Source: Actinomycetota bacterium (GTDB lineage Bacteria; Actinomycetota; Actinomycetes; Mycobacteriales; Mycobacteriaceae). Taken from it: a stretch of 64,000 bases of DNA. The notes beneath the pieces are model-generated. The model worked only from the letters and a program-made list of their open reading frames with translations, did not search any database and was not told the origin of the DNA. The position numbers and the translations under genes were made by a program. Position 1 is the stretch's first letter. Every line of letters starts with the position of its first letter. Location: NCBI GenBank assembly GCA_018268465.1, contig JAFDWN010000007.1, positions 101,722 to 165,721 on the forward strand, in the 5' to 3' direction. Of this stretch, positions 1 to 64,000 are shown piece after piece.

Positions 1-29
1 AGCGAGAAGCGGAGCGGGATCGCGTATGA
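1..29 (+). CDS. C-terminal end of an upstream gene (partial)
   Basis: Frame 3 reads REAERDRV and then a TGA at 27-29 that overlaps the ATG of the XPB helicase gene by 4 nt (ATGA). Such an overlap is typical of translationally coupled mycobacterial genes. In M. tuberculosis the gene before the XPB helicase is Rv0862c, in the same direction, so this may be its last codons. Nine codons are too few to identify a product. Confidence 0.4.
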
Positions 30-1675
30 CAGACGGCCCATTGATCGTGCAGTCCGACAAGACGGTGCTGCTCGAAGTCGACCACGAGCAGGCGGGCGCA
101 GCCCGCGCGGCGATCGCGCCGTTCGCCGAGCTGGAACGCGCCCCCGAGCACGTACACACCTACCGCATCACGCCGCTGGCGCTGTGGAATGCCCGCGCGG
201 CCGGCCACGACGCCGAACAGGTGGTCGACGCGCTCGTCAGCTTCTCGCGCTACGCCGTCCCGCAGCCACTGCTTGTCGACATCGTCGACACGATGGCCCG
301 ATACGGGCGGCTGCAGCTCGTCAAGCATCCGGCGCACGGCCTGACACTGGTGAGCTTCGACCGCGCCGTCCTCGAGGAGGTGCTGCGCAACAAGAAGATC
401 GCCCCGATGCTCGGCGCCCGCATCGACGACGACACCGTGATCGTGCATCCCAGCGAGCGCGGCCGGGTCAAGCAGATGTTGCTCAAGGTCGGCTGGCCCG
501 CGGAGGACCTCGCGGGGTACGTCGACGGCGAGGCGCATCCGATCACCCTGAATCAGGACAGTTGGCATTTGCGGGACTACCAGGAGATGGCCACCGAGTC
601 GTTCTGGGCGGGCGGTTCGGGTGTCGTCGTGCTGCCCTGCGGGGCGGGTAAGACGCTGGTCGGAGCCGCCGCGATGGCCAAGGCGAGCGCGACCACGCTG
701 ATTCTGGTGACCAACACCGTCTCGGGACGGCAGTGGAAGCGGGAGCTGATCGCGCGGACGTCGCTGACCGAGGACGAGATCGGCGAGTACTCCGGCGAAC
801 GCAAGGAGATCCGGCCGGTCACGATCGCGACGTATCAGGTGATCACCCGGCGCACCAAGGGTGAGTACAAGCACCTGGAGTTGTTCGACAGCCGGGACTG
901 GGGACTGATCGTCTACGACGAGGTGCACCTGCTGCCCGCGCCGGTGTTCCGGATGACGGCCGACCTGCAGTCCCGTCGACGGCTGGGGTTGACCGCCACG
1001 CTGATCCGCGAGGACGGACGCGAGGGCGACGTGTTCAGCCTGATCGGTCCCAAACGCTACGACGCGCCGTGGAAGGACATCGAGGCCCAAGGGTGGATCG
1101 CCCCCGCCGAGTGCATCGAGGTCCGGGTGACGATGACCGACAACGAGCGGATGATCTACGCCACCTCCGAGCCCGAAGAGCGGTACAAGCTGTGTTCGAC
1201 CGTGCACTCCAAGATCGCGGTGGTGAAGTCGATCCTGGAACGCCACCCGGGTGAACCGACCCTGGTCATCGGCGCCTACCTGGATCAACTGGACGAACTG
1301 GGCCAGGAGCTCGACGCGCCGGTGATCCAGGGTTCGACGAAGAACGCCGAACGCGAGGCGCTGTTCGACGGGTTCCGCCGCGGCGAGATCCCCACCCTGG
1401 TGGTGTCCAAGGTGGCGAACTTCTCCATCGACCTGCCGGAAGCGTCCCTGGCCGTCCAGGTCTCCGGGACGTTCGGATCCCGCCAGGAGGAGGCGCAACG
1501 GCTGGGCCGGTTGCTGCGGCCGAAGGCCGACGGCGGCGGTGCGGTGTTCTATTCGGTGGTCTCGCGCGACAGCCTGGATGCCGAATACGCCGCGCATCGG
1601 CAGCGATTCCTGGCCGAGCAGGGCTACGGCTACGTCATCAAGGACGCTGACGACCTGCTGGGACCGGCCATCTGA
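26..1675 (+). CDS. XPB/Ssl2-type DNA repair helicase
   Basis: Superfamily 2 DNA helicase of the bacterial XPB (ERCC3) family, 549 aa, the usual length for mycobacterial XPB. It is an ATP-dependent 3'-5' DNA unwinding enzyme presumed to act in nucleotide excision repair. Visible motifs are Walker A (PCGAGKTLVG, about residue 205), the DEVH box (VYDEVHLLPAP, about 298), motif III (GLTATLIRED) and motif VI (QEEAQRLGRLLRPK, about 490). The N-terminal ~190 residues form the damage-recognition/thumb-like region of the family. The start overlaps the stop of an upstream frame, so it is probably the distal gene of an operon. Base use is ordinary for the genome. Confidence 0.93.
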   Translation: MTDGPLIVQSDKTVLLEVDHEQAGAARAAIAPFAELERAPEHVHTYRITPLALWNARAAGHDAEQVVDALVSFSRYAVPQPLLVDIVDTMARYGRLQLVKHPAHGLTLVSFDRAVLEEVLRNKKIAPMLGARIDDDTVIVHPSERGRVKQMLLKVGWPAEDLAGYVDGEAHPITLNQDSWHLRDYQEMATESFWAGGSGVVVLPCGAGKTLVGAAAMAKASATTLILVTNTVSGRQWKRELIARTSLTEDEIGEYSGERKEIRPVTIATYQVITRRTKGEYKHLELFDSRDWGLIVYDEVHLLPAPVFRMTADLQSRRRLGLTATLIREDGREGDVFSLIGPKRYDAPWKDIEAQGWIAPAECIEVRVTMTDNERMIYATSEPEERYKLCSTVHSKIAVVKSILERHPGEPTLVIGAYLDQLDELGQELDAPVIQGSTKNAEREALFDGFRRGEIPTLVVSKVANFSIDLPEASLAVQVSGTFGSRQEEAQRLGRLLRPKADGGGAVFYSVVSRDSLDAEYAAHRQRFLAEQGYGYVIKDADDLLGPAI

Positions 1676-1758
1676 ACCAGACGCGTCCCGCCGGGGGACG
1701 TGTCCGACTTCACCGGTGCCCACGCGTCCGCGACGGTGAGGCGCTAACCTCGTTACCC

Positions 1759-2391
1759 ATGACCGCACGCCGGCGCCGCCGCGCCACCTCACCCGCGCAG
1801 GCCGCCAAGATCGCATTGGCCGGCGTCGCGGTCGGCCTGGGAGCGCTCGTGGCGGCGTCCCCCGCGAGCGCACAGCCCGACGTTCCGCCGCTGCCCACGC
1901 CGGTGCCCGGGGCCCCCGACGCGCCCCCGCCACCGGGGCAGCCCTACGCGGTCGCCGCCGACGACCCGGCGGCCCCGCCCGCACCCCCGCCGGTCGGTGG
2001 GCCGCAGGTGCCCGAGATCCAGAATCCGCAGTACGGACAGGGCTCCAGGCCCGGGCCCTTGGCGTTCCTGCGGGATGCCTGGAATCAGGCCAAGGATCCC
2101 TACGGGTTCACCGGCATGCCACCCGGCGCGCTGCCGCCGGGCGCCCCGCCGCCGCCCGGGGCGGGTCCGGCCCCGCAGCTGCCGCCCGGCTACACCTCGC
2201 TGACCGCACCCGAGTCCAACGGACCGCCGGTCGCACCGCCCGCTGAGGGCGGACCTCCGCTGCCGCCGGGGTACTACCCGCTGAACGGGCCGCCGCCGCC
2301 CGGGTACTACGACACGCCTGCGCCCGATCCGGCGGCTCCCCCGCCGCCGGTCGCGCCGGCTCCTCCGGCACCGATCCTGCCGACGCCCTAG
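1759..2391 (+). CDS. secreted Ala/Pro-rich hypothetical protein
   Basis: 210 aa. An Arg-rich n-region (MTARRRRR) is followed by a hydrophobic stretch (ALAGVAVGLGALVAA) and a likely signal peptidase site after ASPASA (about residue 38). The mature part is mostly Pro, Ala and Gly with runs such as PPPPGYYD, so it is probably unstructured and extracytoplasmic. There are no catalytic motifs. Mycobacteria carry many such exported Pro-rich proteins of unknown role. The high GC gives long open frames on the opposite strand; the signal peptide supports this frame. Confidence 0.75.
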   Translation: MTARRRRRATSPAQAAKIALAGVAVGLGALVAASPASAQPDVPPLPTPVPGAPDAPPPPGQPYAVAADDPAAPPAPPPVGGPQVPEIQNPQYGQGSRPGPLAFLRDAWNQAKDPYGFTGMPPGALPPGAPPPPGAGPAPQLPPGYTSLTAPESNGPPVAPPAEGGPPLPPGYYPLNGPPPPGYYDTPAPDPAAPPPPVAPAPPAPILPTP

Positions 2392-2424
2392 CACGGGCAC
2401 GCCGCCCACCTCGAAGCCTTGGGT

Positions 2425-2457
2425 CCGCGGATTTCCGGCGTCACCGGAGAACCGCGG
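2425..2457. terminator. hairpin between convergent genes
   Basis: 14-nt arms (CCGCGGATTTCCGG and CCGGAGAACCGCGG) pair with one mismatch and one G-U around a 5-nt loop. It lies between the ends of the Pro-rich protein gene and the cupin gene, so it could end transcription from both sides. No U-tract follows, as is common in mycobacteria. Confidence 0.5.
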
Positions 2458-2491
2458 GAACGGCCGTAGGGCTTCGCCCGCGCCGGGGCGG

Positions 2492-2836
2492 TCAGGTGTT
2501 GGGCCCGACAGCCTTGACGACGGTCAGCAGCACCACCGAATCCTCGTCGGCGTGCAGGGCATGGCGGGCGGGTGGGATGACGAGGTGATCCCCCGGCGCA
2601 CCGTCCCAGTGGGTTTTGGCGTCGGTGAGCCGCACTCTGCCCTGCAGCACCTGCAATGTCGCCTCACCGGGACTGTCGTGTTCGTCGAGGGCGCTGCCTG
2701 CGGTCAGGGCGATCAGCGTCTGCCGCAACGAGTGCTCGTGGCCGCCGTAGACGGTGTGCGCACTGCGGCCGCTGTTCGCGGCGCGGGCCGCCTGCAGGTG
2801 CTCGCGGGCCAGTGCGGTGAGTGAGACCTTGTTCAT
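2492..2836 (-). CDS. cupin-domain protein
   Basis: 114 aa. A small single-domain cupin, the beta-barrel fold used by many metal-binding enzymes and sensors. Cupin motif 1 is partly kept around HEHSLRQ and DEHDSPGEATLQVLQG, and motif 2 around PGDHLVIPPARHAL, with several histidines available for a metal. ATG at 2836 is preferred over the upstream in-frame ATG at 2857 because a GTAGGA ribosome site sits at the right distance. It is monocistronic and followed by the minus-strand LLM oxidoreductase gene upstream. Substrate unknown. Confidence 0.8.
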   Translation of the reverse strand: MNKVSLTALAREHLQAARAANSGRSAHTVYGGHEHSLRQTLIALTAGSALDEHDSPGEATLQVLQGRVRLTDAKTHWDGAPGDHLVIPPARHALHADEDSVVLLTVVKAVGPNT

Positions 2837-2909
2837 GGTTGTGTTCCTACCCTTCACGTGGGCGGCGCACGCACGGGTTCGCGGTTATGCCCGGCGTCTT
2901 CCCCCGCCG

Positions 2910-3899
2910 CTACTGCAGCGCGGGGATGACCTCACGCTCGAACAGTTCGACACCGGACCGGTCGTAGGCGGCTTCCGGGAAGTACAGGATTGCGTACTCG
3001 CAGCCCAGATCGCGCATCCGCCGCAGCTTCTGGACCACCTGTTCCGGTGTGCCGCTGGCCGATTCGGGCGCGGTGACGGTCGAGATCATGGCGTCCGTGG
3101 CGCCGTCGTCCAGATGCGCGGCAAGCCGGGCACGCACGCGGTCGAGCCGCTGTTTCACGTCGGCGTCCGATTCTCCGATCACGGCGTTGAAGTTGGCCGA
3201 GCGCACGATCGCCCCGTAGTCGGTGCCGACGTCCCGGCAATGTCCGGCGAGCACCTGCGACTTGTGGGCGAACGCCTCGGGGTCGGAGCTGAAATTGGTG
3301 TACTGCGCGTACTCGGCGGCGATCCGCAATGTCACCTTTTCCCCGCCGCCCGCAATCCACAGAGGAATTCCATTGGACTGCAACGGTTTCGGGGCGACGA
3401 TCGCGTCGTCGACCTGATAGTGCTTGCCGGCGAAACTCACCCGGCCGTCCCGCCACGCGGTGCGCATAATCTGCACACCCTCGTCGAGCCTGCCCAGCCG
3501 GACGCCCGCCGACGGGAATCCGTAGCCGTAGGCCCGCCATTCGTGTTCGTACCAGCCGCCGCCGATACCCATCTGGATCCGGCCACCGGAGATGGCGTCC
3601 GCCGTCGCCGCCACCTTCGCGAGATACGCCGGGTTGCGATAGCTCATCGCGGTGCACATCTGCCCGAGTTTGACCCGCGACGTCACCGCGGCGTAGGCCG
3701 CCATCAACGTCCAGGCTTCGTGGGTGGCCTCGTCAGTCGGGATCGGCACGGTGTGGAAGTGGTCGTACACCCACAACGAATCCCAGGCGCTGCCGTCGGC
3801 GTAAGCGGCCAGCTCACGCATCACCGGCCAGTGGTCTTCGGCGGGGATGTCCACCAGATCGAGTCGCCAACCCTGCGGAATGAACAGTCCAAAGCGCAT
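2910..3899 (-). CDS. LLM-class F420-dependent oxidoreductase
   Basis: 329 aa. A luciferase-like TIM-barrel flavin/F420 enzyme: it starts MRFGLFIPQGWRLDL and has the family segments SLWVYDHF, KLGQMCTAMSYRNPAYLAKVAATAD split by short loops, and RIQMGIGGGWYEHEW. This is typical of mycobacterial F420-dependent probable oxidoreductases (TIGR03560-like). The start at 3899 aligns with the family N terminus; the longer reading frame from 3965 adds 22 unlikely residues. Substrate cannot be told from sequence. It is divergent from the PPOX-fold gene at 4024, another family that often uses F420. Confidence 0.88.
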   Translation of the reverse strand: MRFGLFIPQGWRLDLVDIPAEDHWPVMRELAAYADGSAWDSLWVYDHFHTVPIPTDEATHEAWTLMAAYAAVTSRVKLGQMCTAMSYRNPAYLAKVAATADAISGGRIQMGIGGGWYEHEWRAYGYGFPSAGVRLGRLDEGVQIMRTAWRDGRVSFAGKHYQVDDAIVAPKPLQSNGIPLWIAGGGEKVTLRIAAEYAQYTNFSSDPEAFAHKSQVLAGHCRDVGTDYGAIVRSANFNAVIGESDADVKQRLDRVRARLAAHLDDGATDAMISTVTAPESASGTPEQVVQKLRRMRDLGCEYAILYFPEAAYDRSGVELFEREVIPALQ

Positions 3900-4023
3900 G
3901 CATCCGACTCTAGCCAGAAAGGTCACCCGTCCCCGCGTTGAGTCTGCGCACAGGTCGTGAATCACCGGGCAGACTCAACCGTCCGTCGGCGGAGCGCCGC
4001 CCCGCGTGATTAGCCTGGCGACC

Positions 4024-4449
4024 ATGGCCCTTTCAACACAGGAACGCGAACAATTCCTCGCCGAACCCCACATCGCGGCCCTCTCGGTGAATGCCGGTGA
4101 CAGCCGCGGCCCGCTGACCGTGCCGATCTGGTACCAGTACGCGCCGGGCGGCGAACCGTGGGTGCTCACCGGTGTGGACTCACGCAAGCACCGGCTCATC
4201 GAAGCGGCAGGCCACTTCTCGTTGATGGCCGAACGCCTCGAGCCGACCGTGCGCTACGTGGCCGTCGACGGCGCGGTCAGCCGCATCGAACCGGCCACCG
4301 ACGATCAGCTCGTCGAGATGACCAAGCGCTACCTGCCACCGGACAAGGTCGAGGCCTATCTGGAGTTCGCCCGCCGCGAGCATGGCCCCGCCGTTGCCGT
4401 GTACCTGCGTCCGCAGCATTGGCTCTCGGCGGACCTCGGCGGGCTCTGA
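4024..4449 (+). CDS. PPOX-fold (pyridoxamine 5'-phosphate oxidase-like) protein
   Basis: 141 aa. A split beta-barrel flavin/F420-binding protein: EREQFLAEPHIAALSVN, then GPLTVPIWYQYAPGGEPWVLT, matches small actinobacterial PPOX/FDOR proteins. The usual role is binding FMN or F420 in a dimer; biochemical activity is not predictable. The ATG at 4024 is chosen over an in-frame GTG at 4006 because the protein then begins at the conserved N-terminal helix. The next gene starts 3 nt after its stop, so the two are probably co-transcribed. Confidence 0.85.
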   Translation: MALSTQEREQFLAEPHIAALSVNAGDSRGPLTVPIWYQYAPGGEPWVLTGVDSRKHRLIEAAGHFSLMAERLEPTVRYVAVDGAVSRIEPATDDQLVEMTKRYLPPDKVEAYLEFARREHGPAVAVYLRPQHWLSADLGGL

Positions 4450-4452
4450 GCG

Positions 4453-5058
4453 ATGACGTCCCGCCGCCGGTTGTTCCGGGTGCTGTACCGCCTGGGGTTC
4501 ACCCCGTGGGACGGTCATCCCCTGGCGCACAGTCTGCGTGTCCTGGTCGAGGGCTCCGCGGACGCCACCCCGCTGCCGGCCGGGACGGCTCTGGATCTGG
4601 GCTGCGGAACGGGTGACAACGCGCTGTATCTGGCCGCGCACGGCTGGACGGTCACGGGCGTCGACTTCGTCGCGACCGCCGTCGAGAAAGCCCGCGCCAA
4701 GGCGGCGGCAGCGGGCGCGGCGGTCCGGTTCGAGCAGGCCGACGTCACCACCTTGAGTTCGGCGGGGATCGTCGACGGCGTGGACCTGATCGTCGACAAC
4801 GGGTGCCTGCACGGGATGAGCGACGAGGACCGCCGGGCTTACGTCCGCGAGGTCACCGCCGTCGCCGCACCCGAGGCGCGGCTGCTGATCATCGCGTTCG
4901 TGCGGGGCGGATCCTTCGGGGTGCCGGGCATCGACGAGGCCGAGGTGATGGGGCTGTTCCCGCCGCGCTGGACGCTGCTGTCCTCCGGCGACGAGCCCGG
5001 CATGAACCACAACGGCAAGAACCCGGTGCGCCAGTACCTGTTCCGGCGCACCGCCTGA
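4453..5058 (+). CDS. class I SAM-dependent methyltransferase
   Basis: 201 aa. Motif I ALDLGCGTGDNALYL (about residues 44-58) and the acidic residue ending motif II (VTGVDF) define the S-adenosylmethionine pocket, followed by the post-I segment VRFEQADVTTL and VDLIVDNGCLHGM. This matches the thiopurine-methyltransferase-like/UbiE-like small methyltransferases. It sits 3 nt downstream of the PPOX-fold gene. The acceptor substrate is unknown. A strong hairpin follows. Confidence 0.85.
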   Translation: MTSRRRLFRVLYRLGFTPWDGHPLAHSLRVLVEGSADATPLPAGTALDLGCGTGDNALYLAAHGWTVTGVDFVATAVEKARAKAAAAGAAVRFEQADVTTLSSAGIVDGVDLIVDNGCLHGMSDEDRRAYVREVTAVAAPEARLLIIAFVRGGSFGVPGIDEAEVMGLFPPRWTLLSSGDEPGMNHNGKNPVRQYLFRRTA

Positions 5059-5065
5059 CGCGCGG

Positions 5066-5108
5066 ACGCCGATGCCCCGGAACATCGTTTGTTCCGGGGC
5101 ATCGGCGT
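5066..5108. terminator. bidirectional terminator
   Basis: Perfect 18-bp inverted repeat (arms 5066-5083 and 5091-5108) with a 7-nt ATCGTTT loop, placed between the convergent methyltransferase and fadB genes. It should end both transcripts. Confidence 0.85.
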
Positions 5109-5117
5109 GTGGTGGCG

Positions 5118-7265
5118 TTAGGACGTCAGCGAGTCCGGCGGCGTGAACCGGTCGCCGTACTTGGCGGCCAGCTCGCGGGCACGCGCGACGAAGGCGTCCT
5201 TGCCCGTGCCCGCCGGGCCCTGGTAGCCGACGATGTACTGCGCGGTGCCGCCGGTCCAGGCCGGGAAACCGATGCCGAAGATCGAGCCGATGTTGGCGTC
5301 CGCCGTCGTGGTCAGTACACCCTCGTCGAGACACTTCTGGGTTTCCAGCGCCTCGGCGAACAGCATCCGGTCGACCATGTCCTGCAGGGGCGGGGTGGAC
5401 GTGCCGGAGTTGAACGTCTCGCGCAAGCCGGGCCACAGGCCGGTCCGCTTACCGTCGGCGTACTCGTAGAATCCGGCGCCCTTCAGCCGCGACGGCCGGC
5501 CCAGTTCGATCATCTTCTCGATGACCGCTTCGGCGGGATGCGGCTCATAGGTGCCGCCGGCATCCTCCACCGCCTTACGGGTGGCGGTGGCGATCTTGTG
5601 CATCAGCTCGAGGTTGAGCTCGTCGGAGAGCTGCAGCGGCGCCGCCGGGTAACCGGCCTGCGACCCCGCCTGCTCGACGGACGCCGGTTCGACACCCTCA
5701 CCGAGCATCGCCAGCGCCTCGTTGACGAATGTGCCGATGACCCGGCTGGTGTAGAAGCCGCGGCTGTCGTTGACGACGATCGGCGTCTTGCCGATGGCCA
5801 GCGTGTAGTCGAACACCCGGGCCAGCGCCTCGTCGGAGGTTTTCTCCCCCTTGATGATCTCGACCAGCGGCATCTTGTCCACCGGCGAGAAGAAGTGGAT
5901 GCCGATGAAGTCCTCCTGGCGCTTGACGCCGGTGGCCAGCCCGGTGATGGGCAGCGTGGAGGTGTTCGACCCGAGCAGGGCGTTGGGTTCGACGATGTCC
6001 TCGATCTCGCCGAAGACCTTGTGCTTGAGGTCCTGGTTCTCGAACACCGCCTCGATGACGAAGTCGACACCTTTGAAGTCGGCCGGGTCGGCGGTCGGGG
6101 TGATGCGGCCGAGCAGCGCCGCGCTCTTCTCTTCGGTGGTGCGCCCCCGTTCCAGGGCCTTGGCTTCCAGCTTCTCGGCGTAACCCTTGCCCTTCTGGGC
6201 GGCTTCGAGGGTGACGTCCTTGAGCACCACGTCGTAGCCGGCCTTGGCCGAGACGTAGGCGATGCCGGCGCCCATCATGCCCGCGCCGAGGACACCGATC
6301 TTGGTGATCGGGGTCTTACCGATGCCTTCGGGGCGTGACCCGCCGCCGTTGATGGCCTGCAGGTCGAAGAAGAATGCCTGGATCATGTTCTTGGCGACCT
6401 GGCCGGTGACGAGCTGGGTGAAGTAGCGGCTCTCGATGCGGCCCGCGGTGTCGAAGTCCACCTGCGCGCCCTCGACGGCGGCGTCGAGGATGGCCCGCGG
6501 TGCGGGCATCGGCGCACCTTTGAGCTGCTTCTTGAGCAGGGCCGGGAAGGACGGGAGGATCGAGGCGAGGCCGGGCGACGACGGGGTGCCGCCGGGCATT
6601 TTGTAGCCCTTCTTGTCCCAGGGCTGCTCGTGGGCATCGGGATTGGCTGTTATCCAGGCCTTGGCGGCGGGGATCAGTTCGTCCACGGTGCCGACGAGTT
6701 CGTCGACCAGGCCGACCTCCTTGGCCTTGGCCGGCTTGAACCGGGTGCCCTGGCTGAGCACCTCCATGAACGCCTTCTGGATGCCGAACATCCGCACGGT
6801 GCGCACGACGCCGCCGCCGCCGGGCAGCAGGCCCAGGGTGACCTCGGGCAGGCCGATCTGGCTGCCCCTGACGTCGGCGGCGATGCGGTGGTGGGTGGCC
6901 AGCGCGATCTCCAGGCCGCCACCCAGGGCCGCGCCGTTGATGGCGGCCACCACGGGTTTGCCCAGCGTCTCCAGCGTGCGCAGGTCACGCTTGACCCGTT
7001 CAACGAGATCGAACGCCTCGCCGGCGTTCTCGGGCCCCAGGCCGATCATGCCCTTGAGGTCACCACCGGCGAAGAATGTCTTCTTGCCGCTGGTGACCAC
7101 CACGCCGGTGATCGAATCCTTCTCCGCGACAAGGCGTTCGACGGCTTTGCCCATGGACTCGATGTAGTGCTCGTTCATCACGTTGGCCGAGCCGGTGGGG
7201 TCGTCCAGCGTCAGGGTGACAATGCCGTCGGCATCCTTGTCCCACTGAATGGTGTTCTCTGCCAT
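5118..7265 (-). CDS. fadB: multifunctional fatty-acid oxidation protein FadB (enoyl-CoA hydratase / 3-hydroxyacyl-CoA dehydrogenase)
   Basis: 715 aa. Catalyses hydration of 2-enoyl-CoA and NAD-dependent oxidation of 3-hydroxyacyl-CoA in beta-oxidation, as the alpha chain of the trifunctional complex with FadA. The N-terminal crotonase domain (1 to about 210) shows the oxyanion loops AGGDLKGM and [12 protein letters not shown] and the catalytic region [16 protein letters not shown]. The Rossmann domain begins near 335 ([15 protein letters not shown]), and the dehydrogenase His lies in [19 protein letters not shown] 7265 starts the conserved MAENTIQW; the reading frame stays open far upstream inside fadA but that part is not protein-like. 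fadA lies 20 bp upstream, so this is an operon. Confidence 0.95.
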
Positions 7266-7285
7266 TGCTTCTGGATCCCTTACTC

Positions 7286-8497
<1,212 letters not shown>

Positions 8498-8652
8498 GTG
8501 TGTCTCCAGGTCCTGTTCAGGTTGACGGTGCGCGGATGCACCCGCGCGGAGGCTGGGTCCTCTCTACCGCGAGCGTAACAGAATCTCCCAACCCGTTGGT
8601 TGGCCGGGGGCTGGGAGTGATGGTCGTCTCACCGACCACCCTGACACAACGA

Positions 8653-8690
8653 CAACGCCGAGCACGGCGGTTCGGCCGTACTCGGCGTTG
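8653..8690 (-). terminator. terminator of the Old Yellow Enzyme gene
   Basis: 16-nt arms (CAACGCCGAGCACGGC and GCCGTACTCGGCGTTG) pair with one mismatch and lie 16 bp past the stop of the OYE gene. No U-tract. Confidence 0.65.
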
Positions 8691-8705
8691 CGAGGAAAAG
8701 CGGGG

Positions 8706-9845
8706 TCAGGCGGACTTGGGCTCCGCGAGTTCCGCCAGGGTCGGATAGTCGACGTACCCGGCGGGCCCGGGTGCGTAGAACGTCGCGGGGTCCGGCTCGT
8801 TCAGCTCGGCTCCGACCACCAGCCGATCGATCAGGTCGGGGTTGGCCAGGAAGGCGCGCCCGATCGCGACGGCGCTGACCGCACCCCATTCGGCGAATGT
8901 CTCCAGCTGGCAGAAGTCGGTGTCGGTCTCCCGGCCGGTGTTGAGTACCAGGGGTCCGGTCCACAGCGCGCGGATGGCGCCGAACGTCTGGGCCGACGGG
9001 TCGACGAGTACGTGCAGGTAGGCGATATCCAGCGGGGCGATGCGTTCCAGCAGCGCCGCGTAGACGCCGACGGCGTCGTTCTCTCGCATGTCACCCGCGG
9101 TGTTCCCCGGGGAGATGCGCACACCGACACGGCCGGCGCCCACCTCGTCGACCACGGCCTCGACGATCTCGGCGGTCAGCCGGGCCCGGTTCTGCGCCGA
9201 TCCGCCGTAGCCGTCGGTGCGCTGGTTGACGACATCGGATTGGAACTGGTGGAGCAGGTAGCCGTTGGCGGCGTGGATCTCCACCCCGTCCATTCCCGCG
9301 TCGACCGCGCGCCGCGCGGCGGCGCGGAAGCTCGCGACGATCCCTGGCAGCTCCTCGGTGTCCAGCGCGCGCGGCACCGGCAGCGGCTTCTTGCCCGACG
9401 GGGTGTGGGTGACCATGTCGGCGGCAACCGCGGAGGGGCCCACCGATTCGACACCGCTGATCTCGGGGTGCCCCATCCGGCCGACATGCCACAACTGCAG
9501 GAACATCTTGCCGTCGGCCTCGTGCACCGCCGACGCGATCTCGGCCCACTTCTGCTGGTGGCGGTCGGTGTAGATGCCGGGTGTGTTGAGGTAGGCGCCG
9601 TTGGCGCTCTGGGAGACCGCGGTGGCCTCGGTGATGATCACCCCGGCGGCCGCGCGCTGCGCGTAGTACTCGGCGGCCAGCGGCGACGGGGTCGCGTCGG
9701 AATCCGCGCGCGATCTGGTCAACGGCGCCATGAAGATTCGGTTGGCAGCGGAGGTGAGCCCGACCTGGACGGGTGTCAACAGCTGTGCGTTGTCATCGAA
9801 TTGGAAAGCCACGTCCGGGTCAAGCGCCGACAATGCGGTTTTCAT
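8706..9845 (-). CDS. Old Yellow Enzyme-family alkene reductase
   Basis: 379 aa. FMN-dependent NAD(P)H oxidoreductase reducing activated C=C bonds. Family signatures are NRIFMAPLTRSRA near the N terminus, LWHVGRMGHPEISG, the active-site pair in EIHAANGYLLHQF (His-x-x-Asn), the phosphate-binding region with RTDGYGGSAQNR, and AIGRAFLANPDLI at the end. The only ATG is at 9845, which directly abuts a 26-bp hairpin; the first ~20 residues are not typical of the family, so a GTG near codon 13 could be the true start. It is transcribed in the same direction as the E2 gene but separated by that terminator. Confidence 0.9.
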   Translation of the reverse strand: MKTALSALDPDVAFQFDDNAQLLTPVQVGLTSAANRIFMAPLTRSRADSDATPSPLAAEYYAQRAAAGVIITEATAVSQSANGAYLNTPGIYTDRHQQKWAEIASAVHEADGKMFLQLWHVGRMGHPEISGVESVGPSAVAADMVTHTPSGKKPLPVPRALDTEELPGIVASFRAAARRAVDAGMDGVEIHAANGYLLHQFQSDVVNQRTDGYGGSAQNRARLTAEIVEAVVDEVGAGRVGVRISPGNTAGDMRENDAVGVYAALLERIAPLDIAYLHVLVDPSAQTFGAIRALWTGPLVLNTGRETDTDFCQLETFAEWGAVSAVAIGRAFLANPDLIDRLVVGAELNEPDPATFYAPGPAGYVDYPTLAELAEPKSA

Positions 9846-9847
9846 TC

Positions 9848-9912
9848 CCGCCGAGCCAGAAGCCCGGGTCGCTAAACGCGTCGGTCAGCGACCCGGGCTT
9901 CTGGCTCGGCGG
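9848..9912 (-). terminator. 26-bp perfect hairpin after the E1-E2 operon
   Basis: Arms 9848-9873 and 9887-9912 are exact reverse complements with a 13-nt loop. It begins 6 bp after the E2 stop codon and ends 2 bp before the annotated ATG of the OYE gene, so the hairpin fully covers any ribosome-binding site for that ATG. Confidence 0.85.
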
Positions 9913-9918
9913 TGAGAG

Positions 9919-11157
9919 TCAGATCAGCATGGTGAGCGGATTCTCGATCCGCCGCACGAACGCCGCCATCCACTGCGCCGCGACGGCCCCGTCGATCACG
10001 CGGTGGTCGGCGGACAGGGTGACGGTCATGACGGTGGCCACCGCGAGCTCGCCGTCGACCGCCACCGGACGCGCCGAGGCGCCGCCCACCGCAAGGATGC
10101 CCGAGTGCGGTGGGTTGAGGATCGCCGAGAACTCGCGCACTCCGTACATGCCGAGGTTCGACACCGAGAAGCTGCCGCCCTCCAGTTCGGGCTGCTGGAT
10201 CCGTCCGGCCCTGGCGCGTTCCGCCACGTCGGCCACGCGGGCGGACAGCACCGACAACGGCAGGGTGTCCACACCGCGCACCACCGGAGTCAGCAGACCG
10301 CCGTCCACGGCGACGGCCACCGCGATATCGGCGTGTTCGAATCGCCGGATCGAGTCGCCGTTCCAGATGGCGTTCGCCTCGGGGACGTCGGACAGCGCAC
10401 CCGCGACGGCCTTGAGCACGAAGTCGTTGACCGACACCTTGACGGTGGCCGCGGCGTTGACCGATCGCCGCAGGTCGAGCAGCGCGTCGACGCGGCAGTC
10501 GGCCGACAGGTAGAAGTGCGGCACCGTCGTCGTGCTTTCGGTGAGGCGCCGTGCGATCGCCTTGCGCATCCCGGTGAGCGCGACGTCGGTGAATCCCGTC
10601 GGCGTCGGGCCCCCAGGGGACGCGGGCGCCTGCGGTGCCGCGGGTTCCGGCGCGGGCCGGGCGGCCGGCGCGGCAGGCAGCCGGTCGAGGTCGCGACGCA
10701 CGATGCGTCCGCCCGGCCCGGTTCCGGTGACGGTATGCAGGTCGATACCCTTCTCCTGCGCCAGCTTTCGCACCAGCGGCGTGGCGAAGAGGCGCCGGCC
10801 GTTCGCGCTGGGCGACGCAGGTGGGAGCGCGGCCGGCTGCGGCTCGGGGACGGTCACCGCACCATTGGGTGGGGCGGCCGCCCCGAGCAGCCCGGGGTCG
10901 AGGTCGGCGTCGGTCTCACCCGGCGCCAGGACCACCGCGATGGGATCCCCCACGGGGACGGCCGCGCCGGGTTCGGCGATCAGCCGCGCGAGGATCCCGT
11001 CGACCTCGGCGGCGTATTCGACGACGGCCTTCTCGGTTTCGATCTCGGCGAGCGGATCGCCCGCGCTGATCTGCTGCCCCACCGAGACGAGCCAGGTCTG
11101 GATGGTGGCTTCGCTGGTGTTGGCCAGTACCTCGGGCATACGCACGACGGTCGCCAT
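9919..11157 (-). CDS. 2-oxo acid dehydrogenase E2 (dihydrolipoamide acyltransferase)
   Basis: 412 aa. Transfers the acyl group from E1 through a lipoyl arm to CoA. Domains: one lipoyl domain (1-78) with the modified Lys43 in IETEKAVVEY; an Ala/Pro linker; a peripheral subunit-binding domain (ATPLVRKLAQEKGID, GTGPGGRIVRRDLD); a second Pro/Ala linker; and the catalytic domain with the HxxxDG signature in ADHRVIDGA near the C terminus. It starts by a TGATG 1-nt overlap with the E1 stop, so translation is coupled. No E3 gene is nearby, so it must borrow a lipoamide dehydrogenase encoded elsewhere. Acyl specificity is not decidable; branched-chain and acetoin-type E2s look similar. Confidence 0.9.
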   Translation of the reverse strand: MATVVRMPEVLANTSEATIQTWLVSVGQQISAGDPLAEIETEKAVVEYAAEVDGILARLIAEPGAAVPVGDPIAVVLAPGETDADLDPGLLGAAAPPNGAVTVPEPQPAALPPASPSANGRRLFATPLVRKLAQEKGIDLHTVTGTGPGGRIVRRDLDRLPAAPAARPAPEPAAPQAPASPGGPTPTGFTDVALTGMRKAIARRLTESTTTVPHFYLSADCRVDALLDLRRSVNAAATVKVSVNDFVLKAVAGALSDVPEANAIWNGDSIRRFEHADIAVAVAVDGGLLTPVVRGVDTLPLSVLSARVADVAERARAGRIQQPELEGGSFSVSNLGMYGVREFSAILNPPHSGILAVGGASARPVAVDGELAVATVMTVTLSADHRVIDGAVAAQWMAAFVRRIENPLTMLI

Positions 11158-13343
11158 CAGCGTTGTCCCATCCCGACGAGGATCTGCTCCAGACCCGTGA
11201 CCACTTCTTCGGTGCCCGCGACCGCGGCGCGTTCCAGAACCTTCGAGATACTCGGCGACGCCTCCTGTCCCGACACCCGCTGCACGGGCTGGTCGAGCCA
11301 GTCGAAGAGGCGGCGCTGGATCTCGTCGGCCAGCCAGCCGCCGTAGGAGGTTCCCTGGGCGCCCTGCTCGACGATCAGCACGGCGTTGGTCTTTCGCACA
11401 CTCTCGGAGATGGTGTCCCAGTCGATCGACGCCCGGTCCAGCCAACGCAGGTCGATCAGTTCGGCGTCCACACCGGTCTGCTCGATCGCTTCGAGGCTAC
11501 GGTCGACCATGGCGAGGTAGCTGATGACGGTGACGTCGGATCCGCTCCGCCGCACGGCGGCCCGGCCCGGCGGGATCACATAGTCCAGGTCCCCGTCGGG
11601 CACCCGGTCGGATTTGCCGTACAGGTCCACGTGTTCGATGACGAGCACCGGATCCTGCAGTGCCAGCGCGGCGTTCATCAGTCCGACGTAGTCCGCGGCC
11701 GTCGAGGGGGCCACGATCCGCCAGCCCGGGCTGGTGGCGAATATGCCCGCCGGATCCATCAGGTGCTGGGATCCGTAGCCCGATCCGATCGCGACTTTGG
11801 TGCGGATCACCATGGGCACCGGGTTGTCGCCGCCGAACATGTGCCGCGCCTTGCCGATCTGGTTGAACACCTGGTCGGCGGCCACCCACATGAAATCGGG
11901 GTACATGAATTCGACGACCGGGCGGAAGCGGCCGTCGAGCGCCATCCCCCCGCCCAGGCCGGTGAACGCGTTCTCGCTGATCGGGGTGCCGATCAGCCGG
12001 TTCTCGCCGTACTTGGCCAAACCCTTTGTGGCGCCGTTGGTCCCGCCCCCGAGTCGATGCACGTCCTCGCCCATGACCACGATCCGCTCGTCGCACTCCA
12101 TGCGGCGGTCCATGACACCCGATACCGCTTCGACGAATTTCACCGCGCGCCAGGGACCGGGATGGCCGGCGGGTTCCAGCGTCGGCAGGGTGTCGAGCTC
12201 GGCTGCGTCACCGCGCACCCCGACGTTGACGAAGCCGGGGTCGGGCCAGAGTTCCGGCCGGATGCGGCGCTTGCCGGCCGCGTCGGGGTCGGCGTCGAGC
12301 AGCGCCGAGACGGCCGTGGCCATCGCCTCCTGCGCCTGCGCCCGCACCGACGTCACCCCGGCCTCGTCGATGAGACCCAGCGCGATCATCTCGCGTGCCA
12401 TCCGTTCCAGCGGATCACGGGCGCGCCATTGCGCCTCCTCGGCCTTGTCCCGGTAGCCGAATGCGCTGCCCGGGTAGGGGCCGTTCTGATGGAAGAACCG
12501 GTACACCTCGACTTCGATGACAGTCGGCCCGTCGCCCCGCCGCATACGCTCGGCGGCCTGCTCGGTGGCCAGGTACACCGCGAGGGGATCCATGCCGTCC
12601 ACTCGCCACCCCGGAATGCCGAAACCCTGTCCGCGCACCGAGAGCCGGGCATCGGCGGAGATCTCGTCCACTCGGGTGGACACCGCGTAGAGGTTGTTCT
12701 CGATGAAGAAGCAGAACGGCAGCCGCCACGCGGCGGCCAGATTCATGGTCTCCAGCACCGAACCGATCTGACTGGCGCCGTCGCCAAAGTAGCTGATCGT
12801 CAGATCACTTGTGCCACTGTGCTTCTGAGCCCAGGCATTACCCGCACCCATCGGAACGCCGCCGCCGACGATGGCGTTGGTGCCCAGGGCTCCGGCTTCG
12901 AACCACTGCAGGTGCATGGAGCCGCCGCGGCCGTGGCAGTATCCCTGCGCCAGACCCAGGATCTCGGCGAGGGTGCGCTGCAGCACCCGCTGCATTTTCG
13001 GAGTGACCACCGCGGCCGGGTCGATGACCCCGCCCGATACGTGGGTCAGCGCCTTGGCGAGGAATTGGTGGTGACCGCGGTGGGATCCGTTGACGGCGTC
13101 GGAGGAGCGCAGCCCGACGATGGATCCAACCGCGCCGCCCTCCTGTCCGATGCTGGAGTGAGCGGGTCCGTGGACCAGGCCCTCGCCGGCGAGTTCGAGC
13201 ACCGTCTCCTCGAATGCGCGGATGAGGTGCAGCTCGGCGAGCATGGTGCCGAGAAGGGTCGGGTCGGCGGCCTTCCAGTCGTCCGGGGTGCTCTGCAGCT
13301 CGACCCAGGCCGAACCCGTTTCCAAAGTGATTTCGCGCGGCAT
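11157..13343 (-). CDS. fused E1 alpha-beta subunit of a 2-oxo acid dehydrogenase
   Basis: 728 aa, the length of alpha plus beta chains that are separate in most systems. The alpha half (1 to about 365) has the thiamine diphosphate motif GDGASQIG at 187 ending in ENN at 215-217, plus HSSIGQEGG and CHGRGGSMH. The beta half shows RIVVMGEDVHRLGG, TPISENAFTGLGGGMAL and VEFMYPDFM. It should decarboxylate a 2-oxo acid and reductively acylate the E2 lipoyl group. ATG 13343 has GGAGG at the proper distance and is preferred to ATG 13400. It heads the E1-E2 operon, divergent from the VOC gene, with two putative GntR sites in the shared promoter region. Confidence 0.88.
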   Translation of the reverse strand: MPREITLETGSAWVELQSTPDDWKAADPTLLGTMLAELHLIRAFEETVLELAGEGLVHGPAHSSIGQEGGAVGSIVGLRSSDAVNGSHRGHHQFLAKALTHVSGGVIDPAAVVTPKMQRVLQRTLAEILGLAQGYCHGRGGSMHLQWFEAGALGTNAIVGGGVPMGAGNAWAQKHSGTSDLTISYFGDGASQIGSVLETMNLAAAWRLPFCFFIENNLYAVSTRVDEISADARLSVRGQGFGIPGWRVDGMDPLAVYLATEQAAERMRRGDGPTVIEVEVYRFFHQNGPYPGSAFGYRDKAEEAQWRARDPLERMAREMIALGLIDEAGVTSVRAQAQEAMATAVSALLDADPDAAGKRRIRPELWPDPGFVNVGVRGDAAELDTLPTLEPAGHPGPWRAVKFVEAVSGVMDRRMECDERIVVMGEDVHRLGGGTNGATKGLAKYGENRLIGTPISENAFTGLGGGMALDGRFRPVVEFMYPDFMWVAADQVFNQIGKARHMFGGDNPVPMVIRTKVAIGSGYGSQHLMDPAGIFATSPGWRIVAPSTAADYVGLMNAALALQDPVLVIEHVDLYGKSDRVPDGDLDYVIPPGRAAVRRSGSDVTVISYLAMVDRSLEAIEQTGVDAELIDLRWLDRASIDWDTISESVRKTNAVLIVEQGAQGTSYGGWLADEIQRRLFDWLDQPVQRVSGQEASPSISKVLERAAVAGTEEVVTGLEQILVGMGQR

Positions 13344-13409
13344 GTCCCTGCCTCCGTCGATGGGTGGCGCCGCGATGCGGCTGCCGTCCGTGAGCGCCAC
13401 AGTACCGGT

Positions 13410-13421
13410 ATTGGATCCACT
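13410..13421. promoter_or_regulatory. putative GntR/FCD operator 1
   Basis: ATTGGATCCACT with a palindromic TGGATCCA core, between the divergent E1 and VOC genes, nearer E1. It is one of four copies of ATTGNATCCA(A/C) found only around the GntR-linked genes. Confidence 0.55.
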
Positions 13422-13471
13422 TTGACTAGATCCCTGCCGAAAGTTTCTTCGTTCGGGCTAGGATTGCCTTG

Positions 13472-13483
13472 ATTGGATCCACA
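13472..13483. promoter_or_regulatory. putative GntR/FCD operator 2
   Basis: ATTGGATCCACA, with the same core as operator 1, ends 14 bp before the VOC start codon, just ahead of its GAGGAG ribosome site. A bound repressor here would block the VOC-GntR transcript. Confidence 0.55.
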
Positions 13484-13497
13484 AGTGAGGAGCGACG

Positions 13498-14022
13498 ATG
13501 CCACTGCCAGGTTTGGTCGGAACCGACCACATCGGGTTCACCGTGCCCGATCTCGAGGAGGCGCACGACTTCTTCGTCCGCGTGCTGGGCTGCACGCACG
13601 TCTACACCCTCGGCCCGTTTCGGCACGCCGACGACTGGATGGCCGAGCACCTCAACGTCCACCCCCGCACGGTGATGCGCGAACTCCGCTTCTACCGCTG
13701 CGCCACCGGCGCCAATTTCGAAGTGTTCGAATACCAGCCGGCCGACACCCCGGCGCCGATTCCCCGCAACAGTGACATCGGCGGTCACCACATCGCGCTC
13801 TACGTCGCGGATCTCGACGCCGCCGTGGCGTTCCTGCACGCGGAGGGCCTTCGCGTACTTGGCGAACCGACGGCCAGTCGCAATGCCAGCGAAGGCCAGC
13901 GATGGGTGTACTTTCTCAGCCCGTGGGGCATGCAGTTCGAGCTGGTCAGCTTTCCCGACGGCAAGGCATACGAAGCCGGCGCGCAGCTTCTGCTGTGGAA
14001 CCCCAACCACCCGGCAGACTGA
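13498..14022 (+). CDS. VOC-superfamily (glyoxalase/extradiol dioxygenase-like) protein
   Basis: 174 aa. Two beta-alpha-beta-beta-beta modules: module 1 begins GTDHIGFTVPDLEEAHDFF and module 2 GHHIALYVADLDAAVAFL. Candidate metal ligands are His in DHIGF, His in GHHIALY and Glu in MQFELVSFP. Family members include glyoxalases, epimerases and ring-cleavage dioxygenases; none can be chosen here. GAGGAG lies 6-11 bp upstream. It is 24 bp ahead of the GntR gene and divergent from the E1-E2 operon, so it probably serves the same pathway. Confidence 0.87.
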   Translation: MPLPGLVGTDHIGFTVPDLEEAHDFFVRVLGCTHVYTLGPFRHADDWMAEHLNVHPRTVMRELRFYRCATGANFEVFEYQPADTPAPIPRNSDIGGHHIALYVADLDAAVAFLHAEGLRVLGEPTASRNASEGQRWVYFLSPWGMQFELVSFPDGKAYEAGAQLLLWNPNHPAD

Positions 14023-14046
14023 AGGCGTCAGGGATCGGAGGTCGGC

Positions 14047-14706
14047 ATGCCGCAACCCCAGGTGCGTGACGGAGTCACGGGCGCACGCGTCGCCGAGCAT
14101 CTGCGCGACGAGATACTGCGCGGCGCCCACCCGCCCGGAACACGCCTGCGCCAAGAGGAACTCGCATCGCTGTACGGCGCGAGCCGGGTACCGGTCCGCG
14201 AAGCGCTGCGGATGCTGGAGGCCGAGGGTCTGATCACGACGGTGGCCAACACGGGCGCCTGGATCGCCCGCCTGAGCCTCGACGAATGCGTGGAGCTCTA
14301 CCAGGTCCGCGAGCGGATCGAGCCGCTGCTGCTGCGTTACAGCATGCCCCATCTCACACCCGGGCAGATCGACCACCTTGCCGAGTTGGTCGAACGGATG
14401 CGCACCGCGACCGACGTCGAGGACTTCCTGGCGCTGGACCGGGAATTCCACCTGGGCAGCTACCGCGGCGCCACGACGAGCTTCCTCGGCAGCACGGTCG
14501 AGCGGCTGTGGAACACCACGCAGCACTACCGACGGGCCTACACCCATCTACTCGACACCGACAGCAACCGGATCATGCACGACGAACACCACATGCTCGT
14601 GACCGCCATCCGCGAAGGCGACGCCGACGAGGCGGAGCGGGTCCTCTTCGGCCACATCCGTCGCACCCGGCTGCAGCTCGCCCGCCACCCCGAGGTGTTC
14701 GATTAG
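14047..14706 (+). CDS. GntR-family transcriptional regulator, FCD (FadR) type
   Basis: 219 aa. The N-terminal winged helix (about 10-75) contains LRQEELASLYGASRVPVREALRMLEAEG in two overlapping helices plus wing; the C-terminal all-helical FCD domain (about 90-215) has the metal-binding pattern with DREFH, and HHMLVTAI. FCD regulators sense small carboxylates and usually repress neighbouring catabolic genes. Here they would be the E1-E2 operon, VOC and the aldehyde dehydrogenase, whose promoters carry four similar dyads. It ends 125 bp before the aldehyde dehydrogenase. Confidence 0.92.
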   Translation: MPQPQVRDGVTGARVAEHLRDEILRGAHPPGTRLRQEELASLYGASRVPVREALRMLEAEGLITTVANTGAWIARLSLDECVELYQVRERIEPLLLRYSMPHLTPGQIDHLAELVERMRTATDVEDFLALDREFHLGSYRGATTSFLGSTVERLWNTTQHYRRAYTHLLDTDSNRIMHDEHHMLVTAIREGDADEAERVLFGHIRRTRLQLARHPEVFD

Positions 14707-14722
14707 GAGCGCCAGCCCATTG

Positions 14723-14734
14723 ATTGCATCCAAT
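14723..14734. promoter_or_regulatory. putative GntR/FCD operator 3
   Basis: ATTGCATCCAAT, a dyad with ATTG/CAAT arms, in the gap between the GntR gene and the aldehyde dehydrogenase gene. Confidence 0.5.
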
Positions 14735-14784
14735 AGCTCGACTATATTGGCGAATACGACCGAAAATCGGGCGTGATCCGTCAT

Positions 14785-14796
14785 ATTGAATCCAAT
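14785..14796. promoter_or_regulatory. putative GntR/FCD operator 4
   Basis: ATTGAATCCAAT, 35 bp before the aldehyde dehydrogenase start and 62 bp from operator 3 (about six helical turns), so both could be bound on the same face of the DNA. Confidence 0.55.
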
Positions 14797-14830
14797 CTGA
14801 TGGATCGCTCAGCGACAAGGGACCGCGCAC

Positions 14831-16207
14831 ATGGCTATCGCAACCGTCAACCCGGCCACCGGCGAGACCGTCGAGACCTTCGAACCCCACGACCGCGCCG
14901 AGGTCGAGCGGCGCATCGCCCAGGCCGCCGACGCGGCGGTGACCCTGCGTGGCACCACCTACGCCCAGCGCGCGGAGTGGATGCACGCCGCGGCCGGCAT
15001 CCTCGAAGCCGACGTCGAGCAGGCCGCGCGGATGATCACGCTGGAAATGGGCAAACCGATCGCGCAGTCCCGCGCCGAGGTGCTCAAATGCGCACGGAAT
15101 ATGCGCTACTACGCCGACAACGCCGAACCGTTCCTGGCCGCCGAGACACTGGCCGACCCGTCGGCGGTGTCGGCGAGCAAGGCGGGCACGGTGTGGCAGC
15201 CGCTGGGCGTCGTACTCGCGGTGATGCCGTGGAATTACCCACTCTGGCAGGTCATCCGATTCGCCGCGCCCGCCCTCATGGCCGGCAACACCGGGCTGCT
15301 CAAACACGCCTCGAACGTCCCGCAGTCCGCCATGTACCTCGACGGTCTCTTCGAGAAGGGCGGCTTCCCGCCGGGATCGTTCCGCACCCTGTTGATCGGG
15401 TCGGCCGAGGTCGCCGCGGTCATCGACGACCGCCGCGTCAAGGCCGTCACGCTGACCGGTTCGGAACCCGCGGGCCGTTCGGTCGCCTCGACCGCAGGCC
15501 AGGCCATCAAGAAGGCCGTCCTGGAGCTGGGCGGCTCCGATCCGTTCATCGTCATGCCGAGCGCTGACCTCGACGCGGCCGCCGCCACCGCGGTGAAGGC
15601 ACGGATCTCCAACAACGGCCAATCCTGCATCGCCGGAAAGCGATTCATCGTCCACGCCGACGTCTATGACGCATTCGTGGAGCGGTTCGTGGCGGCCATG
15701 CGCGCACTGGTGGTCGGCGATCCGATGGACGAAACCACCGATGTCGGGCCGCTGGCCACCGAGTCGGGACGCGACGACGTCGCCGAACTCGTCGACGACG
15801 CCGTGGCCAAGGGGGCACAGGTACTCACCGGCGGCGCCGCTCCGGACGCGCCGGGCTGGTACTACCCGCCCACCGTGCTCGGCGGGCTCACCGACGATAT
15901 GCGCATCGTCATGGAGGAGACATTCGGTCCCGTGGCCTCGGTGTACAAGGTGACCGACCGCCACGAGGCGGTGCGCGTGGCCAACCAGACCACCTTTGGG
16001 TTGAGTTCGGCCGTGTGGACCACCGATGCGGCAGAACAGGACTGGTTCGTCGCCAACCTCGACGCCGGCGCGGTGTTCCTCAACGGGATGACGATCTCCT
16101 ATCCCGAGCTGCCGTTCGGCGGTGTCAAGGATTCGGGTTACGGCCGGGAGCTGGCCGCGGCCGGCATCCGCGAATTCTGCAACCTCAAGACGGTGTGGCA
16201 GGCCTGA
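14831..16207 (+). CDS. NAD(P)-dependent succinate-semialdehyde-type aldehyde dehydrogenase
   Basis: 458 aa, the length and sequence pattern of mycobacterial GabD1 (Rv0234c-like). Oxidises an aldehyde, probably a short semialdehyde, to the acid. Visible are the cofactor/oxyanion segment MPWNYPLWQ, the NAD-loop TLTGSEPAGRSVA, the general-base Glu in LELGGSDPFIV and the nucleophilic Cys in NNGQSCIAGKRF, then ETFGPVASVYKV. It has its own promoter region with two putative GntR sites. In this setting it may act on an aldehyde made by the island pathway rather than in the GABA shunt; that is inference. Confidence 0.9.
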   Translation: MAIATVNPATGETVETFEPHDRAEVERRIAQAADAAVTLRGTTYAQRAEWMHAAAGILEADVEQAARMITLEMGKPIAQSRAEVLKCARNMRYYADNAEPFLAAETLADPSAVSASKAGTVWQPLGVVLAVMPWNYPLWQVIRFAAPALMAGNTGLLKHASNVPQSAMYLDGLFEKGGFPPGSFRTLLIGSAEVAAVIDDRRVKAVTLTGSEPAGRSVASTAGQAIKKAVLELGGSDPFIVMPSADLDAAAATAVKARISNNGQSCIAGKRFIVHADVYDAFVERFVAAMRALVVGDPMDETTDVGPLATESGRDDVAELVDDAVAKGAQVLTGGAAPDAPGWYYPPTVLGGLTDDMRIVMEETFGPVASVYKVTDRHEAVRVANQTTFGLSSAVWTTDAAEQDWFVANLDAGAVFLNGMTISYPELPFGGVKDSGYGRELAAAGIREFCNLKTVWQA

Positions 16208-16213
16208 GCGCCC

Positions 16214-16231
16214 GGGGGGCTTACGCCCCCC
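16214..16231. terminator. short GC hairpin after the aldehyde dehydrogenase
   Basis: GGGGGGC-TTAC-GCCCCCC, a 7-bp stem with a 4-nt loop starting 6 bp after the stop codon. Confidence 0.45.
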
Positions 16232-16260
16232 TCACCACCGCCAACCCATGAAACGCCGAA

Positions 16261-16310
16261 TGTGGGCCTTGGGTACGGGATCCTGCTGGAACCCGTACCC
16301 AAGGCCCACA
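16261..16310. terminator. bidirectional terminator
   Basis: Perfect 19-bp inverted repeat (16261-16279 and 16292-16310) with a 12-nt loop, between the convergent aldehyde dehydrogenase and M24 hydrolase genes. Confidence 0.8.
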
Positions 16311-16334
16311 CTGGCGGGGCGCGCCGCCCGGCGC

Positions 16335-17600
16335 TCAGTACTCGTTGGCGACGAACAACTCCTGGGCCGGAAACTTCGTGAGAATCACCGGCCCGTCGTC
16401 GGTCACCACGACCTCCTCTTCGATGCGGGCAGCCGAGAAGCCGTCGGATGCCGGGGCGTACGTCTCCATCGCGAACACCATGCCCGCCCGCAGCTCGATC
16501 GGGTTCTCCAGCGAGTTCAGCCGCGAGATGATCGGACGTTCGTGCAGGCCGAGTCCCAGCCCGTGCGCGAACTGCAGCCCGAATGCCGCCATCTCATTCT
16601 CGAACCCGAAATCTTCTGCCTTGGGCAGCAATAGGGCGATCTGATCGGAGCCGACACCCGGACGGATCGCGGCGATCGAAGTGTCCATCCATTCGCGCGC
16701 CTGCTTGTAGGCATCCCGCTGGCTCTGCGTGGCACTGCCGACCCCGAAGGTGCGGTAGTAGCACGTGCGGTAGCCGTTGTAGGAGTGGATGATATCGAAG
16801 AACGCCTGATCCCCGGGCCGGATGATCCGGTCGGTGAAGTTGTGCGGATGCGGGTTGCACCGCTCCCCCGAGATCGCGTTGACCGCCTCGACCTGATCCG
16901 ATCCCAGCTCGTAGAGCCGCTTGTTGGCCAACGCCACGATCTCGTTCTCCCGCACACCGGGTTTGAGCACGTCGACGATGTCCTGGTAGACCCCGTCGAC
17001 CATGGCCGCGGCCTGGTTGAGCAACATGATCTCGTCGCGCGACTTGATCACCCGGGCGTCCAGCATGCTCTGCTGGGCGTCCACCACCGAAAGCCCCTGC
17101 CGCTGCATCTCGAACAGGAACGGCGGCTCGACGATGTCGAGCCCGATCGGCTCGTCGGCGACGCCGGCGTCGACCAGGATGCCCTTGATCTCGGTGACGG
17201 CGTCGCGCATCAGCCCCGCATCCGGGGCCACCGCGCCGCGGAAGCCCAGGAATCCGGGCCGCCAGTTCTCCTCGGGCAGCCAGGGTGAGTACAGCTTGTG
17301 GTGGCGGACCGCCGAACCGAAGTCCCACAGGATGGGGTCGCCGTTGCGGGTGAGCAGACAGTAGCGAATCATCTTGTCGCCCAAAGCCCCACCGATCCAC
17401 GTCTGCGTGGTGTAGCGGATGTTGTAGAAGTCGAACAGCAGGAACGCCCCGCACCCGCTGGCCTCCAGCGCGGCCTTGGCCCGTCCGATGCGATACTCGC
17501 GCAGCCGGGCGAAGTCGACCCGCTCCTCGTAGTCGACGCCCATGTGGCCGGGCGCGCCAAGGGGGCGCGCCGCGACCGGCGGGGCAACCAGAGCCGTCAT
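16335..17600 (-). CDS. M24-family (creatinase/aminopeptidase P-like) hydrolase with an altered metal site
   Basis: 421 aa. N-terminal creatinase-like domain (about 28-180, with FLLFDFYNIRYTTQTW) and C-terminal pita-bread domain (about 185-415). Of the five usual metal ligands, Asp269 (FFDIIH), His346 (AHGLGLGLHERP), Glu379 (AMETYAP) and Glu394/395 (RIEEEVVV) are present, but the second Asp is Cys280 in GYRTCYYRTF. Creatinase, which needs no metal, also lacks this Asp, and DddP DMSP lyase is a further non-peptidase in the fold, so a C-N or similar cleavage of a small molecule is more likely than peptide hydrolysis. ATG 17600 overlaps the stop of the upstream dehydrogenase gene (ATGA). Last gene of the Liv operon. 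Confidence 0.85.
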   Translation of the reverse strand: MTALVAPPVAARPLGAPGHMGVDYEERVDFARLREYRIGRAKAALEASGCGAFLLFDFYNIRYTTQTWIGGALGDKMIRYCLLTRNGDPILWDFGSAVRHHKLYSPWLPEENWRPGFLGFRGAVAPDAGLMRDAVTEIKGILVDAGVADEPIGLDIVEPPFLFEMQRQGLSVVDAQQSMLDARVIKSRDEIMLLNQAAAMVDGVYQDIVDVLKPGVRENEIVALANKRLYELGSDQVEAVNAISGERCNPHPHNFTDRIIRPGDQAFFDIIHSYNGYRTCYYRTFGVGSATQSQRDAYKQAREWMDTSIAAIRPGVGSDQIALLLPKAEDFGFENEMAAFGLQFAHGLGLGLHERPIISRLNSLENPIELRAGMVFAMETYAPASDGFSAARIEEEVVVTDDGPVILTKFPAQELFVANEY

Positions 17601-18538
17601 GACCGCACCGGGGTGAGGCCGTCGTCGATGGCGACATTCTCCGGCGTGAGCGTGACACCCGCGCCGCGGGCCACCTCGAGCAACAGCGTCGCGAAGTCCT
17701 CGTCGTCGCCGCGGCCCGCGCCGGCCGCCTGCGCGACGATCTGGCGGGTGGCCGAGCAGACCGGCATCGGCGACTTCAGGCCGTAGGCCGCGTCGAGACC
17801 GAGGTCGAAGTCCTTCTGCAACAACTCCATCGTGAACGTCGGGGTGAAGTCGAGGTTGACGAAGGCCGGCGACTTGTACTGGGTGAAGACCGAACCCATC
17901 ACGGAGTCGTTGAGGAAGGCCAGGAAGTCCGCCCGGCTGACGCCGCCCTTCTCGACGAGCACCGTGATCTCGGCCAGGCACTGCGTCACCACGCCGAGCA
18001 TCAGGTTGTGGGCGATCTTGACCAACCGCGCCACCTCACCCTCGCCGACGTAGGTCACGCTGCGGCCGAACACGTTCAGCACCGGCTCGATGGATTCGAA
18101 CACCTCGCGAGGCCCCGACACCGCCACGGTCAGCTTGCCCGCGGCGATCACCTTCGGGTTGCCGCTGACCGGGGTCGCCAGGAAGTCCGAGCCGCGCGAG
18201 TTGGCGGCGGACCGGATGAGGGCGCTGGTCTCCGCCGACACGGTGGACACATCGGCGATGACGCGCGGCGAAGCGGTGCCGGTGAGCAGCCCGCCCTCAC
18301 CGAGCATGACCTGCTCGAGATCCTTGGACGACGAGACCATGCTGAACACCAGGTCCCGGTCGGCCAGATCCGCCGGACGGGTGACGACACCGGCGCCGCG
18401 GTCGGCCAGATGCGAGACCTTGGCCGCGGTGCGGTTGTAGACGGTCACGTCGTAGCCGGCGTCCAGCAGTCTCGTGATGAGCTGGGCACCCATCCGGCCC
18501 GCGCCGATCCAGCCGATTTTCAGAGTTGAAGCAGACAT
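17597..18538 (-). CDS. 3-hydroxyisobutyrate dehydrogenase-like NAD(P) oxidoreductase
   Basis: 313 aa. N-terminal Rossmann domain with GWIGAGRMGAQLITRLL, typical of the beta-hydroxyacid dehydrogenase family, and a helical C-terminal domain. The substrate segment VSGNPKVIAAGKLTVAVSG carries the family S-G region, and the catalytic lysine region is KIAHNLMLGV (Lys). It oxidises a 3-hydroxy acid to a semialdehyde, which would fit the neighbouring GabD-like enzyme. AAGGAAA lies upstream of ATG 18538. It is in one operon with the Liv transporter (18 bp gap) and the M24 hydrolase (4-nt overlap). Confidence 0.87.
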   Translation of the reverse strand: MSASTLKIGWIGAGRMGAQLITRLLDAGYDVTVYNRTAAKVSHLADRGAGVVTRPADLADRDLVFSMVSSSKDLEQVMLGEGGLLTGTASPRVIADVSTVSAETSALIRSAANSRGSDFLATPVSGNPKVIAAGKLTVAVSGPREVFESIEPVLNVFGRSVTYVGEGEVARLVKIAHNLMLGVVTQCLAEITVLVEKGGVSRADFLAFLNDSVMGSVFTQYKSPAFVNLDFTPTFTMELLQKDFDLGLDAAYGLKSPMPVCSATRQIVAQAAGAGRGDDEDFATLLLEVARGAGVTLTPENVAIDDGLTPVRS

Positions 18539-18556
18539 TGTGATTTCCTTTTCTCG

Positions 18557-19315
18557 TTACGCCGTGGGCTGGGCAGCTGCGGCCGTGGGGGCGGCGGGAG
18601 CATGTACCGCTCCGCCGAAGTACAGGTCGGCGATCTCCGGGTTGGACAGCACCGATTGGGCGGGTCCGGTGAGCAGCACACGGCCGCTCTCCATGACGAT
18701 GCCGCTGGTGGCCATGCGCAGTCCGAAGCGCACGTTCTGCTCGACCATCAGGACGGCCTTGCCGTTGGCTCGCATGATGGCGACGGCCTCGTCGATCACC
18801 GTGAGCGACTTGGGATCCAGGCCCAGCGACGGTTCGTCGAGGAGCACCAGTTTGGGGTCGAGCATCAGCGACCGGGCGAACTCCACCATGCGGCGCTGAC
18901 CGCCGGACAGGTTCCCGCAGCGCACCCCGGTCTTGTCCTGCACCAACGGGAACATGTCGAGCACCTGGTCGTAGCGCTGTTTGACCAGCGCGCGCTTTCT
19001 GCGGATCACGTACGCGCCCATCAGGATGTTCTCGCGCACCGTCAGCGTCGGGAACAGGCCGTTGCTCTGCGGGACCTGGGTGACACCGTGGGACAGCACG
19101 GCATCCGGCGCCAGTCCGGCGATGTCCTGGCCGTCGAGCAGGATGCGTCCTGCGCTCGGTGTGAGCAGACCGCTGACCGCACGCAGCACGGTCGACTTTC
19201 CCGCCCCGTTGGGTCCGACGATGCAGCCGAGTTCACCGGCACCGACTTCGAGGTCGACGCCCTGCAGGACGTTGCCGCCGCCGTAGCCCGCGACCACTCC
19301 TTCGAGTTTGATCAT
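18557..19315 (-). CDS. livF: Liv-type ABC transporter ATP-binding protein LivF
   Basis: 252 aa. Cytoplasmic ATPase of a HAAT-family (branched-chain amino acid type) importer. Walker [11 protein letters not shown], signature [12 protein letters not shown], Walker [14 protein letters not shown] and a downstream H-loop region are replaced by [12 protein letters not shown], as is usual for LivF. The ATG at 19315 overlaps the stop of the fused LivM-LivG gene (ATGA); the longer reading frame is an extension into that gene. The substrate need not be an amino acid; HAAT systems also import urea, amides and aromatics. Confidence 0.93.
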
Positions 19316-21273
19316 GCCGGGTTCCTCTCCACTACAGGGACTTTCGCATTGACATCGGCCGCCTTGGACGGCGCTTCGAGCAGGTAGTCGTCGCCGAGGT
19401 AAGCGTCGAGCACCAGGGGATCCTTCTGGATCTGTTCGGGTGTGCCCTGCGCGATCACCGCGCCGCGCGCCAGCACCCGGATGGGGTCGCACAACCCGAC
19501 GACGAACGGCATGTTGTGTTCGACGAGCAGGAAGGTGGTGCCCTGGGCGTTCAGGTCGCGGATCAGGTCACCCATCCGTTCGATGAGGGTGGGGTTGATA
19601 CCGCCCGCGGGTTCGTCCAGCAGGATCAGCTTGGGGTCGAGCATCAGTACCTGGGCCAGTTCCACGAGCTTCTGCTGGCCGTAGGACAGGGCGCCGGCGC
19701 GGGCGTCGCGGTAGGCCGACATCCCGACGAAGTCGAGCAGTTCGGCGGCGCGGGCGGCTTCCGAACCCGAGACCGCCCCCAGCCCGAGCTGCCGTACCGA
19801 GAACTCGCGCAGCGGGGCGACGACGTTCTCCAGCACCGTCATCTCGCGGAACAACCGGGTGATCTGGAAGGTGCGGCCCACCCCGCGGTGCGCCCGCGAC
19901 CACGGCGACATCGCTTCGATCCGTTCGCCGGCGAGCAGGATCTCGCCGTCGTCGGGGGTCATGGTGCCCGAGATCAGGTTGAACACCGTGGTCTTCCCGG
20001 AGCCGTTGGGCCCGATCAAAGCGGTGATCGACCCCTCGGGGACGCTGAAGCTGCAGTCGTTGACGGCGTGGTTGCCGCCGAAACTCTTGTGCAGTCCCCG
20101 CACTTCGAGCAGCGTGCGTCCGGTCGGCTCCGGCCTGTCGGCCTTGACCGCCACCATGGGCCGGTCCAGGGGGTTCAGGCGTGCACCGGAAAGACCAACG
20201 GTGCCTTTGGTTCTGGCCTTCTCGAGGAATCCCGCGATGGTCGGCAGGATGCCCTTGGGCAGGACGATGACGAGCAGCACCAGCAGGCCGCCGAACAGCA
20301 CCAGGCGGGCGTTGCCACCGCCGAACGCGTCGTTGGCGAAGTTGTTGACGGGCTGAATGATGAACGCGCCGAGCACGGGACCGAACAGGGTGCCCCGCCC
20401 GCCCAGGATCACCGACAGTACGATCAGCGCGCTGGTGATGATCGAGAACATGCCGATGGGGTCGACGAAGGACAGGTAGTACCCGTAGACCGAACCGGCC
20501 ATCCCGACGAACAGCGCGCTGGCCCCGAAGGCGAGCAGTTTGTACACCGGTGCGTTGACCCCGATGGTGCCGGCCTTGCCCTCGTCCTCGCGGATCGCGA
20601 TGAGGCCCATGCCGAATTTGGTGCGGCGGATCCACCACGTCAGCGCCACCGACAGGCCCAGCAGCGCGACCAGGGTCAGATGGAACGGCCAGTTGCCCCA
20701 GGAATCCGGCCAATCCGGCAGCGGCAGCGTCAGTCCGGCGGTGCCGTTGGTGACCGACACCCATTCGATGGCCACGAACTGGACGAGGAACAGGAACGCG
20801 ACGGTGATGATGACGAACGCCGGGCCGCGGGACCGGTAGGTCACCAGGCCCAACAACATCGCCACGATCGCGGCGACCACCCCGGCGACCGGCACCCACA
20901 GCAGCGGCTGCACGTCGGGGAACCGGACGGCCAGGATGGCGCCGACATAGGCGCCGATGCCGATGAAGGCGCCCTGGCTCAGCGACAGGTAGCCGGTGTA
21001 GCCGGTGATGATGTTCAGTCCGCTGGCCCCGATGGCGAGGACGAGCGCCAGGATGACGGTGTTCTGCGCGGACATGCTGGGAGACAACGGGAACAGCAGG
21101 ATCACGACCGCCGCGACGACGACGATGCCGCGGGTGAGCCACTTCTCCAGTTTGGGGTCGAGCAGTGTCGAGATGCTCATGCGAGATTTCTCTGCGTTCA
21201 TGCGACGGTTCTGAATTCGTCGATTCTCTGCGTTCATGCGACGGTTCTGAATTCGTCGATTCTCTGCGTTCAT
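19312..21273 (-). CDS. fused LivM permease-LivG ATPase of an ABC importer
   Basis: 653 aa from ATG 21273 (622 aa from ATG 21180). The N-terminal half is a LivM-type permease with about nine hydrophobic segments, including [17 protein letters not shown], and the EAA-like stretch [13 protein letters not shown]. The C-terminal half (from about 400) is a LivG ATPase with Walker [11 protein letters not shown], signature [12 protein letters not shown] and [13 protein letters not shown]. The fusion is seen in a subset of HAAT transporters. Four in-frame ATGs (21273, 21237, 21201, 21180) arise from a 36-bp tandem repeat; 21273 overlaps the LivH stop as ATGA, while 21180 aligns best with the family start and has an AGAGA upstream, so the start is uncertain. 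Confidence 0.88.
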
Positions 21274-21280
21274 GCGACGG
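21191..21280 (-). repeat. 36-bp tandem repeat at the LivM start
   Basis: Two exact 36-bp units (21191-21226, 21227-21262) and a third partial 18-bp unit (21263-21280). Being 12 codons long, the repeat keeps frame and encodes [12 protein letters not shown] twice, giving extra in-frame start codons at the junction between LivH and the permease. Confidence 0.9.
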
Positions 21281-22151
21281 CATCCTCTCGAAGCCGGGTG
21301 CCGAGCAGCCCCTGAGGCCGGGTGATCAGCACGACGATGATGACGAGGAAGGGCACGGCGACGGGCCAGGCCGCACCGATGTAGGCGGTGGCCACCATCT
21401 CCCCCACCCCGATGACGAGGGCGCCGAGGATGGCACCGGGCAAGCTGCCGAGCCCGCCCAGCACCACGATGGCCAGCAGCCTGGCGATCCACTGGTAGTG
21501 GGTGCCGGGCAGGAACGGGTAGATCGTGGACAGCATGGCGCCGCCCGCGCCGAGCGTCGCCACGCCGATGGCGAAGGTCAGTGCCGCCACGGTGGCCACG
21601 CTGACCCCCACCAGCAGCGCCCCGCTCTCGTTGGACGACGCGGCCCGAATGGCCCGTCCGGCCCAGGTGCGGTTGAGCAGCAGGTACAGCCCGCCGATGA
21701 CGAGCACCGCGATCACCGCGGCCAGGGCCATCGCCACGGGCAGGTAGAACGGTCCGAACGTCAGCGAGCTGTCGGTGTAGGACACCCGCACGGCGGTGGA
21801 GGTGTTGCCCCAGATGAAGCCCATCACCCCCTCAAGGAGCAGGGCGATCCCGAAGGTGGCCAGCACCGTCATGGTCACGTGCGCGCCCCGCACGTGGCGG
21901 ATGACGGTGACGTACACCAGCCAGCCGAAGGCGAACATCACCGCCATCACCAACGGGATCGACAGGATGGGATCCAGGCCGAGTTGCTGCCAGAGTGTGT
22001 AGGTCAGGAAGGCGGCGAGGATGGCGAACGCGCCGTGGGCGAGGTTGATCACCCGCATGACCCCGAAGATCAGGGTCAGGCCGGAGGCCATCAGCGCGTA
22101 GAGCGCGCCGACGAGCAGCCCGAGGATGAGTGTCTGTACGAGCGAGGTCAT
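21270..22151 (-). CDS. livH: Liv-type ABC transporter permease LivH
   Basis: 293 aa, about eight membrane segments. Typical LivH N terminus LVQTLILGLLVGALYALMASGLTLIFG and VINLAHGAF; near the end VLGGLGSLPGAILGALVIG holds the cytoplasmic loop that contacts the ATPases. AGGAG precedes ATG 22151. The stop codon overlaps the first possible ATG of the fused LivM-LivG gene. Second gene of the operon after the binding protein. Confidence 0.93.
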   Translation of the reverse strand: MTSLVQTLILGLLVGALYALMASGLTLIFGVMRVINLAHGAFAILAAFLTYTLWQQLGLDPILSIPLVMAVMFAFGWLVYVTVIRHVRGAHVTMTVLATFGIALLLEGVMGFIWGNTSTAVRVSYTDSSLTFGPFYLPVAMALAAVIAVLVIGGLYLLLNRTWAGRAIRAASSNESGALLVGVSVATVAALTFAIGVATLGAGGAMLSTIYPFLPGTHYQWIARLLAIVVLGGLGSLPGAILGALVIGVGEMVATAYIGAAWPVAVPFLVIIVVLITRPQGLLGTRLREDAVA

Positions 22152-22188
22152 GGTGAAGCTCCTTGCAGATGTGGAGTCCGCGGTGGAC

Positions 22189-23400
22189 TCAGATGTCCCC
22201 GCCCTGCCAGCGCAGGATCTGGTCGGAGGTGGCGACGTCGGTGGGCAGCACGATCTGGGGTACGCCGCGCTGCCACTGCCCCACCAGGAAGTCGCCCTTG
22301 GGGCTGCCGTCGGTGTTCCAGCTCAGCGGTCCGAGGACGGTGTCAACGGTGTTGTTGCGCAACCAATCCGCCAGTTTGGCCTGGTCGTCGATGGAGCCGA
22401 CGGCGGTGACGGCGGCGGCGAGCACCTGGCCGGCGGCAAATCCGTCGGCGGCGTCCTCGGGCGGGGTGTGCCCGAACTTCTCCTCGAATCGCTTCACGAA
22501 CGCGGCGTTGTCTGTGGTGTCGGCCAGTGCGCTGTAGCTCGAGGAATAGAAGACGCCTTCGGCGTTCTGGGCACCGACCGCGTCGAGGTACTGCTGGCCG
22601 TAGGTGGGTGAGCTGCTCTGGTAGAGGATCGACGGCTTGTACCCGGCTCGGTTCATCGAGCGGATCATGTTGACGCCGTCTTCGAATTGGGCGCCCTGCA
22701 CCACGATCTCGGCTCCGGCGTCCTTCATGGCGTTGACCACCGAGTCGAAGTTCTTCGTCGTCGCCGGGTACTGGTCCTTGTAGACGGTGCGGATGCCCGC
22801 GTCGGAGAGGATCTTCTCCGCGCCCGCGACGACGGGTCCGGCGAACGGGTCATCCAGGGCGGGGTAGGCGGCGGTCTTGGGGCGCTGGTCGTCGGGCAGC
22901 GCGGCGACCCATTCGGCGAACACCTTGGCCTGGTCGGTGGCCACGGCCTGCTGTGAGAAGAAGATGTAGTTGAATCCGCGGGAGAACATGTCCGGTGACC
23001 CGCAGGACGGGCAGACGAACAACTTGTCGTTTTTCTCCGCGACGGCCGAGGCGGGGATGTTGAGCAGCGACGATTGGCTGCCGAGCAGCAGGTCGACCTT
23101 TTCCCTGGAGATCAGGTTGTTGTAGTTGCTGACTGCGGTTTCCTGGGTGGTGGCGTCGTCCTGGATGACGATCCGCACCGGCTTGCCCAGCAGACCGCCG
23201 GCCTCGTTGGTCATCTCGACCCAGGTCTCGTAGCCGCGCTGAGTGTCCAGGCCGCCCTGGCTGAATTCGCCGGTGAGCGGCAGCGAGGCACCGATGGAGA
23301 TGGTGTCGGAGTTCGACGGCCCGTCGGCGGTGCAGCCCGTGGCGGCAAGCGCGATGGCGGCGGCCGCCGCTATCGCGCGAAGTGCGGTGAATGTGCGCAT
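22189..23400 (-). CDS. ABC transporter substrate-binding lipoprotein (Leu/Ile/Val-binding type)
   Basis: 403 aa. A type I periplasmic-binding fold with a lipoprotein signal: MRTFTALRAI, a hydrophobic Ala-rich core and lipobox ALAATGC, lipidation expected on Cys23. The mature part starts ISIGASLPLTGEFSQGG, the standard entry to the Peripla_BP_6 fold. Resembles amide/urea/aromatic-acid binding proteins as much as LivJ/LivK, so the ligand is open. The start at 23400 is chosen because the signal peptide begins there. It opens the operon SBP-livH-livMG-livF-dehydrogenase-M24 and has a LacI-type operator 61 bp upstream. Confidence 0.92.
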   Translation of the reverse strand: MRTFTALRAIAAAAAIALAATGCTADGPSNSDTISIGASLPLTGEFSQGGLDTQRGYETWVEMTNEAGGLLGKPVRIVIQDDATTQETAVSNYNNLISREKVDLLLGSQSSLLNIPASAVAEKNDKLFVCPSCGSPDMFSRGFNYIFFSQQAVATDQAKVFAEWVAALPDDQRPKTAAYPALDDPFAGPVVAGAEKILSDAGIRTVYKDQYPATTKNFDSVVNAMKDAGAEIVVQGAQFEDGVNMIRSMNRAGYKPSILYQSSSPTYGQQYLDAVGAQNAEGVFYSSSYSALADTTDNAAFVKRFEEKFGHTPPEDAADGFAAGQVLAAAVTAVGSIDDQAKLADWLRNNTVDTVLGPLSWNTDGSPKGDFLVGQWQRGVPQIVLPTDVATSDQILRWQGGDI

Positions 23401-23460
23401 GCCCAACCTCTCTGTCAGACCGATTGCCCCTGGATCCGTCCGGGTATGACGCAGATCATC

Positions 23461-23474
23461 TGCAATCGATTGCA
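23461..23474. promoter_or_regulatory. LacI-type operator A
   Basis: Perfect 14-bp palindrome TGCAATCGATTGCA upstream of the substrate-binding protein gene. It is shared in core (GCAATCGATTGC) with operators B and C, so it probably binds the LacI-family protein at 25809-26834. Confidence 0.75.
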
Positions 23475-23624
23475 GTGAATCGTGACACAAGCGCAAGGCG
23501 GTGTCAACGGATTCCCCCGGTCAGCGGTCAGCTAGACGTGTGCGCCGACAACGCCGTAACGGCGCACGCCCCCACCGTCACCTCGGGCGATTTCCCCGCC
23601 GGGGCCACCGCGCTCTAGGCTGAA

Positions 23625-23640
23625 TCGCAATCGATTGCGA
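23625..23640. promoter_or_regulatory. LacI-type operator B
   Basis: Perfect 16-bp palindrome TCGCAATCGATTGCGA in the same 376-bp divergent region, 151 bp after operator A and 137 bp before the MFS start. The two sites could allow looping. The rest of 23401-23776 shows no further clear feature. Confidence 0.75.
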
Positions 23641-23776
23641 CCTCTTGGTCGCCACCTACGGATATCGGAGCGGCCCATCGTGTTGGCTCAGCCCGGCGCC
23701 ACCCGTCACCGGCCACCGGCCCGATCCGCCTCGCCGGCTTCCGAGGTGACTCGAATAGTGTTTCGGCGCTGACACA

Positions 23777-24916
23777 TTGGGCGCCCTCACGACGCTGCTC
23801 CTCGCCGCCCTGGTGTCCATGGTGGATCGCTCCGTGATGCCGTCACTGGTACCCGTCATCGCCGCCGACCTCGGGTCGCCCATCGGTCCGGTCGCGAACT
23901 CCCTGACGGTGTACGCGGTCGGCTACGCCGCCTTCCAGCTGGTATGGAGCACCCTGTCCGACCGGTTCGGGCGCATCCGGGTACTCACCGTGTCGACGGC
24001 ACTCGGTGGCGCGGCCAATCTCGCCACCGCGCTGGCGGCCGATCCGCTGGCCTACACCGTGGCGCGCGGGGTGTCCGGCGCGGCGTTCGCGGCCACCATC
24101 ACCACGGCGCTGATCTACTTCGGCGACACCATGACCATGGAGCGGCGCGCGGTCGCCACGGCCAACCTGGCGGCCGCGGTGTCGCTGGGCCTGGCCGGCG
24201 GAACGGTCGGTGCCGGTGCGATCGCCCAGTGGTGGGGCTGGCGGTGGGTGTATGTCGTCGTGGCACTCGCCTGCGCCGCGCTGGCCGTCGCCGTGGCGCG
24301 GCTACCCGAATCGTTCTCCCGCACCGGCGAGGGGCTGCCCACGTCGATACGCCGATTGGCCCGGAACCGCTGGGCGGTCGCGATTCTCGTACTGACCGTC
24401 CTCGAGGGCGCACTGTTGATGGGGGTCTTCAACTACCTCCCCGTCGCCCTGCAGGCCGAGGGTGCATCGGTGCTCGTCGCCGGGCTGGCCACCGCGGCGT
24501 TCGGCGCGACGGTCGTCCTGACCAGTCAGCTGATGAAACTCATCCTGGGGCGCTGGCCGTCGTGGGTGTTACTCGTGCTGGCCGGGCTGGCCATGACGTC
24601 GGCGTATCTGGTTCTGGCCGTGGAGGTCTCGCTGGTCAGCGTGGTTGCGGGCAGTTGTTCACTCGGCCTGGCCTGGGCACTCGGGCACACCACGATGCAG
24701 ACCTGGATGACCGACGCGGTCGCCGACAGCCGCGCCATCGGCATGTCGTTCTTCTCGATCTCACTGTTCGTCGGCGCCGGGCTCGGGGCCGCGCTTGGGA
24801 ACGTCGCGGCATCGCGGGACGCCTTCGCCACACTGTTCGTCGTGGCGGGTGCGGCGTCGCTGTGCTTCGCGGCGGCGGCAGGTATCGCGCGCGCCCGCTA
24901 CCGGCTGCGCGAATAA
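23777..24916 (+). CDS. MFS transporter
   Basis: 379 aa, about 12 hydrophobic segments. The major-facilitator motif A is in LSDRFGRIRVLT between helices 2 and 3. The early helix SMVDRSVMPSLVPVIAADL is like metabolite:proton symporters. An in-frame TAG at 23756 forces a start at or after 23759; TTG at 23777 gives the fullest first helix, though it has no clear ribosome site. Divergent from the Liv operon with LacI sites between, so it may be a second carrier for the same substrate or an exporter of a product. Confidence 0.82.
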   Translation: MGALTTLLLAALVSMVDRSVMPSLVPVIAADLGSPIGPVANSLTVYAVGYAAFQLVWSTLSDRFGRIRVLTVSTALGGAANLATALAADPLAYTVARGVSGAAFAATITTALIYFGDTMTMERRAVATANLAAAVSLGLAGGTVGAGAIAQWWGWRWVYVVVALACAALAVAVARLPESFSRTGEGLPTSIRRLARNRWAVAILVLTVLEGALLMGVFNYLPVALQAEGASVLVAGLATAAFGATVVLTSQLMKLILGRWPSWVLLVLAGLAMTSAYLVLAVEVSLVSVVAGSCSLGLAWALGHTTMQTWMTDAVADSRAIGMSFFSISLFVGAGLGAALGNVAASRDAFATLFVVAGAASLCFAAAAGIARARYRLRE

Positions 24917-24926
24917 CGCTTCGGCA

Positions 24927-25763
24927 TCAGGAGAAGCGGCCGCGCAGATCGACGATGGTGTCCATCGACGCCGCGTCCACGATGCCGCCGGGGATCAGCC
25001 CCCGCGCGGGATCACGCAGCACCGCGACATGTTCGGCGGCCTCCTGCGCACCCAGATCCAGCAGCGCCGCAGCCGCGGCCCGCGCGGTGTCGTCCAGTTC
25101 TCCGGCACGTATGGCGTCTGCGGTATCGAGGAGCGCTGCGACGAACCGGTCGACGGCCGGCGCCGGGCGCATCCGCGCGACGACGGTCCCGATGTAGGGG
25201 CCCAGTCGGGTGACGTCGGCCAGTGCCGTGCACCCGAAGGCGCGTGCGGCCAACTCGTTGCCCGCGTTGAGGACGGTCATGTCGCAGCCGCCCGTGCGCA
25301 ACGCCACCGCCCGCTTCGGCGTCGAGCCGAGTGCGACGACGTCGTAGTCCTCCCTGCGCAATCCGACCGCCTCGAGCAGCGCGTATGCCACGAACGCGAA
25401 ACCGGAGTCGGGCACGTCGACGCCGAGCACCCCACCGCGCAGCGCATCCGGGTCGACGACCCCGGGACGGGCGGCCAGGCACAGACCGAGGCCGCGGTCC
25501 AGGCCGGCCACGACCTCGACGTCGAGGAGTTCACCCAGCGGGTTGCCAGGCACGAATCGGTAGGCGAGCACGTTGTCGGGGCTGGTGAACACGGCGTCGA
25601 ACGCCCCGTCGCGCAGCGACGCGAACTGCGCGGGCGACGACGGCACCGGCACGGTGCGGACCTGCACCCCGGCCGCGGCCAGCCGGCCGCTGGTGCGGGC
25701 GACGTCGAGCAGCACCGACGGGGAGAACACGCCGAGAGTCAGAACGTCCATTGCGGCACCCAT
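24927..25763 (-). CDS. NMT1/SsuA-like substrate-binding domain protein without signal peptide
   Basis: 278 aa. Periplasmic-binding-protein-like fold: LTLGVFSPSVLLDVARTSG, then GAFDAVFTSPDNVLAY and GVLGVDVPDSGFAFVAYALL fit the NMT1/THI5-like family. There is no export signal or lipobox, so unless the start is wrong it is cytoplasmic; some such domains are enzymes or sensors. ATG 25763 or 25751 are both possible. A LacI operator lies 16 bp upstream. It is convergent with the MFS gene (11-bp gap). No permease or ATPase partner is adjacent other than the Liv system, which uses a different binding-protein fold. Confidence 0.75.
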   Translation of the reverse strand: MGAAMDVLTLGVFSPSVLLDVARTSGRLAAAGVQVRTVPVPSSPAQFASLRDGAFDAVFTSPDNVLAYRFVPGNPLGELLDVEVVAGLDRGLGLCLAARPGVVDPDALRGGVLGVDVPDSGFAFVAYALLEAVGLRREDYDVVALGSTPKRAVALRTGGCDMTVLNAGNELAARAFGCTALADVTRLGPYIGTVVARMRPAPAVDRFVAALLDTADAIRAGELDDTARAAAAALLDLGAQEAAEHVAVLRDPARGLIPGGIVDAASMDTIVDLRGRFS

Positions 25764-25778
25764 AGCGACACTGTGTTC

Positions 25779-25790
25779 GCAATCGATTGC
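25779..25790. promoter_or_regulatory. LacI-type operator C
   Basis: GCAATCGATTGC, perfect 12-bp palindrome between the NMT1-like gene (start 25763) and the stop of lacI (25809). It would sit at the promoter of the NMT1-like gene. Confidence 0.72.
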
Positions 25791-25808
25791 AGTGTCAAGT
25801 ACCGAAAC

Positions 25809-26834
25809 TCAGTCCGGCGCGGGACCGGTGGAGCCGCGCACCACCAGCGACACCGGCAGGGTCAGCGTCGCCGCCTCCTGCTCACCGGCTTCGATGCCGT
25901 GCAGCAGCAGCCGCGCCGCCTCGGCACCGATTTCGCGCAGTGGCATATGCACCGTGGTCAGCGGCGGCCAGAAATCCTCGGCGAAGGGCATATCGTTGAA
26001 GCCGACCACCGACACGTCCTGCGGGCAACGCAGACCGTGGGCCCGCAGCCGGCGCATCAGCCCCAGCGCGACGAGGTCGTTACCCGCCACCAGAGCGGTC
26101 GGGCGCGGATCCGGCCCGCTGAACAGCTGATCGCCCGCCGCGCAACCCGCCTCGACCGTCAGCGACTCCGCATACAGGGTGTGGTGCCCCACACCGGCCC
26201 GCAGCGCCGCTGCGCTGAACGCCTCGGCCCTGGCGCGGGTGGTGGAGAAGTTCAGCGGACCGGCGACGTGCACGATGTGCCGGTGGCCCAGGCCGACCAG
26301 GTGCTCCACCGCCGCATCGATACCTCCCGCGTTGTCGCCAGACACCAGCGGAAACCCGCCGGCCCCAGAACCGCGGTTGGCCAGCACCACCGGCACGTCG
26401 GCCGCCGCCGCCTCCGCCACGATGGCCTGGTCGTCGAGGCGGCCGGTGGCCAGGATGAACCCGTCGACGCGGCGTTGCAGCAGCGACTCGAAGGCCGACA
26501 CCTCGACGTCGGCGCTGGTGTCGGTATCGGTGTTGGCGACGAGCACCGTGTATCCCCGCGGTTGCAGCACGTGCTCGATACCCCGGACCATCGGCGGGAA
26601 GATCGGGTTCATCAGGTCGGGGATGATCACGCCGATCGTCATCGACCGGCTGGTCCGCAAACCGCGGGCCATCGCGTTGGGCACGTACCCGAGCTGACGG
26701 GCGGCGCGTTTGACCCGTTTGAGGGTTTCGGCGTTCACCTGATCGCGGGTGCGCGCGTTCAGCGCGCGCGACACCGTCGCCTTGTGCACCTCGGCCAGGC
26801 GTGCCACGTCGTCGATGGTCACCCGTCGCGGCAT
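25809..26834 (-). CDS. LacI-family transcriptional regulator
   Basis: 341 aa. N-terminal LacI helix-turn-helix VTIDDVARLAEVHKATVSRA plus hinge helix (YVPNAMARGLRTSR), followed by a type I periplasmic-binding effector domain (IGVIIPDLMNPIFPPMVRGI). ATG 26834 gives the standard MPRRVTIDDVA start; an upstream ATG at 26867 is less likely. It likely represses transcription by binding GCAATCGATTGC, found three times in the neighbouring promoters, until an effector from the pathway releases it. Confidence 0.92.
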   Translation of the reverse strand: MPRRVTIDDVARLAEVHKATVSRALNARTRDQVNAETLKRVKRAARQLGYVPNAMARGLRTSRSMTIGVIIPDLMNPIFPPMVRGIEHVLQPRGYTVLVANTDTDTSADVEVSAFESLLQRRVDGFILATGRLDDQAIVAEAAAADVPVVLANRGSGAGGFPLVSGDNAGGIDAAVEHLVGLGHRHIVHVAGPLNFSTTRARAEAFSAAALRAGVGHHTLYAESLTVEAGCAAGDQLFSGPDPRPTALVAGNDLVALGLMRRLRAHGLRCPQDVSVVGFNDMPFAEDFWPPLTTVHMPLREIGAEAARLLLHGIEAGEQEAATLTLPVSLVVRGSTGPAPD

Positions 26835-26858
26835 GCTCGTGATCCTCGTGGTCGGAGA

Positions 26859-26877
26859 GTCCGCCACCGTGGCGGAC
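26859..26877. promoter_or_regulatory. 9-bp inverted repeat upstream of lacI
   Basis: GTCCGCCAC-C-GTGGCGGAC, 25 bp upstream of the lacI start. It could be a 5'-UTR hairpin or a protein site; it does not match the LacI core. The rest of 26835-27030 shows nothing clear. Confidence 0.35.
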
Positions 26878-27030
26878 CTTTCGCCCAGGCTACCGCCGCA
26901 CCCCCTTTTCAGACGCGCAAATGTTGCAACCGTTCGCAGCGTGGCGCGGGTGCGCTCACGACGCTGTCGGCACCCTCATTGCCCAGGCGGCGGCCACCGC
27001 CCCGGCCCGACGTCACTACGCTCGATCCCC

Positions 27031-28221
27031 ATGACGGTGGAGAGGCTGCGCCCGTACGCGGTGACGGTGTTCGCCGAGATGTCGGCGCGGGCGGCGCGGC
27101 TGGGCGCGGTCAACCTCGGGCAGGGGTTCCCCGACGAGGACGGACCGCCGGAGATGCTCAAGACGGCCGAGAACGCGATCGCCGAGGGCGTCAACCAGTA
27201 CCCGCCCGGGCTGGGTATCGCCCCGCTGCGCGAGGCCGTCGCCGCGCAGCGCAAGCGGCGCTACGGCATCGACTACGACCCCGACACCGAGGTGCTCGTC
27301 ACCGTCGGCGCCACCGAGGCCATCGCCGCCGCCGTGCTCGGCCTGGTGGAGCCGGGTTCGGAGGTGATCCTCATCGAGCCGTTCTACGACTCCTACTCCC
27401 CCGTGGTGGCCATGGCGGGCTGCCGCCGGGTGACGGTACCGCTGGTGCCGGACGGGCGCGGGTTCGCCCTCGACATCGACGCCCTGCGCCGCGCGGTCAC
27501 ACCGCGCACCCGTGCGCTGATCGTGAACTCGCCGCACAATCCGACCGGCATGGTGCTGCGCGACGCCGAACTGGCCGCCATCGCCCGGATCGCCGCCGAC
27601 GCCGATCTGCTGGTCATCACCGACGAGGTCTACGAGCATCTGGTTTTCTCCGATCCTCCCGGCGTACGGCATCTACCGCTCGCGGGATATCCGGGTATGG
27701 CCGAGCGGACCGTCACCATCTCCAGTGCGGCCAAGATGTTCAACTGCACCGGATGGAAGATCGGATGGTCCTGCGGCCCTGCGGATCTCATCAGTGGGGT
27801 GCGCGCGGCCAAGCAGTATCTGAGCTACGTCGGCGGGGCGCCGTTCCAGCCGGCGGTGGCCCGGGCACTCGACACCGAGGACGACTGGGTGGCGGCGCTG
27901 CGGGATTCGCTGCAGGGCAGGCGCGATATGCTCGCCGCGGCGCTGACCGACATCGGCTTCGACGTCCACGACAGCTCCGGCACCTACTTCCTGTGCGCCG
28001 ACCCCCGGCCGCTGGGCTACCACGACAGCACCGCGTTCTGCGACGAGCTGCCCGAGAAGACCGGGGTGGCCGCGATTCCGCTGTCCGCGTTCTGCGACCC
28101 CGGGGGCCCGTCGTTCGACGCGTGGAATCACCTGGTGCGCTTCACCTTCTGCAAACGCACCGACACCCTGCGCGAGGCCGTCGCCAGACTGTCGACGCTG
28201 GGAGACGCGGCCGGCCGGTAG
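27031..28221 (+). CDS. class I/II PLP-dependent aminotransferase (DapC-like)
   Basis: 396 aa. Fold-type I aminotransferase of the kynurenine/methionine aminotransferase group: NLGQGFPDEDGPPEML, the PLP-anchoring VNSPHNPTGMVL, DEVYEHL and the Schiff-base lysine in SSAAKMFNCTGWKIGW (Lys about 230). M. tuberculosis Rv0858c, annotated as the N-succinyldiaminopimelate aminotransferase dapC, is in the same neighbourhood, and this is its likely counterpart; true substrate range is uncertain. ATG 27031 is the first start giving a protein-like N terminus. Next gene 37 bp downstream. Confidence 0.88.
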   Translation: MTVERLRPYAVTVFAEMSARAARLGAVNLGQGFPDEDGPPEMLKTAENAIAEGVNQYPPGLGIAPLREAVAAQRKRRYGIDYDPDTEVLVTVGATEAIAAAVLGLVEPGSEVILIEPFYDSYSPVVAMAGCRRVTVPLVPDGRGFALDIDALRRAVTPRTRALIVNSPHNPTGMVLRDAELAAIARIAADADLLVITDEVYEHLVFSDPPGVRHLPLAGYPGMAERTVTISSAAKMFNCTGWKIGWSCGPADLISGVRAAKQYLSYVGGAPFQPAVARALDTEDDWVAALRDSLQGRRDMLAAALTDIGFDVHDSSGTYFLCADPRPLGYHDSTAFCDELPEKTGVAAIPLSAFCDPGGPSFDAWNHLVRFTFCKRTDTLREAVARLSTLGDAAGR

Positions 28222-28257
28222 TTGGGCATCGCAGCGGTGCGGGGTAGCGTCGGACGG

Positions 28258-29964
28258 GTGAATGCCAAGGCGCAGGCGGGCTACACCGTCGGCGATTATC
28301 TGCTGGATCGGCTGGCCGAACTGGGCGTGACCGAGATCTTCGGTGTGCCCGGCGACTACCAGCTGGAATTCCTCGACCATATCCTGGCCCATCAGCGGGT
28401 GCGCTGGGTCGGCGCCGCCAACGAACTCAACGCCGGCTACGCCGCCGACGCCTACGGGCGGCTGCGTGGAATGGCCGCGCTGGTGACCACATTCGGAGTC
28501 GGGGAACTCTCGGCGGCCAATGCGATCGCGGGCAGTTACGCCGAGCATGTACCCGTCGTGCACATCGTCGGCGCACCCTCGAAGGACGCCCAGGGCGCCC
28601 GGCGCATCGTGCACCACACCCTCGGCGACGGCGACTTCGAGCACTTTCTCCGGATGAGCCGTGAAATCACCTGTGCACAAGCAAATCTGGTGCCCGCGAC
28701 GGCCACCCGCGAGATCGACCGGGTGCTCTCGGAAGTGCGTGAGCAGAAACGTCCCGGCTACCTGCTGCTGGCCACCGACGTCGCCCGCTTCCCCGTCGAA
28801 CCGCCGCCCGCCCCGCTCGCGCGCTACACCGGCGGCACCAGCCCGCGGGCGCTGTCCCTGTTCACCGAGGCGGCGGCCGAACTGATCGGCGACCACCGGC
28901 TGACGGTGCTCGCCGACCTGCTGGTGCACCGCCTGCAGTGCGTCGACGCACTGGATGACCTGTTGGGTGCCGACGTCGTACCGCACGCGACCCTCATGTG
29001 GGGTAAGAGCCTTGTCGACGAGAGCTCGCCGAATTTCTTGGGCATCTACGCCGGAGCGGCCAGCGACGAACCGGTGCGCAGGGCGATCGAAGAGGCGCAG
29101 GTGCTGGTGACCGCCGGGGTCGAGTTCACCGATATGGTCAGCGGGTTCTTCAGTCAGCGCATCGATCCGGCCCGCACCATCGACATCGGCCCGGTCCAGA
29201 GCGTCATCGCCGGACGGGTGTACGCGCCGCTGGACATGGCCGCCGCCCTCGGCGCCATCACCGTCATCCTCACCGAACGCGGCGTGACCTCCGCGCCGTT
29301 ACCGGCCGTCCCGGTGCCGGACCGCGGTCCCGCCCCCGCGCGCGATAGCGCGTTGACGCAGGAAGCGTTGTGGGACAGGCTCGCCGAGGCATTGACACCC
29401 GGCAACGTGGTGCTCGCCGATCAGGGCACCTCGTTCTACGGGATGGCCGGTCACCGGCTGGCCTCGGGGGTCAGCTTCATCGGACAGCCGCTGTGGGGTT
29501 CCATCGGCTACACGCTGCCCGCCGCGCTCGGCGCCGCGCTGGCCGACCGGGACCGCCGCACCGTCCTGCTGATCGGGGACGGCGCTGCGCAATTGACGAT
29601 TCAAGAACTCGGCAGCTTCGGCCGCGAAGGCCTGGCACCGGTCGTCCTGGTCGTCAACAACGACGGTTACACGGTCGAACGTGCCATCCACGGGGAAACC
29701 GCGTACTACAACGACATCGCGGGCTGGCGGTGGACCGATCTGCCCGCGGTGCTCGGGGTGCGCGATGCCCTGGTGTTCCGGGTGACCACCTACGGCGAGC
29801 TCGACGATGCGCTGGCGGCGGCGGAGTCCGCCAAGGATCGGCTGGTCCTCGTCGAGGCGGTGGTGCCCCGGATGGACATCCCGCCGCTGTTGGCCGAGCT
29901 CGCGCAGTCGGCCTCGGCGGCCAACGCCGGAAAACCCTCAGCGGTGGGCGCTAACCCTTCTTGA
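28258..29964 (+). CDS. kdc: alpha-keto acid decarboxylase (thiamine diphosphate)
   Basis: 568 aa. Non-oxidative decarboxylase turning branched or aromatic 2-oxo acids into aldehydes. N-terminal Pyr domain with [15 protein letters not shown] and the cofactor-activating Glu in [16 protein letters not shown]-terminal PP domain with [15 protein letters not shown] and [10 protein letters not shown] forming the GDG-NN metal/ThDP motif. Close along its length to mycobacterial Kdc (Rv0853c) as I recall it. The start is GTG 28258, right before the conserved [15 protein letters not shown]. The product aldehydes could be substrates or products of dehydrogenases nearby, but no direct link is shown. Confidence 0.93.
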
Positions 29965-30391
29965 GCGTCATCACCCGGGTGCGCAGCCCGTCGGTGGCGG
30001 TGTCCATCGCGCCCTTGAGTGCACGTTTGAGCAGGAACCCGGGCAACGGCACCAGCGGGTCGACGGCCAGGTCGAACCTGACATGGGTCTGCCCGCCCCG
30101 CGGGGTCAGTGTGTAGGTGGCGTCCTGGGCCTTCAGCTGACCCGCGGACACCAGCGACCAGCTGACCGTGTTGTCCCCCCAGCGGTAGGAGACGACCTGG
30201 TCGTCGGTGATGCCCACCGACTTGACGGTCATCTTCACCTGGCGGGGCCGCCCGTCGTCGTGGCGGTCGAGCACCTCGACCCGCTGTTGCGCCGACGACC
30301 ATTCGGGGGTCGACTCCACGTCGGCGATGACGTCGAGGATCTCCGCCGGTGTCGCGTCGATGTCGACCTCGCGGGTGTCACTGATAGCCAT
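29951..30391 (-). CDS. SRPBCC/START-like (polyketide cyclase-type) protein
   Basis: 146 aa. Starts [26 protein letters not shown], the mark of the mycobacterial SRPBCC (MRP/cyclase-like) family, whose hydrophobic cavity binds lipids or polyketides. M. tuberculosis has several such genes (Rv0854, Rv0856, Rv0857) beside kdc; only one copy is here. It is convergent with kdc and their ends overlap by 14 bp. Ligand unknown. Confidence 0.88.
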
Positions 30392-30449
30392 GGCACGTGA
30401 CCCTAGCGGGTCGACCGCATGCGTTGGGGGCGTTGCGATCAGCGGCCGG

Positions 30450-30746
30450 TCACTCCGGCCATCCGTTGTCCAGGATGGTCGAGACGAAGTCGTCGCGGAC
30501 GAAGTCCGGGTCGAAGTGTTCGAGCACGTCGGTCTCCACTCCCGCTGTCACCAGCGCGATCTCGGGGTCGAGGTATTCCGGGACGCCGGGTGTGGTGTGC
30601 AGGGCGATCGCCAGCCACACCTTTCGGGCGGCGTCGTCGCCGAAACCCCTCTGCCGAAGGAAGTCTCGGGCGGCGTTGGCACCGTCGACCTCGAATCGCA
30701 GCATCGAGTCGCGGTAGCCCTCGGTCAGCCCGATGTCGTGGAACAT
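30450..30746 (-). pseudogene. HD-domain phosphohydrolase, 5'-truncated
   Basis: 98 codons from ATG 30746. It begins in the middle of an HD domain (MFHDIGLTEGYRDSMLRFEVDG), lacking the first His helix and ~90-100 N-terminal residues that cyanamide-hydratase-like HD proteins have. An in-frame TGA lies nine codons upstream, so the missing part cannot be recovered by another start. The C-terminal half (AIALHTTPGVPEYLDPEIALV...) is intact. Most likely a decayed gene; the break coincides with the start region of the divergent GlxA-type gene. Confidence 0.7.
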
Positions 30747-30815
30747 CGCGCCGGCACCGCCACGACCAGGTCAGATCCGCCGTTCATCCCACAGATGGCG
30801 ACATAGCATGGGCGG

Positions 30816-31775
30816 GTGGTCGAACGGGTCGTCGTGATGGTGGTCTTCGACGGGATGAAGCTGCTCGACCTGGCCGGACCCGCCGAGGTTTTCGCCGAGG
30901 CCAACCTGTTCGGCGCCGCCTACCGGTTGATCGTCGCGTCGGTGGACGGGTCGGATGTGGCCACGTCGATCGGGGTGCCCTTCGCGGTGTCCGCACGCAT
31001 CGATTCGATCGAAACGGCCGACACCGCGATGGTGTCCGGCGGCGACGAGCTGATCGGCCGGCCCATCGACCCGGCGCTGGTGGCGGCGCTGACCGGGTTG
31101 TGGCCCAGGGTGCGGCGGATGGCGTCGATCTGCACCGGGACGTTCATCCTGGCCAAGGCGGGCATTCTCGACGGCCGCCGGGCGACCACACACTGGCGTC
31201 ACGCCGCCTTGTTGTCGCGCGCATACCCACAGATCACCGTCGAACCCGACGCGATCTTCGTCCAGGACGGCGATGTGTACACCTCGGCGGGGGTGTCGGC
31301 GGGCATCGACTTGGCGCTGGCGCTGGTCGAGGACGACCACGGCCCCGAGCTGGTCCGCGAGGTGGCGCGCTCGCTGGTGGTCTTCCTCAAGCGCGCGGGG
31401 GGGCAGTCGCAGTTCTCCGCGCTGGTGGAGGCGCGGCCGCCGCAACGGTCGGAGCTGCGTGCGGTCACCGACGCGGTCGCGGCCGATCCCGCGGCCGACC
31501 ATGACGTGGCGGCGCTCGCCGCGCGAGCGTCGATGAGCACCCGCCAGCTCACCAGGCTCTTTCGCGCCGAACTGGACACCACCCCGGCCCGTTACGTCGA
31601 AACGGTACGCATCACGGCCGCGCGCGCCGCCCTCGACGCGGGACGTCCGGTGGCCGAGGCCGCCCGGCTTGCCGGATTCGGCAGTGCGGAAACGATGCGG
31701 AGGGTGTTCGTCGCCACCTTGGGCGTCTCCCCGCGGGCCTACCGCGATCGGTTCCGCTCGACGTTGCGGGACTGA
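30816..31775 (+). CDS. GlxA-family AraC-type transcriptional regulator
   Basis: 319 aa. N-terminal DJ-1/PfpI-like domain (about 1-165) starting VVVMVVFDGMKLLDLAGPAEVF with the nucleophile-elbow Cys in SICTGTFILAKAG; C-terminal AraC double helix-turn-helix (about 215-310) with ASMSTRQLTRLFRAELDTTP and AARLAGFGSAETMRRVF. Regulators of this type respond to small metabolites or stress. It may control the downstream UBP zinc finger gene (23-bp gap), in the same direction. Confidence 0.9.
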   Translation: MVERVVVMVVFDGMKLLDLAGPAEVFAEANLFGAAYRLIVASVDGSDVATSIGVPFAVSARIDSIETADTAMVSGGDELIGRPIDPALVAALTGLWPRVRRMASICTGTFILAKAGILDGRRATTHWRHAALLSRAYPQITVEPDAIFVQDGDVYTSAGVSAGIDLALALVEDDHGPELVREVARSLVVFLKRAGGQSQFSALVEARPPQRSELRAVTDAVAADPAADHDVAALAARASMSTRQLTRLFRAELDTTPARYVETVRITAARAALDAGRPVAEAARLAGFGSAETMRRVFVATLGVSPRAYRDRFRSTLRD

Positions 31776-31798
31776 CCGGCCCACTAGGCTGAACCGCC

Positions 31799-32152
31799 AT
31801 GAGCACCGTCATCGACCCCGCCGTCCCGCCGAGCGGAACGGGATGCGTGGAATGCGACGCCGTCGGGGGCTGGTGGGTGCATCTGCGCCGCTGCGCCACC
31901 TGCGGGCACATCGGCTGCTGCGACGATTCACTGGCCCGCCACGCGTCGGCGCACTGGCGCGAAACCGGGCATCCGATCATCCGCTCGTTCGAACCGGGTG
32001 AGGACTGGTTCTGGGATTACGGCACCGACGCGTACTACGACGGGCCCGACCTGGCGCCGCCGCAGTCCCGCCCGGCGCAGGAGACGACCCCGGGACCGCG
32101 GGGCAGGGTGCCCCGCGACTGGGCCGAACAGCTTGCACGTCGCGGCATCTGA
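31799..32152 (+). CDS. UBP-type zinc finger protein
   Basis: 117 aa. Zf-UBP domain: Cys/His pattern GCVECDAVGGWWVHLRRC, CATCGHIGCCDDSLARH and ASAHWRETGHPI gives the C-C-C-C-C-H-H-H metal set of ubiquitin-binding fingers, which bacteria use for unknown purposes. The tail (about 85-117) is Pro-rich. Small Actinobacteria proteins like this are common and often follow redox or AraC genes. Confidence 0.88.
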   Translation: MSTVIDPAVPPSGTGCVECDAVGGWWVHLRRCATCGHIGCCDDSLARHASAHWRETGHPIIRSFEPGEDWFWDYGTDAYYDGPDLAPPQSRPAQETTPGPRGRVPRDWAEQLARRGI

Positions 32153-32163
32153 GCCGAGGCACG

Positions 32164-33738
32164 TCAGCGCGCGTCGGCCAGCGCCGCCTTGGCCGCGTTG
32201 TACCCCGGAATGAAGGTGATGCCGGGACCGCCGTGGCAGCCGGCGCTGCCAAGGTAGAGCCCGGCGACCGGGAGCGGTTGGTCGACATAGCCTCTGGGGC
32301 CCGGGCGGTTCGGCCCCATCTGCTCGGGGTGGATCAGACCGTGGCAGTAGTCCCCGCCCGGCGCACCGAACATCGTCCCCATGTGACGGGGGGTGAAGGT
32401 GGTGCGACGGATGATCAGACTCTCGAAATCGGGTGCCAGCCGGGTGATCTTGTCGACGACCCGCCGTCCCATCTCCACCTTCATATCGCCGTAGCCGGAG
32501 CCGCCGTCCCCGGTCTGGTCCTCGATCGGGAACCACAGCGAGAAGGCCGACGCGGCGTGTTTCCCGGGCGGGGCGAGCTGCGCATCGTGGGCGGACGGAA
32601 TCTGCAGCGCGACAGCGGGATCGGCGGGCACGATGCCCCGCCTGGCGTCCTGCCACTGCTGTTGGAGTTCTTCGGGGGTGCTGAAGATGCCGATGGCCGC
32701 CTGCATGGCGGGATCGTTGAGGATGCCGTAGGGCTCGGCGAACGTCGGGATGTCGTCGAGGGCGAAGTGCATCTGCAGGTAGCTGCCACGGTGGTCGATC
32801 CGCCCGAAGCGGTCCCGGATCTCGCCGGGCAGGGCACCCGGGTCGATGAGTTTGGTGACCGTCATATCCGGTGCCACACCGGAGATGACGATGGGCGCGC
32901 GGAGCGTGGAGCCGTCTTCCAGGCGCACGCCGGTGACCCGCCCGTCGCCGACGAGGATCTCCTCGACCTTGCTGCGCAGCCGGATCTCGCCGCCGGCCTC
33001 CAGCAGCAGCGCGCGCAGGTGATCGGTGAGCGCGCCGATCCCGCCGCGCAGCTTCTTCATCAGCACGGCATCCTCGTCGGGTACGGCGAGTCCGTACGCC
33101 AGGGCGGCCGCGCTGCCCGGGGTGGCGGGGCCGCGGTAGGTGGTGTTGACGGCCAGGAACGCCAGCATGCCGCGCAGGGCGCCGTGTTTCTCCCGGTCGG
33201 GGAAGTACCGGTCCAGCACGTCGCTGACTGACCCGAAGAGCATGTCGGTGATCGCCGAGCGCTCCAATTCGTTTCTCGCACAGGCATACATCTCATCGAG
33301 GGTGCGCGGTGGCAGGTCGGCGTCGAACCGGCCCATCGCCCGCGTCGGCCCCAGACTCCAGGCCATCAGCCCGGCCATGCCGTTCACGGCGTCGGCCCCG
33401 TGCACGTCGTTGAGGTGGGTGAGCAGCTTCATCGGATCGGTGTAGTAGACCACCGGGTCGTCGCCGACGCCGCGGGTCGACACCGACATCACCTCCAGGT
33501 CCACCGTCGGCAGCGTGTCGAGCCCGAGTTCAGCGCTGACGGTTCGCGAGGTGGGGAACTGCAGGGAGCCGGCGATCTCGAACCGGTAGCCGTCGAACAG
33601 CTCGACGGTGGAGGCCATCCCGCCGGCGTAGAGCTTGGAATCCAGGCATACGGTGCGCAGACCGGACCGCTGCAACAGTGCCGCCGCGGTGAGTCCGTTG
33701 TGACCGGCCCCGATGACAATCGCGTCGAAATCCGCCAT
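32164..33738 (-). CDS. phytoene desaturase/CrtI-like FAD oxidoreductase
   Basis: 524 aa. N-terminal FAD-binding dinucleotide fold AIVIGAGHNGLTAAALLQRSG with a downstream acidic residue, and a C-terminal FAD segment GLYLGSAGCHGGPGITFIPG. This belongs to the NAD(P)/FAD-dependent CrtI/pyridine-disulfide-like PDCD/retinol-saturase group rather than to a carotenoid operon: no crtB or crtE is near. A perfect 24-bp palindrome lies 25 bp upstream of ATG 33738, and a TetR gene is next upstream, so expression is probably repressor-controlled by an unknown hydrophobic ligand. Confidence 0.88.
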   Translation of the reverse strand: MADFDAIVIGAGHNGLTAAALLQRSGLRTVCLDSKLYAGGMASTVELFDGYRFEIAGSLQFPTSRTVSAELGLDTLPTVDLEVMSVSTRGVGDDPVVYYTDPMKLLTHLNDVHGADAVNGMAGLMAWSLGPTRAMGRFDADLPPRTLDEMYACARNELERSAITDMLFGSVSDVLDRYFPDREKHGALRGMLAFLAVNTTYRGPATPGSAAALAYGLAVPDEDAVLMKKLRGGIGALTDHLRALLLEAGGEIRLRSKVEEILVGDGRVTGVRLEDGSTLRAPIVISGVAPDMTVTKLIDPGALPGEIRDRFGRIDHRGSYLQMHFALDDIPTFAEPYGILNDPAMQAAIGIFSTPEELQQQWQDARRGIVPADPAVALQIPSAHDAQLAPPGKHAASAFSLWFPIEDQTGDGGSGYGDMKVEMGRRVVDKITRLAPDFESLIIRRTTFTPRHMGTMFGAPGGDYCHGLIHPEQMGPNRPGPRGYVDQPLPVAGLYLGSAGCHGGPGITFIPGYNAAKAALADAR

Positions 33739-33762
33739 CGCCAGAGGCTGACACGCGGCCGC

Positions 33763-33786
33763 AGTTTTGTCAATATTGACAAAACT
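33763..33786. promoter_or_regulatory. 24-bp perfect palindrome, putative TetR operator
   Basis: Half-site AGTTTTGTCAAT followed directly by its reverse complement. It lies in the 64-bp gap between the TetR gene and the CrtI-like gene, at the latter's promoter. TGTCAATATTGACA-like dyads are known for TetR-family lipid regulators. Confidence 0.75.
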
Positions 33787-33802
33787 TGGGTTTGCCCGAT
33801 CG

Positions 33803-34408
33803 TCAGGCGGTGTCGGTCACCCCGGATCCGAGGAACTCCAGCGCCGCCCGGCACAGCCTGGAGAGTTCCGGCAGCGACCGTGGCTCGCCCAGCATCCACA
33901 TCTCCATCGCGCCGAACACCGCCGCGGCGATACAGCGTGCGGTGACGGTGATGCGCAGCGCCTCATCGGATCCCGGCGCGATGGCGTGGCGCCGCGCCAG
34001 ATGTTCCTGCACCGCCTCGGCGAAGTCGGCCTCGACCTGGCGGATGTGACGGACGATGCGTCCCTGGTCGAGTTCCTGGGCGCGCAACGTCGCGATTTTG
34101 GTGACGGCTTCCGCATCGTAGGGCGCGGCGAGGATGGCCGACTGGACGGCCTCGATGATCGATTCGTCCGGGGAGGTGTCGGCGAGCGCGGCCCGGAACC
34201 ACCGCAGGCTCGCATCGTAGTCGGCGAACAGCAAATCGTGCTTGGACGCGAAATGCCGGTAGAACGTGCGAAGCGACACCCCGGCGTCGGCCGCGATCTG
34301 TTCGGCCGACGTGTCCTCGACCCCCTGGGCGATGAACCGCACCAGCGCCGCCTGCCGCAGCGCGTCACGGGTTCGCTCGCTGCGAGCCGTATGTGCCGGC
34401 CTGGCCAT
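33803..34408 (-). CDS. TetR-family transcriptional regulator
   Basis: 201 aa. TetR HTH: TRDALRQAALVRFIAQGVEDTSAEQIAADAGVSLRTFYRHFASKHDLL split over helices 1-4 (about 10-58), then a ligand domain with ARCIAAAVFGAMEMWML. It precedes the CrtI-like gene in the same direction, with the palindrome between them, so it probably represses that gene. No second copy of the palindrome is seen at its own promoter. Confidence 0.92.
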   Translation of the reverse strand: MARPAHTARSERTRDALRQAALVRFIAQGVEDTSAEQIAADAGVSLRTFYRHFASKHDLLFADYDASLRWFRAALADTSPDESIIEAVQSAILAAPYDAEAVTKIATLRAQELDQGRIVRHIRQVEADFAEAVQEHLARRHAIAPGSDEALRITVTARCIAAAVFGAMEMWMLGEPRSLPELSRLCRAALEFLGSGVTDTA

Positions 34409-34704
34409 CCGGGTAACCTACCGCACCCGCGCCGGCCGCGCGGCCGCGCGCGCATCGGTGCGCCATGATCCCGGGCACATCGCCGCGAGGTGCGCTGGAT
34501 CGTGCATCCACCTCGCGATCCGCGCGCCACGAGACTGAGAGTTTTCCGCCAATTCGCTGGGAATTGACTGTGAGCTCTGGGTCTCAATCCCTCTGAGCAG
34601 CAACATCGTTGGCGCCGCGCGAGATGTGGCGGGGATTACAGCCCCACTCGTGAATGTTTGGCCGCGCGGATCCGTCTAACCGTTATCGGCGAAAGGCGGC
34701 CATC
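34409..34704. other. divergent intergenic region TetR/carboxylic acid reductase
   Basis: 296 bp. Contains a 9-bp hairpin (34484-34492 with 34509-34517) and a small dyad CAATTC-GCTGG-GAATTG at 34550-34566. GAAAGG at 34691-34696 is the ribosome site of the reductase. I see no coding region and no clear sigma-A promoter. Confidence 0.4.
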
Positions 34705-37700
34705 GTGACCAGTGACGTACAGCATGACACCAGCGGCCTGCGGGACCTTGGCGGGTCCGCGGAGGACCGGTTCGCCCACCGCGTCACGGAACTGTACGCC
34801 GGCGACGCCCAGTTCCGCAGGGCCAGACCGATCCCCGCGGCCCTGGAGTCGGCACGCAGGCCCGGCCTGCGGTTGGGGCAGGTGCTGCAGACCTTCGCCG
34901 ACTGGTACGCCGACCGTCCCGCACTCGGGCAGCGGGCCACCGAACTCGTCACCGACCCGCAGACGGGGCGGACCACATCACGGCTGCTGCCGACGTTCGA
35001 GACGATGAGCTATCGCGACGTGTGGTCGCGGGTCACGGCCATCGCCGCGGGGCTGCGCACCGACCCGACTTTCCCGATCGCCCCCGGCGACTTCGTCGCC
35101 ACCGTCGGATTCGCCAGTGCCGACTACCTCGTCATCGACCTGGTGTGCGCCTACCTCGGGTTGGTCTCGGTTCCGTTGCAGCACAACGCACCTGCCTCCA
35201 GACTGGGGCCGATCATCGCCGAGTCGCAGCCGCGCGTGGTGGCTGTCAGCGCCGAATACCTCGACCTGGCAATCGAATCGGTGCTGGCATCCGGCCGGAC
35301 ACCGGATCTTCTGGTGGTATTCGACCATCGCCCGGCGATCGACGACCACCGCGAGAACCTGCAGCGGGCCCGCGACACGCTGGCGGCCGCCGGGATCTCG
35401 GCCGTGGTCCATACGATCGACGAGATCGCCACGCGCGGTGAGCAATCCGCTGGCGAACCACCATACACGGGAGGAAGCGACCAGCGCCTGGCGATGGTCA
35501 TGTACACCTCGGGTTCCACCGGAACGCCCAAGGGCGCCATGTTCACCGAAGCGACGATGACCACCCTGTGGACCTCCCAGTTCGTCTCCGACATCCATCT
35601 CCCGGTGATCAACGTGAACTTCATGCCGCTGAATCACCTCGGCGGCAGGCTACCCCTCGTCTCGTCGTTCCAGACCGGCGGAACCAGCTACTTCGTCCCC
35701 GAATCGGATCTGTCCACGCTGTTCACCGATTGGAATCTGGTGCGGCCCACCGAGTTGGGACTGGTGCCGCGCGTGGTGGACATGCTCTTCCAGCGTTACC
35801 GCGGCGCCGTCGATCAGCGGGTGGCGGCGGGTATGGCCGAAAGCAGCGCACAGGCCCAGGCCGCAGCCGAGATTCGCGACCGGGTGCTGGGCGGCCGGGT
35901 GGTCGGCGGATTCGTCAGCACCGCGCCGCTGGCCGGCGAGATGAAGGCATTCCTGGACACCGTGCTCGATATCCACGTCGTGGACGGCTACGGATTGACC
36001 GAGGTCGGCGCGGTGCTGCGGGACGGTGTGGTGACGCGTCCCCCCGTGGTCGACTACAAGCTGGTCGACGTGCCCGAGCTGGGTTACTTCCGGACCGACA
36101 AGCCTTATCCACGAGGCGAACTGCTGGTGAAGACCATGACGGCCACACCCGGTTACTACCGGCGGCCCGATACGACGGCCGCTGCGTTCGACGCCGACGG
36201 CTACTACCGCACCGGCGACATCATGGCCGAGATCGAGCCCGACGTCCTGGTATACGTCGACCGGCGTAACAACGTGCTCAAACTCGCACAGGGCGAATTC
36301 GTCGCCGTGGCACGATTGGAGGCCGTCTTCGCAGGCGCGCCGCTGGTACGGCAGATCTTCGTGTACGGCAACAGCGAACGCGCCGCCCTGCTCGCCGTCA
36401 TCGTGCCCACCGCCGCGGCGCTCACCCGGTTCGCGGGCGACCCCGACGGGCTGCGGTCCGCGTTGAGCGAGTCACTGCAACGCACCGCCAAAGACGCCGA
36501 GTTGCAGTCCTTCGAGCTGCCTGTCGACTTCATCGTCGAGACCCAGCCGTTCAGCACCGACAACGGTCTACTGTCCGGTGTGGGAAAGTTGTTGCGCCCC
36601 AATCTCAAAGACCACTACGGCCCACGGCTGGAACAACTCTACGACGATATCGCCGCCGCCCAGGTCGATCAGCTGCGGGCCCTACGGCAATCGGCGGCCG
36701 ACCGGCCCGTCGTCGAGACCGTCACACGCGCCGCCGGCGCGATCCTCGGAACCGCGGAGGTCGACCCCGAAGCCCACTTCACCGACCTGGGTGGGGACTC
36801 GCTGTCGGCCCTGACATTCTCCAACCTGCTCACCGACGTGTTCGGCGTCGAGGTGCCCGTCGGGGTGATCATCAATCCCGCGAGCAATCTGTCCGACCTG
36901 GCCGACCACGTCGCCGCCCGGCGCGGTTCGGGCGCCAAGCGACCCACGTTCGCCAGCGTGCACGCCGGACCCGACGGGCTTGCGCCCACCGAGGTGCGGG
37001 CAGCCGATCTGACCCTCGGCAAGTTCCTGGACGACACGACGCTGGCCGCCGCCCCCACCCTGCCCCGCGCCACGGGCGAACCCGACATCGTCCTGCTCAC
37101 CGGGGCCAACGGTTGGCTGGGCCGGTTCCTGGCGCTCGAATGGCTGGAGCGCCTCGCGCGCCGCGGCGGCACGCTGGTCGCGGTGGTGCGGGGCCGTGAC
37201 GACGACGAGGCGCGGGCCCGGCTCGACTCCGCATTCGACAGCGGCGATCCCGCGCTGCTGCGCCGCTACCGCGAACTCGCCGACGGTCATCTGGAGGTGC
37301 TGGCCGGCGACATCGGTGAGCCGAACCTCGGGTTGGACACCCAGACCTGGCAGCGGCTCGCCGAGCGCGTCGACCTGATCGTGCACCCCGCGGCGCTGGT
37401 CAACCACGTCCTGCCGTACAGCCAGCTGTTCGGGCCGAACGTGGTGGGCACCGCCGAACTGATCCGGCTGGCACTGACCACCCGCATCAAACCGGTCACC
37501 TACCTGTCGACGGTCGCCGTGGCGATGACCGTCCCGCCGGCCGAGTTCGTCGAGGACGGCGACATCCGCACTGTCAGTGCGGTCAGGCCGATCGACGACG
37601 GGTACGCCAACGGCTACGCCACCAGCAAGTGGGCCGGGGAGGTGCTGCTGCGGGAGGCGCACGATCTGTGCGGACTGCCGGTGTCGGTGTTCCGCTCGGA

Positions 37701-38301
37701 CATGATCCTGGCCCACACCCGGTATGCCGGTCAGCTCAACGTGCCCGACATGTTCACCCGGTTGATCTTCAGCCTGCTCGCGACGGGGATTGCGCCGAAG
37801 TCGTTCTACGAGGGCGAGGGGATGGGCGCGCGGCCCAGGGCGCATTACGACGGGCTGCCCGTCGACTTCGTCGCCGCCGCGATCACGGCGATCGGCGGGC
37901 AGTCCTCGCCGGACTTCCGGTCGTTCGACGTGATGAACCCGCACGACGACGGGGTGTCGCTGGATGTGTTCGTGGACTGGCTGATTCGGGGCCACAACGA
38001 GATTGCCCGGATCGACGACTATGCCGACTGGCTGGCGCGGTTTGAAACGGCACTGACCGCGCTGCCCGAGCGGCTGCGTCAGCACTCGGTGCTGCCGTTG
38101 CTGCACGCGTTCCGGGTGCCCGAGAAGCCGGTGCGCGGGGCGGCGGCCCCGACGGGCGCGTTCCGCGCCGCGGCGCGCAGCGCGTTGCGGTCACCGGACG
38201 GCGAGCACAGCGCGGCCGACGCGTACTGGGACATCCCGCACATCGGCCAGGGGCTGATCGCCAAGTACGTCAGCGATCTGCGGCGGCTCGGCCTGCTCTG
38301 A
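34705..38301 (+). CDS. car: carboxylic acid reductase (CAR)
   Basis: 1198 aa, as for known mycobacterial/Nocardia CARs. Reduces aromatic and fatty acids to aldehydes with ATP and NADPH. Domains: adenylation domain (about 1-650) with core motif [16 protein letters not shown]; carrier domain with phosphopantetheine Ser699 in LGGDSLSAL; reductase domain (from about 790) with [18 protein letters not shown] and the YxxxK pair in [19 protein letters not shown] 34705 has GAAAGG upstream and is preferred over the ATG at 34654. The activating phosphopantetheinyl transferase is not nearby. The neighbouring desA3 suggests a lipid context, though this is not proof of substrate. Confidence 0.95.
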
Positions 38302-38314
38302 GCGGCGGCCCGCC

Positions 38315-38569
38315 CTATCGGACGACGGTGGGGCTGTGACCGATCGACGAATTCGGGCGGGGGCCGGGTTGGCTCTGCCGCATGGAGATGCACACCCCGA
38401 GGCTGCCGCCCACACACGGGATGCCGTTCATACTCGGCACCGGCCCCCCGGAGTAGTTGCCGGTGGGGTCCGTCGCCGCGGGGCCGGCGCCGGCGGCGGG
38501 CGCCGTGGCGACGGCCGCCGCGCAGCAGCAGGCGGCCAGGAGCCAGCCGAGCCCGGTGCGTTCAGGCAT
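38315..38569 (-). CDS. small secreted hypothetical protein
   Basis: 84 aa. Signal peptide MPERTGLGWLLAACCCAAAVATAPAAGA with cleavage likely after AAGA; the mature part is short with two Cys (GIPCVGGSLGVCIS) that could form a disulfide. ATG 38569 is placed 9 nt from an AAGGGG ribosome site, better than GTG 38575. It lies between CAR (convergent, 13-bp gap) and desA3 (14-bp gap, same direction), so it may be co-transcribed after desA3. Confidence 0.72.
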   Translation of the reverse strand: MPERTGLGWLLAACCCAAAVATAPAAGAGPAATDPTGNYSGGPVPSMNGIPCVGGSLGVCISMRQSQPGPRPNSSIGHSPTVVR

Positions 38570-38583
38570 GGTCACCGTCCCCT

Positions 38584-39846
38584 TCAGCGCGGCAGCCGCG
38601 CGACACGGCGGCGGGCGCGTTGGCGTGCGGCCGCGATGGCGGTTTTCAGGCCGCGGCGCCGGCCGGTGACCGGATCGGTGCCGCCGAACCCGGCGTCGTC
38701 GAGTTCGGTGAACATCCGCTCGCTGCGCGTCTCCGGCGCATCGTCGGCCGTGTCACGCAAGAACCGGTCGGGCAGCGACAGTTTCGCGATCGTGCGCCAT
38801 GCCTTGCCGTACTGCAACAGGAACGACCCCGTCGTATAGGGCAGGTCGTACTTGTCGCACACCTCCCGCACCCGGACAGAGATCTCGTGCAGCCGGTTGC
38901 TGGGCAGATCGGGGTAGATGTGATGCTCAATCTGGTGGCACAGATTGCCGCTCATGAACTGCAACACCGGGCCGGCGTTGAAGTTGGCGCTGCCCAGCAT
39001 CTGGCGCAGATACCACTGCCCCTTGGATTCGCCCACCATGTCGGTGCTGGTGAACTTCTCCGCGCCGTCGGGGAAATGCCCGCAGAAGATCACCGCGTTC
39101 GCCCACAGGTTGCGGATCACGTTGGCCGTCGCGTTGGCCGTCAGCGCCGAGCGGAACGTCGCGCCGGGAGACAGCGAGGTCACTGCGGGGAACACGGCGT
39201 AATCCTTGAGCAGCTGATGGCCGGCCTTCACCGTGAACTCGCGCACCCGGATCAGCGTCGCGGCGCGTTCGTCGGGCCCGTGGCGGTATTTGCGCAGTTC
39301 CAGGTGCTGCAGTCCGATACCCCATTCGAAGCCGAGCGCGAGCATCGTGTTGAAGAACAGGTTGAGCACGTTCTTCGGCGTCCACGGTTCGTCTCGGGTG
39401 ACGCGGATCAGGCCGTAGCCCACATCGTCGTCCATCCCGAGGATGTTGGTGTACTTGTGGTGCATGAAGTTGTGGGTGAACCGCCAGTGTTTGGCGGCGC
39501 CGCCCAGATCCCATTCCCACGAGACCGAGTGAATCTCCGGATCGTTCATCCAGTCCCACTGGCCGTGCAGGACGTTGTGGCCGATCTCCATGTTCTCGAC
39601 GATCTTGGCCACCCCGAGCGTCGCGGTGCCGGCCCACCAGAAGCTCCGTCTGGAGCTGCCGGCCAGTAGCAGCCGGCCCACCACCTCCAGCGCGCGCTGG
39701 GCCCCTATGGTGCGACGGATGTAGCGGGCGTCGCGCGCGCCGAGGGACTCTTCGATATCCCGGCGGATCCCGTCGAGTTCGTTCGCCAGATTCTCGACGT
39801 CGGCATCGGTCAGATGCGCGAACGCCGGAACGTCAGTGATTGCCAT
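38584..39846 (-). CDS. desA3: membrane stearoyl-CoA delta-9 desaturase DesA3
   Basis: 420 aa. Integral-membrane acyl-CoA desaturase making oleoyl-type lipids. The three His boxes are GHNVLHGQWD, HNFMHHKYTN and HQIEHHIYPDLP, with membrane segments between. It follows M. tuberculosis DesA3 (Rv3229c) closely in my recollection, including the start MAITDVPAFAHLTDADVENL. ATG 39846 is therefore preferred over 39867. In M. tuberculosis the electron-donating reductase Rv3230c is adjacent; here it is not, so the redox partner must lie elsewhere. Confidence 0.93.
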   Translation of the reverse strand: MAITDVPAFAHLTDADVENLANELDGIRRDIEESLGARDARYIRRTIGAQRALEVVGRLLLAGSSRRSFWWAGTATLGVAKIVENMEIGHNVLHGQWDWMNDPEIHSVSWEWDLGGAAKHWRFTHNFMHHKYTNILGMDDDVGYGLIRVTRDEPWTPKNVLNLFFNTMLALGFEWGIGLQHLELRKYRHGPDERAATLIRVREFTVKAGHQLLKDYAVFPAVTSLSPGATFRSALTANATANVIRNLWANAVIFCGHFPDGAEKFTSTDMVGESKGQWYLRQMLGSANFNAGPVLQFMSGNLCHQIEHHIYPDLPSNRLHEISVRVREVCDKYDLPYTTGSFLLQYGKAWRTIAKLSLPDRFLRDTADDAPETRSERMFTELDDAGFGGTDPVTGRRRGLKTAIAAARQRARRRVARLPR

Positions 39847-39909
39847 CGGTGACCATCTTCTCACCAAACGGCGGGCGGCAGCGAGGCCGCCAAGTCCCGG
39901 GTCACCTCG

Positions 39910-39968
39910 CCGAGATCGACGCCGGCGCGGGAGCTACTCGAACTTCTTCGCGCCGGCGTCGATCTCGG
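39910..39968 (-). terminator. 20-bp perfect hairpin after the decarboxylase gene
   Basis: Arms 39910-39929 and 39949-39968, 19-nt loop, 52 bp past the decarboxylase stop on the minus strand and before desA3, separating the two transcripts. Confidence 0.75.
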
Positions 39969-40019
39969 TGTGCCGGGGCACCCGCGCTCGGGCCGGCGGG
40001 GGGTCTGGCCCGCTACCGC

Positions 40020-41495
40020 CTAGGGTTCGGTGACCAGCACGTTGATGGTGTGAAACGTCGGATCACTGGCCCCGTGAAGTTTGCCGCCGCCGTCGGCGAT
40101 CTCGCGCAGGTAGGTGATCGTACCGGCGGCGATCCGCTCGCCCGGCAGCAGCGCCGGGATACCCGGCGGGTAGCTGGCGATGGATTCGCAGGAGATCCGC
40201 CCGGGCGCGTCCTCGACCCGCACCTGCTCGGCCTCGCCGAGGAACGCCTCCCGCGGCGGGATCGCCACCTCATAGCCGAGCGATGCGGCAGGCGGCACGA
40301 TCAGCGGGGTGTCGCCCGGCTCCCACAGCCGCTTGACCACCTCTTGGACATCGCTGGCGACCCGCAACAGGTTGGCGGCGGACTCACCGAGGCCGATCAC
40401 CAGCACGATGGTGGCGTGCAACGGCAGCTCGACGTGCACGTCGTAGCTGCGACGCAACTCGTCGGCGATCTCGTATCCGGTGCGCCCGGTGTGCCGCACG
40501 TCGAGCACGATGCGCAGCGGGTCGTAGCCGGCGACCCCCATCCGGCCGACCAGGGAATCGTCGACCAGCTGGATGCCCTCGATGGTCCGCAGCTTGTCGC
40601 GCGCCACCCGGATCGCCACCAGGGTTTCGTGCAGCAACTGCTCACCGTGCATGACCAGCTGTCTGCGAGCGCTGTCCAGCGACGCCATCAACAACGACGA
40701 CGGGCTGGTGGACCTCAGCAGCCGCAGCGCCCGCGCGACCGCCCCGATGTCCACGCGGCCGCTGCCGGCGATGTGCAGCATCGCGGCCTGCGTCAACGCG
40801 CCCGCGATCTTATGGGTGCTGGTCAGCATGGCGTCGGCGCCCTGCGACAGCGCCGTGGGCGGCAGGTTGCGGTTGAAACCGAAGTGCGGGCCCCACGACT
40901 GGTCGACGATCAGCGGAACCCCGTGCGCGTGGGCGACCTCGGCCAGCCCGGCGATGTCGGCGGCCATGCCGAAATAGGTGGGCGACACGATGAACGCCGC
41001 CTTGGCGTCCGGGGCGTTGTCGAGCGCCGCATCCAGGGCGGCCGGAGTCACGCAGTGGGTGATGCCCAGCGTCGCGTCGTACTCGGGCGCGACGAAGCTG
41101 GGGATGCCGCCGGAGAGCACCAACCCGTCGACGACCGATGCGTGCGAGTTGCGCTGCGCGACGATCCGGGTCCCCAGCGGGGCGATCGCCATGCATAGAC
41201 AGTGGTTGCCCTGGGTGGCGCCGTTGGTCAGGAAGAACGACCGCGCCGCACCGAACGCCTCGGCCGCCAGCCGCTCGGCCTCGTTGTACGGCGTCGGCGC
41301 CGGCCCGATGTCCACCCCGTGGATCCCCAGCGGCACATCGGAGGCGAGCGCGTCGATACCGATGGCCTTGACCAGTGCCGGATCCGCGCCGGGACCACCC
41401 TTGTGGCCCGGCGTGTGGTAGCGGGCCGCGCCACGGAACGCATAGGCGACGACGGCGTCGAGATACGGGGCGTTCGGCTGTTCAGCGGTAGTCAC
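40020..41495 (-). CDS. Orn/Lys/Arg decarboxylase family protein
   Basis: 491 aa. Fold-type I PLP enzyme: N-terminal ARYHTPGHKGGPGADPAL, Asp/His in VDQSWGPHFGF and the Schiff-base lysine in LTSTHKIAGALTQAA. It resembles the short SpeA/Cad-like bacterial decarboxylases lacking the wing domain, which make polyamines from basic amino acids; exact substrate not decidable. M. tuberculosis has a longer relative (Rv2531c) near the same tRNA genes. The tRNA-Phe gene begins 95 bp upstream on the same strand. Confidence 0.9.
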   Translation of the reverse strand: MTTAEQPNAPYLDAVVAYAFRGAARYHTPGHKGGPGADPALVKAIGIDALASDVPLGIHGVDIGPAPTPYNEAERLAAEAFGAARSFFLTNGATQGNHCLCMAIAPLGTRIVAQRNSHASVVDGLVLSGGIPSFVAPEYDATLGITHCVTPAALDAALDNAPDAKAAFIVSPTYFGMAADIAGLAEVAHAHGVPLIVDQSWGPHFGFNRNLPPTALSQGADAMLTSTHKIAGALTQAAMLHIAGSGRVDIGAVARALRLLRSTSPSSLLMASLDSARRQLVMHGEQLLHETLVAIRVARDKLRTIEGIQLVDDSLVGRMGVAGYDPLRIVLDVRHTGRTGYEIADELRRSYDVHVELPLHATIVLVIGLGESAANLLRVASDVQEVVKRLWEPGDTPLIVPPAASLGYEVAIPPREAFLGEAEQVRVEDAPGRISCESIASYPPGIPALLPGERIAAGTITYLREIADGGGKLHGASDPTFHTINVLVTEP

Positions 41496-41590
41496 GCCGA
41501 CACCGTCTCACGGGCATTGCCCGCGCGGGTCCGAACAGGCCCCTGGAATGACGGCGAGGGATATGTAGTGCGGCGATGACACCGCCGGAG

Positions 41591-41667
41591 TGGTGGCCAG
41601 GGCCGGGATCGAACCGGCGACCTTCCGCTTTTCAGGCGGACGCTCGTACCAACTGAGCTACCTGGCC
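41591..41667 (-). tRNA. tRNA-Phe (GAA)
   Basis: Acceptor GGCCAGG/CCTGGCC, D-arm TAGCTCAGTTGGTA, anticodon loop CTGAAAA (GAA), T-arm GGTTCGATCC. The CCA end is encoded (41591-41593). Confidence 0.96.
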
Positions 41668-41712
41668 GGAAGGCACCGGCCGGTCGTGAGACCGGCGTGC
41701 CTCGCCATACGA

Positions 41713-41789
41713 TGGCGACCCTGACGGGACTCGAACCCGCGACCTCCGCCGTGACAGGGCGGCGCGCTAACCAACTGCGCCACAGGGCC
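41713..41789 (-). tRNA. tRNA-Asp (GTC)
   Basis: Acceptor GGCCCTG/CAGGGTC with one G-U, anticodon loop CTGTCAC (GTC), T-loop GGTTCGAGTC, encoded CCA at 41713-41715. Confidence 0.96.
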
Positions 41790-41818
41790 TTGCTCGTGCT
41801 CCGCGTTACCGCGTTGCG

Positions 41819-41891
41819 TACCCCCAACGGGATTCGAACCCGTGCTACCGCCGTGAAAGGGCGGCGTCCTAGGCCACTAGACGATGGGGGC
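41819..41891 (-). tRNA. tRNA-Glu (TTC)
   Basis: Acceptor GCCCCCA/TGGGGGT, anticodon loop CTTTCAC (TTC), T-loop GGTTCGAATC. The CCA is not encoded. Glu, Asp and Phe tRNAs lie in one minus-strand cluster. Confidence 0.95.
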
Positions 41892-42023
41892 CCGTCCGAA
41901 TCTCTCCGGGGTACTCACAACGTCGTTCCGCTGGGAGCTTCGATAGCTTAGGGTACCGGCACCCGAATCCTCAAACGGGCCGGTCCAAGCGTTGCCGAGC
42001 GGCCACAGTATCCTTGGTCGCGC

Positions 42024-42099
42024 GCCCCTATAGCTCAGTTGGTAGAGCTACGGACTTTTAATCCGCAGGTCCCAGGTTCGAGCCCTGGTGGGGGCACCA
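42024..42099 (+). tRNA. tRNA-Lys (TTT), integration site of the element
   Basis: Acceptor GCCCCTA/TGGGGGC, D-arm TAGCTCAGTTGGTAGA, anticodon loop CTTTTAA (TTT), encoded CCA. Bases 42059-42099 (anticodon 3' side to CCA) are repeated exactly at 53845-53885, so the integrated element supplies the 3' part and keeps the gene functional. Confidence 0.97.
42059..42099. repeat. attL core (tRNA-Lys 3' end)
   Basis: 41-bp segment identical to 53845-53885; the match stops at both ends (T versus G before, A versus C after). It spans the T-arm, the usual crossover region for tyrosine integrases. Confidence 0.93.
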
Positions 42100-42120
42100 A
42101 AAGCGGCAACGAGCCATCGT

Positions 42121-43302
42121 TTATTCACCGGTTATGGTTCGGTCGAGGAGGGCTGCGACCTCGGCGTGAACCTTGCCGCGCCGCATGTAGCGGTCCTGAG
42201 TCATCGACACTTTGGAGTGCCCGAGCTGGTCGGCGCCGATCCGTGCCGACATGCCGGCGTCATCGATCAGCGTGGCCAGCGACTTGCGGAACGAGTGCGA
42301 TGTCACGTCGGGCACCCCCAGGTCGTCCCGCACCCTGCGCCACTGCTTGTTGAAGTTGTCCGGGTCACGGCAGGTGCCGGCCGAGGACGGGAAGATCATC
42401 CGTTGTTCGCCCCAGAAGTCCCGGCCGCGGCGCTCAGATAGGGCTGTGATCGCGAACTCGGGTAGCGGCACCGTCCGTGCCGAAGAGTCTGTCTTGCCGC
42501 TGTCGAGGCGCCGTAGGCCCTCCCCCGCGATCCGCGCCACCTTGCCGCACACCGTGATGGTCCCGGCGGCCTCGTCGAAGTCCTCCCAGCGGAGCGCCAA
42601 CAGTTCGGAACGCCGCAGACCAGTCGCCGCCAGCAAGGTGATCGGGTCGATCAGATCGGCGGCGACGCACACCTCCGAGGCCCGGAGCTTGCCGAGCAGT
42701 TCCCGAATCTGGCCGCCGTCGAGAGCGGGGGCACCCTTTGGTTTGCGGTCCGATTCGATCCGGCTCACTTGCGCCACCGGGTTGGCGCCCAGGACGTCAT
42801 CGAGGACGGCGATCTGCAGCGCACCCCGCAGCAGAGTCCGGCCGTGACGAGCCATGTTCGCGCCGTGCGCCTGACGTATCGATCGGATCACCGCGTTCAG
42901 TCGGCCCGGTGTCGCATCCCCGACCCGCAGGGCCTCGGAGAACTTCGCCAACCTGCGGGCAGCACTGTGATACGTCGTCAGCGTGGCCGGAGACTTCCCG
43001 TCTTGACCAAGACGTTCAAGATGCAGGTCGACGAGCACCGAGATCCGGGTATCGAGCGAGATCTCACCCGATACCCCGGGCGGCCGGCGGTTCTTCAGCG
43101 ACTCGACCAGCGCATCCTCGGCGAGCTTGCCGTGTTGGTCGAACTGTTGAACCGGGCTGCGCCGCTCCACGATCCTAGTCACGCCATCTGCGTCACGAAA
43201 TCGGCAGCGCGCCAACCACACACCACCACCCAACGACTTCCGGGTGATCTTGCCGTGCGCACCGATCCTCAGCGGCGGCCTACCTGCCATCGAGCCGCTC
43301 AT
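42121..43302 (-). CDS. int: tyrosine-recombinase integrase
   Basis: 393 aa. Site-specific recombinase that would integrate and excise the element at tRNA-Lys, 22 bp from attL. N-terminal arm-binding region (about 1-70), core-binding SAM-like domain (about 90-175), catalytic domain with Arg in TGLRRSELLALRWEDF, the His-x-x-Arg box SHSFRKSLA, His in DQLGHSKVSM and nucleophile Tyr in TQDRYMRRG. Starts at 43302 or 43290 both overlap the end of the repressor gene, so the two are probably one operon, giving integration linked to lysogeny. Confidence 0.95.
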   Translation of the reverse strand: MSGSMAGRPPLRIGAHGKITRKSLGGGVWLARCRFRDADGVTRIVERRSPVQQFDQHGKLAEDALVESLKNRRPPGVSGEISLDTRISVLVDLHLERLGQDGKSPATLTTYHSAARRLAKFSEALRVGDATPGRLNAVIRSIRQAHGANMARHGRTLLRGALQIAVLDDVLGANPVAQVSRIESDRKPKGAPALDGGQIRELLGKLRASEVCVAADLIDPITLLAATGLRRSELLALRWEDFDEAAGTITVCGKVARIAGEGLRRLDSGKTDSSARTVPLPEFAITALSERRGRDFWGEQRMIFPSSAGTCRDPDNFNKQWRRVRDDLGVPDVTSHSFRKSLATLIDDAGMSARIGADQLGHSKVSMTQDRYMRRGKVHAEVAALLDRTITGE

Positions 43303-43903
43303 CAGGCTTCAGTTGTTGCTCGGCCGTCTCGACCTCGGTGATCAATTTGCCGATCTCCCGGTTCACGTCATCGAGAGCTTTCCTCGCCGCCGGCCCGAAG
43401 GTTCCTCCGAACACCCGAACATCCTGGGTGTGCGCGAGCCGCACGATCGGCTCCAGCAGACTGACGGCCTTCACGGCTGGATCCTCGTTCCACCAGAGCA
43501 TGGTGCGGTGGAGGTCCCGTGCTGCCTTCGCAAACTCTTCTTGCGACGCGTCCTCGGGCCAGGGCTGCTCACCACGCAGCCACCAATAAAGTTCGTCGAC
43601 TCCAAGCGGGTCCACGCCCTTTGCCACCGTCAGGCACTCCCCGCCCGCGGGAAGCAACAGGTCAATAACACTGGTATTCAACGCGATTGCAATCTTGAGC
43701 AATTCGTCAACCGCAACCTTCCGCGTGGCGTTCTCGACCTCAGAGACCCCGGAGGGAGACAACTTCAGCCCAAGGGGAGCGAGTTGAGTAGATAGATCGC
43801 GCACAGTCATGCTGCGGACGCCGCGGATACGCCTGATGTTGTCGCCGAGAGACACCCGCACGGGGTCCTTTTCGCCCGACGCCGAGTCGTTGCCGTCTGT
43901 CAC
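43280..43903 (-). CDS. XRE-family repressor-like regulator
   Basis: 207 aa. N-terminal XRE helix-turn-helix (about 18-75: VSLGDNIRRIRGVRSMTVRDL, then SPSGVSEVENATRKV across recognition helix), followed by a helical region (about 95-200) not recognised. Position divergent from the xis-like gene marks it as the immunity-type repressor. The GTG start at 43903 is 6 nt after a TAGCAT -10 box (minus strand) and has little ribosome site, so the mRNA may be leaderless, as is common for mycobacterial repressors. Confidence 0.87.
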   Translation of the reverse strand: MTDGNDSASGEKDPVRVSLGDNIRRIRGVRSMTVRDLSTQLAPLGLKLSPSGVSEVENATRKVAVDELLKIAIALNTSVIDLLLPAGGECLTVAKGVDPLGVDELYWWLRGEQPWPEDASQEEFAKAARDLHRTMLWWNEDPAVKAVSLLEPIVRLAHTQDVRVFGGTFGPAARKALDDVNREIGKLITEVETAEQQLKPDERLDGR

Positions 43904-43909
43904 ATCTCG

Positions 43910-43915
43910 ATGCTA
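43910..43915 (-). promoter_or_regulatory. -10 box for a leaderless repressor transcript
   Basis: TAGCAT on the minus strand, last base 7 nt before the G of the GTG start, which puts the expected start of transcription on the start codon. No clear -35. Confidence 0.45.
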
Positions 43916-43950
43916 ACCCCTTGTCCGGAAAAAACGCACCGCGAACGGAC

Positions 43951-43979
43951 TTGACGGACAGAGAGCAGAAGGGCATCAT
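43951..43979 (+). promoter_or_regulatory. candidate early promoter of the element
   Basis: TTGACG (43951-43956), 17-bp spacer, CATCAT (43974-43979), pointing at the xis-like gene. Strong -35, weak -10. Confidence 0.4.
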
Positions 43980-43989
43980 CCACCTATCG

Positions 43990-44025
43990 CCGGAAAATCC
44001 GGATGTTGTTCGGAAAATACGAACA
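43990..44025. promoter_or_regulatory. repressor operators in the divergent switch region
   Basis: Two dyads: CCGG-AAAAT-CCGG (43990-44002) and TGTTCG-GAAAATA-CGAACA (44007-44025). Both share CGGAAAAT; a third CGGAAAA copy is at 43926. They overlap the 5' leader of the xis-like gene, so binding would block early transcription. Confidence 0.6.
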
Positions 44026-44033
44026 GGAGGAAG

Positions 44034-44228
44034 ATGCCAACTTCAGAGGACTACTGGCTCACTCGGCCAGAAGTCGGGGAACGTCTCAAGGTGAGCCCCA
44101 AAACACTCGCCCAGTGGGCAACCAGAGGGGAAGGCCCCAGATACGCGATCTTCGGAAAGTTTGCACGCTACCGACTCTCAGACGTAATCGATTGGGAGAA
44201 CGCCCAATTCACCGGTGGTGCCGCGTGA
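44034..44228 (+). CDS. excisionase-like HTH protein
   Basis: 64 aa. MerR/excisionase winged-helix: YWLTRPEVGERLKVSPKTLAQW, wing GPRYAIFGKFARYRLSDVIDW. Such proteins bend DNA at att sites to favour excision. AGGAGG sits 7 bp upstream. First gene on the plus strand after the switch region, and it overlaps the next frame by GTGA. Confidence 0.88.
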   Translation: MPTSEDYWLTRPEVGERLKVSPKTLAQWATRGEGPRYAIFGKFARYRLSDVIDWENAQFTGGAA

Positions 44229-44326
44229 CGCGCACCCCAGAAACGCCGGCGGCCCCCGTTGATCTCGACGCGCCAACGTCGAGCGGGGACCGCTGCCCGT
44301 CACTCACCAGAGATCAGGAGAACCCC

Positions 44327-44782
44327 ATGGTACAGAAGACCAAGCTCGACCTATTGGACCTCGACCTCCAGCACGCCATCAACGGTCGTTTCCTCGGTCG
44401 GCGTGGCATCTTCCGCCACATACGGCCAGACGTCGAGACGGCCCAGCGTCTGGCTCGGGAGCGCGGCATCACGCAGTTCCACACGATGGTCACGGTGTTC
44501 GCGTACGAATTCCACCCGTCCTCGTATGGCGTGCTCATGAAGGTTCTCCGAGAGCGGAGTTTGGTCGGTGAGCTGGTCCGCTGGGTCACCGAGGACGGTG
44601 AGGTCGGCTACGACGCCGAGATCAATGGCACTGATGGCAACGACGCCGGACTGTGCGAGGTCGCCATCAGCAGCATCCGCAGCCTCGACGCCCTCGCCAA
44701 AGTCGCGGGCGATCTTCGCCTTGAGTGGGAGATCATCACCGGCGTCTACGCCGATCAAGGCGTGACCTGGAGCGCCGTCTGA
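44327..44782 (+). CDS. hypothetical protein of the element
   Basis: 151 aa from ATG 44327, which has AGGAGA at good spacing; GTG 44225 (overlapping the xis stop) would add 34 Pro/Asp-rich residues. Sequence is KTKLDLLDLDLQHAINGRFL, then helical-looking segments and an acidic Gly/Asn stretch (GTDGNDAG). No known motif. Probably early gene of replication or regulation by position. Its stop overlaps the next ATG by 1 nt. Confidence 0.7.
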   Translation: MVQKTKLDLLDLDLQHAINGRFLGRRGIFRHIRPDVETAQRLARERGITQFHTMVTVFAYEFHPSSYGVLMKVLRERSLVGELVRWVTEDGEVGYDAEINGTDGNDAGLCEVAISSIRSLDALAKVAGDLRLEWEIITGVYADQGVTWSAV

Positions 44783-45051
44783 TGGACACCGAATCGGTTG
44801 TGGCCCAGCATCGCCGGCGGGCACTCGCGCCTCCTTGTCGCCTATGCGGCGTCGATACCGGCGAACTCTGTATAAGCCATGTCACCGGGGAGCCGATGCC
44901 CGACCGGATCCATTTCACCCGGGCGTTGCGGGTCGAACCGCAACCCGACAGCCGACGCCGCCAGCACGACCGGCGCACACAGGCCGCGGCCCGGATGCCC
45001 GTCATGGCCTGCGGCTGCACGGACTCACTTCGCCACCGGTGCGGGTGGTGA
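44782..45051 (+). CDS. small Cys-containing hypothetical protein
   Basis: 89 aa. Cys pairs CRLCG near residue 20 and CGCTDSLRHRC near the end could hold a zinc ion, and the middle is rich in Arg and Gln, suggesting nucleic-acid contact. TGATG overlap with the previous gene fixes the start. Unknown function. Confidence 0.65.
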   Translation: MDTESVVAQHRRRALAPPCRLCGVDTGELCISHVTGEPMPDRIHFTRALRVEPQPDSRRRQHDRRTQAAARMPVMACGCTDSLRHRCGW

Positions 45052-45058
45052 TGCCGAA

Positions 45059-46573
45059 GTGACTGATGATCGCCGCGCGCATATCGAGCGCGGCAAGGTT
45101 GTTGCCCAGGAGGTCGCCGGCCAGCGGCCCCCTGGCGCACGCCTGCTCGACGAGGTTCACGCATCCATTCAGCGGTACTGCGTCCTGCCCGGCGAGCACG
45201 AGTCGGTGGCGGTGACGTTATGGGTCGCGTTGACGCATCTACTGTCCTGCTTCGACTACGCCCCGCGGCTCGTGATCCGATCGGCCGAGAAGCGGTCCGG
45301 GAAATCACGCCTGCTCGAAGTCGTCGACGCGCTCGTGTACTCGCCGCTGCGCGCCGTGAACGCGACCGTCTCGTATGTCTTTCGGTCGCTGGCCGCCGAT
45401 CCGCCTCCCACACTGCTTTTCGACGAGGTCGACACCATCTTCGGATCCAAGAAGGTCGCCGAGAACAACGAGGAGCTGCGCGGCCTGCTGAACGCCGGAT
45501 TCCAGCGCGGCCTGCCGTTCGGCCGGACCGTCGGCCCCAACCACGTCCCGGCCGAGTTCTCGACCTTCGCCATGGCTGCGCTCGCCGGCATCGGCCGCCT
45601 ACCCGAAACAATCGAGGACCGCGCAGTCGTCGTCGTGATGAAACGCCGAACCGCCGGTGAAAAGGTCGCGCCCTACCGGATCAGCCGCGACGGCCCCAAG
45701 CTGCACGCACTGCGGAACCGAGTCGGCGAATGGGCCGACATGGTGCGCGAGCGCGCCGAAGCTCAAGGCGAGCCGGAGCTGCCCATCGAGGACCGCGCCG
45801 CCGACCTCTGGTCCCCGCTGGTCGCGGTGGCTGACCTCGCCGGTGGACAGTGGCCAGAACTAGCTCGAGCGGCTGCCTCCGCACTCGTCGAAACGGCAGC
45901 CGAAGAGGACACCACCCGCTCGACGAACATGCAACTACTCGAAGACATCCGCGGCGTGTTCGAGGGCAAGTTCATGAAGAGCGCTGACCTGTGCAGCAAA
46001 CTCCGGCAACTGCCCGAATCGCCGTGGGAACAGTTCGGACTCAACCCTTCAAAGCTGGGCCGAAGACTCCGCGAATACGCCATCAAGACCCGCCACTCCG
46101 ACGACAAAACCGAGCGCGGCTACCACCTCCCCGACTTCCGCGACACCTTCGCCCGCTACCTCCCACCCCCAGAAAAGGCGTCCGAAGGTGTCCAAGGCGT
46201 CCAACAAACCTCTGACCAGCAACGACAGCAGGACACCTTCACCCACCCCAAGGCGTCCGCAGCCCACACACAAGGCGTCCAGGACACCACCGCGGACACC
46301 TTCCCAACCAACAAGGCGTCCCAGCAAAACCCCAGCTCAAACCCCATACCGGACACCATGGACACCATGGGACACCTTTTTTCCGAACCCGGAGAGAAAC
46401 CCAGCGGCAACGTGACCGCCATTCCCTCCTACAACCCACACCGCCGCAAACGCACCCGAGGCAAGTTCCAACCACCCGCCGGACCCGGCCGCTGCCCATC
46501 CTGCGGATGGCACATCGAATCCATGGGCCACGCCGACGACTGCGACACAGCAAACGAGGAGCAGACAGCATGA
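45059..46573 (+). CDS. DUF3631 ATPase (satellite primase/helicase-like)
   Basis: 504 aa. Core ATPase region (about 45-200): Walker A variant SAEKRSGKSRLLEV, Walker B PTLLFDEVDTIFG, then LLNAGFQRGLPFGRTVG and the arginine-bearing LPETIEDRAVVVVMKRR, diagnostic of DUF3631 proteins found in mycobacterial prophage-like elements and phiRv1/2-type primase genes. No Toprim or primase active site is visible, so replication-initiating helicase/loader is a better guess than primase. The C-terminal ~150 residues are Thr/Gln/Pro-rich with repeated KAS and GVQ motifs and end in a Cys finger (CPSCGWHIES...DDC). GTG 45059 follows the previous stop by 7 nt. Confidence 0.82.
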   Translation: MTDDRRAHIERGKVVAQEVAGQRPPGARLLDEVHASIQRYCVLPGEHESVAVTLWVALTHLLSCFDYAPRLVIRSAEKRSGKSRLLEVVDALVYSPLRAVNATVSYVFRSLAADPPPTLLFDEVDTIFGSKKVAENNEELRGLLNAGFQRGLPFGRTVGPNHVPAEFSTFAMAALAGIGRLPETIEDRAVVVVMKRRTAGEKVAPYRISRDGPKLHALRNRVGEWADMVRERAEAQGEPELPIEDRAADLWSPLVAVADLAGGQWPELARAAASALVETAAEEDTTRSTNMQLLEDIRGVFEGKFMKSADLCSKLRQLPESPWEQFGLNPSKLGRRLREYAIKTRHSDDKTERGYHLPDFRDTFARYLPPPEKASEGVQGVQQTSDQQRQQDTFTHPKASAAHTQGVQDTTADTFPTNKASQQNPSSNPIPDTMDTMGHLFSEPGEKPSGNVTAIPSYNPHRRKRTRGKFQPPAGPGRCPSCGWHIESMGHADDCDTANEEQTA

Positions 46574-46845
46574 GCAACCAATTCCCTACCACCGAGCAGA
46601 CCGCAGCCGCACCCGTCGACGCCCTGCTCATCGCCCGCGCCTACCTCCGCGGAGACGACGACGCCACCCAAGTCCTCCTCAAGCATTGCGATCCCTGGTC
46701 AACCACGCTGCAGCTCGCAGGCTGGCTGCGCACCGCCCTCGCCGAAGCACTCCACCGCGGCGCCGGGCACCAACACGAGGACCACACTGTCGAGGACGTG
46801 CTCGACCGGTGGATCGCCACGGTCCGAGCCGAAGCCGACCAGTGA
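46570..46845 (+). CDS. small hypothetical protein
   Basis: 91 aa, acidic and helical (PVDALLIARAYLRGDDDATQ...). ATGA overlap with the DUF3631 gene, GTGA overlap with the HNH gene, so it is translated in a tight operon. No motif recognised. Confidence 0.7.
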   Translation: MSNQFPTTEQTAAAPVDALLIARAYLRGDDDATQVLLKHCDPWSTTLQLAGWLRTALAEALHRGAGHQHEDHTVEDVLDRWIATVRAEADQ

Positions 46846-47279
46846 CCCTCAAGCCCTGCCTGGTCTGCGGGCAGCCTGGACGCCGCAATCGCTGCCCCGA
46901 GCACCTGCCCAAGCGGCCCAACAAGCACCTCCCGCGCCACCACCCCCACATGAACGGCGGCCGATGGAAACGGCTGTCCGTCGCAGCCCGACGCCGCCAA
47001 CCATGGTGCCTGGACTGCGGCGCCGTCGCCGACCTCACCGTCGACCACGTCATCCCCATTGCCGAGGCACCAGAACTGGCCTACGAACCACGCAACCTCG
47101 CTGTCCGCTGCCGACCCTGCAACAGCCGCCGCGGCGCACGCTGCACCGACGCCGAACGCGACGCCGTCCTCGAAGCCATCACCGCGCCCCCGACCAGGGG
47201 GGATGCCCTAAACGGTGCCCTCCACCGCCGCGACGCCAAGGCACGGGGGGCATTACACACCCCTGGGGGGTATGCGTGA
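46842..47279 (+). CDS. HNH endonuclease
   Basis: 145 aa. Zinc and nuclease signature CLDCGAVADLTVDHVIPIAE followed by NLAVRCRPCNSRRG, preceded by a CLVCG/CPEH finger. In HK97-like phages an HNH protein beside the terminase is needed for specific cos cleavage. It lies just before the large terminase, where a small terminase would be expected and is not otherwise seen. GTG 46842 overlaps the previous stop by 4 nt. Confidence 0.88.
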   Translation: MTLKPCLVCGQPGRRNRCPEHLPKRPNKHLPRHHPHMNGGRWKRLSVAARRRQPWCLDCGAVADLTVDHVIPIAEAPELAYEPRNLAVRCRPCNSRRGARCTDAERDAVLEAITAPPTRGDALNGALHRRDAKARGALHTPGGYA

Positions 47280-47281
47280 GA

Positions 47282-47482
47282 TCAGCGAATGCGGACGGGC
47301 TTGGACGGATGCTTCTCGCCGGGGCTGACGTGTGTCCAGTAGTTGGGGCTATAGAGCTTCACCTGCTCGCCGTCCTTCCTGACCTCAATGAGGCCCCACT
47401 CCTTGACCTCGATCGAGTGCGAATCGTCGTAGGAGTCGTAATCGGCTTTGTCGCCGCGAGCGTAGAAGATCGTGAATGCCAT
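47282..47482 (-). CDS. small protein on the opposite strand between HNH and terminase
   Basis: 66 aa: MAFTIFYARGDKADYDSYDD, then EVKEWGLIEVRKDGEQVKLYSPNYWTHV and a basic end. Amino-acid make-up (Tyr, Trp, charged residues) is that of a real folded beta-rich protein, unlike the other antisense frames. Its end abuts the HNH stop (2-bp gap) and its start overlaps a possible terminase ATG, so it is an insert into the packaging module. It could be a lysogenically expressed cargo gene. Function unknown. Confidence 0.6.
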   Translation of the reverse strand: MAFTIFYARGDKADYDSYDDSHSIEVKEWGLIEVRKDGEQVKLYSPNYWTHVSPGEKHPSKPVRIR

Positions 47483-47496
47483 TCCGGGATGGTGTC

Positions 47497-48969
47497 ATGA
47501 GGGCTGGCCCGAAGGCGTCGGTTGATGCCAGCCCGTTACCGTGGCGGCCGCGGTCGACGGGTTCAGCGCGGTTCGCCCGGTTCTGTGAGCGGTACGTGAA
47601 GGTGCCGAAGGGCACCGGGGCCCGGTCGCCGTTGAAGCTGCGGGCGTGGCAGCGCGATCTGGTGGGGTCGGTGCTTGACGCGAATCCGCAGCCGCGGACG
47701 GCGGGCTGGATGCTGCCGCGCGGTTCGGGCAAGTCCAGCTTGATGGCGGCGTGGGGTTTGTACGAGTTGTTCATGGGCGGCGAGGGCGCGACGGTCTGTG
47801 TCGTCGCAGTCGATGAGCGGCAGGCCGGCATTGTGTTCAACGTCGCCCGTCGTATGGCTGAGCTCGACGAGGATCTTGCCGCGCGGGTGCAGGTGTTCAA
47901 GGAACGGCTCTACATCCCCGAACGCGATGCGCATTTCCACTGTCTGCCTGCTGAGCCGAAACGCCTTGAGGGATTGGATTACACGCTGGCGATCCTGGAC
48001 GAGGCCGGCGTGGCCAACCGTGACAGCTACGAGGTGTTGACGCTGGCGCAGGGTAAGCGGGAACGGTCGACGCTGGTGGCGATCGGCACGCCGGGGCCGA
48101 ACCTTCAGGACCAGGTGTTGCTTGATCTGCGGGCGTACGCCGCCGAGCACCCCGAGGACGGATCGCTGGTGTGGCGGGAGTTCTCCGCGGCCGGGTTCGA
48201 GGACCACCCCGTGGACTGCGCGCACTGCTGGGAGCTGGCCAACCCGGCGCTGGATGACTTTCTGCACCGCGACGCGCTGCACGCCCTGTTGCCGCCGAAG
48301 ACCCGTGAGTCGACGTTCCGGCGGGCCCGGCTGTGCCAGTTGGCCGGTGACACCGAGGGTCGATTCCTGACCCCTGATGTCTGGGACAACCTGTCCACGA
48401 GTCAGCCGGTCCCGGATGGCGCCGAGGTGGTCATCGCTCTGGACGGCTCGTTCTCCGATGACACGACGGCGCTGTTGGTCGGAACTGTGGCGGCCGAGCC
48501 GCATTTCGACACGGTGCGGGTGTGGGAACGTCCACCGGGTGAGGACGCCTACCGGGTGCCGATCGCGCAGGTGGAGGACACCATCCGGGAGTCGTGCCGG
48601 CGGTGGCGGGTGGTGGAGATCGTCGCTGACCCGTTCCGCTGGACCCGCACGCTGCAGGCGTTGGAGTCTGAGCGGCTGCCGGTGGTGGAGTTCCCGCACT
48701 CCCCGGCCCGGTTGACCGCGGCGACGACGGATCTGTACAGCGCCGCGGTGAATGGCCGTATGTCGCACAGCGGCAACGCGAAGCTGGCTGCCCATGTCGG
48801 GGCCGCGGTGATCGTTGAGGACGCCCGCGGGATGCGCCTCTCGAAGCAGTCCCGGTCCCGCACCGCACCCAAGATCGACCTGGCCGCGTGCCTGGTGATG
48901 GCCCATAGCCGCGCCACGTGGCGCGCTACCCACAAAACACGAAGGAAGACAAGGAGTTTCGTCGCATGA
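47497..48969 (+). CDS. terL: large terminase
   Basis: 490 aa. DNA-packaging motor. N-terminal ATPase with Walker A MLPRGSGKSSLMAAW (about residue 80) and Walker B YTLAILDEAG; C-terminal RNase H-like nuclease with the first Asp in VVIALDGSFSDDTTALLVG and further acidic residues in VEIVADPFRW. ATG 47497 is favoured over 47476 because the latter overlaps the minus-strand ORF start. Length and order match HK97-type TerL. Its stop overlaps the portal ATG. Confidence 0.93.
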   Translation: MRAGPKASVDASPLPWRPRSTGSARFARFCERYVKVPKGTGARSPLKLRAWQRDLVGSVLDANPQPRTAGWMLPRGSGKSSLMAAWGLYELFMGGEGATVCVVAVDERQAGIVFNVARRMAELDEDLAARVQVFKERLYIPERDAHFHCLPAEPKRLEGLDYTLAILDEAGVANRDSYEVLTLAQGKRERSTLVAIGTPGPNLQDQVLLDLRAYAAEHPEDGSLVWREFSAAGFEDHPVDCAHCWELANPALDDFLHRDALHALLPPKTRESTFRRARLCQLAGDTEGRFLTPDVWDNLSTSQPVPDGAEVVIALDGSFSDDTTALLVGTVAAEPHFDTVRVWERPPGEDAYRVPIAQVEDTIRESCRRWRVVEIVADPFRWTRTLQALESERLPVVEFPHSPARLTAATTDLYSAAVNGRMSHSGNAKLAAHVGAAVIVEDARGMRLSKQSRSRTAPKIDLAACLVMAHSRATWRATHKTRRKTRSFVA

Positions 48970-50348
48970 CCGACAACCCGCTACTGCTGTCGTTGTTGCA
49001 GCGGCTCGACGAGCCAGCCGCCCGCTACCACGAGCTCGATCTGTACTACCGCGGTGAGCAGCCGTTGGCGTTCCTGTCGCCGGAGGCGAAAACCGCTCTG
49101 GGGCAACGGTTCGGCCGTATGGCCTCCAACATTCCGCGGCTGGCGGTGACGGCGCTGGCCGAGCGGCTGCGCCTCACCGGGTTCACCGGCGACGCGGCCG
49201 ACCTGTGGGCGGACTGGATCCGCAACGATCTCGATCAGGAGGCCGGGGTGGCGCACCGCGAGGCCCTGCTGCTGGGGGACTCGTTCGTCATCGTCTGGGC
49301 AGACCGGGTGGGCCGGCCCAAGGTGACCATCGAGTCGGCGAAACAGGTTGCTGTGCAGCTTGACCCCGGCACACGGCAGATCACCGCCGCGGTGAAGCGG
49401 TGGGAAACGAAGACCACCACCGAGGCCGTACTGTACGAGCCCGATCAGATCACCCGGTATCGGGCCAACGCCACCGGCGCCACCGTGCACGGCTTCACCG
49501 TGGTCGAAACGCTGGCCAACCCACTGGGTGTGACACCGGTAGTCGGTATCCGCAACTCCGACCGCATCCTGTCCGAGCGTGGCTGTTCGGAGATCGACGA
49601 CCTCAAACCGTTGGTCGACGCGTTGAACAAATCCTTGGCCGACATGATGGTCACGTCGGAATATGTTGGCCGCCCGCGCCGCTGGGCCACCGGCATCGAA
49701 CTCACCGAGGAACCCCTAGTCGACGGCGACGGCAACCCCGTGGTCGATGTGGACGGCGAGATTGTCATGACCGAGGCCAACCCCATCGCGGAAAACCACC
49801 GCGCGATGATTTCGGAGAACGACCAGGCCAAATTCGGTCAGCTCCAGTCCGCGGACCTGTCGGGCTACGAAGCGTCAGTGCGGGTCATCTTGGGCCAGAT
49901 CATGGCCGTGTCAACACTTCCCGCGCACTACGTCGGCGTGTTCACCGACAACCCCGCCAGCGCGGATGCGCTGCGCGCCGCCGAAGCATCGTTGACCGCC
50001 CGCGCCGAGGCCCGCCAGGCCACGTTCGGCCGCGCGTGGGAACAAGTGGCCAAGCTGATGGTCGCGGTCCGTGATGGCCGTGACCCGCTGCAGGTCGAGG
50101 CCCGGGTGCAGTGGGCCGACGCCGCCACCCGATCGGTCGCCCAGGAGGCCGACGCCGTGGTCAAGCTGCACGCTGCCGGGCTGCTGCCCGCGTCCTACGC
50201 ACTGGCCAAGCTCGGCTACAGCGATGACGAGATCCTCGAGATCCGTGCCGCGCGGCGCGCCGAAGCCCTCGACAGCCAGGGCGTCAACCTGGTCAGGTCG
50301 GCGCCGGCCGCCGACGCAGTACCCGCTCAGCCCCGGCCGGCGGCATGA
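48966..50348 (+). CDS. phage portal protein (SPP1 gp6-like)
   Basis: 460 aa. Dodecameric ring through which DNA enters the capsid. Features of the family: LLQRLDEPAARYHELDLYYRG at the N terminus, GDSFVIVWADRVGRPKVTIES, an acidic insertion with GDGNPVVDVDGEIVMTEANP, and the stem/crown region ADALRAAEASLTARAEARQA. ATGA overlap with terL and with the next gene fixes both ends. Confidence 0.92.
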   Translation: MTDNPLLLSLLQRLDEPAARYHELDLYYRGEQPLAFLSPEAKTALGQRFGRMASNIPRLAVTALAERLRLTGFTGDAADLWADWIRNDLDQEAGVAHREALLLGDSFVIVWADRVGRPKVTIESAKQVAVQLDPGTRQITAAVKRWETKTTTEAVLYEPDQITRYRANATGATVHGFTVVETLANPLGVTPVVGIRNSDRILSERGCSEIDDLKPLVDALNKSLADMMVTSEYVGRPRRWATGIELTEEPLVDGDGNPVVDVDGEIVMTEANPIAENHRAMISENDQAKFGQLQSADLSGYEASVRVILGQIMAVSTLPAHYVGVFTDNPASADALRAAEASLTARAEARQATFGRAWEQVAKLMVAVRDGRDPLQVEARVQWADAATRSVAQEADAVVKLHAAGLLPASYALAKLGYSDDEILEIRAARRAEALDSQGVNLVRSAPAADAVPAQPRPAA

Positions 50349-51352
50349 GCGTCGTCGACGATTTCCAATCCGCCACCGAGGACCTGGCCACCCTGACGGT
50401 GGCCGCGGTCCGGGCGATCTATCTGCAGTTGGTGGCGCGGCAGATCAGCCGCGATGACGCGGCCCTCCTGGTGGCGGGCGCCGTCAACCGCGCCAACGCG
50501 TCAGCGGTCACCCTGGCTGACGCGTATCTGGCCGCTCAGATTGAGGAAGCGGTCGGCGTCCCCGTCCCCACCACCGGGGTGGCGCCCGTCGACGCCTCCG
50601 AACGACTCCTCAAGGCCGCCACAACGATCCTGACCGAGGCACCCAAAACCAGCTTCACCCAAGCCGAGATCCGCGGTCTGCTCCGTTCAGTCGGTCTGGA
50701 CCCGCAGCCGTGGGACATTGCAGCGATCACGAGGGAGGTCAACCGCTCCCTGGCCGACCGGCTCGACGAGATGGACCCCGCACCGGACTGGACCCCCGCC
50801 GATATCGCCGCGGCCCGCGCCGAGCACGGCACGTTCGCGATGGCCGACTTCATCGAGCTGGTCAACGAGAGCCCGCGAAAGCTCAGTGAGCGTGGCCTGT
50901 TCCCGCCGCCCCCACCGCACACCGGCGGCATCGACCCCCACCGCGACGCCGCCCACGACGCATGGGAAGCGCAACTGGCGCCGGACCTGAACCCGGACGA
51001 CTACACCGACCACCCGCCGATCTGGGAACCCGAACCCCAGGACGCGGAAACGCGGCTGGAACGCCTCGCCCGCTGCGAACCCCTCGAAGCCGCCCAGAAC
51101 GCCGCCCAGGCCGCAATCGAACGTCAAGACCTCGTCGAGGGCTGGACCCGGCAGATGGACGACGACCCGTGCCAACTGTGCCGGTGGTGGTGGCGCGAAG
51201 GCCGAATCTGGCCGAGCAACCACCCATTCCAGTCGCACAAGGGCTGTAACTGTCAGCCCCGGATCGTGCTCGCCACGAACATCGGATCCACCCAATACAC
51301 GCGCCGTCTGGCGCGCGCGCACGCCGACACCGGCACGCGTATCCCACGATGA
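50345..51352 (+). CDS. MuF-like minor head protein
   Basis: 335 aa. Follows portal, as Mu gpF/SPP1 gp7 proteins do; they go into the procapsid with the portal. The C-terminal module CQLCRWWWREGRIWPSNHPF followed by SHKGCNCQPRI has the MuF-type Cys/His pattern. The middle (about 185-245) is Pro/Asp-rich. No protease motif, so capsid maturation may proceed without a dedicated protease or use the helper's. Confidence 0.8.
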   Translation: MSVVDDFQSATEDLATLTVAAVRAIYLQLVARQISRDDAALLVAGAVNRANASAVTLADAYLAAQIEEAVGVPVPTTGVAPVDASERLLKAATTILTEAPKTSFTQAEIRGLLRSVGLDPQPWDIAAITREVNRSLADRLDEMDPAPDWTPADIAAARAEHGTFAMADFIELVNESPRKLSERGLFPPPPPHTGGIDPHRDAAHDAWEAQLAPDLNPDDYTDHPPIWEPEPQDAETRLERLARCEPLEAAQNAAQAAIERQDLVEGWTRQMDDDPCQLCRWWWREGRIWPSNHPFQSHKGCNCQPRIVLATNIGSTQYTRRLARAHADTGTRIPR

Positions 51353-51363
51353 AAGGAGAAACC

Positions 51364-51816
51364 ATGTCCGACAACCACACCCCCGACGAAACCACCACCG
51401 AGGTGATGGAGAGGTCGGAAACCGACCCGGCAACCGACGTCACGTCCGGCGCGGCCGACACCCCCGAAGGGTCCGATTCAGAATCGAACCCCGAGACCTT
51501 CCCCCGCTCCTACGTCGAGGAACTACGGCAGGAGAACGGCCGCTATCGGCAACGCGCCCAACAGGGTGACGCCTACGCGCAACGCCTGCACACTGAACTC
51601 GTCCGGGCCACCGGCCGACTCGCCGACCCCACCGACCTACCCTTCGCCGCAGACCACCTCGACGACAGCGACAAGTTGTCACTCGCACTCGACGAACTGC
51701 TCACCCGCAAACCACACCTCGCCAACCGCCGACCCGCCGGCGACATCGGCCAAGGCCCAACCCCATCCGGCGGTAGCGTCGACCTCGCCGCAATCCTGCG
51801 GCAACAAGCCCAATAG
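51364..51816 (+). CDS. scaffold protein
   Basis: 150 aa. Acidic disordered N terminus (Thr/Ser/Glu/Asp rich), short coiled coil (SYVEELRQENGRYRQRAQQG) and a C-terminal tail; this and its place before the capsid gene fit phage capsid scaffolds. ATG 51364 has AAAGGAG at proper distance, better than ATG 51349. Confidence 0.78.
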   Translation: MSDNHTPDETTTEVMERSETDPATDVTSGAADTPEGSDSESNPETFPRSYVEELRQENGRYRQRAQQGDAYAQRLHTELVRATGRLADPTDLPFAADHLDDSDKLSLALDELLTRKPHLANRRPAGDIGQGPTPSGGSVDLAAILRQQAQ

Positions 51817-51835
51817 ATATGAGGGGGAACAGAGT

Positions 51836-52009
51836 ATGGCAACTGCGGGGATCAACGAGAAGAACGAAACTGCCAAGGCGTTCTACACGGCGATTGGGGC
51901 TGAGCTTGAATTGGTCGCCGCTGGAGAGTACACATCCAAGTTGGCTGCTCTCGAGCAACTGGCTCGCATCTACGCGCTGGTAGCTGAAGCACCTGTGTCG
52001 AGAGCCTGA
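51836..52009 (+). CDS. small helical hypothetical protein in the head module
   Basis: 57 aa: MATAGINEKNETAKAFYTAI and then AELELVAAGEYTSKLAALEQLARIY in two helices. AGGGGG ribosome site 10 bp upstream. Located between scaffold and capsid; could be a decoration or size-determining factor, but there is no direct evidence. Confidence 0.6.
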   Translation: MATAGINEKNETAKAFYTAIGAELELVAAGEYTSKLAALEQLARIYALVAEAPVSRA

Positions 52010-52125
52010 TCATCTCGTCGGGAACAGGGGTAAACTGGTGGGGTCGGTCCTGGTGGCCGGCCCCATCGTTGTCCTGGTGACACGGGTTCGTTGAATCCCA
52101 CTTCCCTTGTCACGTAAGGACTCTC
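52010..52125. other. leader of the capsid gene with hairpin
   Basis: 116 bp. Holds an 8-bp stem (52040-52047 with 52057-52064, one G-U) and a TAAACT box at 52031. This is the only sizable gap in the head operon, so it may hold a separate capsid promoter or a translation control element. Confidence 0.35.
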
Positions 52126-53274
52126 ATGGCTGAATCCACCGCCACCAATCCCACCCTGCTCGCCGACCAGGTTTCCTCGCTGCTCGTGCAGCCCCTCGAA
52201 GCCGCCAGCGTCGTCCTATCCAGCGGCCCGCGGATCTTCGACACCGCCGGCGTGCTGCGCATCCCCAAGCTCACCGGGTCGTCCACGGTCGGGTTCGTCG
52301 GCGAAAACGAACTCATCCCCTCCGACCACGACACGAACTTCGACGAGGTGGTGCTGATGCCCACCGACCGCAAGTCCATCAAGGTCATTGAGCGCTACTC
52401 GCGGGAGCTGGCCCGCCAGGCCGTCATCGGCATCGACGCCACCCTCAAGAACCGCTTGGTGAAGGTGGTCTCCGACAAGCTCGACACCGCCCTGTTGACC
52501 GGCAAGGGCCAGGCCACCAACGAGGTGCAGACCGTCACGATCACGGGTTCGCCCACCGGCGGCACCTTCACCCTCAGCTTCCGCGGCGCCACCACCTCCG
52601 GGCTGAACTACAACGCCGCCGCGTCCACCGTGCAGACCGCGCTGCAGGGCCTCGCGACCATCGGATCGGGCAACGCCACCGTCGCCGGATCGGCCGGCGG
52701 CCCCTACACCGTGACGTTCGCCTCCGCGCTGGCCGCGACCGCTGTCGACCAGCTCGTGGCCAACGGCGCCAGCCTCACCGGCGGCACACCCGCCATCGCT
52801 GTGACCACCACCGCGGAAGGAGAGTCGGCCAACGGTATCCGCGGCATCATCAACCAGCCCGGCGTGCAGACCGGGGAGCTCGACGTCACCGACGCCGATT
52901 CTCTGTTGGACGCGATCGCGCTGGCGTCGGCAGCCGAAGTCACCCCCACCAGATGGTTCCTGTCCGGGGCCGACTTCATCGCACTCCGCAAGCTCAAGGA
53001 CGGCAACGACCGCTACCTGATCGAATCCGACGTCACCAAGGACACCACCTACCGACTGTTCGGCTTGCCGGTCACCGTGACCAACAAGATGGCCACCGGC
53101 AAGGGCATCCTCGCCGACACCAGCCAGATCGCCATCGCCCGCGACCTCGCCCCGTCGGTCACGATCCTGTCCGAGCGATACGCGGACTACGACCAGATCG
53201 GCATCCGCGTCGTCACCCGCTACGACCTCGGCCTTCTGCACCCGCAGGCCGTCATCGTCCTCACCGCCGCCTGA
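52126..53274 (+). CDS. HK97-fold major capsid protein with inserted Ig-like domain
   Basis: 382 aa. N-terminal arm and E-loop region (PRIFDTAGVLRIPKLTGSST, FDEVVLMPTDRKSIKVIERY), spine-helix RELARQAVIGIDATLKNRLV and C-terminal A-domain part (ADFIALRKLKDGNDRYLIES, PQAVIVLTAA) are those of HK97-like capsids. Residues about 132-232 form an insertion (QTVTITGSPTGGTFTLSF..., GGPYTVTFASALA) of the beta-sandwich type seen on phage surface proteins, probably displayed outside. There is no delta-domain or separate protease. Stop overlaps the next ATG. Confidence 0.9.
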   Translation: MAESTATNPTLLADQVSSLLVQPLEAASVVLSSGPRIFDTAGVLRIPKLTGSSTVGFVGENELIPSDHDTNFDEVVLMPTDRKSIKVIERYSRELARQAVIGIDATLKNRLVKVVSDKLDTALLTGKGQATNEVQTVTITGSPTGGTFTLSFRGATTSGLNYNAAASTVQTALQGLATIGSGNATVAGSAGGPYTVTFASALAATAVDQLVANGASLTGGTPAIAVTTTAEGESANGIRGIINQPGVQTGELDVTDADSLLDAIALASAAEVTPTRWFLSGADFIALRKLKDGNDRYLIESDVTKDTTYRLFGLPVTVTNKMATGKGILADTSQIAIARDLAPSVTILSERYADYDQIGIRVVTRYDLGLLHPQAVIVLTAA

Positions 53275-53594
53275 TGCAACCCGAAATCGTCCCCGACCAC
53301 GCGGTGCCCGGGCTGCTGGCCGCCACACCAGACAGCCCGAGCGCGGTGATCCCGCTCATCACGGCGATGGCCCGGGCATACACCCGGGGCCGCGGCTTCG
53401 ACGACGACGGCCGGCCCAACGACGAGGTGGCCGCCGTCATCACCACCGCGTCGGCGCGGCTGGCCGCCAACACCAAGCAGCTCAACCAGTCAGCCAGCAT
53501 GGACGGGTTAGGCGCCGACACCCGCTCGTTCTTCACCGGCTGGACCCTGGCCGAGCTGTTCGTGCTCAACCGCTACCGTCGGCGAGCCATGTAG
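53274..53594 (+). CDS. putative head-tail connector/head completion protein
   Basis: 106 aa. Directly after the capsid gene (TGATG overlap), as in HK97-like head modules where gp6-like adaptors follow. Helical with AVIPLITAMARAYTRGRGFD and a C-terminal FVLNRYRRRAM. If it is an adaptor, it is the piece that would dock a helper phage tail. Identification rests on position, size and general pattern. Confidence 0.65.
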   Translation: MQPEIVPDHAVPGLLAATPDSPSAVIPLITAMARAYTRGRGFDDDGRPNDEVAAVITTASARLAANTKQLNQSASMDGLGADTRSFFTGWTLAELFVLNRYRRRAM

Positions 53595-53844
53595 ACCGGG
53601 TGGTGGCTGGCGTCAAACCCGAACCCAGGCTGACATGACCTGCTCCCCGGGCAAGGACCGCCACGACCGCCGGTCGCGCGCGAGCGATACCTGCGCCAAG
53701 CCACCACCCCCAACGCTTATTCACCTGCAATAACCGAGAATCGGCGAGAACAGCCGAGATCTAGTTAAGGCAGAATAGAAACAACATCGCAGGTAATGAG
53801 GAATTATCGGGACTGCTCAGCAATCCCAAGGACACCCGGCGTGG
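53595..53844. other. right-end non-coding region of the element
   Basis: 250 bp with no credible gene. It is more AT-rich than the surroundings from about 53710 and has short related motifs (CCGAGAA, GGCGAGAA, GCCGAGA near 53735-53760) that could be integrase or Xis arm sites. No tail genes follow. Confidence 0.4.
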
Positions 53845-53885
53845 TAATCCGCAGGTCCCAGGTTCGAGCCCTGGTGGGGGCACCA
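53845..53885. repeat. attR core
   Basis: Exact 41-bp copy of the tRNA-Lys 3' end (42059-42099). It lacks the 5' part of a tRNA, so it is the displaced host end of the gene, marking the right border of the element. Confidence 0.93.
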
Positions 53886-53946
53886 CACACCCGCGGCGGC
53901 AACCGCGGGTACACCCGTTGAGCTGGGCTTGACGCCCCACGACGCC

Positions 53947-54345
53947 CTACGGCTCGGTGACGGGCGCCGGGATCGGCCCGATAGGGATCGGCGGCGCGGG
54001 GATGCTGACCGGCGGCGGGGACGCCAGCACGGCCAGCACCATGTCGATGCGCCGGGTGAGCGCTTCGAAGAACTCCGGGACCACCGAGATCGGATCGATG
54101 CGGGAATCGAGTCGCACACCCATCAGCGTGGCGCGGTCGAGATCCACCACGACGTCGGTGGGGCCCGTCAGGCTCACGGACTCCAGCGCGGCCGCCCGTT
54201 GCGCCAGCTCCTGCCCCGCGGCCCGCACCGACGCGTCCACGGTGACCGCCGACAGCGCCGCGCCCATACCGACCACGGCCACCGACGCGACGGCGACACC
54301 GATCGATCGGGCCCTGCCGCACCGGCGGCCGACGACTCGCGCCAT
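53947..54345 (-). CDS. membrane-anchored hypothetical protein
   Basis: 132 aa. Basic N terminus (MARVVGRRCGRARS) then one hydrophobic anchor (IGVAVASVAVVGMGAALSAV), a short outer domain (VSLTGPTDVVVDLDRATLMG) and a Pro-rich tail (PAPPIPIGPIPAPVTEP). No known motif. First host gene right of the element, 54 bp downstream of the SPFH gene on the same strand, so perhaps one transcript. Confidence 0.7.
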   Translation of the reverse strand: MARVVGRRCGRARSIGVAVASVAVVGMGAALSAVTVDASVRAAGQELAQRAAALESVSLTGPTDVVVDLDRATLMGVRLDSRIDPISVVPEFFEALTRRIDMVLAVLASPPPVSIPAPPIPIGPIPAPVTEP

Positions 54346-54398
54346 GAGGAAATGGTGACCGATCGCGGGCCTGGTCGCCGCACGAAACGCCGAAAGCG

Positions 54399-55265
54399 TT
54401 ACCTGGCTGGAACCGTCGGTACCGCCGGGGTGTTCGGCCAGCATCCCAGCGGGCTGATCCCGGCCTCGCGTGCCGCGTCGAGGCATTTGCTGACCAGTAC
54501 GTTCGGGTTGTCCGAGACGGACCCGGCCAGGATCTCGTTGGCGCGCGCCTCGGCCTCGGCGGTGCGCGCGCGTTGTTCGGCGACTCGGGTGTTGGCCTTC
54601 TCCACGTTCAGCGCGTTGATGCGGCTCTGGGTGGCCTCGTCGTAGTTGACAAGCGGCACGATCACGTTGATCACTTCGATCTGGTCGCCCACTTTGGTCC
54701 GCAACTTCTCGGCGACCTCGTCGCCCAGCGCCTGCACATTGGTGCCCTCGGTGTTCTCCGGGGACAGCGGGTCGAAATCGGCGAACACCTCGTTCAGCGC
54801 CGACCGCAGCTCGCGGGTGACGAGGTTGTCGCGCACGTTGTCGAAGTCGCGGTAATCCAGGTAGAGCGTGTCCGCGGCGGCTGGCTGGATGCGCCACCGC
54901 ACGCTGTTGTCGACGTAGGCGGTGGAGTTGTTGCCCAGCCGGACGGTGGTCGCGTACTCCCCGGTGTGGTTGTCGATCTGGATGGTGCCGTTCATCTCGG
55001 TGACGGTCTGCCACGGCGCCTTGAGGTGCAGGCCATTGCCGAGCGTGCCGCTGGGCCGGCCGAAGGTCGTCACCACCCCGATGTTGCGGGCGGACACGAC
55101 GGTGAACGTGCCCAGTGCGAGGACGAGCACGGCAAGGACACCGAACAGCACGGCGAACCGCGAACCGCGGGTACGGCTCTCGGGTTTGGTTGCCATCAGC
55201 CGTGCCAGCAGCACCCCGAGCACACCGAGCAGAAACACGACGGCAACCCAGATGTTCCACGGCAT
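54399..55265 (-). CDS. SPFH/band 7 (prohibitin-like) membrane protein
   Basis: 288 aa. Two N-terminal membrane segments (WVAVVFLLGVLGVLLARLM and AVLFGVLAVLVLALGTFTVV), then the band 7 domain (about 65-225) starting NIGVVTTFGRPSGTLGNGLH, and a helical segment with alternating Glu/Ala/Arg (QRARTAEAEARANEILAG) typical of SPFH oligomer walls. Cys near the C terminus (SKCLDAAREAG). Probably organises membrane microdomains. ATG 55265 has AAGAGGG upstream. Confidence 0.88.
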   Translation of the reverse strand: MPWNIWVAVVFLLGVLGVLLARLMATKPESRTRGSRFAVLFGVLAVLVLALGTFTVVSARNIGVVTTFGRPSGTLGNGLHLKAPWQTVTEMNGTIQIDNHTGEYATTVRLGNNSTAYVDNSVRWRIQPAAADTLYLDYRDFDNVRDNLVTRELRSALNEVFADFDPLSPENTEGTNVQALGDEVAEKLRTKVGDQIEVINVIVPLVNYDEATQSRINALNVEKANTRVAEQRARTAEAEARANEILAGSVSDNPNVLVSKCLDAAREAGISPLGCWPNTPAVPTVPAR

Positions 55266-55351
55266 TTCGGCCCTCTTCCCATTCGCCCGCACGCCAACTC
55301 CGGCGAATCGTATCGGTCCGCCGTACGCGCGCCATACCGTACGTATGATCG

Positions 55352-55714
55352 ATGTCGATGTTCGACCAGCAAACACGGCCGCCGTTCTGGCGCCGCCACC
55401 CGGTGGTGAGCGGCGCGGTCGCGCTGCTCACCTGCGTGATGCTGTTCGACGGGTGGTACGTCACCGTGGGCACCGCGGCCGCCGTGGTGCTGGCGGTCGC
55501 GCTGCGCCGCCGGATCCGCGCCGTCACGCTGCGCGACGCGGGCCTGCGCGCCCGCGCCGACTACGAATACCGGCTGAGCCTGGCCGGCGACCCGCGCGGC
55601 ACCTTCGGGCGCTATCCGCCGGTGCAAGCCGGCTGGTTCCCCGATCCGCACAACCGGCTGCTGATGCGCTACTTCGACGGCACAGTCTGGACCCGCCACG
55701 CCGTGTACCGGTAA
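55352..55714 (+). CDS. DUF2510 membrane protein
   Basis: 120 aa. One or two hydrophobic segments (VVSGAVALLTCVMLFDGWYVTVG and AAAVVLAVAL), and a C-terminal DUF2510 module AGWFPDPHNRLLMRYFDGTV that is common in actinobacterial membrane proteins. Two close ATGs (55352, 55358) are possible. Divergent from the SPFH gene (86 bp apart). Confidence 0.83.
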   Translation: MSMFDQQTRPPFWRRHPVVSGAVALLTCVMLFDGWYVTVGTAAAVVLAVALRRRIRAVTLRDAGLRARADYEYRLSLAGDPRGTFGRYPPVQAGWFPDPHNRLLMRYFDGTVWTRHAVYR

Positions 55715-56135
55715 CCCCAGGCCGGTCCCGCGTCCACAGACGGCGCGCACGGGTGTGCAATCCGCGGCCTCGCGTGGGGTCTTGGCGCGCAGGGCCGCGA
55801 GGGGCTTCGGACCGCCCGCCCGCGCGCCCAGATCGACGTTATGCGGACGTCCGCCCGCGGTTTGACTGCACATCGTGGATCTCGGCGTGGGAGCGGCCAT
55901 GTAACAATCCGCGCCGCCGGCCGAAGTACTTCCATGTCAAGGAGTTGGGCCCGAGGGGTTCCGGGGGCGCAGTCAGCCCCCGGGGGCCGCGGGGCGGCCC
56001 GCACGGCCGGCAGGGGCGAATCCGCCGGTCGGGCGGGCCGCTCCGGACGTAACTTGAGGCACTGGTGGACTGCCCGCCGACGTCGGGCACAGCTCTGACC
56101 ACGTGCGTTGCCACCACGGGAGTTGAGGAGTGGAC
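55715..56135. other. intergenic region, 421 bp
   Basis: No credible reading frame; GC-rich. The one clear element is the hairpin at 55961-55983. A TTGACT at 55862 and a TAACAAT at 55904 are too far apart (36 bp) to form one promoter. Could hold a small RNA or long TetR leader; nothing decisive is seen. Confidence 0.4.
55961..55983. terminator. hairpin, possible terminator or small-RNA end
   Basis: CCGGGGGC-GCAGTCA-GCCCCCGG, 8-bp GC stem, 247 bp downstream of the DUF2510 stop and 153 bp before the TetR gene. Too far from either to assign. Confidence 0.4.
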
Positions 56136-56717
56136 GTGGAGACGGGTCAACGGCGCCGGCGATGGTCCGGTGTTCCCCTGCGCGACCGCCAGGCGTTGCG
56201 GCGCGATGCGCTCATCACCGCGGGCGTCCAGCAGCTCGGCAACGCCGGCGGTCCCACACTGACGGTCCGCGCGGTATGCCGCGACGCCGGGCTGACCGAA
56301 CGCTACTTCTACGAGAGCTTCGCCGACCGCGAGCATTTCGTCCGCGCCGTGTACGACGACGTGTGCAAACGCGCGATGGCCACCCTGATGACCGCCGACA
56401 GCGCACGCGATGCGGTGGAACGATTCGTCGCTTTGATGGTCGACGACCCCACCCGCGGGCGCGTTCTGCTGCTGGCGCCCGCCGTCGAGCCGGTGCTGGC
56501 CCGGTCCGGAGCGGTGTGGATGCCCACCTTCATCGAGCTGCTGCAGCGAAAGTTGACCAAGATCAGCGACCCGACCATGCAGACCATGGTGGCCACCGGG
56601 CTGGTCGGGGCGCTCACGGCGCTGTTCAGCGCCTATCTGAACGGGCGGCTAGCCGCCACCCGGGAGCAGTTCGTCGACTATTGCGTCGACATGCTGCTCA
56701 CCCGGGCGTCGAGCTAG
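56136..56717 (+). CDS. TetR-family transcriptional regulator
   Basis: 193 aa. HTH with RRDALITAGVQQLGNAGGPT, then LTVRAVCRDAGLTERYFYES (about 18-60) and a helical ligand domain. GTG 56136 is 7 nt after GAGGAG; the GTG at 56130 lies inside that site. It ends 5 bp before the convergent PASTA-like gene. Target unknown; desA1 is close but on the far side of that gene. Confidence 0.88.
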   Translation: METGQRRRRWSGVPLRDRQALRRDALITAGVQQLGNAGGPTLTVRAVCRDAGLTERYFYESFADREHFVRAVYDDVCKRAMATLMTADSARDAVERFVALMVDDPTRGRVLLLAPAVEPVLARSGAVWMPTFIELLQRKLTKISDPTMQTMVATGLVGALTALFSAYLNGRLAATREQFVDYCVDMLLTRASS

Positions 56718-56721
56718 CGCG

Positions 56722-57150
56722 TCACTCGTCGGGGGTGCTGACCGCCTGGAGCTCCTGCTCCTCGGCAGCCTTCGCCTGGTCGGCGGCGGCCTTCGCCTCG
56801 CGACCCTCGGGGCTGGCGACCGACGGGCCGGCGCTGGTGGCGGTGGCGTGATCGCCGTTGCAGTTCAGCGCGAGCATCACCTCGCCGCCCGAATGCCCGA
56901 ATTCGCCGCCGACATCGCGCACGAACGACCCGCTCCACGCGTTGGTGACGATGCACTCGTCTTGCGGGAGCCGACCGCCCACGGTCGTCGCCACGACCGC
57001 ACTGCCGCCGCTGTCGGAGATGGCCGACGACGCATCGGCGTAGGTCTGCCCCACCACGTCGGGCGCCGCAACGGCAACACCCGAACCGAACAGCGCCATC
57101 GAAGCTGACGCAGCGACGATGCCGCTACCGAGAACGATGAGCTTTTTCAC
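56722..57150 (-). CDS. secreted PASTA-like hypothetical protein
   Basis: 142 aa. Signal peptide MKKLIVLGSGIVAASASMAL...GVAVAA with cleavage before APDVVG; then a domain APDVVGQTYADASSAISDSG that has the PASTA-type P-x-V-x-G-x-x-x-x-x-A pattern, two Cys (DECIVT, ALNCNG) for a disulfide, and an Ala/Glu-rich tail. Similar short exported proteins are widespread in mycobacteria. Divergent from desA1. Confidence 0.82.
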   Translation of the reverse strand: MKKLIVLGSGIVAASASMALFGSGVAVAAPDVVGQTYADASSAISDSGGSAVVATTVGGRLPQDECIVTNAWSGSFVRDVGGEFGHSGGEVMLALNCNGDHATATSAGPSVASPEGREAKAAADQAKAAEEQELQAVSTPDE

Positions 57151-57277
57151 GTGTGCCCGACCTCCGAGTCTGGGTATCTGTGCCTCTTAATTAGAGAGCC
57201 GCAATACATGGTCCGCCCGGATAGTACCGCCCCGGAAACAGTGACGCAGTCCGCATCCGACACACCGAACGAGCAAC

Positions 57278-57306
57278 TTGATGTCACCGAAGTACACAGA
57301 TATATT
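57278..57306 (+). promoter_or_regulatory. sigma-A-like promoter of desA1
   Basis: TTGATG (57278-57283), exactly 17 bp, TATATT (57301-57306). Expected start near 57313, giving a ~32-nt leader that contains GGGAG before the GTG. A second overlapping set, TTGACT-17-ATAACT (57305-57333), would start almost on the GTG. Confidence 0.65.
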
Positions 57307-57344
57307 GACTGCAACCAACAGGTACAGATAACTGGGAGACGCCT

Positions 57345-58343
57345 GTGTCGAAAGAAATGACTGACCTGCAGTTGCTGGAGGAACTCCAGCCGGTGGTCGA
57401 GCAGTACATGGACCGCCACATGAAGATGACCAAGGACTGGAACCCCCACGACTACATCCCGTGGTCGGACGGCAAGAACTACTACGCCCTCGGCGGCCAG
57501 GACTGGGACCCCGAGCAGGCCAAACTCTCCGAAGTCGCCCAGACGGCGATGGTGCAGAACCTCCTGACCGAGGACAACCTGCCCGCCTACCACCGCGAGA
57601 TCGCGATGAACTTCGGCATGGACGGCCCCTGGGGCCAGTGGGTCAACCGCTGGACGGCCGAGGAGAACCGCCACGGCATCGCGCTGCGCGACTACCTCGT
57701 CGTCACCCGCAACTGCGATCCCGTCCAGCTCGAGGAGTTGCGCGTCGAGCAGGTGACCCGCGGATTCTCCCCGGGCCAGAACCAGCAGGGCGATCTGTTC
57801 GCCGCAAGCCTGTTCGACTCCGTCATGTACGTGTCGTTCCAGGAGCTGGCCACCCGGGTGTCACACCGCAATACCGGCAAGGCGTGCGACGAACCCATCG
57901 CCGACCAGCTGCTGGCGCGCGTGTCCGCCGACGAGAACCTGCACATGATCTTCTACCGCGACGTCAGCGGGGCCGGTCTGGACATCTCGCCGAACCAGGC
58001 GATGACGTCGCTGCACCGGGTGCTGCGCAACTTCAAGATGCCCGGATTCACGGTGCCCGAGTTCCGTCGCAAGGCGGTCATCATCGCCGTCGGCGGCGTC
58101 TACGACCCCCGCATCCACCTCGACGACGTCGTGATGCCGGTCCTGAAGAAGTGGCGCATTTTCGAGCGCGAGGACTTCAACGGCGAGGCCGCCCGCCTGC
58201 GTGACGACCTGGGCGAGCTGATCAAGGAGCTCGAGGACGCCTGCGTGAAGTTCGAGGTCGCCAAGGAACGCCGGCTGGAGCGCGAACGCAAGGTCGCCGA
58301 GAAGAAGGCGATGAAGAACCTGCTGGCCTCCACCTCGGCGTGA
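57345..58343 (+). CDS. desA1: acyl-ACP desaturase DesA1
   Basis: 332 aa. Soluble diiron desaturase acting on acyl-ACP in mycolic acid synthesis, needed for growth in mycobacteria studied. The diiron ligands lie in TAEENRHGIALRDYLV and SADENLHMIFYRDV (two D/ExxH pairs); the N-terminal HDYIPWSDGKNYYALGGQDW is a DesA1/DesA2 hallmark. GTG 57345 has GGGAG upstream and a strong promoter before it. The stop overlaps the start of the dihydrouridine synthase gene, as in the M. tuberculosis order Rv0824c-Rv0823c. An antisense RNA to desA1 (ASdes) is described in M. tuberculosis; I cannot confirm one here. Confidence 0.95.
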   Translation: MSKEMTDLQLLEELQPVVEQYMDRHMKMTKDWNPHDYIPWSDGKNYYALGGQDWDPEQAKLSEVAQTAMVQNLLTEDNLPAYHREIAMNFGMDGPWGQWVNRWTAEENRHGIALRDYLVVTRNCDPVQLEELRVEQVTRGFSPGQNQQGDLFAASLFDSVMYVSFQELATRVSHRNTGKACDEPIADQLLARVSADENLHMIFYRDVSGAGLDISPNQAMTSLHRVLRNFKMPGFTVPEFRRKAVIIAVGGVYDPRIHLDDVVMPVLKKWRIFEREDFNGEAARLRDDLGELIKELEDACVKFEVAKERRLERERKVAEKKAMKNLLASTSA

Positions 58344-59539
58344 CGACGACCGCGGACACCGCGGGACAAGCGGGTACAGCGCTGCTCCCCGCGACGGCGC
58401 CGACGCTACGGATCGGGCCGATCACGCTGCGCAGCCCGGTGGTGCTGGCCCCGATGGCCGGTGTGACCAACGTCGCATTCCGCACCCTGTGCCGTGAACT
58501 CGAGGTGGCCAGGGCCGGCACGGTCAGCGGCCTGTACGTGTGTGAGATGGTGACGGCCCGCGCGCTGGTCGAACGGCATCCGGTGACGATGCACATGACG
58601 ACGTTCGCCCCCGACGAATCCCCCCGATCGCTGCAGCTCTACACGGTGGATCCGGAGACGACGTACCGCGCGGCGAAGATGATCGCCGACGAGGGTATGG
58701 CCGATCACATCGACATGAACTTCGGCTGTCCGGTGCCCAAGGTCACCCGCCGCGGCGGCGGTGCGGCACTGCCGTTCAAACGGCGCCTGTTCGGGCAGAT
58801 CGTCGCCGCCGCCGTCCGGGCCACCGAGGGCACGGACATCCCGGTGACGGTGAAGTTCCGCATCGGCATCGACGACGCCCACCACACCCATCTCGACGCC
58901 GGCCGGATCGCGGCGGAGGAGGGTGCGGCCGCGGTGGCACTGCATGCGCGCACCGCCGCGCAGCGGTACTCGGGGGCGGCGGATTGGGATCAGATCGCCG
59001 CCCTCAAACAGCATGTGACCAGCGTCCCGGTACTCGGCAACGGCGATATCTTCGCCGCCGACGATGCACTGACGATGATGGCGGCCACCGGCTGTGACGG
59101 AGTCGTCATCGGGCGCGGATGCCTGGGCAGGCCGTGGCTGTTCGCCGAGCTGTCCGCCGCGTTCACCGGCCGCGACATCCCCGTCGCGCCCGCACTCGGC
59201 GAGGTCGCGGACATCATCCGCAGGCACGCCGTGCTGCTGGCCGACCATTTCGGCGAGGACAAGGGTATGCGCGATATCCGCAAGCACGTCGCGTGGTATC
59301 TGCACGGATTCCCCGCCGGCGCCGAGCTGCGCAGGTCGTTGGCCCTGGTCAAGACGCTGGACGAACTCGACGCCCTGTTGGGGCAGCTCGATCCTGATGT
59401 GCCGTTCCCGGCCGCCGCGGAGGGCCCCCGGGGCCGCCAGGGCTCGGCCGCGTCGGTGGCGCTGCCCGAGGGCTGGCTGACCGACCCGGACGACTGCACC
59501 GTGCCCGCGGGGGCCGACGTCATGCACTCCGGAGGCTGA
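58340..59539 (+). CDS. dusB: tRNA-dihydrouridine synthase (DusB-type)
   Basis: 399 aa. FMN-dependent reduction of uridine in tRNA D-loops. TIM-barrel start VLAPMAGVTNVAFRTLCREL, catalytic Cys in MNFGCPVPKVTRRGGGAALP, phosphate-binding VPVLGNGDIFAADDAL and VVIGRGCLGRPWLF; C-terminal helical RNA-binding domain. GTG 58340 overlaps the desA1 stop by 4 nt. Counterpart of Rv0823c. Confidence 0.94.
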   Translation: MTTTADTAGQAGTALLPATAPTLRIGPITLRSPVVLAPMAGVTNVAFRTLCRELEVARAGTVSGLYVCEMVTARALVERHPVTMHMTTFAPDESPRSLQLYTVDPETTYRAAKMIADEGMADHIDMNFGCPVPKVTRRGGGAALPFKRRLFGQIVAAAVRATEGTDIPVTVKFRIGIDDAHHTHLDAGRIAAEEGAAAVALHARTAAQRYSGAADWDQIAALKQHVTSVPVLGNGDIFAADDALTMMAATGCDGVVIGRGCLGRPWLFAELSAAFTGRDIPVAPALGEVADIIRRHAVLLADHFGEDKGMRDIRKHVAWYLHGFPAGAELRRSLALVKTLDELDALLGQLDPDVPFPAAAEGPRGRQGSAASVALPEGWLTDPDDCTVPAGADVMHSGG

Positions 59540-59715
59540 CCGAGACGTTCCCGAGACGTCCGCTGGCTGGCTCACTCTCAGGTTGTCTCAGTACGATATG
59601 GATCTCGTCGCACCCGGCTCCGGTGGCGGAGCCGCACCGAGTGCTGCTACAAGAAACAGACAGCAGAGACGTGTGTGCACTGCCGCGCACCACCAGAGCC
59701 GGAGGCCGATAGGAC

Positions 59716-61878
59716 ATGAGTGACGGCGACAACGCCACTCCTGGCCATCGGCGACCCCCGGAACCGGGCGACGAAGACTGGCTTACCCGAACTCCGCCGC
59801 GAACTCCAGGCGCCGCGCCGTGGGAGCGCCGCGACACCGCCTCCGACGTGCCGGCCGTCGCCGACGGGCCGACCGGGAACCACACCGACGGCGTCACCGT
59901 CGCCGATCTGATCGCCAAGGTGACCGCAGACGGCACCGGGCCGTCACCCGAACGTGGACGCCACCGCGCCGAACCGGAGCCGGAGGCGCCGACGGAACTC
60001 GTCGACGCCATCCCGGCGCACGACGACCTCCCGCCGGTCCCCGACCTCCCGATCCCGACGCACGACGACCTCCCCCCGGTTCCCGAGCCGCAGGAGATCC
60101 CCGTCCCGCCGATGCCGGTTCCGCCGGCAGCCCCACCGGTTCCGCCCGCCTACCTGGATGCGGACCGGCAGGACACCGAAATCCTCCCCGCGCTGGGCAC
60201 CTACGGCACCGAGATCCCCGACCTGGCCGCCCTGCGGCACGACCGGGTGCCGCCGGTGCGGGTCGAGGGCGATGCGGTCGCCGCGCCGCCGCCGGCCTCA
60301 CGCCACCGCGGGGTGCGCGTCGCGGGCCGCGTCGCGGCCGCCCTGCTGGCGATCATGGCCCTGGTCCTGACCGGCGCGGCCTGGCAGTGGCAGTCGTCGA
60401 AGAACAACAGTCTCAACACGGTCGCGGCGCTCGACCCGGATTCGCGCGACATCGTGGACCCGAACGCGCAGTTCGGTGACGAGAACTTCCTGATTGTGGG
60501 CGTGGACAGCCGCATCGGCCAGAACAGCGACATGGGTGCCGGCGGCACCGAGGACGCCGCCGGGGCTCGCTCCGACACCGTGATGCTGGTCAACATCCCG
60601 GCCAACCGCGAACGCGTGGTGGCGGTGTCGTTCCCCCGCGACCTGGCCATCACACCGATCCAATGCCAACCGTGGAACGCCGAGACGGGCGCCTACGGCC
60701 CGATCTGGGACGAGGACTCCCAGTCCTACGGTCCCGACGAAGTGTGGACGGAGACCAAACTCAACTCCGCGTACGCATTCGGCGGCCCCAAGTGCCTCGT
60801 GAAGGTCATCCAGAAGCTGTCGGGTCTGTCGATCAACCGGTTCATGGCGGTCGACTTCGCCGGATTCGCCAAGATGGTCGACGCGGTCGGCGGGGTCGAG
60901 GTGTGCAGCACCACCCCGCTGGAGGACTACGAACTGGGCACCGTGCTGGCCAACGCCGGACGCCAGATGGTCGACGGCCACACCGCGCTGAACTATGTCC
61001 GCGCGCGGCAGGTCACCACCGAGTTCAACGGCGACTACGGACGCATCAAGCGTCAGCAGCTGTTCCTGTCCTCGCTGCTGCGTTCGCTGATCTCCAAGGA
61101 CGTGTTCTTCTCGCTGAGCAAGCTCAACAATGTGGTCAACATGTTCATCGACGACAGCTACGTCGACAACATCAAGACCAAGGACCTCGTCGACCTGGGC
61201 CAGTCGATCCAGGGTGTGAACGCCGGCCGGATCACCTTCGTCACGGTGCCCACGGGGATCACCGACGCCAACGGCAACGAGCCGCCCCGCACCGACGACA
61301 TGCGCGCGTTGTTCGACGCCATCATCAACGACGACCCGTTGCCGGGCGAGAAGAACTCGGACAACAGCCCCGTCCCGGGTACGCCCGAATCGGCTGCCGC
61401 GACAACGGAACCGGCGGTGCCGGTCAACGAACCCGCACCCGAGGCACCCAGCACCGGCGAGGTCGTCGACGCGGTCACCACCGACCCGCACGACGTCACC
61501 GTCCGGGTGTCGAACTCGACCGGCGAGTCCGGTCTCGCCGCGACCGCGGCAAATGAACTGCAACAACACGGATTCAACGTCACCGCACCGGACGACTACC
61601 CGGGCGCGCTGACGTCGACGACGGTGTTCTTCTCCCCCGGCAACGAACAAGCCGCGGCCACCGTGGCGTCGTCGTTCGCCAACCCCACCATCGAGCGCGT
61701 CACCGGGATGGGCGACGTGGTACGGGTCGTGCTCGGCAGCGACTTCTACTCGGTCGCGGCGCCCTCACCCAGCGGGTCGGCCGTGCAGGTGAATGTGGTG
61801 CGCGGCACCACACCCGAACCCACCCACCTACCGGAAGATCTGACCGTCACCAACGCCGCCGACACCACCTGCGAGTAA
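59716..61878 (+). CDS. LytR-CpsA-Psr (LCP) family cell-wall ligase
   Basis: 720 aa. Likely transfers arabinogalactan or other polymers to peptidoglycan. Cytoplasmic Pro/Glu/Asp-rich N terminus (1-195, with a repeated HDDLPPVP element), one membrane helix (206-225), extracellular LCP domain (about 250-480) with GVDSR, GARSDTVMLVNIP, VSFPRDL and LNYVRARQ, whose Arg/Asp residues bind pyrophosphate lipid, an accessory region, and a C-terminal LytR_C domain (about 592-690). Homologous in place to Rv0822c. It lies between dusB and phoU. Confidence 0.93.
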   Translation: MSDGDNATPGHRRPPEPGDEDWLTRTPPRTPGAAPWERRDTASDVPAVADGPTGNHTDGVTVADLIAKVTADGTGPSPERGRHRAEPEPEAPTELVDAIPAHDDLPPVPDLPIPTHDDLPPVPEPQEIPVPPMPVPPAAPPVPPAYLDADRQDTEILPALGTYGTEIPDLAALRHDRVPPVRVEGDAVAAPPPASRHRGVRVAGRVAAALLAIMALVLTGAAWQWQSSKNNSLNTVAALDPDSRDIVDPNAQFGDENFLIVGVDSRIGQNSDMGAGGTEDAAGARSDTVMLVNIPANRERVVAVSFPRDLAITPIQCQPWNAETGAYGPIWDEDSQSYGPDEVWTETKLNSAYAFGGPKCLVKVIQKLSGLSINRFMAVDFAGFAKMVDAVGGVEVCSTTPLEDYELGTVLANAGRQMVDGHTALNYVRARQVTTEFNGDYGRIKRQQLFLSSLLRSLISKDVFFSLSKLNNVVNMFIDDSYVDNIKTKDLVDLGQSIQGVNAGRITFVTVPTGITDANGNEPPRTDDMRALFDAIINDDPLPGEKNSDNSPVPGTPESAAATTEPAVPVNEPAPEAPSTGEVVDAVTTDPHDVTVRVSNSTGESGLAATAANELQQHGFNVTAPDDYPGALTSTTVFFSPGNEQAAATVASSFANPTIERVTGMGDVVRVVLGSDFYSVAAPSPSGSAVQVNVVRGTTPEPTHLPEDLTVTNAADTTCE

Positions 61879-61974
61879 ACGCGTCCGGGCGTCGGTGGCC
61901 CCATCAGGGGCATTCACCGTCCGTTCACCGTGTACGCCGTGACGACTGGTCGGCCCACCCTTTAGGGTGGGCTC

Positions 61975-62643
61975 ATGCGGACCGCGTACCACGAACAACT
62001 CGAATCATTGTCGATGCAGCTCGGCGAGATATGCGGGTTGGCAGGCACCGCAATGGAGCACGCCACCCAGGCCCTCCTGCAGGCCGACCTCGTCCTGGCC
62101 GAGCAGGTCATCACCGACCACGAACAGGTCGCCGTCAAGTGTGTGCGCGCCGAGGAGGCCGCGTTCGTCCTGCTGGCGCTGCAGGCCCCGGTGGCGGGCG
62201 ATCTGCGCGCGGTGGTCGGCGCCATCCAGATCGTCGCCGACGTCGAGCGCATGGGCGCCCTGGCGCTGCATGTCGCCAAGATCGCGCGGCGGCGCCATCC
62301 GCAACACGCGCTGCCCGAAGAGGTGAACGGCTACTTCGCCGAAATGGGCCGTGTCGCAGTCGAACTGGGTGTTGCGGCACAAGAGGTGCTGGAAACCCGG
62401 GATCCGGAGAAGGCGGCGAGGATCCGCGAGGAAGACGACGCCATGGACGACCTGCACCGCCATCTGTTCACCGTCCTGATGGACCGTGAATGGAAGCACG
62501 GCGTGACGGCGGCGGTGGACGTGACGCTGCTCAGCCGGTTCTACGAGCGGTTCGCCGACCACGCGGTCGAGGTTGCCCGGCGGGTCATCTTCCAGATCAC
62601 CGGCCGCTACCCGGACGACGAAGAGATCCCCACCCCGCTCTGA
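61975..62643 (+). CDS. phoU: phosphate-signalling regulator PhoU (PhoY2)
   Basis: 222 aa. All-helical two-repeat PhoU protein with the metal-binding E/DxxxD pattern in each half ([19 protein letters not shown] and [17 protein letters not shown]). Links Pst phosphate uptake to the SenX3-RegX3 two-component system in mycobacteria. Convergent with pstB, as phoY2 and phoT are in M. tuberculosis. Confidence 0.94.
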
Positions 62644-62658
62644 CGCGCGGAGCGCGTC
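62642..62658. terminator. short hairpin after phoU
   Basis: GACGCGC-GGA-GCGCGTC, 7-bp stem with a 3-nt loop overlapping the phoU stop codon. Confidence 0.4.
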
Positions 62659-62662
62659 AGAC

Positions 62663-62704
62663 GCAACGAATCCCCCGCACACCATGCGGGGGATTCCTCG
62701 TTGC
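62663..62704. terminator. bidirectional phoU/pstB terminator
   Basis: Perfect 12-bp stem GAATCCCCCGCA with loop CACCA (62668-62696) extended by GCAAC/GTTGC at the base. Lies between two convergent genes. Confidence 0.82.
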
Positions 62705-62778
62705 GGGTCCACTATCCGCAACGACAGAACGGGCGCCGGACCGCAAAGGTCCGACGCCCGCTCGGATGTTCGCCGTGA

Positions 62779-63555
62779 TTATCCGAAACGGCCCGAGATG
62801 TAGTCCTCGGTGGCCTTCTGACTCGGATTGGAGAAGATCTTCTCGGTGTCGTCGATCTCGATGAGCATGCCGGGCTTGCCGGTGGCCTCCAGGTTGAAGA
62901 ACGCGGTCTGATCGCTCACCCGCGCGGCCTGCTGCATGTTGTGCGTGACGATCACGATCGTGAAGTCCTGCTTGAGCTCGGCGATGAGGTCCTCGATCGC
63001 CAGTGTCGAGATCGGATCCAGCGCCGAGCACGGCTCGTCCATCAGGAGGACATCGGGCTGCACCGCGATCGCCCGCGCAATGCACAGGCGCTGCTGCTGA
63101 CCACCCGACAGGCCGCCGCCGGGCTTGTCCAACCGATCCTTGACCTCGTTCCACAGGTTGGCGCCCTTGAGTGACCGCTCGGCGACCTCGTCGAGGGTCT
63201 TCTTGTTGCGCACCCCCTGCAGCTTCAGGCCGGCCACCACATTGTCACGAATCGACATGGTGGGGAACGGGTTCGGGCGCTGGAACACCATCCCGATGGT
63301 CTTGCGCACGCCCACCGGGTCCACCCCGGCGCCGTAGATGTCGTCACCGTCGAGCAAGACCGAACCCTGCACCGACGCGCCGGGGATCACCTCGTGCATC
63401 CGGTTGAGGGTGCGCAGCACGGTCGACTTGCCGCAGCCCGACGGACCGATGAACGCGGTCACGCTGCGCGGCGGGACCGACATCGAGACGTCGGCCACCG
63501 CGTGGAACGAACCGTAATAGATGTTGACGTCTTTGAGGTCGAGACGCTTGGCCAT
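62779..63555 (-). CDS. pstB: phosphate ABC transporter ATP-binding protein PstB (PhoT)
   Basis: 258 aa. ATPase of the high-affinity Pst phosphate importer. Walker [12 protein letters not shown], signature [12 protein letters not shown], Walker [14 protein letters not shown]-loop [18 protein letters not shown] precedes ATG 63555. It follows pstA (13-bp gap), so is the last gene of a pst operon entering from the right edge. Confidence 0.96.
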
Positions 63556-63567
63556 GTCAGTGGACTC

Positions 63568-64000
63568 CTAGACCTTTTTCGGGGCAAAGAATTTGGCGAT
63601 GAACCGCGCGCCGACATTCAGCAGCGCGATCAGGATGATGAGGGTCAGCGCGGCGCCCCACAGCCGGTCGGTGGGCACCGGGTTGGCACCCGCACCCGCC
63701 GACGTCTGGTCGTACATCATGCCGGGCAGCGATCCCATGAAGCCGCTGAACATGTCGAAGTTCATCGCTTGCGAGTAACCGACCAGGATCAGCAGCGGCG
63801 CCGTCTCACCCATCACGCGGGCGAGCGCCAGCAGGATGCCGGTGACGATGCCCGACAGGGCTGTCGGAATCACGATGGCGGAGATGGTCTTCCACTTCGG
63901 CACACCCAGCGCGTAGCTCGCCTCGCGCAAATCCATCGGGACGATCCGCAGCATCTCCTCGGTGGAACGCACGATCACCGGGATCATCAGCAGCACCAGC
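63568..64000 (-). CDS. pstA: phosphate ABC transporter permease PstA (partial)
   Basis: C-terminal ~144 codons; the 5' part is beyond the window. Membrane segments with the permease motif EASYALGVPKWKTISAIVIP (EAA loop) and ALARVMGETAPLLILVGYSQ. Works with PstB and PstC to move phosphate across the membrane. Confidence 0.93.
   Translation of the reverse strand, partial: LVLLMIPVIVRSTEEMLRIVPMDLREASYALGVPKWKTISAIVIPTALSGIVTGILLALARVMGETAPLLILVGYSQAMNFDMFSGFMGSLPGMMYDQTSAGAGANPVPTDRLWGAALTLIILIALLNVGARFIAKFFAPKKV

Follow-up and report, generated by a model that had tools for sequence, protein, structure and literature searches.

How is an integrated element propagated that encodes a phage head and its packaging machinery but no recognisable tail? 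This question is raised by an 11.8-kb insertion at a tRNA-Lys gene of a Mycobacteriaceae genome, which lies in the window (the whole stretch of 64,000 nucleotides analysed here) and for which a first-pass annotation had proposed a compact packaging and capsid element rather than a decaying prophage. This insertion is very likely a tail-less phage satellite in its integrated state, for which the element itself supplies and fills a small head while a helper phage contributes the tails. Since genes for building and filling a head are present but no tail is recognisable, we infer that the tails are most likely borrowed from a helper virus.

Boundaries and gene content

The annotated perfect 41-bp repeat around a tRNA-Lys element was confirmed exactly at both ends: the two copies are identical, they are the only ones in the 6.88-Mb assembly, and ARAGORN calls a tRNA-Lys at this position, so that attL makes up the 3' portion of a tRNA gene which is complete. 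The features are as follows.

42024..42099, +: complete tRNA-Lys (ttt), integration target
42059..42099, +: attL, perfect 41-bp repeat
42121..43302, -: tyrosine integrase, 393 aa (PF00589, E 4.4e-20; phrog_1, E 2.8e-56)
43280..43903, -: Cro/CI-type HTH repressor, 207 aa (HTH_3, E 7e-5; phrog_11503, E 3e-8)
44034..44228, +: excisionase/regulator, 64 aa (HTH_17, E 2e-8; phrog_66 excisionase, E 2e-9)
44327..44782, +: o151, 151 aa, no family match
44782..45051, +: o89, small protein, no PHROG or PADLOC match, sub-threshold Pfam match only
45059..46573, +: DUF3631 AAA+ ATPase, 504 aa (PF12307, E 1.5e-52)
46570..46845, +: o91, 91 aa, no family match
46842..47279, +: HNH endonuclease upstream of TerL, 145 aa (PF01844, E 1.3e-8; phrog_144, E 3.8e-17)
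47282..47482, -: small antisense ORF between HNH and TerL, 66 aa
47476..48969, +: terminase large subunit (TerL), 497 aa (PF20441, PF03354; phrog_9, E 2e-78)
48966..50348, +: SPP1-type portal, 460 aa from ATG (PF05133, E 3e-33)
50345..51352, +: putative MuF-like minor head protein, 335 aa (by position)
51349..51816, +: scaffold protein, 155 aa (phrog_4708, E 1.3e-4)
51836..52009, +: o57, 57 aa, homologues only in L089 and L197 among 200 loci
52126..53274, +: HK97-type major capsid protein, 382 aa (PF05065, Phage_capsid, E 1.5e-30; TIGR01554)
52510..52824, +: inserted domain, type known from phage tail proteins, capsid residues ~129-233 (alignment)
53274..53594, +: head-tail adaptor (Ad1 type), last gene before attR (family profile)
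53845..53885, +: attR, perfect 41-bp repeat

Most of the earlier gene labels, namely integrase, repressor, excisionase, DUF3631, HNH, TerL, portal and capsid, are borne out by family matches, while the scaffold (E 1.3e-4) and the MuF-like protein (no library match) are weaker than had been stated. For the latter, no match was obtained in Pfam, PHROGs, NCBIfam or PADLOC, and two weak PDB matches were found, the best (E 0.008) to a sulfatase. Its relatives have a C-terminal Cys/His motif in common, which we take to be MuF-like in appearance, and it is from this motif together with gene position that the putative label derives. The 'connector' of the annotation is specified as an Ad1-type head-tail adaptor by its family profile, which matches the PDB adaptor gp9 (8zdj/8zdl, E 1e-8); among 20 members of the family, 10 match phrog_137 (head-tail adaptor Ad1), and the protein encoded in the window is not one of these. 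The HNH protein additionally gives a weak match to a small terminase subunit, TerS (phrog_4581, E 1.3e-5), and a longer form of the portal starting from GTG at 48918 is possible (phrog_104, E 7e-108 for this form). The predicted fold of the capsid matches the HK97 and Bxb1 capsids, and its inserted domain matches tail PHROGs as well as Bxb1 gp23, gp19 and the capsid chains 9d93 and 9d9w. In case of the DUF3631 ATPase, Walker-type motifs are visible in an alignment, and Foldseek matches of a moderate structural model (pLDDT 69) to AAA+ replicative helicases including PriRep1 (7pds) and D5 (8apl), with TM ~0.3, make a replication helicase or initiator probable. A PADLOC scan of the element for defence cargo returned generic HNH and HTH matches only.

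Overlaps of 1-4 nt occur at o151/o89, DUF3631/o91, o91/HNH, TerL/portal (with the ATG at 48966), portal/MuF-like, MuF-like/scaffold and capsid/adaptor, and gaps precede o151, DUF3631, TerL, o57 and the capsid gene. All plus-strand reading frames listed are open, in agreement with the earlier view of intact genes. The head module indeed ends at attR with the adaptor as last gene, and no tail or lysis protein was recognised among the 16 predicted proteins between the att sites. A head maturation protease was matched by none of the 16 either, and the capsid gene is preceded by that of the scaffold.

Related loci, integration sites and phage records

For comparison, 200 related loci (70 of the same genus plus 130) were assembled from same-genus, IMG/VR and GTDB sets, which overlap (e.g. 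L022 = L135, L083 = L180), and hence the loci are not independent. The same-genus set is no census: 72 loci were taken, 60 of them from portal matches, of which the remainder were fragments, on short contigs, distant or simply not included. Two of the 72, L031 and L032, were then excluded, their TerL being only distant (28-29%) and the full module absent. From IMG/VR, 79 loci were kept out of the best 80 of 108 found. Head gene order, for the genes detected, is the same in all 200 loci, in 168 of which the full set of six could be detected; a scaffold relative was detected in 68/70 and 126/130 loci and the adaptor in 68/70 and 127/130. Homologues of o151 occur in two of the 200 loci (L075, L190), and the 66-aa antisense ORF has homologues of conserved position and orientation in L065, L083 (= L180) and L196.

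Flanking repeats of at least 20 bp were found in 48 of the 70 same-genus loci, with a median span of 10,792 bp; 43 of these 48 span 10.0-11.5 kb, and 42 lie on tRNA genes of 12 amino-acid types. By the criteria used, 22 of the 70 lacked either a flanking repeat or an adaptor. Among the IMG/VR loci, 76/79 are on contigs of at most 14.8 kb, some of them fragments, and terminal repeats, which would point to free genomes, were seen in none of the 79 stretches, including 6 that are parts of contigs. Tail-less recurrence at tRNA-Lys, proposed earlier as a check, was found once, in another species (L030): this relative measures 10.8 kb and has an exact 41-bp attL and an attR with 5 mismatches. Strains lacking the insert were sought among 12 flank loci (L123-L134, the window's own included). 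In G073 (L127), tRNA-Lys and a homologue of the right flank lying after it are ~1.1 kb apart, leaving no room for an insert, so this site appears unoccupied, and L126 gave a weak match. A search with the joined flanks gave no contiguous match among the matches listed, because the right flank is poorly conserved.

The 26-kb contig G805 carries two satellite head modules in tandem, and L256 holds an additional integrase and an additional capsid on the opposite strand. G806 (43.9 kb) is the only related contig found with a tape measure (32952-37637), the PF10145 model having been tried on three IMG/VR records. It was considered as a satellite module within a complete 40-60 kb prophage and rejected: its satellite, 99.6% identical to L095 over 8.4 kb, ends beside a second integrase and adjoins a separate element, and the tape measure lies beyond that integrase. 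Hence, no relative was seen inside a complete tailed prophage, the setting which the first-pass annotation had named as refuting its reading.

Among 50,697 phage records, all relatives of TerL, portal and an insert-free capsid show less than 60% identity, the best listed being 34, 35 and 27%, respectively; the best listed TerL belongs to a phiC31-like Streptomyces phage, e.g. Heather (MK686069). Megablast of the element matched no plasmid or phage record. In the host assembly, the tape-measure model PF10145 gave 0 matches and phrog_167 gave 4, three of which cover the C-terminal stretch of the profile only, in frames of 380-453 aa; phrog_167 was also matched in all 14 control genomes. One phrog_167 match (G000:C2, E 8e-4) was discarded as a tape measure, its 1,213-aa ORF being SbcC/SMC-like. 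No tape-measure gene was thus recognised with the two models and, therefore, no resident helper was seen, although such a helper may exist, given that two models only were applied.

Explanations for a head without a tail

A defective prophage, stripped by deletions of the genes for tail, replication and lysis, would account for the phage-type head genes and for broken genes in some relatives: the TerL frame is shortened in 5/149 loci (L022, L095, L109, L186, L247; frames cut by a contig end excluded), and the L025 portal reads as two overlapping pieces. Yet 58/70 same-genus and 68/79 IMG/VR loci passed a frame-length test on five head genes, and, when compared with five relatives, most head genes give signs of purifying selection (TerL and portal, and also the capsid in four of five pairs, its dN/dS being ~1 against L164). 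Broken head genes in close copies, also named beforehand as a refutation, do exist in some copies. Together with the conserved gene order, the narrow sizes across many tRNA sites, the perfect att repeats and the lack of a close phage counterpart of the head genes among the matches listed, this makes decay very unlikely, as the first-pass annotation had held. An interfering PICI, whose head genes would only disturb a helper while helper capsids do the packaging, is in line with known satellites that redirect helper capsids (PMC10690885, available in part). We regard it as very unlikely, since a full TerL-portal-scaffold-capsid-adaptor set kept under mostly purifying selection exceeds what interference needs.

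The lack of a recognised lysis gene among the 16 proteins scanned would also suit a domesticated head module serving the host, e.g. as a gene-transfer agent or other particle. Its own integrase, excisionase and att sites, tRNA sites that differ between species and a patchy presence (portal match in 91/396 same-genus genomes, distant matches included) render this highly improbable. A virus entering cells without any tail could be suggested by the missing tail genes and by the tail-type domain of the capsid. It is likewise hardly credible, as the head-tail adaptor is retained in nearly all relatives and the inserted domain is present in only 5 of 103 other distinct capsids.

For the preferred satellite with borrowed tails, a life cycle can be proposed from the gene content. 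A helper phage, infecting or resident as prophage, would relieve the repressor, whereupon integrase and excisionase would cut out an 11.8-kb circle which the DUF3631 ATPase may help to replicate. HNH protein and TerL would then package this DNA through the portal into a small HK97-type head assembled on the scaffold, all three of these being the element's own, and the adaptor ring would accept a helper-assembled tail. After lysis of the cell by the helper, the particle would inject the element, and integration at tRNA-Lys would leave the tRNA complete. More tentatively, the relatives could constitute a single large lineage of actinobacterial satellites, whose head machinery has no close counterpart in any sequenced phage and whose size is limited to ~10.8 kb by a small capsid, in which terminases, integrases and cargo are freely swapped and the capsid of the window branch gained a tail-type surface domain. 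This domain might stick particles to hosts or helper. With its clean boundaries and apparently intact genes, the element is a further example of those mycobacterial satellites for which induction by phages has been proposed. The fixed head order, narrow size and heads unlike the phage records searched turn the search for a helper into a testable matter, namely that of which tails of mycobacteriophages the conserved adaptor would fit.

Comparison with known satellites and phages

The first-pass annotation knew of no description of this element; at class level, this did not stand, as mycobacterial elements with integrase and capsid are already in print as 'candidate PICIs', with phiRv1 and phiRv2 counted among them (PMC10654092). 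According to the accessible part of that source, the definition needs only integration machinery and a capsid gene in what is not a complete prophage, and the element, with no tail or lysis protein recognised among its 16, belongs to this class of Mycobacterium elements, the genus being understood as in GTDB. Like it, candidate PICIs are integrated and carry integrase and major capsid genes, tyrosine-integrase examples are located at tRNA genes, and some possess genes for terminase, scaffold and helicase. Unlike the element, phiRv1 has an integrase of the serine type. Phage induction of these elements is stated there as yet undemonstrated (PMC10654092).

The likeness to capsid-forming PICIs (cf-PICIs), also noted earlier, holds in part. 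As far as the available text of PMC10690885 describes them, cf-PICIs encode their own capsid, portal, TerL, HNH and head-tail connector, all matched by genes of the element, and expect helper tails, while helper dependence of the element is deduced from its genes. By that description, the element differs in having a scaffold instead of a head maturation protease and no clear TerS, for which reason it is not filed as a cf-PICI. Among phages, Heather has a capsid related at profile level but, unlike the element, is a phage of 41 kb whose annotation, in its first 20 kb, includes a protease, a tail terminator, a tape measure and an endolysin. From the group of MulchRoom and MiniFlayer satellites, the 14.8-kb Streptomyces satellite MulchRoom (OQ784832) was compared. 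It shares the TerL-portal-scaffold-capsid-adaptor order, a tyrosine integrase and the lack of an annotated tail gene, and differs in its annotated TerS, stopper and 1.6-kb terminal repeats; in profile comparisons, the portals are clearly related, the capsids marginally so, and TerL, scaffold and adaptor gave no match. For MulchRoom, particles are reported in which a small head is combined with a tail as long as that of the helper (PMC10690885); satellites of similar build with helper-type tails are in print.

Boundaries and gene content

The element is bounded by an exact 41-bp repeat, which is the 3' part of a tRNA-Lys(ttt) gene, leaves that gene complete and has no further copies in the whole assembly. 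As reported in the first-pass annotation, 11.8 kb lie between the repeats (window coordinates):

42059-42099: first copy of the repeat
Adjoining the tRNA gene, minus strand: integrase and repressor
Plus strand: the remaining genes, in an operon-like row
53845-53885: second copy of the repeat (attR)

Most gene labels proposed earlier are backed by family searches, namely integrase, HTH repressor, excisionase, DUF3631 (an AAA+ ATPase), HNH, TerL, portal and HK97-type capsid, with weak family support for the scaffold; the MuF-like label had no backing from any library searched. Among the 16 predicted proteins scanned (a scan that would overlook small lysis proteins belonging to no known family), tail-type matches were confined to the capsid and all came from one inserted domain. 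The last gene encodes a head-tail adaptor according to a family profile compared with the solved adaptor chains 8zdj and 8zdl (E 1e-8). PHROG 'head-tail adaptor Ad1' was matched by 10 of 20 adaptor family members, while the window protein searched alone gave no clear match. AttR starts 250 bp beyond the adaptor, in agreement with the earlier description of a head module that ends there without a tail. In the complete phiC31-like Streptomyces phage Heather (MK686069), by contrast, the adaptor is followed by a tail terminator, a major tail protein and further tail genes. The element's head programme stops just where it would take up a tail. The adaptor profile rarely finds a match beyond the genus; of 396 genomes from the phylum, 5 had one, including the element's own.

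In the alignment, the extra capsid domain stands out as a clean insertion (residues about 129-233). It sits just after a long helix of the predicted model, and similar domains occur in the tail-tip, tail-tube and capsid proteins of Bxb1. Apart from the window capsid, 5 of 103 other distinct capsids (genome and IMG/VR loci) carry it, as do the related loci L098 and L027, the latter cut by a contig end. The whole capsid model matches HK97-fold capsids; since the insert region is of low confidence, the insert is placed on the capsid exterior only tentatively. The DUF3631 model (pLDDT 69) gave low-TM matches to AAA+ replicative helicases and other AAA+ motors, including poxvirus D5 and PriRep1, a SaPI replication initiator. 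Among 200 related loci, 12 carry a detected relative of this ATPase, which in L247, L181 and L073 lies beyond the satellite's adaptor; replication modules thus vary.

Recurrence of tail-less relatives

Counting distant ones, TerL matches were found in 14 of 61 genomes (E up to 0.001) and portal matches in 91 of 396 same-genus genomes. Of 72 same-genus regions fetched, 70 were analysed, and 48 of them carry a flanking repeat of at least 20 bp; the other 22 lack such a repeat, or an adaptor, within the stretch examined. The repeat-bounded loci measure 9,437-13,741 bp (quartiles 10,543, 10,792 and 11,080), their longest ORF has 747 aa, and 42 of them have the repeat on a tRNA gene, with 12 amino-acid types represented. 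Adaptor and attR are 130-3,975 bp apart, a space into which a tail module like that of Heather (about 9.9 kb from terminator to last minor tail gene) would not fit. A pattern-based scan added 51 genome loci, with hosts including Mycobacterium (wide sense), Nocardia, Gordonia, Rhodococcus, Tsukamurella, Skermania, Janibacter, Citricoccus, Aeromicrobium and an Acidimicrobiia bin, and 79 IMG/VR loci, the best of 108. Of these 79, 76 lie on contigs of at most 14.8 kb, some being fragments, and on each of the three longer contigs (17.3, 26.2 and 43.9 kb) the satellite is accompanied by a second element or head module. Across the 200 partly overlapping loci, the order HNH-TerL-portal-scaffold-capsid-adaptor is kept throughout for the genes detected, and all six genes were detected in 168. 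Of the 48 bounded loci, 43 measure 10.0-11.5 kb. Elements of this kind recur without tails.

A related tail-less element at tRNA-Lys was likewise found: L030, from another species, lies beside the same tRNA-Glu/Asp/Phe cluster, with an identical 41-bp attL, an attR differing at 5 positions 10.8 kb away and an integrase 80% identical to the element's. Its portal shares 74% identity, its TerL only 35%. Another relative, L085, is inserted at the neighbouring tRNA-Phe, and the tRNA-Lys region of genome G073 appears unoccupied.

Kinship to phages is distant. Among 50,697 phage records, every match to TerL, portal and the insert-free capsid of relative L084 was below 60% identity (best among matches listed: 34%, 35% and 27%). 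The window capsid matched 851 records, none of them reaching 60%; among those listed, the best lie on or around the inserted domain, at up to 54%. Portal similarity (34%) also links the element to MT836167.1, an unannotated 12.3-kb faecal phage contig that may be another small satellite.

Intactness, selection and neighbouring elements

The genes had been described as apparently intact rather than decaying; they are open, and most comparisons point to purifying selection. In the same-genus set 58 of 70 loci, and in the IMG/VR set 68 of 79, passed a frame-length test of TerL, portal, scaffold, capsid and adaptor. Among the 23 failing loci, 18 had a gene undetected or reached a contig end, and five have a shortened TerL frame (L022, L095, L109, L186 and L247, with L095 and L247 near-identical). 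The L025 portal passed, yet reads as two overlapping pieces. Against five relatives chosen by the analyst, dN/dS values, rough because dS is 0.5-1.25, were 0.15-0.21 for the portal in all pairs. In four of five pairs they were about 0.11-0.20 for TerL and 0.17-0.41 for the capsid, the exceptions being 0.59 against L136 (TerL, 41% identity) and about 1.07 against L164 (capsid, 47%); scaffold and adaptor are looser (about 0.26-0.58). The TerL of L135 entered this comparison as a single frame from a broken gene. A portal 83% identical to that of L136 beside a TerL of 41% shows module exchange. The element is very unlikely to be a remnant.

The same assembly holds another satellite head module on a 13-kb contig (L023, G000:C48:1-13066); it has diverged, with identities of 60% in TerL and about 53% in the portal. 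Elsewhere in this assembly, a 1,213-aa SbcC/SMC-like ATPase (G000:C2:25342-28983; L285:7342-10983, minus strand), whose neighbours match phage families of unknown function, possibly marks a defence cluster. A 66-aa antisense ORF (47282-47482, minus strand) lies between HNH and TerL, overlapping the TerL start, and recurs in the same place in L065, L083 and L196.

Some other loci have further elements or modules next to a satellite. In L274, a separate integrated element (L274:4696-17637; G806:24696-37637) adjoins the satellite. It has an integrase of its own and encodes a DUF3631-like protein, a tape measure of 1,561 aa and proteins that weakly match a connector and a protease, with no TerL, portal or capsid seen among the proteins scanned. 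One metagenomic contig carries a tandem pair of head modules about 10.4 kb apart (L276/L277, G805:839-16743), and a second integrase with an opposite-strand capsid, adjoining a satellite at L256:8853-13386, suggests stacked satellites.

Proposed mechanism and known systems

What is established is a bounded insertion whose genes are open, for which most comparisons show purifying selection and whose relatives recur without tails. The cycle itself is proposed: a helper would induce the element, which would excise, replicate and be packaged into its own head, with tail and lysis supplied by the helper. The HK97 head has T=7 and holds about 40 kb; by arithmetic from this scaling, not by measurement, 11 kb would suit a T=3-sized head.

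No published description of exactly this element was found by word searches, which cannot detect a sequence and did not cover the PMC10654092 data sets, nor was one found in sequence-record searches. In PMC10654092, Mycobacterium integrase-plus-capsid elements are termed candidate PICIs, a definition that covers the present element; examples with tyrosine integrases lie at tRNA genes, some carry terminase, scaffold and helicases, and phage induction is described as not yet demonstrated. Capsid-forming PICIs (cf-PICIs), as summarized in PMC10690885, differ in that the element has no recognised head protease and no clear TerS. The same text reports the Streptomyces satellite MulchRoom (OQ784832), with small heads and helper-length tails, whose kinship to the element is confined to the portal in profile comparison. 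The element is ordinary in kind and unusually clean in form, and the family-wide regularities lift its interest somewhat above that of one more member. It would work like candidate PICIs, cf-PICIs and MulchRoom.
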